37,745 nucleotides of DNA, from the NCBI GenBank assembly GCA_017619375.1, contig JAFZSL010000018.1, positions 1 through 37,745 of the forward strand, read 5' to 3'. This stretch comes from Prevotella sp. Its GTDB lineage: Bacteria > Bacteroidota > Bacteroidia > Bacteroidales > Bacteroidaceae. This document shows positions 1 through 37,745 of this stretch, piece by piece. A program made the translations under genes and the position numbers. The notes under the pieces are model-generated. The model was not told the origin of the DNA, did not search any database, and saw only the letters and a program-made list of their open reading frames with translations. Every line of letters begins with the position of its first letter. Position 1 is the stretch's first letter.

Positions 1-38
1 GCCTTGGCACTTTTTCCATCTTCATTTTTGGATAAATC

Positions 39-93
39 GCTCTCGCTCGGCAAACTGAAAACAAGCTTTCGTCTGCTCTCGCTTAATCGCGAT
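39..93. repeat. dispersed intergenic repeat, copy 1
   Basis: This stretch has the order GCTCGGC, a spacer with CAAGCTTTCGTCTGC, then CTCGCTTAATCGC. The same order occurs at 34615-34668 (GCTCGGCAGAC, CAAGCAAGCTTGGTCTGC, CTCGCTTAATCGC), about 34.5 kb away. In both copies the element is non-coding. The open frame that can be read through this copy on the minus strand (22-261) is low-complexity and is not believed to be a gene. The element resembles short dispersed intergenic repeats in Prevotella-type genomes; that link is from memory. Confidence 0.6.
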
Positions 94-264
94 TTTCCTC
101 CTTTTTATATCTTTTTCCTCCTTTTTTAATCTTCTTTTTTTATTGCAATCATTAACATCTTGTGAATCAAAGGTATAAGAGATGTGTATAAAGATTAAAG
201 AGGGGAGGGGTAGGGGTGGGCTCTTTGACCAACAGGGCAGAGTGACCAATATTCGTTGCATAAA
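94..264. other. intergenic stretch with a G-rich tract
   Basis: No gene is supported here. It is T/A rich, with a G-rich tract at 202-220 (GGGGAGGGGTAGGGGTGGG) that fits the four-G-run rule for a G-quadruplex on the plus strand. A closely similar tract lies on the minus strand at 5933-5952, so this may be a fragment of a dispersed element rather than a site specific to this locus. Confidence 0.4.
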
Positions 265-302
265 AACAAATCGGGGCAGCCAAGCGGCTGCCCCGATTTG
301 TT
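265..302 (-). terminator. strong rho-independent terminator
   Basis: A perfect 17-bp inverted repeat (265-281 and 286-302) encloses the 4-nt loop AAGC. The stem core GGGGCAGCC is GC rich. Read on the minus strand the stem is followed by a T-rich run. It lies 18 nt past the stop of the 61-aa gene and therefore ends the 61-aa/1642-aa transcript. The plus-strand side also carries T/A, so it may act in both directions. Confidence 0.85.
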
Positions 303-319
303 ATAGAGTGATGGGATTG

Positions 320-505
320 TCAATCCCACAAGCTTTTGGACGTAGGTAGGTCATTCACGTCATCTTCCAAGTCTAATGAACCTTGATTGGCATCCATTCC
401 TGTTCCCACATCACTGGGGTCGCCTATGGGCAGATCTTCCAAGATGGAATCCTGAAGGTTGACAACTACCAATTCTGTGACAGGTGTGATATATTGCTTT
501 TTCAT
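320..505 (-). CDS. small acidic protein of unknown function (61 aa)
   Basis: A 61-residue protein beginning MKKQYITPVTELVVVNLQDS and ending in an acidic tail rich in Asp, Gly and Leu. It has no convincing signal peptide or membrane helix. It starts 29 nt after the stop of the large secreted protein and ends just before a strong terminator, so the two genes are almost certainly one transcript. The 'M-K-K-x-Y-I-x-P-x-x-E' opening recalls a widespread class of tiny Bacteroidales proteins encoded beside large secreted proteins and C10 peptidases (from memory; function unknown). Its size and clean placement support a real gene. No function is assigned. Confidence 0.7.
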   Translation of the reverse strand: MKKQYITPVTELVVVNLQDSILEDLPIGDPSDVGTGMDANQGSLDLEDDVNDLPTSKSLWD

Positions 506-534
506 TTTCTTTTGAATGTAATCAATTGTTAGAC

Positions 535-3500
535 TTACTTGATAGTGATTTTCTTCCCTTTGACGATATAGATGCCACGCTGTGTAGGTATGCCGTTCAG
601 CTGCTGTCCCTGGAGGTTGTAATAGACAGGTTCTACATCGTTAATGCCTATGTTGCTGATGGAGTTGATGTCATCGCCGTCGAATACGAAGGTGAAGCCG
701 TTGATTCCGTTGCTTCCAGGTTTCACATCAGTGGTGAGGAAGTGCATATAGCCTTGGTTGCCTTTACTGGTCACACCCGCTGGCTGCACGCGATAGAATC
801 CTACCGAGGTACGTTCCGTATCTTCATCTGCCCAGTTTTCATCAGTTGCTCCCCAGCCAGCCTGGTTGGTCATGAAGGTAAGGACATAGTTGGTGTATTC
901 ACCGTCATACATGTCGAGTTTTCCAGGAATCAGTTTTGAAATCATAAGATTTCCCGTTACATCCTGGAGCAACTTCAAGTTGTCATTGTTGAGGCCATAG
1001 AGGTCACGGTCATGCATGTCGGGCACGAAGAGGTGGAATCCACCGTTGAGGATATCGACATTCTCGTTTGCAGCCGTGTTGTGGAGGATGTATGCTTGGG
1101 GTTGGCCATCATCTGTGGCTTCATCCAACACATTGGCGGTTCCATCGACCGGTGTAAGGGTGACTTTCTTATCACTGACAGACGTACCAGTCACAATGTA
1201 TGTTGCGATGGGTTGTCCGGTCATGTATGATGTGAGTTCCGGGTCGATGATGCGCATGCGGCTCTCAGTGGCCCATCCATACTTGTTGAGTGCCTTCGGG
1301 TCTTCAGACACGCCGATCTTCTTCACGGTCATGCCATTCAGCCAGAGCTCTACGTTGCGAGGATCGTCATTTTCTCCCATGGCATTCTCCATCACATAGA
1401 TCTTGTCGTTGCTACCTGCAACATCAACTGCGGTAAGTCCTGTGCTTGACTCTCCGTCGGTGGAGTACTCGGCCTTGAATTTGGCACCTGCGATAGGTGT
1501 GGCTCTCACATAGACAGCTGCCTTTGTCACCTTCGGGAGCACCAGTTTGTGGAATGCATTCGTGGTGCTGTTGAGCACGAGTCCATCGGCTGTGACGTTC
1601 ACGCTGTTGTTCAACAACTTGGCATCATCGGCATTTTCGAGGGAGCGCTTGAGACCGATACCGGCAGCCTCAGCCAACATCAGGTCGTCTGCATAGATTT
1701 GTCCGCCGTTGGCAAACAGGATGCCAGGCTCTGTCTCGGGTGCATTGCGCAGACCGGTGGTGGTATTATCGCCATTGACAACCTTCCAACCATTATAGTC
1801 GGCAAGGAGGTCTGTCCTTCCCTGCTCATCCGCGATGGCCTCATCTGCGCCTCCGTATTGGACGAGGTCGGTGAAGTCCCAGGTATAAGGATAAGGCATG
1901 GTCGAGAGGTAGTCCACTGCCATACATCCCGGAGCATAGTCGGTGACGAAGGTGTTGGCATCATCCTTGGTCTTCACTGCCATCTTGGCGCGGAACGAAC
2001 CGAAGTCACCCAGTTCGAATGCGGATTCCTGGGTGTATTTCCAATAAGGTTGAGTTTCAAATTCCTCGCCCTGGAAGTCGCTTGCCGAGATGGAGCCGAG
2101 GTTGCCACGAATCTGGTCAAAACCATTTTCATGGAATTCCGACTTCTCCTGCCATCCGCTGTAGCGCAGGTAGCAAACTGCGTCTTTGGCCTCTGTATCC
2201 TGGTCGGTGAAGAGCATTTCAGGCTCCACGCCTGTCACCACGTTCTCCGTCAGGATGTCGGCATTGTTGTTGGCTGCATTGCGGTAGATGTCGATGGAGT
2301 AGATTTTCAGCAGTCCACCTTCCTTCAACTGGATGGTGAAGTCCGTATCGTCTGAATTACTGTCTTGGTTGACCATGAAGTGATACTCACCATGAGGATA
2401 CATCAAGGCTTTGGCAGGCTCTGCGAATGGCTCTGAACCGCCAATGATGTAATCGGTTTCTTCAGGAATGACAGTACCCATGGCATCCTTTGCATTCTTG
2501 AGCCACAGGACTGCTTCCTGCTCAAATTCAGAATCGCCCTTATCTTCAACGTTTCCAAAGCATCCCATCTTGATGACCACGCGGTCGTCTTCCTTCAGTC
2601 TCGGGATGATGAGTTTGCCACCACCCATCAGGCCGATGAAGCGGTCTTGGTATTCGGCTGTGGGATAATCTTTCTCATTGTAGATACCCAACTCGTTGGG
2701 TTCTGTGAAGAACACCAGACCTGCGGTCTCATGAATCATGTCGGCATTGTCGGCCTCCATGTCATAGATGCTCTTGAATAAAGGTTCTTTCTTATTTGGG
2801 ACATCGACCCAGTCATATTCCCAGTCAGCAGTCAGACCATCGGCCTTGTGCGTCTCCTTGAAGAGTTTGGACTTGCCTTTCCAAGCATTCTCATTGGTGG
2901 CATATCTTGTGCCGTCATCCTCAACATATTTGCCAAGGTTCCAGCCAGAATTCATTTCTGTGGTGTATGTGTCCCCACCATTATAACTTACAACTCCATC
3001 TCTCATGGTGATATAATCACCTTTACCAGAATAGAAGTCCCAGTGCTTCACAGCTTTTCCTCCTGCAGTTGCTGCGATACGGGTATCCTTGCCATCTACC
3101 ACATCCCATTTTGCCGTTGCTGCATCGTAGGCGATGGTGAGCACGAAACTGGCTTGTCCCTCTTTATTGTTGACATGGACCACGATGGCTCCACCAGGGT
3201 TGTATGCTTCGCCCGTTACAGGATCATTGCCTTCCCTGAATTTGATGTTAGAGAAACTCAAGTACTGCTTATTATTTTCGTATTCCACCTCGGCATCGGC
3301 ACTCACCACGTTGCCAAGGCATTTCACTCTTGTCTCAGGTTCAGCGTTGCGAGTAAATTCTCCTGTGAGAGGATAAGCATTACGACCGTATGTGGTATTA
3401 TCACTTCCATCCAAATCAGTGTAAGGACCACCAAAGATTTCTGCAACTTTTCTTGTTGCATCGGTATTCACTTCGCTATTATGCACCACTTTATAAAGAG

Positions 3501-5463
3501 GAGCCACGCGGAAGATGGGGATGAAGGTGTATGACTTCAGTCGGAAGATGGGTCGCTCGTGTGAGATGTTCGTTGGCAGCGAGCAAAGGTAATAGATACC
3601 ACCCTTCTCCACATTCACCATCATCTTGTAATTGTTACCGCCGTCGGTGAAACTGTTTGTGTTATTTCCTTGTGAGTTGATGAATTGAATCTTTGGCTGG
3701 TCTTCAACATACAAGTCTCTACCCTCTGCAGTTTGTTTATACCAGAAAGCATTTATCTCATTCCTACCCTCGCAGTAGTATTCTATTTCCAACAAGCCAT
3801 CCACCTCGGGGAAGAAGTAGAAGAAGTTGCCACACAAGGGCCAAATGGTGGTGAATTCATCACCATAGACATAATTGGTGCCATTCACCCATTCGCCATT
3901 GCTTCTTGGGTTGGCTTCATGGTTTTCTGGAACATGTGCCGTGAAGGTGGACCATTCTTTTCCTACCATCCTGTCTTTGATCGTTTCCTCATCGAAACGA
4001 CCGTAATATTGGCCGTAATCAGCATCTCTAAACGTCCATCTGTATTGGAGATGGTTATGGTCGGGATTCAGGTCGTTGCTCGCATGGATGGTGGAAGCGG
4101 CACCGAGGTTGTCGGCGCTGATGGTTTCCGTCCTTTCAGGGATGGTAAGTTCAATGTCCTTGAAATAGTAGTTGGTGGCATCTGCAAGCACATTCAGATT
4201 GAATGCAACAGACTGCCAACCGCCCATGCTCCATGGCGTATTATCCCATTCAGTTCCTTCGGAAATATTTATATCTTGATCAAATTCCACCCAATCATCA
4301 GTAGGAAAGTTCAAATCACCAATGCAATGCCATGTAATATAGGAACCTGGTTCAGCACCATGGGTCTGTGTTTGTACCGTAGCAGAGGCGTCAGCCTTAT
4401 ATTTGAACTTAAGATGGATTTTCTGTCCAGCAGGGAGAGGATATTCGTCTGTTCCAATCCAGAACTGAGTGTCCCAAGCTGCTTGGGGATTGTCATGAGA
4501 AGTAACAACATAGACCTCTTCTCCATCAATGGTAGTAGAAGTTGCTTCAGTTGCGAATTGATCATCGCCATTTTTCTTGTATAACTTAGGAGTCACGTTC
4601 TTTTGGTTTCCCCAAGTGACTTGGGTTTCAGTCAGTGCCCTGACGAAGGTCATATCGTTGTCGTTACCAAACTTCATGGTGATATACGGTGCTGCACCGC
4701 GCTTGTCTTCCAACACACCAGGGCCTTTGAAGGAGTATTTATAACCTAAAGTACCAAACTTTGCATCATTAATACCTTGGCTTCTTAAGAAAGCATCATG
4801 TGAACTTGTCAAAGCCGCCGCAGCAGCACCACTCACTTCCTCCACTTTGAAATCACTTGCCACATATTCCTCCAACTTGATTTCCACGCCTCGGATGACA
4901 GCCCCGGCAGGGATGCTCACAGTGGCTGTACCAGTGGCACTTCCTGTTATTTTAGTCGCCGCATTACCGTAATTCTCATAATATGTGACCGTGTATTCGT
5001 CGCCGGCTTCCAGGTTGTGGATGTAGAAATTCTTGGCTTCATAAGTGTTGTTCTTGAGACCTTGGCCATAAGCCCTATGATTATACTGATAACTACTTCC
5101 AGGATCACTGGTATATTGTTCTGTATAATAAGCACTGTTGTCAACACCGTCAATGGTCCAATCTCCGGTATTGTCCACACTGAAACGCAACTTGTGGTCG
5201 AGCCAGGAATAGAAACTGGTTACGGGGTATTGGGTGTACTCATTTGTCCAATCCTTCGCAATTTCGATGTACTCAAGATAGTTGCCACTCCAGTGGATGT
5301 TTTTTGAGATGAATCTCAAAGGGTGAGTGTCAAGATACTCATACTGACCGAACCAGTGGTATTCCCTGATCGCAGGGTCGGAGATCCACCCGGTCTGTGC
5401 TTGCGCCCTCGCATTCGTGATGAACGCAAGCGATAGAATTAATAAAGTTAATAGTTTTTTCAT
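535..5463 (-). CDS. very large secreted protein with T9SS-like C-terminal sorting domain (1642 aa)
   Basis: The protein opens with a clear signal peptide (MKKLLTLLILSLAFITNARAQ, cleavage near residue 21) and has no later membrane helix. The body is rich in Asp, Gly, Asn, Tyr and Trp, as in extracellular beta-sandwich or adhesin-like proteins; no catalytic family could be recognised. The last ~35 residues (VYYNLQGQQLNG...RGIYIVKGKKITIK) match the pattern of type A-like C-terminal sorting domains for the type IX secretion system in Bacteroidetes, predicting export and surface attachment or release. It heads a two-gene unit with the 61-aa protein. A -7-like element CAAAGTTA (5580-5587; TAACTTTG on the minus strand) lies 117 nt upstream. 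The substrate or ligand is unknown; tight linkage with glycan enzymes would suit a glycan-binding surface protein, but that is only a guess. Confidence 0.85.
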   Translation of the reverse strand: MKKLLTLLILSLAFITNARAQAQTGWISDPAIREYHWFGQYEYLDTHPLRFISKNIHWSGNYLEYIEIAKDWTNEYTQYPVTSFYSWLDHKLRFSVDNTGDWTIDGVDNSAYYTEQYTSDPGSSYQYNHRAYGQGLKNNTYEAKNFYIHNLEAGDEYTVTYYENYGNAATKITGSATGTATVSIPAGAVIRGVEIKLEEYVASDFKVEEVSGAAAAALTSSHDAFLRSQGINDAKFGTLGYKYSFKGPGVLEDKRGAAPYITMKFGNDNDMTFVRALTETQVTWGNQKNVTPKLYKKNGDDQFATEATSTTIDGEEVYVVTSHDNPQAAWDTQFWIGTDEYPLPAGQKIHLKFKYKADASATVQTQTHGAEPGSYITWHCIGDLNFPTDDWVEFDQDINISEGTEWDNTPWSMGGWQSVAFNLNVLADATNYYFKDIELTIPERTETISADNLGAASTIHASNDLNPDHNHLQYRWTFRDADYGQYYGRFDEETIKDRMVGKEWSTFTAHVPENHEANPRSNGEWVNGTNYVYGDEFTTIWPLCGNFFYFFPEVDGLLEIEYYCEGRNEINAFWYKQTAEGRDLYVEDQPKIQFINSQGNNTNSFTDGGNNYKMMVNVEKGGIYYLCSLPTNISHERPIFRLKSYTFIPIFRVAPLYKVVHNSEVNTDATRKVAEIFGGPYTDLDGSDNTTYGRNAYPLTGEFTRNAEPETRVKCLGNVVSADAEVEYENNKQYLSFSNIKFREGNDPVTGEAYNPGGAIVVHVNNKEGQASFVLTIAYDAATAKWDVVDGKDTRIAATAGGKAVKHWDFYSGKGDYITMRDGVVSYNGGDTYTTEMNSGWNLGKYVEDDGTRYATNENAWKGKSKLFKETHKADGLTADWEYDWVDVPNKKEPLFKSIYDMEADNADMIHETAGLVFFTEPNELGIYNEKDYPTAEYQDRFIGLMGGGKLIIPRLKEDDRVVIKMGCFGNVEDKGDSEFEQEAVLWLKNAKDAMGTVIPEETDYIIGGSEPFAEPAKALMYPHGEYHFMVNQDSNSDDTDFTIQLKEGGLLKIYSIDIYRNAANNNADILTENVVTGVEPEMLFTDQDTEAKDAVCYLRYSGWQEKSEFHENGFDQIRGNLGSISASDFQGEEFETQPYWKYTQESAFELGDFGSFRAKMAVKTKDDANTFVTDYAPGCMAVDYLSTMPYPYTWDFTDLVQYGGADEAIADEQGRTDLLADYNGWKVVNGDNTTTGLRNAPETEPGILFANGGQIYADDLMLAEAAGIGLKRSLENADDAKLLNNSVNVTADGLVLNSTTNAFHKLVLPKVTKAAVYVRATPIAGAKFKAEYSTDGESSTGLTAVDVAGSNDKIYVMENAMGENDDPRNVELWLNGMTVKKIGVSEDPKALNKYGWATESRMRIIDPELTSYMTGQPIATYIVTGTSVSDKKVTLTPVDGTANVLDEATDDGQPQAYILHNTAANENVDILNGGFHLFVPDMHDRDLYGLNNDNLKLLQDVTGNLMISKLIPGKLDMYDGEYTNYVLTFMTNQAGWGATDENWADEDTERTSVGFYRVQPAGVTSKGNQGYMHFLTTDVKPGSNGINGFTFVFDGDDINSISNIGINDVEPVYYNLQGQQLNGIPTQRGIYIVKGKKITIK

Positions 5464-5579
5464 TTGCGTTAGTTTAATTGTAAATTATTGAGTTATAATT
5501 GGAAAATATGTATGTTGAATATGTCAATTTTTGTGTTGAAGTATGGTTCCTCTTAGTACACATGAACCCCATTTGGTTA

Positions 5580-5587
5580 CAAAGTTA
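5580..5587 (-). promoter_or_regulatory. possible -7 element for the 1642-aa gene
   Basis: On the minus strand this reads TAACTTTG, a full match to the Bacteroidetes -7 consensus TAnnTTTG. No TTTG is present at the expected 19-21 nt further upstream, so only half of the promoter is supported. It would give a leader of about 110 nt. Confidence 0.35.
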
Positions 5588-5763
5588 ATTAAAATTTTCC
5601 AAAATGTATCATAATTGTTTGCATCTTTTTCTTTTTATTTTGATACAATGTGACAACAAACAAATTTTATGGTATTATGGATAAAAAGAACATTGGAAAT
5701 GCTGCAAAAAATGGAAAAATGATACAAAACGACTAAAAGTTGCTGAATAAAGCCCAAAAATTG

Positions 5764-5790
5764 TAGGGACGGGGCTTGTGCCCGTCCCTA
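5764..5790. repeat. 10-bp perfect hairpin, REP-like
   Basis: TAGGGACGGG (5764-5773) and CCCGTCCCTA (5781-5790) form a perfect 10-bp inverted repeat around a 7-nt loop. There is no T-run on either side, so it is a poor terminator. The 'GGGACGGGGCTTGTGCCCGTCCC' theme is typical of REP-like intergenic palindromes in many bacteria (established knowledge, from memory). Confidence 0.6.
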
Positions 5791-5820
5791 TGACTTCATA
5801 TGGCTTTAGATTTTAATAGA

Positions 5821-6015
5821 TGAGTCCACTTTAAAAAGTCAGTTATGAGCAAAAGGGCAGTGCGCATCTCCCCTCCCCTCGTAGGGGTGATGGGGTGGGG
5901 TGAATCATATTTGGAAATCAACAAGTTACAGACCCCACCCCTGCCCCTCCCCTTGAATGGGAGGGGATACCATTCGGCTCACGGCCATCTTATTCCACTT
6001 TTAAAAGTGGACTCA
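5821..6015. repeat. MITE-like or palindromic intergenic element with TIR-like ends
   Basis: The ends are inverted copies: TGAGTCCACTTTAAAAAGTC at 5821-5840 against TTAAAAGTGGACTCA at 6001-6015. The right end contains a perfect 18-nt palindrome (TCCACTTTTAAAAGTGGA, 5994-6011). Inside are G/C-rich tracts in opposite orientation: a G-rich tract near 5883-5900 and the C-rich run CCCCACCCCTGCCCCTCCCC at 5933-5952. No ORF is supported. With 5464-5820 it fills the ~600-nt gap between the large secreted protein and the GH2 gene. No target-site duplication was identified. Confidence 0.5.
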
Positions 6016-6060
6016 TAGATGTATTCGGAAGGACACAAGACCCACCCCTACAACTGAATA

Positions 6061-8787
6061 TTATTTCAGTTTTGGTTTGAGTTCGTCGGGTGAATCCTTG
6101 GTGAACATGTCCACCTTTGGGGCTTCTTGTTCAAAGAGGTGGGTGATGACTTGCGGGTCGAGTGTGATGGTGGGACGGAAATTCTCCGACTGCATGTAGT
6201 TGAGGATGGAATATCGCAGTTGTCGTGCAGCGTGGCGGTGGTCCAGGTTGCTGTCGATGTCGATAGTGGTCATCAGCAAGCGGCCGCCCAGCACGTTGGC
6301 CTCCACCATCATGCCTAACTTTCGAGAGATGTGCCATGTATCTATGGGTTGCACGATGGGTTGGTAGGTGGTGGGGAATTCTCCAAGGTTCATCACTTGC
6401 GTGCGGTTCACCAATTCCCACCAGTTCAGGTTTTGCCAATCGTCGGTGGGGAAGAGGGTGAAGACAGGGTGGGTGTTTTCAATGTATGCTCCGGTGGTGT
6501 GTGGCGGACGCATCTTGAACCAACTGGTGTTCCAGAAGACGGGCATATAGGTGTGTCGCACGTCGTTGCCGTAACGCACCTTCCCCGCGGCACACACCAG
6601 CACTTTCCCTCCTGCTTTCAGCACGTCCTTGGCGCGAGCGTCGAGGGTGTCGGTGATGAGGATGCCCTCAGTGTCCACGGCCTCCAATTGGCGGGGATAG
6701 ACCCAGAAGTCATAGTGGTTGTGATGCCCGTAGATGGAGAGGGTGAGGGTGAGTTTGGTGGGTGCCTGGATGGCGGACGGGTCGAAGACAATGGTCTGCC
6801 CGATGGTGCAAGAACTGTCGGCGAGCACCTCCTCGCCACGACTGATGCGGTAGTTCATTCCACCACCAAACCGTGTCGTGGTGTTGTATAGGGCCGTGCC
6901 GATGCGTATGGTGTCGGTGTTGGAATAGACGAATCTGGGGAACATCGCCAATGGGACGATGTCGTCGCAGAACTCCCTCCACTCTTCCGCCGTGCAGTAG
7001 CCTTTCTCCTTCCAATGTACGTTGAGCACGCCGACAAGGGCGGTGCCCTGGCCGCTGTAGTCATTGAGGCTGAGGAGTTGGAATCCCGCGTAGTCGCTGC
7101 TCCTGAGGTTGCGCTCCATTTCATATTTGTAGGCCAGGGTCTGCAGGCGTCCGCTGGCCATGAGGAAATGGTTGGCTTGCGAGGCCATTCCTCCGTTGCG
7201 CAACAGGTCGCGGAATATTTCAAGGTTTCCGGGTTGGTAGGCGCCGGTATATTGCGGTATTTCCTTGAAGTCGGGGAAGGCGCACCACTGTCCTTGTTCA
7301 TGGCTGATGCAAGGTTGGGTGTTCTCGGGCCGTTCCTCTGTGGGTTTGAAGTTGCGCGGCAGTTTGATCATCTCGTCGAAATTGTCCGTGCTCTGTGGTG
7401 CATGGTTGTCCCAGTCGAGGCCTCGTGCGCCCCCTTTCACATGGTATTCCGACCCCTCGTCCCATGCCCAGCCGCCACCGACGCTCGCCGTGCAATAGAC
7501 GCGGGTGGGGTCGTAGGCTTTCATCTCCTTGACGAAGTCGTTGCCCCACGACACCCAGTCACCAGCCGGCTCGTTGCCGGCGGCGAGCATCACGAAGGAG
7601 GGATGGCTGCCATAGGTGTCGATGATGCGCTTGCACTCGTCGGTGAGGTATTGGTCGATGGCCATCCCCCGGCGCAACTTCACGCCATGGTTGGGCCATG
7701 ACGGCCCTTCGGGCTGCAGGTAGAGGCCCAGTTGGTCGGCGGCGGTGAAGGCGGCCTCCGGCGGGCAGTAACTATGGAAACGGATGTGGTTGAGGCCATA
7801 TTCCTTGCATTTGGCAAAGATGGCCAGCCACGACTCCACGTCGGTGGGTGGGTAGCCGGTCTCGGGGAAGCAGCAGTTCTCCACCGTGCCTCTCAGCCAG
7901 ATGGGCATGTCGTTGAGCATGAACTGCCTTCCTACGATGGAGATTTCGCGCATGCCGAAGGTGACGGGGATGGAGTCGCCCCGGTAATCCACCTTGACGG
8001 TGTATAGTTGCGGGTCTTCTGCGCTCCACAACCTGACGGGCTGAGGCAGTTGCAGGGTGTAAGTGGTGTCGTTGATGAGGATGCGCACCGTGCCGCTCTC
8101 CACATCGGTCTCCACCCTTTTGCGATGGATGATGGGCGACGTGTCGAGCGTGATGCGCCCTGCGATGCCGTTCCAGTCGCCCTGCGTCTGGTCGGTGACG
8201 CTGTGCGAGTCTTGTCCCACGCAGACGTTCTCAATGCCGTTGTACACCTTGATGGCGATTTTGTCCTTCTTGCCGGGTCGCAGGAGTCCGGTGAGGTCGT
8301 ATTGGTGAGGAGCACTGAGCGACATCTGGTGGCCCACCTCCACACCGTTCACGTAGACGGTGGTCTCTATGTGCGGCCGTTCGAGGAAAAGCGTCACTTG
8401 CCGGCCTTCCCATTCCCTGGGAGTCTCCACGGTGCGTGTGTACCATGCGTTTCCCACGTAATGTCTGGCGGGAGTGAGGAAGAAGGGAAATTTCATGTTC
8501 CCCGCCTGGCGGTATGGCTCCATCTTGGGATTGAAATAGTAGGAGGAGTCGTAGAGCGACCCCACCCATTTCGTGTCGAGGGTCACCGGGTCGCCCTTGC
8601 CGTTGGTGAGCATCGAACCGGGAAGGGTCACCGTCTCTTTCCCCTTTGGGGGCTTGGAAGGTTTTGCCGTATTGTTGTTGCGGTCGATGGCGAACTGCCA
8701 TTGTCCTGAGAGGTCGATGCTTTCTTGTGCGCCGGCACTCAGCGTGCAGAGGGCGAAAAACGTGCAGAGGAATTGTTTTCGTGTCAT
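6061..8787 (-). CDS. secreted glycoside hydrolase family 2-type enzyme (908 aa)
   Basis: The protein has a signal peptide (MTRKQFLCTFFALCTLSAGAQ) and then the GH2 layout: a jelly-roll sugar-binding domain (about 25-215, including 'NAWYTRTV' and 'VYVNGVEVG'), an Ig-like domain (about 215-285) and a (beta/alpha)8 barrel. The acid/base is most likely E406 in LAAGNEP, and the nucleophile most likely E497 in SHEQGQW. The activity is beyond sequence reading: GH2 includes beta-galactosidases, glucuronidases, mannosidases and arabinosidases, and the HEQGQW nucleophile context differs from classical LacZ. Its ATG overlaps the GH35 stop by 4 nt (8784-8787), so it is the last gene of a coupled GH43-GH35-GH2 operon. 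A periplasmic location is likely, since there is no C-terminal sorting domain. Confidence 0.85.
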   Translation of the reverse strand: MTRKQFLCTFFALCTLSAGAQESIDLSGQWQFAIDRNNNTAKPSKPPKGKETVTLPGSMLTNGKGDPVTLDTKWVGSLYDSSYYFNPKMEPYRQAGNMKFPFFLTPARHYVGNAWYTRTVETPREWEGRQVTLFLERPHIETTVYVNGVEVGHQMSLSAPHQYDLTGLLRPGKKDKIAIKVYNGIENVCVGQDSHSVTDQTQGDWNGIAGRITLDTSPIIHRKRVETDVESGTVRILINDTTYTLQLPQPVRLWSAEDPQLYTVKVDYRGDSIPVTFGMREISIVGRQFMLNDMPIWLRGTVENCCFPETGYPPTDVESWLAIFAKCKEYGLNHIRFHSYCPPEAAFTAADQLGLYLQPEGPSWPNHGVKLRRGMAIDQYLTDECKRIIDTYGSHPSFVMLAAGNEPAGDWVSWGNDFVKEMKAYDPTRVYCTASVGGGWAWDEGSEYHVKGGARGLDWDNHAPQSTDNFDEMIKLPRNFKPTEERPENTQPCISHEQGQWCAFPDFKEIPQYTGAYQPGNLEIFRDLLRNGGMASQANHFLMASGRLQTLAYKYEMERNLRSSDYAGFQLLSLNDYSGQGTALVGVLNVHWKEKGYCTAEEWREFCDDIVPLAMFPRFVYSNTDTIRIGTALYNTTTRFGGGMNYRISRGEEVLADSSCTIGQTIVFDPSAIQAPTKLTLTLSIYGHHNHYDFWVYPRQLEAVDTEGILITDTLDARAKDVLKAGGKVLVCAAGKVRYGNDVRHTYMPVFWNTSWFKMRPPHTTGAYIENTHPVFTLFPTDDWQNLNWWELVNRTQVMNLGEFPTTYQPIVQPIDTWHISRKLGMMVEANVLGGRLLMTTIDIDSNLDHRHAARQLRYSILNYMQSENFRPTITLDPQVITHLFEQEAPKVDMFTKDSPDELKPKLK

Positions 8788-10883
8788 GGTTGGATGAGTG
8801 TGATGTGGTTGACGCGCTCGCCCGGGGTGGTGTCAGCCTCGCGTGGCAGGTATACGGGCATGTCGCTCTGCAGCGGGAGGATGCGCAGAGTGAGCGTGTG
8901 GCAGCCTTTGGGCAACCGCCACAGGCCGTATTGGAAATGGCGTCCGTTGTAGAAATTGTCGTCGAGGAGTTGGTCGCCGGCGTAGAGTCGTGCGCAATCG
9001 CCTTGGTAGTCGATGTCGAGCAGCAGGCTGTCGGCATCCTTGGGCAGCGTGATGACGTAGGTGGCGGCTTGTTCGAAGTCGCTGTCGCCGGGGGCTTCCG
9101 CCACTTTGGCAGGTCCTTTCACGATGGTGCGCGCCACACCGGCCTCCGCCGTTTTCGTATAGGAGACCTCACGGGGCGGGTCAGGGGCGGCTTGTGGTTC
9201 AAGGAACAGTTTTTGGGCTGTCTCCTCGTCGATGAGGTACAGGTTCTTGTATATGGGGTGTGTCAGTCCCTTGGCCTTCACGTTGCGAAGCACCTTGCCG
9301 TCGATGGCGATTTCTGTGGGCACGCCTTTCACCTGCATGAGATACACCTTCCCGTCGCGTCGTGCCACAAGTTGCGCGGTGGCGTAGCGCATCCCTTCGA
9401 TGCCGATGGGGAAGATGCAGGTGGTGCCGGCGGGGATGGTGACGGGGCGGCTGGGGAAGGGGAGGCCGTCGATGGTGAATCGCACGCCGTGCTTGTCGGT
9501 CAGGTTTTGCAGGCGTTCGTAGTTGTTGACGAAGACGAAGCCGCTTCCTCGCCCCCCGCCTACGGCCGCCCCCTCTCGGGCAGAGGGGGAATCAGCCGCC
9601 CTCCAGCACCATCTCAGGTGGCTGTCATCGCCTTTTACGGCTTCCTTTCCGTCATCGGGGAAGTGCGCCTCCATCGGGGCGAGGGTCTCGCCGTAGTCTT
9701 GGAGGAAGAGATGGAGGGGCCTGAGCAGGTAATAGGAGTCGTTGCGCTGGCCGAACTCCCCCAAAGGCGCTTGGAACTCGTAACTCTTCACCGGCAGGTC
9801 GTTGTTGGCGGTGGCCAGTGTCCGTTGGTTTTCGTTGAGCGTGGTGAGATGGCCTTCGGGATTGGTGCCGCCGTGATACATGTAGTAACCCAGCAGGTTG
9901 CTGCCGCTGCCCAGTTTCACGATGGCGAGGGAGAGGGCGTCCTTGGCGTAGATGAAGGGACGACGGTGGTAGGAGGTCGTCATGCCGCCACCCAGTTCGC
10001 AGGTGAAATAGGGGTAGTCATCGTCGCCCTTCTCCGTCTTTTCCTCCTGCTTGCCCAACAAGTCGGTGCCGATGGCTGTGGAACTGCGGAAGGCTTTGAA
10101 ATGGAACGCTTTCCAGTAGTTGCCGGCACCTTCCGTGATTTCCTTGTCCCAGAAGCCGTCGGCGTAGTCGCCATACAGCGGGAGCATCTCGCCGAAGGCG
10201 ACGGGTGTGCGCAATTGCGGCCATCCCGTGCGGGTATAGAAAGGCAGGTCGAAGCCTATGCGCTCCGCCATCCGCTTCAGGGCGACGAGATAGCTGCCGT
10301 GGCCGCGGTATTCGTTGTCGAACTGTGCCGCCAGCACCGGTCCGCCGTCTTTCCATTGCAGGCCTTGCACCTGGGTGAATATCTGTCGGTAGAGGCGTTC
10401 CACTGCGGCGAGGAAGACGGGGTCTTCGGTTCTCACTTTCACCGGGCGCATGATGGTGACGCCGCTGTCGTCGGTGTCTTTTACCTGTTTCGTCAACACC
10501 CAGTCGGGTATGCCGCCGCAGCGCACCTCGCCGTGGCAGAACGGCCCCAGGCGGAGCACCACGGGCATGTCTTCCTGGCGGCATAGTTCCAGGAAGGTGC
10601 GCAGGTCGCGCTGGCCGCTCCAATCAAAAATGCCTTCCTGCTCTTCCACGTGGTTCCAGAACACGTAGGTGGCGATGATGGTGACGCCGCCCTCCTTCAT
10701 CTTGCGGATTTCAGTGAGCCACTCGTCGGCGGGGACTCGGCTGTAGTGGATTTCGCCCATGACGGGTAGCACACGGTGGCCGTCGATGATGAGGCTTTGG
10801 CGGTCCCACGTCACAGATGGCTGCTGGGCCGATAGGAAGAGGCTCCAAAGGGAAGCCAATGCGATGAGGATGCTTTTTTTCAA
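8784..10883 (-). CDS. GH35 beta-galactosidase, TTG start (699 aa)
   Basis: A clan GH-A enzyme of family 35, expected to remove terminal beta-galactose. It has a signal peptide (MKKSILIALASLWSLFLSAQQ), the family opening 'SLIIDGHRVLPVMGEIHYSR' (about 30-49), acid/base E191 in AAQFDNEY and likely nucleophile E296 in FTCELGGG, followed by C-terminal beta-domains. The reading frame is open far upstream (to 11180), but that extension is a His/Arg-rich shadow of the GH43 gene. The only start giving a signal peptide is the TTG at 10883-10881, which overlaps the GH43 stop (TTGA). The ATG of the downstream GH2 gene overlaps its stop (8784-8787). Translation is therefore likely coupled through all three genes. 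An automatic caller could wrongly add about 99 residues at the N-terminus. Confidence 0.9.
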   Translation of the reverse strand: MKKSILIALASLWSLFLSAQQPSVTWDRQSLIIDGHRVLPVMGEIHYSRVPADEWLTEIRKMKEGGVTIIATYVFWNHVEEQEGIFDWSGQRDLRTFLELCRQEDMPVVLRLGPFCHGEVRCGGIPDWVLTKQVKDTDDSGVTIMRPVKVRTEDPVFLAAVERLYRQIFTQVQGLQWKDGGPVLAAQFDNEYRGHGSYLVALKRMAERIGFDLPFYTRTGWPQLRTPVAFGEMLPLYGDYADGFWDKEITEGAGNYWKAFHFKAFRSSTAIGTDLLGKQEEKTEKGDDDYPYFTCELGGGMTTSYHRRPFIYAKDALSLAIVKLGSGSNLLGYYMYHGGTNPEGHLTTLNENQRTLATANNDLPVKSYEFQAPLGEFGQRNDSYYLLRPLHLFLQDYGETLAPMEAHFPDDGKEAVKGDDSHLRWCWRAADSPSAREGAAVGGGRGSGFVFVNNYERLQNLTDKHGVRFTIDGLPFPSRPVTIPAGTTCIFPIGIEGMRYATAQLVARRDGKVYLMQVKGVPTEIAIDGKVLRNVKAKGLTHPIYKNLYLIDEETAQKLFLEPQAAPDPPREVSYTKTAEAGVARTIVKGPAKVAEAPGDSDFEQAATYVITLPKDADSLLLDIDYQGDCARLYAGDQLLDDNFYNGRHFQYGLWRLPKGCHTLTLRILPLQSDMPVYLPREADTTPGERVNHITLIQP

Positions 10884-12655
10884 TGCTTGATGTATTTCTT
10901 GCCGTTCTTGATGTAGATGCCTTTTTGCATCGGGGTATTGACGCGTCTTCCTTGCAGGTCGTAGACGGGAGCTTCGATGTCTTTGAAGGTGGTGACCTCC
11001 TCGATGCCTGCGAGCGCACCGGTGCGGTATCCCCAGATGCTCACGCCGCTCTTTGTCATTGCTGTGAAGGAAGCCGCCTTGATGTTGGTCTTCTCCAAGG
11101 TTTGTTCCACCATGACGCCCTTGTAGATGGTGTTGCCGAGGGTGATGGTGATGTATGAGGTGCCTTCCTGTATGCTCCATTTCCCGGTGTTGTTGCCGCT
11201 GATGGTGCCGTCGCCGTTGAGTTGGATTTCCACGGGTGTGGCCAACTCCTTATGGGTGTGGTCCAACTTATATTTGTGAATGAGCAACTTGTAATTGCCA
11301 GGGATGTCGCTGGTGGCCACCTGCTGCGTAGTGGCGATGTCAGCGCTTGTCACCTGCTCTCCGGTGTATTCGAAGGGCGCTGCGACGAGCCAGCCGTCCG
11401 TGTTTTGGAACACTTGGTGGACGCGCACCTCATGTCCCTCGCCCCTGTTCTGGAAACGGGTGTGGTAGACGAGGTAGGTGCGCCCGTCCTCGGCGGCGAG
11501 GATGGAGTTGTGCCCTTGGGAACGTTCCGACCATGTGCCCACGGTCTGGAAGCCCCATTCACCGTAGGCTCCGAAGATGTTCACCCCTCGGTTGTCGGTG
11601 GCGTTGGGGCCGAAATTCAACTTGTAGTTGGCAAAAATGGCATTGACGCCATTGGCGTCGACATAGGGGCCGTTGGGGTTGGCAGAGCGGAACACGCGCA
11701 TCTGGTAGCCGCCGTTGTTGTAGTCGTCGGGGTTGCCGCCGGCAGCGAGTCCGCCGTAGGTGACGAAGAGGAAATAGTGGTTACCGATATGCTCGATGTA
11801 GGAGGCCTCGCCGGAAACGTAGTAGCCGCCGGCGATTTTCTTCCCGAAATAGGGGTCGCTGGTCACACCGTCGCCATTGCCTTGGATGGCGTAGTTGACG
11901 TCATAGTCGCGCAATCCCGTGGCCTCGTCCAACTCGAGCATCCAGATGCCGCCGCTCCACGAGCCATACGACATCCACAGTTTGCCTTCCTCATCGTAGA
12001 ACACGCAGGGGTCGATGGCGTGGGGCCATCGTGAACCCCATTTGTTGCCTACGTTGTAGCGTCCCGGCAAGTTCGTCTGCTCGCCGATGGCGAGTTCCAG
12101 GTCGGTGTGCTTGTAATTGACGGCTTCGGTAGAGGTGACGTTGAAGCCGGAGAACACCACCGGACCTTGGTACATATAGGGGCCGGTGATTCTGTCGGCG
12201 GTCAGCAAGATGATGCTGGAGTTCCACGTGGGGCCGTTGATGCTGAGGTACATGCACCATTTTCCCATCGCGTTGTTGTAGATGACATCGGGAGCCCACA
12301 TGTTGCCGTCGATGTTATAGCCGTTGCCGTAGGCCGACGACCAGGCGAAGGCGTCGAAGTTGCCGAAAGTCACTTCTTGTCCGCCGATGACGATTGTCTT
12401 GGTCTGGTTTTCCTTGAAGGCGATGGTGTTGGAGGCGTTGTTGCTGGTGGGTGTCTTCCACGCAGCAGTGAAAGCGTTCCAACTCATCAAGTCGGTACTT
12501 TTGGCGGAGGCGCGATGTGAGCCGAAGATATAATAGGATTGGGTTGCAGGGTCCCATACGATGCTCGGGTCGTGGACGCTGACCCTGTTCAGGGTGTAGG
12601 CGTAAGTGCTTGCCGAGAGCAAGGCCAATAGGAGGAAACTGAGGATTCTCTTCAT
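10880..12655 (-). CDS. GH43 endo-arabinanase-type enzyme with T9SS-like tail (591 aa)
   Basis: The protein begins at the ATG 12655, because the next upstream ATG (12715) would bury the signal peptide MKRILSFLLLALLSASTYAY. It is a five-bladed propeller of family GH43: D29 in SVHDPSIV (base), D215 in HAIDPCVF (pKa modulator) and E283 in SGEASYIE (acid). 'GHNSIL' and the overall pattern are typical of alpha-1,5-arabinanases of the AbnB/Abn2 type. A C-terminal beta-barrel (about 440-550, 'IPGNYKLLIHKY...', 'YKGVMVEQ') matches the arabinanase C-terminal domain (from memory). The last ~35 residues (VYDLQGRRVN...KGIYIKNGKKYIKH) resemble a T9SS sorting signal, so it probably acts at the cell surface. 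It heads the GH43-GH35-GH2 operon. Exact subfamily and substrate are uncertain. Confidence 0.88.
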   Translation of the reverse strand: MKRILSFLLLALLSASTYAYTLNRVSVHDPSIVWDPATQSYYIFGSHRASAKSTDLMSWNAFTAAWKTPTSNNASNTIAFKENQTKTIVIGGQEVTFGNFDAFAWSSAYGNGYNIDGNMWAPDVIYNNAMGKWCMYLSINGPTWNSSIILLTADRITGPYMYQGPVVFSGFNVTSTEAVNYKHTDLELAIGEQTNLPGRYNVGNKWGSRWPHAIDPCVFYDEEGKLWMSYGSWSGGIWMLELDEATGLRDYDVNYAIQGNGDGVTSDPYFGKKIAGGYYVSGEASYIEHIGNHYFLFVTYGGLAAGGNPDDYNNGGYQMRVFRSANPNGPYVDANGVNAIFANYKLNFGPNATDNRGVNIFGAYGEWGFQTVGTWSERSQGHNSILAAEDGRTYLVYHTRFQNRGEGHEVRVHQVFQNTDGWLVAAPFEYTGEQVTSADIATTQQVATSDIPGNYKLLIHKYKLDHTHKELATPVEIQLNGDGTISGNNTGKWSIQEGTSYITITLGNTIYKGVMVEQTLEKTNIKAASFTAMTKSGVSIWGYRTGALAGIEEVTTFKDIEAPVYDLQGRRVNTPMQKGIYIKNGKKYIKH

Positions 12656-12736
12656 TTTAGTGGGTTGGATAAGTAGGTTTTGATTTGATGTAGTGCAGTT
12701 CGATATGGTTGTCATTGCAAGTTTTGATTGACGCTG

Positions 12737-12768
12737 CGAAGATAAGCATTTCCAACGACTTCTCCAAA
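12737..12768 (-). promoter_or_regulatory. promoter of the GH43-GH35-GH2 operon
   Basis: On the minus strand TTTG (12768-12765) is followed after 20 nt by TATCTTCG (12744-12737), one mismatch from the Bacteroidetes consensus TTTG-N19-21-TAnnTTTG. The start of transcription would lie near 12730, giving a leader of about 75 nt before the GH43 ATG at 12655. Confidence 0.6.
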
Positions 12769-12836
12769 AATAATCTCATCTAATCAAAATGATGAAGGAC
12801 ATGCATCTCCCGAAATGTTGCTGTCTCCCGTTTCTT

Positions 12837-12856
12837 GAAAAGCATTACTGCTTTTC
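12837..12856 (-). terminator. weak hairpin after the TorF-like gene
   Basis: GAAAAGCA (12837-12844) pairs with TGCTTTTC (12849-12856) around a 4-nt loop. It lies about 110 nt past the stop of the barrel protein and before the GH43 promoter. There is no proper T-run, so termination here is uncertain. The rest of the 250-nt gap (12716-12965) holds the GH43 promoter and nothing else recognisable. Confidence 0.35.
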
Positions 12857-12965
12857 GCTGCTGCATGAGCAAATGACAAGCAGTATGTTGAATGTTAAGG
12901 AGAAAATAAGAAGAAATATTATAGGTGCGTAACGTATCACCAAGAATGAAGCCGGCGAGGCCAAG

Positions 12966-13679
12966 TTAATATTGCAATGTCACCCCGAACACCAGATAGG
13001 CTTTCTGACTCCGGGGATTGGCGACCACCTCTCCGAAAACGGGGATGCTGAATTTCTCCGTCACTTGGATGGCTTTCTCCGCCCTTAGTGCGAGATGTGT
13101 CACGGCGAAGCCGTTGGTGTCGTAGTAAGTGGTGGCCCATGGCACGGCTCCCGCCGTGGCCGTCCAGTCAGCGCCTCCAAGGCGGAACGGCACCGCCGCC
13201 TCTATATAGCTGCTATAGGCACGGTCGCCATCTTCGTTCTCTCCGTCGGCACCCGCGAAGTTGGTGTACCAATCGATGCTCGCCACTCCGAAGTCATAGC
13301 CGATGTTGCCCTCGAAGACATGGTTGGTGCCGTGGGCGTCGTATTTGAAGTATCGGCTTTTGGGGTCGAGGCCGTCGTTGGTCCAATAGTCGGTGACCCC
13401 GAAGTGGAAGTTCCCCAAGGCGTAGTCGAGGGTGAGGTCAAACTCTTTCGTGTCGTCGGAGTTGCTCAGTCCCACGCTGCCCCAAGCGGTCAGCGACAGG
13501 CCTTTGTAGTTCAAGCCGAGGGTTGGTTGCAGGGACACGTCGCCCAGTTCCTGCCCGCGCCAGACATATTGGTTGACAACATCGGCGGAAACGATGGTTT
13601 CCAGGTCGTTTTCCTGTGCCTCAGCGACAGCTCCGAGAAGCAATAGGGTTGAAAGGAGGATGGTTTTTGCCTTTTTCAT
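12966..13679 (-). CDS. TorF-like putative outer-membrane barrel protein (237 aa)
   Basis: The protein has a signal peptide (MKKAKTILLSTLLLLGAVAEAQ) followed by alternating aromatic/hydrophobic strands and ends in the aromatic residue pattern VFGVTLQY, as expected of an outer-membrane beta-barrel. The motif VNQYVWRGQELGDVSLQP near the mature N-terminus is characteristic of the Gcw_chp/TorF family of putative porins (family recognition from memory). It sits between the GH27 gene and the GH43 operon, so it may let oligosaccharides cross the outer membrane, in place of the SusC/D pair that is missing here. No promoter is visible directly upstream; the 110-nt gap to GH27 is filled by a 20-bp tandem repeat, so it is probably transcribed with GH27. 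A transport role is inference from context. Confidence 0.7.
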   Translation of the reverse strand: MKKAKTILLSTLLLLGAVAEAQENDLETIVSADVVNQYVWRGQELGDVSLQPTLGLNYKGLSLTAWGSVGLSNSDDTKEFDLTLDYALGNFHFGVTDYWTNDGLDPKSRYFKYDAHGTNHVFEGNIGYDFGVASIDWYTNFAGADGENEDGDRAYSSYIEAAVPFRLGGADWTATAGAVPWATTYYDTNGFAVTHLALRAEKAIQVTEKFSIPVFGEVVANPRSQKAYLVFGVTLQY

Positions 13680-13694
13680 TTTTTGGGCTTTTTT

Positions 13695-13786
13695 AGGATA
13701 TTATAGGTAGCTATAGGATATTATAGGTAGCTATAGGATATTATAGGTAGCTATAGGATATTATAGGTAGCTATAGGACATTATAG
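13695..13786. repeat. 20-bp tandem repeat, 4 perfect copies plus a partial
   Basis: The unit AGGATATTATAGGTAGCTAT occurs head to tail at 13695, 13715, 13735 and 13755. A 12-nt partial copy with one change (AGGACATTATAG) follows at 13775-13786. The array begins 15 nt upstream of the barrel-protein start codon and ends 5 nt past the GH27 stop, so it occupies almost the whole intergenic gap on a likely shared transcript. The 20-bp period is close to two helical turns. Confidence 0.95.
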
Positions 13787-13791
13787 TTTTT

Positions 13792-15036
13792 TTAAAGCTT
13801 ATAGAGCCGATAGGAGACCACATCGTGACTTTTCACTATGACTTTGAAGGGCTTGCTCTTGAGCGAGGTCTTGCCCTCCATCTTGTGCGTCCAGATGTTG
13901 TAAATCCGATAGCTCTTTTGGTCGAAGGCGGTGGAAAGTCCGCTCACTTCAGTGTCTGTGAAATTGAACTTCTGCCAGTCGATGGAGTAGACCTTGTCCT
14001 CTTTCGAAGGGTTGAGGATGGTGAAAGCCCAGTCGCCGCCGGCAAGAGGCTTGAACCAGAACTGCAGGCCGTCATCGTCGCATAGGTGCAGGCCTTGTAC
14101 GCCGAGGGTGTCCTGGTCCACGGCAATCATCTCGCGGTTGGTCAGGATGTCGAGCACTTCGGGTGTCATGTTGCGGACATCGTTGCCGAGTATGAGCGGA
14201 CTGGCCATCATGCACCACATGGTGAAGTGGGCACGGTCCTCGTTCACGCTCATGCCGTTGCCCACCTCCAACATATCGGGGTCGTTCCAATGGCCGCGGC
14301 CGGCATATCGCCTCAGCGTGTCGTTGTATTGAATGCACTGCATCACGCCAAACTGGCTGTATCCTTGTGGGAACACGCGAAGAGAGTCGAAATTGCACCA
14401 GATGTCGGGCGTTGTGCGCCAGGAGTGGCCGATGTCGCGTGCCCATCGCCAGGGATGGCTGTTGCCCCACTCGCACATGCTGAGGAAGATGGGTCGTCCA
14501 GAGGCGCAAAGGGCATCGCTGATGAGTTGGTATGCACCTTGCGGGTTGATGTTCTGCGTGTTGCACCAGTCATATTTCAAGTAGTCAATTCCCCAACGGG
14601 CATACTGCAGGGCATCTTGGTATTCGTGTCCCAACGAACCGGGCATTCCTCCGCAGGTGGCAGTACCGGCGTCGCTGTATATGCCGAGTTTCAAGCCTTT
14701 TGAGTGTATGTAGTCGGCCAACGCCTTCATCCCTCCCGGAAATTTCACCGGGTCGACCTGGATGAAGCCATCGGCATCACGCTGCCCGTGCCAGCAGTCA
14801 TCGATGTTGATATAGGTGTATCCCGCATCGCGAAGGCCGGTGGACACCATTGCATCGGCGATGCCCTTGATGACATCCTCCGAGATTTTTTCCTGGAATT
14901 TGTTCCAAGTGCTCCATCCCATCTGTGGCGTGTCGGCCAGGTCTTCCCATTTCTGGGCAGCCGCCGGTGTCGATGGCAGCCAAAAGAGACAGCACAGCAA
15001 CACCGTCGTCAGTAGTTGAAAATAATGCTTTTTCAT
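13792..15036 (-). CDS. GH27 alpha-galactosidase (414 aa)
   Basis: A secreted enzyme (signal peptide MKKHYFQLLTTVLLCCLFWLPSTPAAAQ) that should release terminal alpha-galactose with retention. The GH27 signature is clear: 'TPQMGWSTWN' (36-45), 'YINIDDCW' (75-82), nucleophile D156 in YLKYDWC, acid/base D211 in SWRTTPD (the WRxxxD pattern of family 27), and NDPDMLEVGNG (251-261). The C-terminal ~80 residues are the usual beta-sandwich. Length is normal for bacterial GH27. It is divergent from the C10 peptidase gene, has its own promoter about 20 nt upstream, and is followed after 110 nt of tandem repeat by the TorF-like barrel gene. Some GH27 members act as isomaltodextranases or beta-L-arabinopyranosidases, so the sugar is likely but not certain. 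Confidence 0.93.
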   Translation of the reverse strand: MKKHYFQLLTTVLLCCLFWLPSTPAAAQKWEDLADTPQMGWSTWNKFQEKISEDVIKGIADAMVSTGLRDAGYTYINIDDCWHGQRDADGFIQVDPVKFPGGMKALADYIHSKGLKLGIYSDAGTATCGGMPGSLGHEYQDALQYARWGIDYLKYDWCNTQNINPQGAYQLISDALCASGRPIFLSMCEWGNSHPWRWARDIGHSWRTTPDIWCNFDSLRVFPQGYSQFGVMQCIQYNDTLRRYAGRGHWNDPDMLEVGNGMSVNEDRAHFTMWCMMASPLILGNDVRNMTPEVLDILTNREMIAVDQDTLGVQGLHLCDDDGLQFWFKPLAGGDWAFTILNPSKEDKVYSIDWQKFNFTDTEVSGLSTAFDQKSYRIYNIWTHKMEGKTSLKSKPFKVIVKSHDVVSYRLYKL

Positions 15037-15056
15037 ATCGTGTTGTAATTAAAGGA

Positions 15057-15087
15057 CAAAGATAGTGCAAGACAAAGAAAATACAAA
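15057..15087 (-). promoter_or_regulatory. promoter of GH27
   Basis: On the minus strand TTTG (15087-15084), 19 nt, TATCTTTG (15064-15057): an exact match to the Bacteroidetes promoter. Transcription would start near 15050, leaving a very short leader (about 15 nt) before the GH27 ATG at 15036. Confidence 0.7.
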
Positions 15088-15191
15088 ACAAATAACGAAG
15101 TTTTTATTTTCTATTCCGAGACGACGCCTTGAATGGTTTTCGGTTTGAGTCACTTCGAAAAGATGAAAAATCAGAAAATAATCACCCAAGA

Positions 15192-15223
15192 TTTGCATTT
15201 ATGATGATTTATATGTATCTTTG
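15192..15223 (+). promoter_or_regulatory. promoter of the C10 peptidase gene
   Basis: TTTG (15192-15195), 20 nt, TATCTTTG (15216-15223) matches the Bacteroidetes consensus exactly. Transcription would start near 15230, about 70 nt before the ATG at 15303. It is divergent from the GH27 promoter, the two -33 boxes being about 105 nt apart. Confidence 0.75.
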
Positions 15224-15302
15224 GCATTCATTTGTGATGATTATGAAATCAAGATGATGTCTACGATTAAAACCAACGAATATAAAACTAAAAATCTACG
15301 AG

Positions 15303-18300
15303 ATGAAAAAAAATGTTTTACTTTTGATGGTGTTGCTATTGACCACGTTAGGTGTGGATGCTGCACCCGTTGACAAACAACGGGCACAAAGCATAGCCCG
15401 CGATTTCATGGTTGAAAAAGGTTTGAAAGTTGGCCCATTGCGTTCAGTTGAGAAGATAGCAAAAGTCAAGGCCGATGGTACATGCCCCTATTATGTGTTT
15501 AATAATGGGCAAGACGGAGGTTTTGTCATCGTTTCTGGCGACGACATCGCTCCCAAGGTGATAGGTTACAGCTACACAGGTACTTTTGAAGAAACCAACG
15601 TACCTGAAAACATCACAGCTTGGTTGGACTATTGTGCTGAGCAAATCGAGATTTTGACCAGCCATCCAAATGATGCAGCCCGACTGGTGAGGTCTGCCAC
15701 CCAGACGGCTCGAATCAGCATCTCACCTTTGGTGATGACCCATTGGAATCAATATGCTCCTTATTACAATCTGACTCCCACGAGGGGAGGCAAACCGTGC
15801 GTGACAGGGTGCGTTGCAACAGCGTTCGCCCAAGTGATGAAATACTACGAATGGCCCAAGCAAGCTACCACCACGGTGCCTGGTTATTCTTGGAACGGCA
15901 CCACTTTGGAAGACTTGGCGCCCATCACTTTCCAATGGAGCAACATGCTTTATGATTACCAAGGAGGGGGTAATTATGATGCAGGTTGCTCTGATAGCGA
16001 AACCAACCAAACGGCTGTGGCTCAATTGATGAAATATTGTGGATATGCCGTGAAGGCCAGTTACAATACTGGTTCGACTTCAGCATCGTCTTCATATATT
16101 CCTTCTGCCTTGAGGGACTACTTCGGGTATCAGGGTTCCATCACTTCTGTGGACCGTTCTTCCTTTAGTAGCGCCGATTGGGACGACCTCATTTACAACG
16201 AACTATATCATGGGAGACCTGTTCTGTATAGCGGAAGAACAAGTTCAGACAGTGGTCATGCCTTTATCTGCGACGGTTATGGAGAGGAAGGATATTTCCA
16301 TATCAACTGGGGATGGGGTGGAATGTCCGACGGTTATTACTTGTTGTCGATTTTGGAACCCGGCAAGCAAGGTGCTGGTGGAAGTAATTCCGGATACAAC
16401 TACGAGCAATCGGCCATCGTGGGTATCCAGCCTGGTGTTTCCGACGAGGTGACTGTCACCGGACCTTGCCTCAAAATCTTGGATTTTAAATTGATGGATT
16501 ATAATGCCGATTACGTTCAACAATATGGCCCCCAATATTTTGGGGTAGGTTATCAATTGCAAGGAATGATGGATGGTGAGCACCAATTGAGCGCACAACT
16601 CCTTCAAAATGGTGAAGTCGTATATCAGGGAGCAATACTTAATGAAGCACCCTGGGGAATCGACCTTGGAGTCGGACATTATAATCCCCGTATCATTCCC
16701 TATCCATTTTTCTATCGAATATCCAATATCGCAAATGGTACTTATGAGGTGCGTTTGGTCTGTCGTATGGAAGAAGAGGGCAAAGAATTCGAATGGGTTC
16801 CTTGCCTGGGTTCGGAGTATTATCATAATGAGGTCACCATCAATCGAGGTTCCGACACCCCCGTGATATATTACAATAGCACGGTGAGTCCGCAAATCGA
16901 ATGCACGTCGTTCACCACGTCCCCCAACATTTATGTCAACAACAAGACCAGCGCTGTGGTCTCTCTTACCAATAGAGGTGGTACTTTCTTCCAAGATAAA
17001 ATCTATCTTTGGATAAATAATAACAAGGTTGCCAATGATATGGCATATATTGATGCCGGCAAGACCATCGATTTGAGTCTTTCATTCACGCCAACAGTTA
17101 CAGGAAACTTGCCTGTAAAGGTTACACTGGATTCCAGTGGTGAGAATGTAATATACACAGGTTCCATCAATGTCGTCAACGAACCTGAGAACGCTGCTTA
17201 CCATCTTGAACTCACATCTTGGAACATCGACAACGCTGACCTGGATGGTAAAAAGATTTGTGGCGGGGTCGTGACAGGAACGCTGACCGTTACCAATACC
17301 GGTACCAAGACTTTTAGCGGTATAATTGGTATAGGTTATACTGATAGTTCAGGAACTTCAAGCATGACCTATAATCCCGGTGGCTATACGTTGGCTGTGG
17401 GGGAAAGTGTGAATCTTGAATATACTGTGAAAGAACCCACCATCGGCAAAAAGTATAAACTTGCGTGTTGGCTCAATGTTGACTGGAACAGTAAAATCGG
17501 TGAGACACCAATGTTTGAACTCGTGGAAGGAGGATATACTTATTGGACTGCTGATGGCACAGCGAAAACCAAGGCTGTCTCTGGCAGTACAAGTATAACA
17601 GTGGTCCCGGAAGCCGTAGCCGTGAAATTCTTCACAACACCTACAGGAACCATCAGCCTCAACAGTAATCCCAACACCATCTATTATGTTTCGGGGAGCA
17701 CCACTCCTTCAAGCCTTTCCGGCAAAAATGTGGTCTTGAACGGGAAAATCAATGAAATCAAGTTCGTGGATGGATACGATTTCTATGTACCATCGGGATT
17801 CACGGCCCAAAAGGCAACCTATTCAAGGGTGCCGACACACGGTGCCAGCGGAAATGCCGGATGGGAGACCATCGTATTGCCTTTTGCAGCACAGAAAGCC
17901 TTCAATAGAACCGACAACAAGCAGATTTCCTGGTTTATGAACGATAGTGATAGTGGGAAGGATTTCTGGCTTGAGCAGTTCGCATACACCGATGGAGTAT
18001 CAGTTTATTTCGACTATGTTGACGAAATTCGTGCCAACGTGCCCTATCTTATCGCCACACCAGGCAACAATTGGGGGGCAGGACACAACCTTCTCAACAA
18101 GACGATAGAATTCACGGCAGACAATGTGAACATTCCAGAGACTTCAAAACTCAAGTCCATGACTGATGCTTTTGTATTTGTCGGGCTCAGTGGGAAGACA
18201 AATGTCAGCGGTTACGTGCTTGATGACAATGGAAAATCCTTCGTCTTGAGAGATGATGTTTCACAGAATGCTTTCAGAGCCTATTTCAAAATGAATTCCA

Positions 18301-18545
18301 ACTTTGGCGACGTGAACGGCGACGGAGAAGTCAACATCACCGATGTGTCCTTGCTTGTCAATCGCATCTTGGGCATAGACAACGAAGGCTTCATAGAGAG
18401 CAATGCCGACATCAGCGGCGACAGACAAGTCAACATCACCGACGTGACTTCATTGGTGAACTACATCCTCAAAGGAGGTCGCGACATCCTGGACATGGTG
18501 GTCAACGGCAAAAACGGATTCACCTTTGATGGTGTTGGCAACTGA
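15303..18545 (+). CDS. C10 family (streptopain-like) cysteine peptidase with dockerin-like C-terminus (1080 aa)
   Basis: The protein has a signal peptide (MKKNVLLLMVLLLTTLGVDA) and a Spi-type propeptide (about 21-135, with 'YYVFNN' and 'GGFVIVSGDD') that normally blocks the active site until cleaved. The C10 catalytic domain (about 138-375) has nucleophile C170 in VTGCVATAFAQ and H319 in SGHAFICDGY, followed by the family motif FHINWGWGG. Immunoglobulin-like domains follow (about 390-760). At about 999-1060 two EF-hand-like segments (DVNGDGEVNITDVSLLV and DISGDRQVNITDVTSLVNYI) form a type I dockerin-like pair. The layout resembles interpain A of Prevotella but is longer. Secreted proteolysis is the expected role. 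The dockerin has no known cohesin partner here and may simply be a calcium-stabilised end or anchor. Confidence 0.92.
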   Translation: MKKNVLLLMVLLLTTLGVDAAPVDKQRAQSIARDFMVEKGLKVGPLRSVEKIAKVKADGTCPYYVFNNGQDGGFVIVSGDDIAPKVIGYSYTGTFEETNVPENITAWLDYCAEQIEILTSHPNDAARLVRSATQTARISISPLVMTHWNQYAPYYNLTPTRGGKPCVTGCVATAFAQVMKYYEWPKQATTTVPGYSWNGTTLEDLAPITFQWSNMLYDYQGGGNYDAGCSDSETNQTAVAQLMKYCGYAVKASYNTGSTSASSSYIPSALRDYFGYQGSITSVDRSSFSSADWDDLIYNELYHGRPVLYSGRTSSDSGHAFICDGYGEEGYFHINWGWGGMSDGYYLLSILEPGKQGAGGSNSGYNYEQSAIVGIQPGVSDEVTVTGPCLKILDFKLMDYNADYVQQYGPQYFGVGYQLQGMMDGEHQLSAQLLQNGEVVYQGAILNEAPWGIDLGVGHYNPRIIPYPFFYRISNIANGTYEVRLVCRMEEEGKEFEWVPCLGSEYYHNEVTINRGSDTPVIYYNSTVSPQIECTSFTTSPNIYVNNKTSAVVSLTNRGGTFFQDKIYLWINNNKVANDMAYIDAGKTIDLSLSFTPTVTGNLPVKVTLDSSGENVIYTGSINVVNEPENAAYHLELTSWNIDNADLDGKKICGGVVTGTLTVTNTGTKTFSGIIGIGYTDSSGTSSMTYNPGGYTLAVGESVNLEYTVKEPTIGKKYKLACWLNVDWNSKIGETPMFELVEGGYTYWTADGTAKTKAVSGSTSITVVPEAVAVKFFTTPTGTISLNSNPNTIYYVSGSTTPSSLSGKNVVLNGKINEIKFVDGYDFYVPSGFTAQKATYSRVPTHGASGNAGWETIVLPFAAQKAFNRTDNKQISWFMNDSDSGKDFWLEQFAYTDGVSVYFDYVDEIRANVPYLIATPGNNWGAGHNLLNKTIEFTADNVNIPETSKLKSMTDAFVFVGLSGKTNVSGYVLDDNGKSFVLRDDVSQNAFRAYFKMNSNFGDVNGDGEVNITDVSLLVNRILGIDNEGFIESNADISGDRQVNITDVTSLVNYILKGGRDILDMVVNGKNGFTFDGVGN

Positions 18546-18575
18546 AACAGATGTAATCAAGCCACTCCGACCAGT

Positions 18576-18601
18576 AGCCTGTTCCGGCCTTCGGCTTTTT
18601 T
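18576..18601 (+). terminator. weak terminator after the peptidase gene
   Basis: AGCC (18576-18579) can pair with GGCT (18593-18596), directly followed by a run of six T. The stem is short and has alternatives (GCCTTCGGC), so it may be leaky and let transcription reach the GH29 gene 63 nt downstream of the peptidase stop. No separate GH29 promoter was seen. Confidence 0.4.
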
Positions 18602-18608
18602 ATCTGCA

Positions 18609-19994
18609 ATGACGAAGACAATGACAAGAAAACTGCTTGTTGCCACCGCATTATGGTTGGCGACGGCGACAACACCCGCAATGGCTCAAGGTGATGTGGT
18701 GGGGCAGGCGGATGGCTATGAGTGGCCCAAGGAGCAGGAAGTGCTCGACCAACTCGCTCAGTGGCAGGACCTGAAGTTCGGCGTCATACTGCATTGGGGC
18801 TTGTATGCCGTCCCCGGCATCGTGGAATCGTGGAGCATCTGTGACGAGAATTGGATTACGCGAGACGCCACGAAGACCTATCAGCAGTATATGGATTGGT
18901 ATTTCGGTCTTGCCGGCCAGTTCCGCCCCACGGATTTCGACCCCTCCCAATGGGCGAAGGTGTGTCGCGAAGCAGGTATGCGCTATGTGGTGTTCACCAC
19001 GAAGCACCACGATGGCTTTTGCATGTGGGACAGCAAGGAAACCGACTTCACCATTGCCCGTCACGCCTTCGCCAATGACCCGCGCCGTGATGTCCTGCGC
19101 CATGTGTTTGATGCCTTCCGTGCGGAAGACTTCATGGTGGGAGCCTATTTCTCCAAGCCCGACTGGCATTCCCAATACTATTGGTGGGATGTGTATGCGA
19201 AGAAGGGGAGGAATGTCAACTATCCCGTCGACCAGCATCCCTGGCGATGGAGGCAGTTCACAGACTTCACTCACAGGCAAGTGAGGGAACTGTTTGAAGG
19301 CTATGGGCCCATCGATATCCTCTGGTTGGATGGCGGATGGGTCTGTCAGGAGAACAGGGGGCAGGACATCGATATGCCGGCCATCGCCCGCATGGCTCGC
19401 GGCTACAACCCCGGCGTGCTCATCGTCGACCGCACCATTCGCGGCCCTTATGAGAATTACCAGACCCCCGAACGCTCCGTCCCCGACACCTTGATGCACC
19501 ATCCTTGGGAGAGTTGTGTCCCATTGAGCGACGATTGGGGATATGTGCCAAGGCCTCGATGGAAGACACCGCAGCGCGTCATCGCCACACTCGTGGAGGT
19601 GGTGGCCAAGGGCGGCAACCTCTTGCTCGGCGTTGGACCAACGCCGCAAGGACTCATCCAGCCCGAGGTGGTGGAACGGTTGAAAGAGGTAGGCCGGTGG
19701 CTCGAACAGAACGGGCGGGCCATCTATGGCACCATCACCACACCACACTACCATGATGGCGATGTGTGGTTCACGCAGTCGAAAGACGGACGCTCGCTCT
19801 TCGCCATCTTCGTACCTGGTGAGGAGGCGGCACCTGTCACCACCATCTCATGGAGCGGAAATCTTCCTCGCAAGGGACAGAAGGTTCGCTTGGTGGCCAA
19901 CGGGCGCACATTGAGGCATGTGGTCAAGGACGGCAGGGTGGAGGTTACGCTTCCCATGCCGATGTCAGGACCCGTGGCTTTGGAGGTGAAATAG
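18609..19994 (+). CDS. GH29 alpha-L-fucosidase (461 aa)
   Basis: A secreted enzyme (signal peptide MTKTMTRKLLVATALWLATATTPAMAQ; a second ATG at 18621 is an equally possible start). GH29 hallmarks: 'KFGVILHWGLYAVPG' (56-70), 'FTTKHHDGFCMWDS' (129-142), nucleophile D241 in ILWLDGGWV, and probable acid/base E288 in YQTPERS. The C-terminal ~90 residues form a beta-sandwich. The TPE context points to the broader-specificity GH29-B-like or mixed group rather than settling the linkage. It lies 63 nt after the peptidase gene, so the pair may be co-expressed. It could remove fucose from plant arabinogalactan or xyloglucan side chains, or from host glycans; the neighbouring galactosidases and arabinanase favour plant material. 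Confidence 0.93.
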   Translation: MTKTMTRKLLVATALWLATATTPAMAQGDVVGQADGYEWPKEQEVLDQLAQWQDLKFGVILHWGLYAVPGIVESWSICDENWITRDATKTYQQYMDWYFGLAGQFRPTDFDPSQWAKVCREAGMRYVVFTTKHHDGFCMWDSKETDFTIARHAFANDPRRDVLRHVFDAFRAEDFMVGAYFSKPDWHSQYYWWDVYAKKGRNVNYPVDQHPWRWRQFTDFTHRQVRELFEGYGPIDILWLDGGWVCQENRGQDIDMPAIARMARGYNPGVLIVDRTIRGPYENYQTPERSVPDTLMHHPWESCVPLSDDWGYVPRPRWKTPQRVIATLVEVVAKGGNLLLGVGPTPQGLIQPEVVERLKEVGRWLEQNGRAIYGTITTPHYHDGDVWFTQSKDGRSLFAIFVPGEEAAPVTTISWSGNLPRKGQKVRLVANGRTLRHVVKDGRVEVTLPMPMSGPVALEVK

Positions 19995-20091
19995 GTCACG
20001 GGAGGCCTGTGCATGTCAATTTATCATGATGACAGTGATAGATGTTGGCGGTAATTTCACTCTTTCTATTGATAAGACAAGATAAAAGACA

Positions 20092-20922
20092 ATGAAGAAA
20101 GAAACCATAGCGGGATTTGCCTTGTTTTTGACGATCATGGCTCTTGTCGTGTTCGCCTACATCTCTTTCCTGGGGATGGAATACCTGTTCGAGGGCAATC
20201 ACCTGCTGACCATCCCATTGCTGCTCTTGGGAGGCATGTTGCTTTCATGGTGCATCCGCGTGATGTGCAGGAGCAAGGCTTCTCGTGACAAGCGCAGTGG
20301 TCTTCCCAAAGAGGTGTCGGCCATCATTGGCGCCATTGCCATCCTCTTGGTTGGGAGCGTGGCTTTCACACAGTTCCTTTTCGTGTACGACCATCAGAAG
20401 GAGTTGAGGGAGTCCATGTTCGCCACCATCGGCGAGGTGTCGAAAATAGACTCTGTATACAAGGATTATGCCCAAAGCCGTATAAAGACATACGACAAAA
20501 CCTTGAAGAAAGCACACGACAAGGACCGTTCAGAGAAGAAAAGAAGCCTGAAACGGCGGCTCATCCCCGCTGATTATGACACCATTTGTGTGCAGCGAAA
20601 GCAGTGGCTTGCTTCCATCAATGACGCCAGCGTGTGGAATGTCTCCACTCCCCGCAACTTGCATTACATCGTGACTGCGGGCCACGACTGGACAGAAGAG
20701 TACAAGCAGGTGTCTGCTGTCATTTATCAGAACGAGGAGGCCATCCCTTTCGGTGAGGGCGACACGGCTTTCACCCAAAGCGAAGCGAATCTGCAGTTCA
20801 GCACGCCACACATGCCCAATGGGCGTAGCCTTGTGGCCACTGTCCTATGCTGCCTGCTGATACTGACAACCTATTTCCATGTCAGACGGCCCAAGAGCTG
20901 GTATGTTGGCAACCACAGATGA
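20092..20922 (+). CDS. four-helix membrane protein, first gene of the GTPase/SEDS/PBP cluster (276 aa)
   Basis: No family was recognised. Predicted helices lie at about 8-28, 38-60, 74-96 and 248-265. The basic loop RVMCRSKASRDKRSGLPK between helices 2 and 3 and the basic C-terminus (HVRRPKSWYVGNHR) place both on the cytoplasmic side, leaving residues about 97-245 outside the membrane. That exported part begins with a Lys/Glu-rich, probably helical stretch and then a Tyr/Trp-containing part. The stop codon overlaps the next start as ATGA (20919-20922), so it is translationally coupled to the membrane GTPase. No promoter of the Bacteroidetes type was found in the 97 nt upstream, so it may be read from the GH29 transcript or a divergent promoter. 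It is probably a scaffold or sensor for the downstream complex (inference). Confidence 0.75.
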   Translation: MKKETIAGFALFLTIMALVVFAYISFLGMEYLFEGNHLLTIPLLLLGGMLLSWCIRVMCRSKASRDKRSGLPKEVSAIIGAIAILLVGSVAFTQFLFVYDHQKELRESMFATIGEVSKIDSVYKDYAQSRIKTYDKTLKKAHDKDRSEKKRSLKRRLIPADYDTICVQRKQWLASINDASVWNVSTPRNLHYIVTAGHDWTEEYKQVSAVIYQNEEAIPFGEGDTAFTQSEANLQFSTPHMPNGRSLVATVLCCLLILTTYFHVRRPKSWYVGNHR

Positions 20923-22739
20923 CGACAAATGAGAATATGCAGGATATGATAAAGGATATCGCATTCAATCCATGTGGCTACACGGTGTCCGACATCCGGG
21001 AGAAGGTGTCGGGCGGAGAGGTGACGCGCACCCAATTGCAAGGCGTGTTTGGGAACGACGTGGTAGAAAAGATATTGGATGGCGAGTTGGTTCCCCCTCT
21101 TCCATCGGGGAGTGCCGATGAAGCTGCTATGGGAAAGATGGGCGATGCCACACAGGTGGTGGTTTGGGGAATGCCTAAGTCGGGCAAGACCTTGGTCATT
21201 GCTTCGCTGCTCTCCCTCAAAGGCATGGAATTGCAAGCAAACGGGATGTCTGACCGCATCAATAGGATGAAGGGACTGTTTGCCAATAAAGGTTTGCAAC
21301 AAGTTCCGCATGACAGTTCATGCAAGGTGGATTACCCCGTCGTCTATCGGACCCATCTGATGGGAAAAAGCTACCCCCTTGTCATCACGGAAGCCACCAT
21401 CCCGGAGAATGGCGACATGGATGTCGACAAGTATGTGAGCGGGGACAAGATGCTGATTCATGTGTTTTGCATCGATTGCCGCCAAGATATCAGGAAACAG
21501 GAGAGCAGGCTGCTCGAGTTGATGGGAAAATTGGGTGGCTGTCTCAACCGCACCGATGGAATCTATGCCCTTGTCACAAAGACAGACCTGATGAACGCGC
21601 CAGCGGCATACAAGGAAAACGCCGCGCAGACGCTCGTGACGAAAGGGATGCCGCGATTATGGTGCAGCATACAGAACGTGTGTTTCGAGAAACAGATTTT
21701 CAATGTGTTGCCCATACCTTTCAGTACGGGTAGGTTTGTTGTTCGCGACTTGGCATGTTTGGATGCCGGCGATGCCGAGGCACTCTTCCACGATGCCTTG
21801 CTGCCCAAGTGCCAACCTCGGCGCAGCATGATTGGAAAAATCCTCTCGATGGGAAAATGGTGGCAGGCAGCCCTGTGTGCCGTACTCCTGGCTTGTGTCA
21901 TCATCTGGGGTGGCTACAAGGCATACAAGGTGTTGACCGCTCCTCCTACCGCACCCATGCTGCCTTACGACTATAGGGCTGCTTTTCTGGAAGAGGAGAA
22001 GGACCTGCCGTGGATGAACTTCACGAAGGCCTCGTCGTTATATGACAAGAAGCGCAAAGACCTCAATGTGGAAAGGGCTCTGTTCCAGGCATCGGGCGAG
22101 ACGGTCCTGACGGCGGAGGACCTGCGTGTCTGCGATTCCGCCTTGACCAATGATTATGCCAAGGTGGTGTCTGCCAAATGCGACAACCTGCTTGCGTCGA
22201 GCCATTGGAGTGAAGATGAGAAAATCCTGCAGCAACTCCTCTCCAGGACGAAGGAGTTGTTGGCCCATCAAGATGTGCTGATCAGGGACGATGTCAATGA
22301 TTATCACACGGCCCTGGACGACTATTTCAAACAGGTGAAGCCGCTCATTGTGAAGAGCCAGAATTGTAAAAGCATCAAGGATGTGGACTTCGTGGAGAGC
22401 AAGGATGGGCAGGAGTGGCTCAAATACCCTTATGACAACGAAATCAATCTCAAGGAGGGACTTAGGATGGCTACGGTGAATGCTTACGAGAATTGTGCCA
22501 AGTATTTCCAAGACCGAATCGATACCATCGCCGAAAAGTATCCCAAACCTTTGTGGTCTTTTGCTTATGATGATAATGCTAACAAACGCATAGAGCTGAT
22601 GACCCCCTATGAATATGATGTGGATTCCTTGCTGGAACGGTTGGACGGGAAAGGTGATGCTTTCGACAAGGCAAGGTCCATCCTTAGGGCAACTCGGAAA
22701 AAAATAGAGAGTAACACCAATGAGCCGTGGTTTAATTGA
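20919..22739 (+). CDS. membrane-anchored GTPase with extracytoplasmic helical domain (606 aa)
   Basis: The cytoplasmic N-terminal part (1-313) holds a G domain: Walker A GMPKSGKT at 84-91 and a G4-type motif TKTD at 220-223 (usual NKxD/TKxD), which argues for guanine nucleotide. One helix follows at about 314-336 (AALCAVLLACVIIWGGY). The C-terminal ~270 residues, predicted helical and charged, would lie outside the membrane. This could carry a signal across the membrane or be pulled by nucleotide state. The start chosen is the ATG at 20919, which overlaps the previous stop; an upstream in-frame ATG (20847) would only add sequence lying inside the previous gene. The next gene starts 42 nt downstream. 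It differs from TssM/IcmF in having its helix after, not before, the G domain. Confidence 0.8.
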   Translation: MTTNENMQDMIKDIAFNPCGYTVSDIREKVSGGEVTRTQLQGVFGNDVVEKILDGELVPPLPSGSADEAAMGKMGDATQVVVWGMPKSGKTLVIASLLSLKGMELQANGMSDRINRMKGLFANKGLQQVPHDSSCKVDYPVVYRTHLMGKSYPLVITEATIPENGDMDVDKYVSGDKMLIHVFCIDCRQDIRKQESRLLELMGKLGGCLNRTDGIYALVTKTDLMNAPAAYKENAAQTLVTKGMPRLWCSIQNVCFEKQIFNVLPIPFSTGRFVVRDLACLDAGDAEALFHDALLPKCQPRRSMIGKILSMGKWWQAALCAVLLACVIIWGGYKAYKVLTAPPTAPMLPYDYRAAFLEEEKDLPWMNFTKASSLYDKKRKDLNVERALFQASGETVLTAEDLRVCDSALTNDYAKVVSAKCDNLLASSHWSEDEKILQQLLSRTKELLAHQDVLIRDDVNDYHTALDDYFKQVKPLIVKSQNCKSIKDVDFVESKDGQEWLKYPYDNEINLKEGLRMATVNAYENCAKYFQDRIDTIAEKYPKPLWSFAYDDNANKRIELMTPYEYDVDSLLERLDGKGDAFDKARSILRATRKKIESNTNEPWFN

Positions 22740-22781
22740 CCACATCTGTCATAACATGTTTCACCATTCAATCGAGAATAT

Positions 22782-25700
22782 ATGAACTTGCTTTACAAAC
22801 TGCTCAATCTTTTGAGCCTATGTAAATTCAGAAGCTCCAGCAGCCGCTTTGCCAGTGTTGTCGCTTTCATCCTCTTGGCCGTTGTTTTCTCGCTCTGTTG
22901 GATGATGTCGGCAAAAGTGGAGCGAAAGTTGGTCTTCACCATCGATGAATACACTCTGGGTGGCGTCACGACGGTCACCTTTGGGGAAAACAGCGATTTC
23001 TGCATGAAGAATGTGCCACACGACTTCCTTACTGTCACTTATCTGCCAGAAAAGGGCATGTTCAAATGGAGTGTGGGAAAACAGTTCAAGGATACCTTGC
23101 AGTATTTCAAGATCAATGGTGAAAACCCCAACAAGCACGTCATCCGCAACGATGCCTCGCAAGTGGTGGAAATGAACCTTTCCGTCAATGATGGCGACAC
23201 ATTGAAAGCCACTTTCACCGGGGCTGATGTATGGAAAGCATGGAAGGATTTCAAAAAGCAGAAAGACGTGATGGCACGCCATCTCGCCGCCTATCTCAAA
23301 CTTGCAGGGGACGGGGCGACTCATCAGGACAGCGTTCGCTTCCTCGCCCAGATGCAGGGCAGCAAGGTGCGGTCCTTTTTCGAGAAAGTGGGTGACAACA
23401 TCGTCCTTGTCATCCTCGACGAGATGACCACGGTGACCACCGATGGGGAAAAGCAAACTTACAACAGGGAGGGGGAGGCACCCCTCAAGGACGGACGGCT
23501 CAAGGTGCAATTCTTCGGACTTGCTGATTGGTGCTATATGGACGGCGACAAGTCCAAGGCCTATTTCAAGGTCGATGGTGTCAACTATGTGATGAAGCCT
23601 GCTGTCAAACTGACGGAGTGGGGTGCGGGGCACGCCACCATCATCCCGTCGGGTGCGGGGCTGCGCATCACTTTTCCCAAGCCCATCTCCTATGTGGAGT
23701 CGGTGGACTCTCTACGGAAGAGGGCGGAAACGGCAAGCAAGATCCTCACCATCAAGCAGCTCAACAATTCCTATCCCACCAAGAGCGACCTCTACCTGCC
23801 GGCATTCTCCAGTGCCATCAATTTCGACCTTTGCAACATTGAATTCTATCATCAGAAGGATTCCATTTGCATCAAGGGTAACAATGACAAGGCGCAGTTG
23901 GTGAAAAACCCGACAAGCGTCATTCCAGCGTTGGGGAAGATGGCGCTGCATTCGGGAAAGGACTTGATGTCGTGTCGGGTTGGTTTCATCAAGGGCTCTT
24001 TCATCATGGAGTACCTGTGGCTCCCGCTTGGAGTGCTCATGGTGCTGTTGGTGATGGTGTGGCTCAAGACGGGCCCGGTGTATGTTCGCGATACCAGCTG
24101 TCTCTATAATCCCAAGCATGTAGCCAACTACAGGCCTTACTTGTCACTGCTCCTCATCTGTTGCATGGCCTATTGCGTTTGCAAGTCGCTCATTACGCTC
24201 AAACTAAGCTATTCATATCCGTATTTTGAGAAACTCACCGGCATCATGCCGTTCTCCACATCGCTGATGATGCTCCTCTTCTTCAGTTTGACCATGCTGT
24301 TCAATACACCTTTGCGTCATTATGCTACACAGAGGAAACCGATGAGGCGCATGATGCATTGGATGGTGTGTGCCTTGCTGTGTGTCGGATTGGGCGTCTT
24401 GTTCTTCTTCGTGGCCGACAAGCTGGTGAGCCAAAGCGTCATCGACTCCTATTTCCATGACGAGGTGTACCGGCTCAATCCATTCAAATGGTTGGAGACA
24501 TACGGCATCAACGACACCCACCGCTCCGTGGTGTACGCACTGCTGGCGGTGGAGGCGGCCGTGTTGGTGTTGTGGCTTTTGGCCGACTGGTTGTGGAAGC
24601 CATTGTCGGTGAAATTGGAAGGCAAGAGGGAAGCTTGGAAGAAATGCTCTGACAAGATGATGGAGAAAATAGGCGGATGGTGGCAGAAAATCAGCAAAAA
24701 ACACCCCAGCCATCACATCTTGGCCGTCATCTTCCTGGTGCTGGCTGTCATTTTTCAATGCAAGGTGGGATTCAACTGGTGGTTGTCCCTCGGGTCGGTG
24801 GTGCTTTTGGCCATTGTGTGGTGTGTGCCTTTCGTGACAGAGGCTTTTTTCGCCGCACTGAAGAGTTTGTTCCCCACGCATTTCATCGTGTTCATCATCT
24901 TGTATGTCATAGGCGATATCTCTGGGAATTTTGGAACGGCGTTCATCACGCTGATAGTCATTGTCGGCATGACGCGGGCACTCACCAACGTGGATGTGTA
25001 TGGAGGGAAGGTGCCAGGGCATGTCATCTTCTGCCAGATGCTTTTCATTTCCATGGCCTACATTGTCGCTGCCATGGTGGGCGACCATGGGTATGTGACC
25101 AATTACCTGGGTTTCTTGATGTGTGTCTTCTGTTTCTATTTCTTGATGAAGAGGCCGGTTGCAGTCGACGATGAGGTTTATGAGAGAATGCAGAAGGAGA
25201 AACGCTGGGCGAATGCCATCCTTTTCGTGCTGGTGGGTATGATGTTGCTCCTGCCCGGGGTCTGCAGTTGGTTGTTCAATCCTGAAAAGGTGAACTACGA
25301 CCGTTTTGCACGAAGGGTGATGCTCTACTCCAATTTCGAAGACCTGGAGCGAAGCGGATACAGGTATAGTGAGAGCGACGCTGAGTTCATGGTCATCATG
25401 AGCCACTACATGCGGCCTGCCGATGGACGCGACCCGCTCTCCAACGACAACCATTTCCTGCATATGTCCATCAGTTCGGGGCAATCGCCTGTCGTGCTCA
25501 ACGACCTGAGCATGCCGGCGGCCTTCTTCGGCACCTACGGCATCTATCTCACCACAACAGTGTATTTCCTGCTCCTCTTCATCGTCATGTGGATGGTGAT
25601 GCAGTTCAGTCTCTCCTATTACGACAATGACTCTCGTCTCACCAGGGCGATGCAGTGGCGGTTGCTTGCCATGATGATGTGGGTGGGAACCAGTTTCTAT

Positions 25701-25865
25701 ATCTATCTGTCATATGTGGGCAAGTTGCCGTTCACCGGAAGACTCAATCCTGGATGCGGTGTCGATGCGGTGGGAGAAGCATTGGAAACGGCATTCCTCC
25801 TCGCATTCATGGCGGCCGTCACATGCAGGGAAACCAGCAGAAGTTATGATGACGAGTGGGACTGA
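22782..25865 (+). CDS. SEDS-like (RodA/FtsW-type) polytopic membrane protein with large exported N-terminal domain (1027 aa)
   Basis: There is one N-terminal helix (about 23-44), a ~360-residue extracytoplasmic domain, then roughly 12 helices from residue 410 on. The C-terminal ~200 residues follow the SEDS pattern: 'RRVMLYSNFEDLERSGYRY' recalls the R..xxF..P..GYQ segment; 'VVLNDLSMPAAFFGTYGI' recalls HTDFIFA..GEELG and places D908 where the catalytic Asp of RodA/FtsW lies; then a long helix and GKLPFTGRLNPGCG (980-993), which recalls LPxTGxxLPFxSYGG. SEDS proteins polymerise glycan strands from lipid II together with a class B PBP; such a protein is encoded four genes downstream. The large N-terminal exported domain is not usual in SEDS. 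The SEDS assignment is from motif spacing by eye and needs a profile or structure test. Confidence 0.65.
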   Translation: MNLLYKLLNLLSLCKFRSSSSRFASVVAFILLAVVFSLCWMMSAKVERKLVFTIDEYTLGGVTTVTFGENSDFCMKNVPHDFLTVTYLPEKGMFKWSVGKQFKDTLQYFKINGENPNKHVIRNDASQVVEMNLSVNDGDTLKATFTGADVWKAWKDFKKQKDVMARHLAAYLKLAGDGATHQDSVRFLAQMQGSKVRSFFEKVGDNIVLVILDEMTTVTTDGEKQTYNREGEAPLKDGRLKVQFFGLADWCYMDGDKSKAYFKVDGVNYVMKPAVKLTEWGAGHATIIPSGAGLRITFPKPISYVESVDSLRKRAETASKILTIKQLNNSYPTKSDLYLPAFSSAINFDLCNIEFYHQKDSICIKGNNDKAQLVKNPTSVIPALGKMALHSGKDLMSCRVGFIKGSFIMEYLWLPLGVLMVLLVMVWLKTGPVYVRDTSCLYNPKHVANYRPYLSLLLICCMAYCVCKSLITLKLSYSYPYFEKLTGIMPFSTSLMMLLFFSLTMLFNTPLRHYATQRKPMRRMMHWMVCALLCVGLGVLFFFVADKLVSQSVIDSYFHDEVYRLNPFKWLETYGINDTHRSVVYALLAVEAAVLVLWLLADWLWKPLSVKLEGKREAWKKCSDKMMEKIGGWWQKISKKHPSHHILAVIFLVLAVIFQCKVGFNWWLSLGSVVLLAIVWCVPFVTEAFFAALKSLFPTHFIVFIILYVIGDISGNFGTAFITLIVIVGMTRALTNVDVYGGKVPGHVIFCQMLFISMAYIVAAMVGDHGYVTNYLGFLMCVFCFYFLMKRPVAVDDEVYERMQKEKRWANAILFVLVGMMLLLPGVCSWLFNPEKVNYDRFARRVMLYSNFEDLERSGYRYSESDAEFMVIMSHYMRPADGRDPLSNDNHFLHMSISSGQSPVVLNDLSMPAAFFGTYGIYLTTTVYFLLLFIVMWMVMQFSLSYYDNDSRLTRAMQWRLLAMMMWVGTSFYIYLSYVGKLPFTGRLNPGCGVDAVGEALETAFLLAFMAAVTCRETSRSYDDEWD

Positions 25866-25919
25866 CAATCAAGGTAATGAACATATTTTATTAATCAATC
25901 ACATAAAACATCAAAAGAC

Positions 25920-27587
25920 ATGGGATTCGTCGATAAATTGAAGTATCGTCTTTCAGCTGTTCATTTAAAGCATGTATGCAAAAGGCTGAGCTACTTTTAT
26001 AGATATGAGGTAATAAAAAGGAAGCGCATCCGCCTGGCCGTGCTGGGCACAACCTCCAGTGGCAAGAGTTTCTTGTTGAAAGACATCATTTCCTCCTTGC
26101 AGAATATGTGTGCCAACTTTCATGATTTGGAAACAGCGCTTCAGCCATATAGCAATATTTACAGCTATAAACCAGACCAAAAGGGTGGCAATGGTGGAAC
26201 GCCCCTTTATGCATGCCGGCAAGATGACCATTATGGGGCTACTGTCAAACATAACAACCCCAATCATGATGAATATGACATCGACTTCCTCAACATCCCT
26301 GGCGAAATTTTCGAAGTCCCCAAAGATGGCTCAATATCCAGGTTGTATGCATATAACGTTTTGAGAGACCAACTCAAAAAGGCGGGAAGGGTGTTCGTCG
26401 TCAAATTGTGGATGCGAGAGGATACGGAAGAGGAGGTCTGGATTGTGGAATATGTGCATGGGGCAACCAGTGACACCCAAAGTGCCAACGACGATACGCT
26501 TATGTCTTTCAAGAATTGGACCAAGTTGTTTAAAGATTTGAATGACTATAGATTCAAACCTGTCAAGGGGTCGGAAAGGAAAATAAGCGGTGCCTATCTG
26601 CTCAAGCATTTCTTTGAATACGACACTGATTCAGCTATCGACAGCATAGGGGAGTGGATAAAAGCTAATGGCAAGGATAAATTGGGGTTTGACAAGACCG
26701 ATTTTTCCACAACCGGTATTGATAGGAGCTTCGTATTCTTCCAGTATTGCTCTTTAGCCACTGACATCGTGGTTTGTGACAGAATTTTCGCCAATGCAAA
26801 GGACAATTTGACGCAGATGCCGTTCGAAGACTTGGTCAATGGTCTTAACGCCTTCATCAAGGATAGCAGTGAGAGTGATAGCCTACATGTATACCTTGCT
26901 TTCCGGAATGTGGACTTCATCATGGATGCGCATGAGGATACATACAAGATGCTCAACGAAAGAACTTTGGCTGAAATGCCTGATATGGAGCGTCATAACG
27001 CCATCTACTCGCTATTTGCTTATGCCATGCAGCATTACTTGGACCCTACTTTGAATGTCCAAAAAAGAATCGCTGCATTCTTGGGCATTCCTGAGGACAA
27101 GTTCCAGTCAGACGGGACTCAGGCAGTCACGCCTGATGGTATCACTACTGATGTCGACTTGCTGCTACAAGCGCTCGTGGATCCAAAAGGTGGAAGTGGC
27201 TACCTGACTGTCGTCCCAGGTCTAAAAGAACACATATCTAGTCGATTGGGTAGTCTAAAGTTAGGCTTCAAGGGTTTGCTCAACAAAACCCAGTTCAAAC
27301 CGATGGATGAGACAAAACCGACGGGGAGAATAGTTCCCCATGTATATTTCTCTTGCACACCCATCACGAGCGAATATGATATTTACCACAATTATGTTGA
27401 TGAAAAAAACGGTACGTCCTCAGATTTCAAAAAAACAAAGAATGGCGATGATTATTATTTCAAAGACCTGGAGGCCAACAAACTTTGTTTTGGAACTTTC
27501 CAGTTGACCATGGACATCCTTGCACAGCATCAATTGGGTAATATCAAAGTGGGAGGGTTGCTGAGAATCATGCAGAACAAAGTTTGA
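25920..27587 (+). CDS. P-loop GTPase-like protein, paralogue A (555 aa)
   Basis: A soluble protein with Walker A GTTSSGKS (43-50) near the N-terminus and an unusual switch II motif IDFLNIPGE (121-129), where Asn-Ile-Pro-Gly-Glu stands in for the canonical DTPG. It shares an ordered motif set with the next gene: YACRxDxHY (98-105), FLNIPGExF, ATDxVxCD, YLAFRxVD, PHVYFxxTPI and LCxGxxQLxxDIL. No clean NKxD is seen; FRNVD in the YLAFR motif may fill the G4 position. This resembles the 'double-GTPase' (DO-GTPase) families of GTPase-associated conflict systems (from memory, needs a profile search). It starts 54 nt after the SEDS-like gene, and its stop overlaps a TTG in the next gene's frame. Confidence 0.75.
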   Translation: MGFVDKLKYRLSAVHLKHVCKRLSYFYRYEVIKRKRIRLAVLGTTSSGKSFLLKDIISSLQNMCANFHDLETALQPYSNIYSYKPDQKGGNGGTPLYACRQDDHYGATVKHNNPNHDEYDIDFLNIPGEIFEVPKDGSISRLYAYNVLRDQLKKAGRVFVVKLWMREDTEEEVWIVEYVHGATSDTQSANDDTLMSFKNWTKLFKDLNDYRFKPVKGSERKISGAYLLKHFFEYDTDSAIDSIGEWIKANGKDKLGFDKTDFSTTGIDRSFVFFQYCSLATDIVVCDRIFANAKDNLTQMPFEDLVNGLNAFIKDSSESDSLHVYLAFRNVDFIMDAHEDTYKMLNERTLAEMPDMERHNAIYSLFAYAMQHYLDPTLNVQKRIAAFLGIPEDKFQSDGTQAVTPDGITTDVDLLLQALVDPKGGSGYLTVVPGLKEHISSRLGSLKLGFKGLLNKTQFKPMDETKPTGRIVPHVYFSCTPITSEYDIYHNYVDEKNGTSSDFKKTKNGDDYYFKDLEANKLCFGTFQLTMDILAQHQLGNIKVGGLLRIMQNKV

Positions 27588-27598
27588 AACATACAGTG

Positions 27599-29059
27599 AT
27601 GGCAGGTATGAATAAAAGCATCAGAATAGCGGTGATAGGGGAGACGGCAAGCGGAAAGAGCTATCTCCTCTACGACCTCATCCATGCTTTCGAATTGTTG
27701 GGGTATGTACCGGAACAGTTGCCACTGAGTTTCCCGCATGGTAGTTTCGGCACCTACTTTTATGACACTTTCAACAGCAAGACCGGAGGCATGCGAGGAA
27801 CTGAGCGCTATGCATGCCGACCCGACAACCACTATGCAGCATGGCTCTCGAAAGGGAGATTCGGCCGGCGATTGGAGGTGGACTTCCTCAATATCCCGGG
27901 GGAGATGTTCAACTTGGGTGAAGAGGTGTTGCAAAAGTTCTTTGATCTCAGGCAACACATCGAAAAACGGGACAAGGGAGTTTTCTTCCTCTCCGTATGG
28001 CGAAATGCCGCGGGAAAGGAAATCCGGCTGATTGTTTACAAAGGACTCGATTTGGCCAATGGCAATATAATCAAACCTGAGAGCAGTTCCCGCTTTGGAA
28101 ACTATATCGGATGGGAACACTTGCGATACGAACTCCAAGAGGGCCGTTTCAAGGAGGCGAGCCGCAAACCTGTCAGCGGAAGGTATATGCTCTCCCACCT
28201 GAGGGAACTGCAGACCGACTCCGTGCTGCTCACCATCAAGGATAGTTGGAATGCAATAGTCTCATTGCAACAGCAAGATCAAAAGATGTTGCTTAAAGAC
28301 TATGTGCAAGTGCTCTTCTATTTCTATCCCCTCGTCTATTGCCAGCAAGCCACCGACTTGGTCATTTGCGACAATCTCGTCCACGGCTCGAGTGCGGGGA
28401 ATCTGGCGAAGAATGTGGCGTATTTCATGAGTGAGGGAAAACGGAGGCCGAATGCCTATCTGGCTTTCAGAGGAGTAGACAAGGCATTTGTCAACTTTCC
28501 GGGAAACAAGGGCTCGCAAATCCTCTCCCTCATCAGTTCCGATGCCTCTTTGCGAAACAAGATCTACGAATGGATGATGGATGACATACAGGGGCAACTC
28601 GAGAAAAATACATTTGGCAACATGGCAAGGTTGCCGGATGAATGGGTGCAACATACCCGTCAGAGCTTTGGTCCTTCACCGGGAAATGGTTTTTGGCATC
28701 TCCTCAATGAAACGATGGTGGAGGGCCCCTTGGAACGTTTGCTGGCGCACAAGAAGACACCTGGTGAGTTGCTGCAGGAGTCGGGAAAACGGTTGCCGCC
28801 ACACGTTTATTTCACGGCCACGCCAATTGATGCCGCTTTCCGCGTCTACAAGAATGACGAGGTTGACGTCACCAGGTTCTACTGGGAGGATGGTGGACGG
28901 ATGAAAGTGTTTACGCAGGAGGTCAACAGCGGCCGTGAGCAGCATTTATGCCTGGGGAGCTACCAGTTGCTCACAGACATCCTGTGGCAGAACGGCATCA
29001 GTTCGGATGGATTGCGCCAACGTGGCGAACATTTACTATATATGCAAAGTAAAATGTAA
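27599..29059 (+). CDS. P-loop GTPase-like protein, paralogue B (486 aa)
   Basis: A paralogue of the preceding protein: Walker A GETASGKS (14-21), YACRPDNHY (71-79), VDFLNIPGE (94-102), ATDLVICD, YLAFRGVD, PHVYFTATPI and LCLGSYQLLTDIL. The shared motifs in the same order show an old tandem duplication that has since diverged. No canonical NKxD is visible. The start is uncertain: a TTG at 27584 overlaps the previous stop (TTGA), with ATGs at 27599 and 27608; the first ATG is used here. The next gene follows 17 nt after the stop. The two paralogues probably form a heteromeric nucleotide switch. Effector and partners are inferred from neighbours only. Confidence 0.75.
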   Translation: MAGMNKSIRIAVIGETASGKSYLLYDLIHAFELLGYVPEQLPLSFPHGSFGTYFYDTFNSKTGGMRGTERYACRPDNHYAAWLSKGRFGRRLEVDFLNIPGEMFNLGEEVLQKFFDLRQHIEKRDKGVFFLSVWRNAAGKEIRLIVYKGLDLANGNIIKPESSSRFGNYIGWEHLRYELQEGRFKEASRKPVSGRYMLSHLRELQTDSVLLTIKDSWNAIVSLQQQDQKMLLKDYVQVLFYFYPLVYCQQATDLVICDNLVHGSSAGNLAKNVAYFMSEGKRRPNAYLAFRGVDKAFVNFPGNKGSQILSLISSDASLRNKIYEWMMDDIQGQLEKNTFGNMARLPDEWVQHTRQSFGPSPGNGFWHLLNETMVEGPLERLLAHKKTPGELLQESGKRLPPHVYFTATPIDAAFRVYKNDEVDVTRFYWEDGGRMKVFTQEVNSGREQHLCLGSYQLLTDILWQNGISSDGLRQRGEHLLYMQSKM

Positions 29060-29076
29060 AAGATAATGTTTTTCAT

Positions 29077-31788
29077 ATGATAAAGACAATCAACATATCT
29101 AAATACGCATCTGGCTCGTGGCCTGACCGCATAGGCGACACAACGTTGTTCTACTCGGAGAACTATACGCACCATGCCAGTGACTTGAGCGGCCTGTTTC
29201 TCGACAACCCACCAGTACTCTCCTCCAAGCATGCCTCTCTGGTGTGGAAATACAATGCAGATGTAGACCGCTACATCCTCATCCATGTGCAGGGGTCGCA
29301 TGTCGTGAGCAGGGCGCTGGGGCGCATCTATCCTTTCCGCGCGGGCTATGAGGTGAGTCGTGACGGGATGAATGCCATCGGGTTTGCCATCACTTCCTTC
29401 ATGCAGGCCGTTCCAAGGATTGATGCCATGCCTGTGGGACGCGTGGTGGAAGCCACGGACGTTGATGTAAGGCAGACGAAGCCAACAGAGGAGGAGCGCA
29501 ACTTTGCCACGCATGTCATGGCTGCCTTGGCCGAGGGCAAGACTTTGTTTGTCGCGCTCGACAATGTCGGGGAACAATATTTTTGCGATGGCGTGTTCAA
29601 GGGAGAGTTCCAGATCCTGACAGGGGCGATGGATGCGCTGCCCGTCAACTTGCGGAGATACGTCTCTTTCGGCTTCTGTGTCGACGAGCATTTTGCCAAT
29701 GTGTTGGATGGTGTGCTTGTCGTTGTCTATGACAAGGCGAGTCAATTGTTGCCTCCTGCTGATGCCTTGTCGTTGACATGGAAGGAGGCTCTCGCCCGTC
29801 CGGCACAAATCAGCAATGAAAAGAGAGAGCAGCTGCAAACCATCCATTTGCCAGGGGAAAATGAACCTTTGCTGACCAATGAACAGTTGAGAAGGGCCTT
29901 CAAGGTGGCCGCCATGCCTGTGGAGAAGCTGCTGGATGGCGACTGGGCCATCTGGCGTGCACTGGGGAATGGATTCGAACTGCTCCAAACGCAGGGATGG
30001 AAGTCTTTCAAACGTTTCCATGCACAAATGGATGATGAGACAAAGGTGGCTTACGCTCGCTGGGCGTGCAACGCTTCGCTGGATTGGACGACTGAAGGCT
30101 TTACTGAAGACATGTTCAACCTCATGGATTACAAGGAAGAAGATGTGACCAAGCTGCAGAAAAAGGCTTTGTCGGAATATTTGAAAGAAGGACGTTACTC
30201 CTTCCTTTTCCAAAACGGGATGAACGATGAGGTGAAGCAAATGCTCGACGGCAATTTTGTAAGGTCGTTGCAACTCAACGATGCGCAACAGGTCATCGAC
30301 TGGTATCATATCTTCAAACGCTTTGAGTGCGATGGAAACAGTGGCGTGAAGGTTGCTTTCGGCAAGTTGTTCGGAGATTTGGTCGTACCCAAACTCAAGT
30401 CGATGAAGAAGGTGGTGGAATGCATGAGGAGATATCCTTTCATTCCCGTCGATTATTTCAACCCGCCCAAGGATGTCGCCCTGCTCGGTGAAGTCAAGGA
30501 CTTGAAACCCGCCTACAGGGAATTGGTGGAGCAATGGGTGAGCGAGGCCGCATCGGCTTTTTCATTCGGTGACATCGGAATGCTGATGAAGGCTTTCGAC
30601 AGGGTGCTGGCAGCTTCAAAGGATGAGGGACGCTCGCCCGAGCAGATGGCACTGGAACATGTCGATGAGAGTGAACTCATCTCGTTGCTGGCTGTGGGAA
30701 AGGAGAGCGAGGTGGTCGACAACTGTGAGAGATTGCTGAAGATGGCCCGCAAATTGCCCAAAGTGTGGGACGATTTCGTGAGAGACACCTTGCTCCCCGC
30801 AGTGCAGCATGTGCTGGTAGGTGGGAAGAAAGGACAGGGTGGCCTGCAGTCGTTGAGCAAGGAGGCACTCCTCGATGTGAGCAAATGGCCCAAGATTGCC
30901 GAACTGAACAAGACACACCCCTGGGTGTTCAATGTGGTGGCGGAACGGCTCAAGACACTTTTCGATTCGACCTCGTCGAAACTGGGTGGAGAAATCAAAG
31001 AGCAGTTCATTTATGCCACATCGCTCAAGGAGGAGAAAAAGAGAAAGGATGAGGAGAAGGACGGCAAATCCATCAAATACAAGAAAGATGCCAAGAAAGC
31101 GTATCCCATCATTAGTTTATATATATCGACCATAAAAAAAAGCAACAAGAAAATGTCAAAAGAGTTGGAGCATCTGTTTCGTGACCTTAGGAAAAAGACA
31201 CGCAACTGGAGAATAATAGGACTGATAGCCGGGATTTCCATTGCTGTCATCTTCGCCTTCGGAGGCTTGATGGCGGGAAAATACCTGTTCGGCAACGCCC
31301 AACAACAGGAAGAGGGCGGAATCGCCATCTTATGGGAGGGTGACAAAAGCAGCAACTTGATGAGCCGGTTGGCATGTCTGGCCGATTGGGACAGTGTCAG
31401 CAAGGTGAAAGTGGACACCCTCGAGGTGCCACACCTCAAGTTTGTGAAAACCGCCGACTTGAGACCCCTCAGCAAAGCTTATTACAATAAGTTGCCCGAA
31501 GTACTTGACACGGCCGTGGTAAGGGCTTTTCTGTTCAACAAAAAAGGTGAAATGGAGGGGAAAATGGACTCGCTCTACGTGAATGAAGGTAATCCGCTGA
31601 TAGAAAGCATCTTTGATAAGCCATACCGCATCAAGGATGTCACCATCAATGGCAAGACCTTTGATATTCCCAATGACAAGATCTTGGGCAAGGACACGTT
31701 GATGAGCACCAAGGATGCCAAGTATTACCTCTCCTTGGTGAATTTCCTGTCAAAGGAACTGCCCGACTCCGTGTCTTTCGCATATTGA
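29077..31788 (+). CDS. GAP1-like GTPase-associated protein with C-terminal membrane anchor (903 aa)
   Basis: Residues 1-220 resemble the N-terminal domain of GTPase-associated protein 1 (segments such as 'DLSGLFLDNP', 'GRIYPFRAGYEVSRDG' and 'MDALPVNLRRYVSFGF'). A long helical middle (about 230-640) follows, then a Lys/Glu-rich stretch (646-680), one transmembrane helix at about 713-738 (IIGLIAGISIAVIFAFGGLMAGKYLF) and an exported C-terminal domain of about 165 residues. The bulk therefore lies in the cytoplasm with the GTPases, while the tail reaches the site of wall synthesis. GAP1 proteins are known as constant partners of DO-GTPases (from memory). No protease or nuclease motif was found. 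It may link GTPase state to the SEDS/PBP pair (inference). Confidence 0.7.
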   Translation: MIKTINISKYASGSWPDRIGDTTLFYSENYTHHASDLSGLFLDNPPVLSSKHASLVWKYNADVDRYILIHVQGSHVVSRALGRIYPFRAGYEVSRDGMNAIGFAITSFMQAVPRIDAMPVGRVVEATDVDVRQTKPTEEERNFATHVMAALAEGKTLFVALDNVGEQYFCDGVFKGEFQILTGAMDALPVNLRRYVSFGFCVDEHFANVLDGVLVVVYDKASQLLPPADALSLTWKEALARPAQISNEKREQLQTIHLPGENEPLLTNEQLRRAFKVAAMPVEKLLDGDWAIWRALGNGFELLQTQGWKSFKRFHAQMDDETKVAYARWACNASLDWTTEGFTEDMFNLMDYKEEDVTKLQKKALSEYLKEGRYSFLFQNGMNDEVKQMLDGNFVRSLQLNDAQQVIDWYHIFKRFECDGNSGVKVAFGKLFGDLVVPKLKSMKKVVECMRRYPFIPVDYFNPPKDVALLGEVKDLKPAYRELVEQWVSEAASAFSFGDIGMLMKAFDRVLAASKDEGRSPEQMALEHVDESELISLLAVGKESEVVDNCERLLKMARKLPKVWDDFVRDTLLPAVQHVLVGGKKGQGGLQSLSKEALLDVSKWPKIAELNKTHPWVFNVVAERLKTLFDSTSSKLGGEIKEQFIYATSLKEEKKRKDEEKDGKSIKYKKDAKKAYPIISLYISTIKKSNKKMSKELEHLFRDLRKKTRNWRIIGLIAGISIAVIFAFGGLMAGKYLFGNAQQQEEGGIAILWEGDKSSNLMSRLACLADWDSVSKVKVDTLEVPHLKFVKTADLRPLSKAYYNKLPEVLDTAVVRAFLFNKKGEMEGKMDSLYVNEGNPLIESIFDKPYRIKDVTINGKTFDIPNDKILGKDTLMSTKDAKYYLSLVNFLSKELPDSVSFAY

Positions 31789-31820
31789 CACTTTTTGAAA
31801 AAACTTAAAATGACAAGGAT

Positions 31821-34553
31821 ATGGAGGAACCAAGAATAGAGTCAAGGATACTCGGAGACGGTGAAATCAAGCTTAGGCCTTTTTTCGTGGCAGGATTGCC
31901 TGTGCTCGTCTTGTTGGCGGCACTCGTCTTTTCTTTCACGAAAGGATGTACGCCGTTGGGAAAGGCGGGTGCCGGAAAACGCTACAACCCGGCGGAGAAA
32001 GTGGGGGAGGACGAGGGCTTTGTGGGCAAGGCCAACGTGTTGCTACGCGAATTGGTGGCAGATGTCGATGAGTCGGTGAGGGCCACTTGCCTCGACAGCC
32101 TCAACAAACGTTACCGTGCGTTGGAATTCGGCCTTCCCTACGGTGAAGAGCACAAACCTTATATCGAGGCTTCCGACCTGAGATTGGTGGCCATACACCC
32201 AGAGAGAATCAAAAGCGAGAAGTTAAGGACTTTCTATTTCAACAGCCGATTGCCGCAGTTGCTGAAACGACAGAGCGAACAACTCGACGAAACCTATTTC
32301 AGGATACGTTTCAAAGGAGACAGCATCAGGCTTAGCCATGTCAGGCCTATCGATTTGCAATACATACAATTGGTGCCTTCCATGTTCAAGGTCGCGCTTG
32401 CTAAGAATCCATGGACAGGGGCTGTCTATGGGGCGCCCAACTGCTTGTTCACAGACACCAACACGGTGTTTCTCACCTATGGCAACAGCGTGCTGCCACT
32501 GCACAACGAAGAGAGGCTTATACGAGACAATCCTCTGAATTTCCATGCGTTGATGAGCGAGGGCAAACTCATAGGCATGAGTGGACCGATAGATTACTAT
32601 GACTATTACCTGCGTGCTTTCAAGAATGGGGGAGGGCACAGCATCAACATCGACTTGAGAGACCAACTCGACTCCAGGGGTCAGGCCGAGTTCCTCCTTT
32701 GCTATTCCCACGATACGCTAATCATCTCACACAACACCAACCTCGTCGTGGTGGGCGAGGGTAATGCAAAAGCTTTCCAAAAACCGAAGACGGGAAGCCA
32801 AAGGGCTGATAAAATACCTCTTGTCGATGGCATGAAATTGCTGGTGTATGACGATGAGGATAGGAAGTTGGGAGAGTTTGTCATACAAAGAAAGGACCCT
32901 TCGCGATTGCTCTCATGCTTGGTGCAGTCGAACATGGGACAAAGCCGATTCTTCATCGACCCGGCACAGACCGACCTCTTCACGCAGCAAATGCTCAGGG
33001 GATTGTCAAGGCACCTCTCCAATCGTGACAATGTCGAGAAGGTGGAACTGTCCATCGACCCCATGCTGTCAAAGATGTTGGAACAGGAAATAGTGCAATA
33101 TCTGCATTCCCTGCAGGGTAACATCAGAAACAACAAACCCCAAAGTCAAATCAAGGAACAATATGACATGTCGGTCACTGTCATGGACATGGCCACAGGA
33201 CAGGTGCTCGCCACTCCCTTCTACACCTCGTTGTTCGACTATGAAGACATGCCGGAGAATATGAAGATGACAGCACGCAACACCTCGCTTTCCAGACGCT
33301 CCGTGGGGTCTGTGTTCAAGCCACTCGTGGCTTTGCCATCGGTTCTCACCAATCCCAATCTATTGGATATGAACACCTCCAGCCCGAGGAGATATGAAGG
33401 GCCGAAGGACTGGAAGGACCGAAATGCAATAGTCAATTTCTTTGGCCGACAAACCAAGGTGTGGGCAAGGAAAAGTTCAAGCCATTGGGGAGGATGCAAT
33501 TTCACCACATTCTTTTCTCGTTCCGACGACGTCTATCCTGTGGCATTGGCTGCCTTGGCCATGACCAATCAACGGCTGGATGCCTCCGTAACAACACTTC
33601 CCGTAGATGGGGACAACAATTTCTTTACATTGAACAATGGGTTGCTGGCGTTCAGGAAGGCGGAAGACCCCCGTACGGTCAACCAGCGTAACCGATATTT
33701 CACCGACTGGCTGTCATACCTTTATGACACCAGTTATGATGACATTAATGTTTGCGACCTCAATCTCTTCAACGGACTGTTCGCCAACGAATCTCTCGAT
33801 GCAGAGCAAAAACAGTTCGGATTGGAGGAAATTGCGCCGGAGTACACCAACCTTCGACTCGAACGGTTCTATGACGGGGATGACTTCCACGACAGATTGG
33901 TGCCATGGACATTGGGGCAGGGTGACAACATGTGGAACTGTGTCAAGTTGGCAGAGGCTTGGTGCCGGATGATTGGCAAGAGGGCCGTGCACGCTTCTTT
34001 CATTAAGCAGCGTGGCGATACTCTCCCCTCACTTGTTCAGTCGGGTGCGGAATATCCGGGATGTGTGTTGGGGCAGAGGTCGGTTGGGGCCATCAACAAC
34101 ACATGGAATGCTTTCCTTGACAAACTGCATGACGCGCAACAAGACGGTACGCTGCTGCCGCCTATGCGCAACAAGGTGAGAAGCCTTAACGATAGTGAGA
34201 ATGCCCATTTGACCCTCTTTGCCAAAACCGGCACGCCAGACCCATATATCCGCTATGAATTCCCCATGCTGGGTGGTAACAATAGGTATGTCGATATCGG
34301 CATGTATGCTTTCGTTCTTATGGACAACAACCAGTATACCAACAACATCCTGCGCAATCGACCAGGAAAAGGAGTGGCCTGCGTAGTGCGAATCACAAGG
34401 TCGTATCAGTGCAACAACTGCAGCCCGGGACAACAATGCAAAAGATGTGAAAGTTTTTTGGGCTTGCAATCCAGCCACGCGCGCGAATTCTTCAGCGCTC
34501 CGTCCTCAACACGCTTGCAGAAACTCTACGAGATGACGAAGGACTATTATTAG
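31821..34553 (+). CDS. class B penicillin-binding-protein-like transpeptidase (910 aa)
   Basis: One N-terminal helix (about 20-41) and a ~380-residue exported region precede a transpeptidase domain. Signs of the PBP fold: 'VELSIDPMLSKMLEQEIVQYL', 'VTVMDMATGQVLATPFY', the SxxK motif S497-V-F-K500 in RRSVGSVFKPLVAL, 'PWTLGQGDNMWNCVKLAEAW' (matching GQG...TPLQMA) and K802-T-G-T in LFAKTGTP. The usual SxN appears as S568-D569-D570, Asp replacing Asn. After the domain comes an unusual Cys motif CX2CX5CX2C (864-876). The role would be crosslinking of glycan strands made by the SEDS-like protein, as in RodA-PBP2 or FtsW-FtsI. It is the last gene of the cluster. Much of the N-terminal half does not look like standard pedestal domains, and Bacteroidetes housekeeping PBP2/FtsI are shorter. 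Confidence 0.88.
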   Translation: MEEPRIESRILGDGEIKLRPFFVAGLPVLVLLAALVFSFTKGCTPLGKAGAGKRYNPAEKVGEDEGFVGKANVLLRELVADVDESVRATCLDSLNKRYRALEFGLPYGEEHKPYIEASDLRLVAIHPERIKSEKLRTFYFNSRLPQLLKRQSEQLDETYFRIRFKGDSIRLSHVRPIDLQYIQLVPSMFKVALAKNPWTGAVYGAPNCLFTDTNTVFLTYGNSVLPLHNEERLIRDNPLNFHALMSEGKLIGMSGPIDYYDYYLRAFKNGGGHSINIDLRDQLDSRGQAEFLLCYSHDTLIISHNTNLVVVGEGNAKAFQKPKTGSQRADKIPLVDGMKLLVYDDEDRKLGEFVIQRKDPSRLLSCLVQSNMGQSRFFIDPAQTDLFTQQMLRGLSRHLSNRDNVEKVELSIDPMLSKMLEQEIVQYLHSLQGNIRNNKPQSQIKEQYDMSVTVMDMATGQVLATPFYTSLFDYEDMPENMKMTARNTSLSRRSVGSVFKPLVALPSVLTNPNLLDMNTSSPRRYEGPKDWKDRNAIVNFFGRQTKVWARKSSSHWGGCNFTTFFSRSDDVYPVALAALAMTNQRLDASVTTLPVDGDNNFFTLNNGLLAFRKAEDPRTVNQRNRYFTDWLSYLYDTSYDDINVCDLNLFNGLFANESLDAEQKQFGLEEIAPEYTNLRLERFYDGDDFHDRLVPWTLGQGDNMWNCVKLAEAWCRMIGKRAVHASFIKQRGDTLPSLVQSGAEYPGCVLGQRSVGAINNTWNAFLDKLHDAQQDGTLLPPMRNKVRSLNDSENAHLTLFAKTGTPDPYIRYEFPMLGGNNRYVDIGMYAFVLMDNNQYTNNILRNRPGKGVACVVRITRSYQCNNCSPGQQCKRCESFLGLQSSHAREFFSAPSSTRLQKLYEMTKDYY

Positions 34554-34600
34554 ATTGAAAATTGAAAATTGAAGATTGAAGATTGAAGATTGAAGATTGG
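34554..34600. repeat. heptad ATTGAA(A/G) tandem repeat
   Basis: Six head-to-tail copies of ATTGAAR (34554-34595) and a partial copy begin directly at the PBP stop codon. More copies of the same heptad lie past the dispersed repeat at 34671-34687, and the reverse complement at 34697-34712. The heptads can thus pair with the downstream arm in more than one way. Confidence 0.85.
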
Positions 34601-34614
34601 CCTTCGGCCTAAGT

Positions 34615-34668
34615 TGCTCACGCTCGGCAGACTTCAAGCAAGCTTGGTCTGCCCTCGCTTAATCGCAA
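34615..34668. repeat. dispersed intergenic repeat, copy 2
   Basis: GCTCGGCAGAC ... GTCTGCC CTCGCTTAATCGC; it shares its order with 39-93. GGCAGAC and GTCTGCC form an internal stem around CAAGCAAGCTTG, and a short hairpin GGCCTTCGGCC precedes it at 34599-34609. It sits between two stretches of the ATTGAAG heptad. Confidence 0.65.
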
Positions 34669-34670
34669 CG

Positions 34671-34712
34671 TTGAAGATTGAAGATTGTATCGGAACAATC
34701 TTCAATCTTCAA
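34671..34712 (+). terminator. hairpin terminator of the GTPase/SEDS/PBP cluster
   Basis: A perfect 18-bp inverted repeat: TTGAAGATTGAAGATTGT (34671-34688) and ACAATCTTCAATCTTCAA (34695-34712), loop ATCGGA. It is followed by TTTCC, a poor T-run, and the stem is A/T rich, so the efficiency is uncertain. It is the only strong hairpin between the PBP gene and the next promoter. Confidence 0.5.
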
Positions 34713-34756
34713 TTTCCAGTTAGACATCACGTCTGATAACTATTTTTTCGTTTTTT

Positions 34757-34788
34757 GTTGGAACATTTGTTTTTTTATCTTATCTTTG
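34757..34788 (+). promoter_or_regulatory. promoter of the SH3-like gene
   Basis: TATCTTTG (34781-34788) matches the -7 consensus exactly. A partial -33 (GTTG, 34757-34760) lies 20 nt upstream. The leader would be about 27 nt. The gene therefore has its own transcription unit, apart from the PBP cluster. Confidence 0.65.
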
Positions 34789-34820
34789 CAAAAAGCATTT
34801 ATTAATTAATACCGACAACT

Positions 34821-35336
34821 ATGAAAATGAAATCTTTTATTACAACGTTGTTCCTTTTGTTGGCAATGACGTGCAACGTGATGGCAGGCGAACTGACTGG
34901 TCCGAAAAACAATGAGGTGCAAGAAGTCACAGGTCCCTATACCATCATTATCACTGGAAATGGAGTCATCGGACGTGACGGCCCTGCAGGGTATGACACA
35001 GGTGTGCGCTTCTATAAAGGGCAGACACTCACATGCTACGGTATGGATGGGTCTTGGTACAAAGTGAAATACGGCAACGGCGTGCGCTGGGTGTCGTCAT
35101 CTTATGCAAAACCTTACAATGGGTCAACGGGGTCGACTGCTGCAGCTGTGACTTCTTATGTCGTCATCACAGGCAACAGGGTCATTGGTCGGTTGGCTCC
35201 CGCAGGTGCCGACAGTGGATTCAGGTTCAATAAAGGAGCCAAACTGCCTTATCTCGGCATGCAAGGAAGCTGGTACAAAGTGAAATACAATGGCAAAATC
35301 CTTTGGATTTCCGACCAGTTCAGCTATGTGCAATAA
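34821..35336 (+). CDS. secreted protein with two SH3-like repeats (171 aa)
   Basis: A signal peptide (MKMKSFITTLFLLLAMTCNVMAG) is followed by two repeats of about 60 residues (about 44-100 and 110-170). Both have the same pattern: 'VxxITGNxVIGRxxPAGxDxGxRFxKG', then 'GSWYKVKYxxxxxWxSxxY'. This is the layout of bacterial SH3 (SH3b-type) domains, which bind peptidoglycan peptides or other cell-wall ligands. There is no catalytic domain. It stands directly downstream of the PBP-like gene on the same strand, but with its own promoter after a terminator-like region, so any part in that system is only suggested by position. It is soluble or loosely held in the periplasm, with no lipobox seen. Confidence 0.8.
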   Translation: MKMKSFITTLFLLLAMTCNVMAGELTGPKNNEVQEVTGPYTIIITGNGVIGRDGPAGYDTGVRFYKGQTLTCYGMDGSWYKVKYGNGVRWVSSSYAKPYNGSTGSTAAAVTSYVVITGNRVIGRLAPAGADSGFRFNKGAKLPYLGMQGSWYKVKYNGKILWISDQFSYVQ

Positions 35337-35376
35337 TATGGCAGAAAAGTTGTAGAAGAAGTTAACGAAATCATAG

Positions 35377-35453
35377 AAGTTGGAGAAGTTAACGACATTA
35401 ATTCTACGAATGACTTGTCATTCACGGAGTATTGTCGTTAACTTCTCCAACTT
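35377..35453. terminator. nested bidirectional terminator
   Basis: A perfect 20-bp outer inverted repeat (35377-35396 with 35434-35453; AAGTTGGAGAAGTTAACGAC) encloses an inner 7-bp hairpin GAATGAC-TT-GTCATTC (35408-35423). A T-rich tail follows on the plus side and an A-rich lead exists for the minus side. It lies between the convergent SH3-like and SanA genes. Confidence 0.75.
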
Positions 35454-35467
35454 TTTCTTCCTTCCCC

Positions 35468-36070
35468 TCACAAGGTTTCAAAGACGGCTTTCACCCTCGC
35501 CAGGATCTCCCGACATTTCATTCTGAATTTCCATTTGCGGCTCTTGGTGTTGCCGGCATTGAATGCGATGGCATCCACGCCGTTTGTCTTGGCGAGATAG
35601 AGGGCGCGCTCGTTGTGGAATTCCTGGGAAATGATGGTCACGGTCTTCCCTTCGAAAAGCTCCTTGGTCTTTTCGATGGAGTTGATGGTGCGGAAACCTT
35701 TGCCGTCCAGCGTCATGATGTCTGCCGGGACACCACGCTCCACCAATCGCGCTTTCATCTCTTCCGGTTCGTTGTAACTGTTGGGGAAATTGCCACCGCT
35801 GATGAGAAGGCTGTCGAATTTCCCTGCTTTCCACAGTGCGACGGTGGCATCGATGCGTCGCAGGAAGAATTGGTTGGGGTTGCCCGTGCGTCCGACGGGA
35901 CAGGTGCCAAGCAGAAGGCCTACTTCACGATGGGGGACGGTGCTGGCATTGTCATATTTCTTTCCTTTGCATGCCTGCAAGACCGCAACATTGCAGGTCA
36001 CGATGACGGTGATGGCAATGAATAGCACACATAAGAAGATAATCAAAAACACCTTAATCATTTTTTTCAT
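35468..36070 (-). CDS. SanA/DUF218 (ElyC/YdcF) family membrane protein (about 200 aa)
   Basis: One N-terminal helix (MKKMIKVFLIIFLCVLFIAI) precedes a DUF218 domain with 'GLLLGTCP' (usual form VVLG), 'FFLRRIDATVALWKAGKFDSLLISGGN', 'EPEEMKARLVERGVPADIMTLDGKG' and 'SQEFHNERALYLAKTNG'. In Enterobacteria SanA and ElyC affect envelope barrier and peptidoglycan precursor metabolism; the exact reaction is unsettled. The frame runs upstream to 36220, but that part is the shadow of the preceding gene. Starts at 36082, 36070 and 36061 all overlap the stop of the C_GCAxxG gene (29, 17 or 8 nt). 36070 is chosen for its A-rich lead. Coupled translation with the upstream gene is likely. Confidence 0.85.
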   Translation of the reverse strand: MKKMIKVFLIIFLCVLFIAITVIVTCNVAVLQACKGKKYDNASTVPHREVGLLLGTCPVGRTGNPNQFFLRRIDATVALWKAGKFDSLLISGGNFPNSYNEPEEMKARLVERGVPADIMTLDGKGFRTINSIEKTKELFEGKTVTIISQEFHNERALYLAKTNGVDAIAFNAGNTKSRKWKFRMKCREILARVKAVFETL

Positions 36071-36539
36071 ATTTTTTTTCATGGAGATATTCTGCGAAGA
36101 TACGGGCGGCACTCTCCACCTTTGCTGCGCATGGACGTGTCTTGTAATATTCTTTCGTGCGTTCTGAGGCCACGTAGTCACCCGCTGGAGCAGGACCCTT
36201 GAGGCCGAGAAGTTCTGCACATGTCAGTGAACCGTTCGCTTCCTTTGAGCGCGACAGCAGGTCCTGGACCAACTTGTAACAAGCCGACTTGCCGGCACGG
36301 TCGCTACCCTCTGTCTGGCCGCTGTCGAGGCCTGACAGGATAACGAGGGCGGAAACGGCACCGCACATCATGCGCAGACGGCCAACACCGCCACCGAAAC
36401 CGGCCGATACACGTTTGGCCAATTGGGCATCCAGTCCATAAAGGTCGCTGAAGGCAAGCACTACGCTCTGGCAACAGCCAAAGCCCTCCATGAAATAGTC
36501 CACGGCAAGTGATACACGGCGTTCCAAATCCTCATTCAT
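36054..36539 (-). CDS. C_GCAxxG_C_C family putative redox protein (161 aa)
   Basis: A cytoplasmic protein with family hallmarks: vicinal cysteines C22-C23 in EGFGCCQSVV, 'AGFGGGVGRLRMMCGAVSAL' (46-64, with C59 in the CGA core), and further cysteines in 'SACYKLV', 'SLTCAEL' and 'RPCAAKV'. The conserved Cys set suggests redox or metal binding, but no activity is established for the family. The stop overlaps the SanA-like gene start. A -7 element (TAAATTTG on the minus strand, 36639-36632) lies about 93 nt upstream. Length is normal for the family. Confidence 0.9.
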   Translation of the reverse strand: MNEDLERRVSLAVDYFMEGFGCCQSVVLAFSDLYGLDAQLAKRVSAGFGGGVGRLRMMCGAVSALVILSGLDSGQTEGSDRAGKSACYKLVQDLLSRSKEANGSLTCAELLGLKGPAPAGDYVASERTKEYYKTRPCAAKVESAARIFAEYLHEKKYEKND

Positions 36540-36631
36540 GACAAAGAGACTGATGGTCGATTTTTTCGTTGATTCTATTTGCTTCCTATGATACGGGGTT
36601 GTCTTAGGCTCGTAGAGTTAGCATGACGCTG

Positions 36632-36661
36632 CAAATTTAGGCATATTTTTCCGAAAACAAC
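36632..36661 (-). promoter_or_regulatory. possible promoter of the C_GCAxxG_C_C/SanA pair
   Basis: On the minus strand TAAATTTG (36639-36632) matches the -7 consensus. The -33 candidate is GTTG (36661-36658), 18 nt away, so it is only partial. It lies in the 342-nt divergent gap (36540-36881), which holds nothing else besides the opposing promoter. Confidence 0.45.
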
Positions 36662-36772
36662 TTGTAAACGAAAAAGTTTCTTCATTTTTCAATCTTTTTT
36701 TCTCATTAGTCCACTTTTCCATAAATGGATTCAATTTTCAGTGGATTTGTCCTTGTTTCGTTTTTTTTTGTG

Positions 36773-36780
36773 TAATTTTG
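36773..36780 (+). promoter_or_regulatory. possible -7 element for the paralogous-domain gene
   Basis: TAATTTTG fits TAnnTTTG. The nearest upstream TTTG (36746-36749) is 23 nt away, slightly more than the usual 19-21. The leader would be about 95 nt. Confidence 0.45.
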
Positions 36781-36881
36781 CAACGCAAAAATGTCGTGCG
36801 TGTCATTCTTCTTCGGAAATGTGTGTTTTAGAACCCCTCACGCATGCCATTTTCACCAACCATGCATACAAATCATACAAG

Positions 36882-37745
36882 ATGAAAGCAACCTTCATTC
36901 TCAAGCAGGTCGGCCTGTGGCTACTGCCGTTCCTGCTCCCTGTGACGGCCGCCGCACATGATTACATTGATCTCGGCCTGCCAAGTGGCACATTGTGGGC
37001 TGATTGCAATGTGGGTGCCAACACCCCCGAGGAATACGGCGACTTCTATGCCTGGGGCGAGACGAAACCCAAAACCACTTACTCGTGGAGCAACTATCTC
37101 TACGCCAGTGGCTCGTCGTCCACCGTTCAGGACATCGGGACACATATAGCAGGAACACAGTATGATACGGCTACTGCTGTATGGGGTCGCGAATGGGTGA
37201 TGCCCACCCACGACCAGGCCAAAGAACTGATTTCCAAATGCACCGTCTCGCTGGCCACGGTGAACAATGTCAGGGGGGTACGCTTCAAGGGGCCAAATGG
37301 CAACTCCATCTTCTTCCCCATGACAGGATACAAGTATGACTCTTCTTACAGTTCAGAAGGTTCGCAAGCCTATTTCTGGACCGATACCAAGGACATCGTC
37401 ACCAATGTGGCCTACGAGTCGATAGCCCTTTACTTCACGCGTACCTCCACTTCGGGAAAGGTGAAGACAACGGAGGCGTCAAGACGCTACGGCGCTGTCA
37501 TAAGGGCCGTTCGTTCCAAGGATGCAGTGGAACCGGACCCGGTCACCCCTCCTTCCACAGACCCGCAACTGGTCGACCTTGGACTAAGTGTGAAATGGTG
37601 CTCGAAGAACGTGGGCGCCACCGATGAGTCCCCCTATGGCGACTACTACGCCTGGGGCGAGACCTCCACGAAGGACGACTATACATGGGTGAATTACCAG
37701 CACGCCAATGGTTCTGCGACAACGGTGAGGGACATCGGCAGCGAC
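36882..37745 (+). CDS. secreted Fibrobacter-major-paralogous-domain protein, partial (288 aa seen, no stop)
   Basis: Read by eye from the ATG at 36882 (ATGAAAGCAACC), in frame to the window edge. A signal peptide (MKATFILKQVGLWLLPFLLPVTAAA) is followed by 'DYIDLGLPSGTLWADCNVGA', 'EEYGDFYAWGET', 'VMPTHDQAKELIS' and 'GNSIFFPMTGY'. This is the pattern of the 'Fibrobacter succinogenes major paralogous domain', a surface/secreted module of unknown function common in Bacteroidetes. A Pro/Thr linker at about 215-228 (EPDPVTPPSTDP) leads to a second copy (QLVDLGLSVKWCSKNVGA, DYYAWGET), cut by the window end. More repeats, or a C-terminal sorting domain, may follow. It is divergent from the C_GCAxxG gene. 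Confidence 0.85.
   Translation, partial: MKATFILKQVGLWLLPFLLPVTAAAHDYIDLGLPSGTLWADCNVGANTPEEYGDFYAWGETKPKTTYSWSNYLYASGSSSTVQDIGTHIAGTQYDTATAVWGREWVMPTHDQAKELISKCTVSLATVNNVRGVRFKGPNGNSIFFPMTGYKYDSSYSSEGSQAYFWTDTKDIVTNVAYESIALYFTRTSTSGKVKTTEASRRYGAVIRAVRSKDAVEPDPVTPPSTDPQLVDLGLSVKWCSKNVGATDESPYGDYYAWGETSTKDDYTWVNYQHANGSATTVRDIGSD

Follow-up and report, generated by a model that had tools for sequence, protein, structure and literature searches.

A Prevotella operon encoding GTPase-like proteins together with a SEDS-like protein and a PBP-type transpeptidase

We asked what could be achieved by seven packed Prevotella genes that encode GTPase-like proteins together with a SEDS-like protein and a penicillin-binding protein (PBP)-type transpeptidase. 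Synthases made of a SEDS protein and a class B PBP perform housekeeping functions and are targets of antibiotics; they are regulated through protein contacts and by phosphorylation. If our interpretation is correct, the operon would add to these enzymes a new kind of control, by a GTPase switch encoded next to them. A GTPase-switched wall synthase is the best explanation, in agreement with one of the two readings that the earlier note had offered. More precisely, we propose an accessory SEDS/transpeptidase glycan synthase, the activity of which is controlled by GTPase-like switch proteins, and we hold this proposal with about as much confidence as doubt.

Gene content, conserved linkage and distribution

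The window, i.e. the whole stretch of 37,745 nucleotides that was analysed, belongs to contig C31 in a source genome of 4.26 Mb. Seven packed open reading frames (ORFs), named A to G, occupy 20092-34553 on the + strand, at the coordinates first noted and with the announced spacing, from a 4-nt overlap to a 54-nt gap. A and B overlap by 4 nt (ATGA), and the other junctions measure 42 nt (B/C), 54 nt (C/D), -4 nt (D/E), 17 nt (E/F) and 32 nt (F/G). The start of B is most likely the ATG at 20919, in frame with the listed ORF that begins at 20847. The features, each with its basis, are as follows.

20092..20922, +: A, 276-aa membrane protein with four transmembrane (TM) segments (ORF, hydropathy, HMM matches, fusions)
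20919..22739, +: B, GTPase-like domain, one TM and C-terminal non-membrane region (ORF, motifs, hhalign)
22782..25865, +: C, 1027-aa SEDS-like polytopic protein (ORF, motifs, topology, AlphaFold model)
25920..27587, +: D, soluble DO-GTPase-like P-loop protein (ORF, motifs, hhalign)
27584..29059, +: E, paralogue of D with P-loop and NIPGE (ORF, BLASTP, motifs)
29077..31788, +: F, GAP-like N-terminal domain, middle region, one TM and C-terminal non-membrane domain (ORF, hydropathy)
31821..34553, +: G, one TM, large N-terminal region and PBP-type transpeptidase domain (ORF, motifs, Pfam/NCBIfam, hhalign)
34821..35336, +: associated exported protein with bacterial SH3 domains, 267 nt downstream of G (Pfam matches)

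By hydropathy, A has about 4 TM, B 1, C 14-16, D and E 0, F 1 and G 1; in A, three N-terminal TM are followed by a non-membrane region of ~140 aa and a fourth TM. Each membrane subunit therefore carries a large non-membrane region, so that the exported domain claimed for every one of them stands as a region, its export being a predicted topology. Searched with single proteins or profiles, Pfam, NCBIfam, PADLOC and the PDB sequences returned few matches, and among the seven proteins only G gave even weak meaningful curated ones.

The company of these genes is kept elsewhere. C is accompanied by a D/E-type GTPase in 25 distinct genus-group loci, the window included (26 were annotated, L056 repeating L012), and in one locus of another class (genome G735); G belongs to all of these loci except one that is truncated by its contig. 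The earlier note would have been undermined by SEDS-like and transpeptidase genes that never occur with the GTPases; a GTPase gene was present in every locus seen. Over 21 loci, the C tree correlated at r 0.91-0.97 with those of the GTPase, the GAP-like protein and the transpeptidase, as co-inheritance alone would also give. That unrelated genes became adjacent by chance is contradicted by the conserved order and the fusions in the 25 loci; nothing was found in its favour, and we consider its probability negligible.

Two operon forms were distinguished. Type I (9 loci, including the window) has the order A-B-C-D-E-F-G. Type II (15 loci) comprises C, one D/E-type GTPase, the GAP-like domain, the transpeptidase, a 4-TM protein and a B-type GTPase; the GAP-like domain is fused to the transpeptidase in 6 loci, and in 10 the 4-TM protein and the B-type GTPase form one chain, the 4-TM part being N-terminal. 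Most type II loci encode a second B-type GTPase and a further protein (304-629 aa where complete), then, in eight of them, a similarly placed ORF of ~290-325 aa; four of these, read at least partly, look alike. One extra gene in L049 and a TM protein in L051 lie between C and the GTPase. No GAP-like domain was found in L047, GAP-like genes being present in 24 of the 25 loci, and the transpeptidase reading frame of L050 is broken. The G735 locus encodes C, a 461-aa TM protein, a GTPase in two ORF pieces, a GAP-like protein and a transpeptidase.

In the genus, the C profile was positive in 20 of the 398 genomes, one of them our own; in the phylum it was positive in 2 of 296, namely our own and G735 (E 2.8e-121), and, in the class of the latter, only in G735 itself out of 98. 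Among 295 genomes of the order, a search with the C sequence by itself recovered the source genome only; a transpeptidase search of 60 genomes gave 2 positives, own included, and a scan of a species-level genome collection gave 9 loci. With the GTPase profile, 18 of 329 genus genomes were found, 16 strongly, each of these SEDS-positive, and two weakly. Four SEDS-positive genomes from the C profile are missing among these 18; their loci do carry a GTPase gene. The related assemblies belong to Prevotella or Prevotellaceae; two are named from sheep omasum or yak rumen, and others bear the isolate label RUG, presumably denoting rumen genomes. Neither D in a plasmid search nor G in a phage search gave a match. 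According to these counts, the module appears accessory and sporadic, and it has probably been transferred horizontally. Elsewhere the source genome encodes two stand-alone SEDS proteins, a SEDS:PBP fusion and another four proteins matching PF00905 (frames of 643, 748, 826 and 839 aa), so that the operon comes on top of the housekeeping set and does not represent it.

The SEDS-like protein and the transpeptidase

C starts with a TM segment, followed by an FHA-like beta domain and a second beta domain (residues ~47-400), and residues ~405-1020 form the SEDS-like membrane domain. The motifs of the latter are collinear with those of SEDS proteins: [x]TA, a large loop with an Arg and an Asp, and P[VFI][TI]G preceding the last TM. 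The loop Asp, which we take to be the catalytic Asp of SEDS, is kept in 25/25 C rows, and PFTG in 24/25. The topology is largely SEDS-like, one of the three canonical SEDS proteins compared giving a different TM count. PF01098 (FTSW_RODA_SPOVE) did not match C; the same search of the source genome recovered three other proteins. The hhalign comparison of C with canonical SEDS proteins was not significant. When a canonical SEDS set, made of the ORF spanning the middle of each locus, was compared with 656 ORFs, the top non-SEDS matches were two of the module's own proteins (E 3.7e-4 and 4.5e-3), then a 370-aa membrane protein lying between C and the GTPase in L051 (0.015), then two A-type proteins, and further down other module proteins interspersed with decoys. 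As to structure, Foldseek with the low-confidence AlphaFold model of C gave non-significant hits, mainly Cys-loop receptors (best E 0.12), where RodA/FtsW matches had been expected; among the chains re-aligned, RodA ranked closest to this model, above WaaL. The absence of a SEDS fold, which would have told against the earlier note, is thus not what this ranking points to. Taken together, motifs, topology, fold ranking and gene linkage indicate that C is probably a SEDS protein, no single test being significant alone, and they support the original reading of C and G as a SEDS/transpeptidase pair.

In G, the motifs announced earlier (GSVFKP and KTGTP) were confirmed. SxxK (SVFK) and KTG occur in 24/24 G rows, counted as 26 rows minus the two short fragments of the L050 gene, which is broken, and the middle motif is S-D-D in 24/24; the SxN proper of class B-type PBPs is absent from all 24, SxD standing in its place. 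The transpeptidase of G735 has S-N-D. The G protein of the window matched PF00905 at E 0.041, below the cut-off, and TIGR02074 at E 3.7e-6, far below the cut-off; among nine G-type proteins, PF00905 was matched by 7 (at E up to 0.1) and TIGR02074 by 8. The TIGR02074 matches place the domain closest to a class A model, though its layout is class B-like; no GT51 match is listed. In hhalign, G reached 94% against the pooled PBPs of the genus and order, 80-90% against subsets, and 7.6% against the SEDS:PBP fusion of its own genome alone.

The pair resembles RodA/PBP2 and FtsW/FtsI in combining a polytopic SEDS-like protein with a one-TM transpeptidase lacking a GT51 match and in its collinear SEDS motifs, and RodA is the best-ranked structural neighbour of C among the chains re-aligned. 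It differs in the ~360-residue beta-rich region, with its FHA-like domain, between the first two TM of C, in the missing FTSW_RODA_SPOVE match and in the constant presence of GTPase genes, nearly always with a GAP-like one. An FHA-PP2C-SEDS:PBP fusion of the same genome (contig C61) also has a PBP part, what looks by eye like a large extra domain ahead of its SEDS part and, as in C, four TM separating the loop from the [x]TA motif. This fusion differs in being one fused chain that matches the Pfam SEDS and transpeptidase models, and its regulators look, by eye, to be of the phospho-signalling type instead of GTPases.

Could C instead be an enzyme of the wider GT-C group, making or ligating another envelope glycan in the manner of WaaL or Wzy, with G an acyl-transferase of altered specificity? 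RodA rows rank above WaaL, the motifs and, in most proteins compared, the topology are those of SEDS proteins, C is partnered by a PBP-type transpeptidase, and the GH25 and SH3 neighbours described below point to peptidoglycan; we regard this possibility as unlikely, slightly more so than the conflict system discussed below. More improbable still is that C and G are catalytically dead relatives that GTPase signalling would use as a scaffold or sensor in the envelope. The lack of a close family match, SxD in place of SxN and the degenerate Walker B of type I B proteins would fit such a role, but SxxK, KTG, the loop Asp and PFTG are conserved over deep divergence, which is unusual for dead enzymes.

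The GTPase-like and GAP-like proteins

The nucleotide-binding motifs were also found as claimed. B has the P-loop GMPKSGKT and TKTD, its Walker B region having diverged to TEA; D (GTTSSGKS) and E (GETASGKS) each have a P-loop and NIPGE and are 26% identical (BLASTP). Among D/E-type rows, GK[ST] is present in 34/34 and PGE in 33/34, corresponding to a P-loop and a conserved Glu after Walker B (D-x-x-GE), the pattern of DO-GTPases, which often come as two paralogues. TKxD is found in 30 of 31 B-type proteins, which suggests GTP over ATP as the ligand.

As judged from profile comparisons, B, D and E resemble DO-GTPases, unevenly. PF19975 and PF19993 matched none of the three, the best score of the set being that of the D-type protein of L054 (15.5 bits for a cut-off of 27); PF19993 gave nine weak matches in the source genome, none above the cut-off and none inside the window. 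In hhalign, the D/E-type proteins reached 85-88% against one DO-GTPase1 paralogue set, 4.8% against the other and 88-90% pooled, and 74%, 27% and, pooled, 85% against two DO-GTPase2 sets, over 50-160 columns; three ABC-type controls matched over 15-34 columns at 3.6-30%. The B-type values were 51% and 7.2% (93% pooled) for DO-GTPase1, and 12% and 62% (81% pooled) for DO-GTPase2. For reference, the true pair DO-GTPase1/DO-GTPase2 gave 91%, single DO-GTPase1 sequences 0.1 to 88%, and D/E against B 29%. Among PDB sequences, the D/E profile matched Der/EngA proteins best, in the P-loop only. The expected DO-GTPase likeness is supported for D/E against one of the two DO-GTPase1 sets and pooled, and is less even for B.

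F consists of an N-terminal GAP-like domain (~1-250), a middle region, a TM at ~710-741 and a C-terminal non-membrane domain. Pfam GAP1 models (PF20012, PF20013) did not match the F-type proteins, and hhalign against GAP1-N gave 0.2-0.6%, real GAP1-N1 against GAP1-N2 giving 0.1% in the same test. A GAP1-N2 search gave none among 148 genomes of the phylum; GAP1-N1 was found in 1 of the 148, and in 2 of 199 in the family of that genome, the same genome included. The SEDS/transpeptidase part of the initial interpretation is supported, and a GTPase switch is its best explanation; the GAP1 likeness of F was not demonstrated, its hhalign values below 1% being as low as that of a true GAP1 pair, and the GAP1 identity of F is unproven.

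Conflict system or wall synthase

The nearest published systems are the GAP1-N2/DO-GTPase ones. In the two-GTPase case, one has four N-terminal and one C-terminal TM (Kaur et al. 2020, PMC7159879); GAP1 has a C-terminal TM, with SH3/PEGA domains outside (PMC7159879). The operon shares with that description a pair of P-loop GTPases bearing D/N-x-x-GE, the link of a GTPase to four TM, a C-terminal TM in the GAP-like protein and SH3 domains nearby; it differs in that zinc-ribbon, FNIII and GAP1 matches are absent from the seven proteins. The themes published there are tubulin, HSP70/GrpE and kinase/PP2C, and the words SEDS and transpeptidase have 0 occurrences in the main text of PMC7159879. As the earlier note had supposed, no system with this exact content was found described in the open-access literature searched, a coverage outside which most subscription papers lie.

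This likeness raises the alternative of a DO-GTPase/GAP1-N2-type conflict (immunity) system, with the SEDS-like/transpeptidase pair as the effector that would alter or break the wall once the GTPase switch senses an invader. Besides the domain plan (PMC7159879), the sporadic presence in the genus and in one genome of another class, the GAP1-N2/DO-GTPase2 sets of two congeners and strong PADLOC matches in some flanking proteins (mad3 5e-48, MzaA 7.5e-42) fit such a system. However, among the 25 of 37 matched PADLOC families that were listed, none exceeded 2 of the 87 flanking ORFs, and a defence island finds no support, no family recurring among these matches; the seven proteins themselves gave a single PADLOC match, PD-T4-6 for G (E-value 0.028), and the GAP1 homology is unproven. 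The Pfam families frequent in the same flanks (25 of 75 listed) were SH3_3 (6), GH25 (4), PNP_UDP_1 (4), alpha-L-fucosidase (3) and AraC-type HTH (3). Lysozyme or SH3 genes often adjoin the module: a GH25 gene directly follows the transpeptidase gene in 4 of 9 type I loci, and in five loci besides the window the C gene is preceded by SH3 genes. This recurrence of SH3 and GH25 genes next to the module makes the data lean towards wall work. The neighbourhoods lend no support to the defence reading, which we consider improbable though worth keeping in mind; it involves the same machinery as the synthase and differs mainly in when it fires.

We therefore return to the switched synthase. By analogy with RodA, C would polymerise a lipid-linked wall precursor, presumably of peptidoglycan, and G would cross-link the product, as PBP2 does. 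The cytoplasmic switch would be made up of D and E as a GTPase pair, of A-B as the membrane GTPase and of the GAP-like F, and it would be set by a putative trigger and by GTP as the probable ligand. Its signal may reach the domains that B, F, C and G have on the outer face by way of single TM helices, as a conformational change within a membrane complex that these subunits would form. More tentatively, and with more doubt than belief, we suggest a new class of nucleotide-switched glycan synthase, in which a DO-GTPase-like/GAP-like core drives its own deeply diverged SEDS/transpeptidase pair, is moved between gut bacteria as one module, and lets the cytoplasmic GTP state directly set the cross-linking of a dedicated wall polymer. 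If so, DO-GTPase/GAP1-like systems, known from computation, would gain an assayable output, wall synthesis. The strongest hint of mechanism comes from the type II gene fusions, which join the GAP-like domain to the transpeptidase, with a TM helix, in a single polypeptide; the GTPase partner of this domain would then act directly on the transpeptidase, and the fusions may point to the contact between switch and enzyme.

A second SEDS/transpeptidase cluster and the surroundings of the operon

The genome that carries the operon also holds a second SEDS/transpeptidase cluster, in which the two parts are joined in a single protein of 1421 aa. Both parts were matched by Pfam, and the FHA and PP2C labels of the neighbouring genes come from reading by eye. 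Two further genes lie near the operon or its type II form; the cluster is listed first:

L135:9645-16748 (contig C61), clustered FHA-like protein, PP2C-like protein, SEDS:transpeptidase fusion and second FHA-like protein
window 15303-18545, C10 peptidase that also bears an inhibitor domain and a type I dockerin domain
L015:9042-9866, VanW-like gene immediately upstream of the type II operon, at one locus

Operon integrity and genome size

At one type I locus (order A to G), the transpeptidase frame is interrupted, which may reflect either an assembly error or decay:

L050 ~14016-16654, reverse, transpeptidase frame split into three ORFs

Operon-carrying genomes measure 2.7-5.7 Mb and, by inspection, appear bigger than many of the 20 listed operon-free congeners.

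GAP1 and GTPase sets outside the operon

Sets of GAP1 and GTPase genes were found in two congeners and at a third locus:

L170:1767-9874, GAP1-N2/DO-GTPase2 set, first congener
L171 ~2798-10727, reverse, GAP1-N2/DO-GTPase2 set, second congener
L067:5497-11685, apparent set of GASH, a pair of DO-GTPases and a GAP1-N1 protein that matches PF20012

Three of the four GTPases scanned from the congener sets scored above the DO-GTPase2 cut-off, and the GAP1 protein of L170, the one covered by the GAP1 scan, fell slightly under that of GAP1-N2. Cas9 and Cas1, as read by eye, lie downstream of the L171 set. The C-terminal region of the L067 GAP1-N1 protein is similar to nucleosidase/phosphorylase proteins. 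A GASH/GTPase/GAP1-like/EAD1/caspase set is carried by an IncHI2A plasmid of Enterobacter kobei (L073), and similar sets are annotated on three alphaproteobacterial plasmids.
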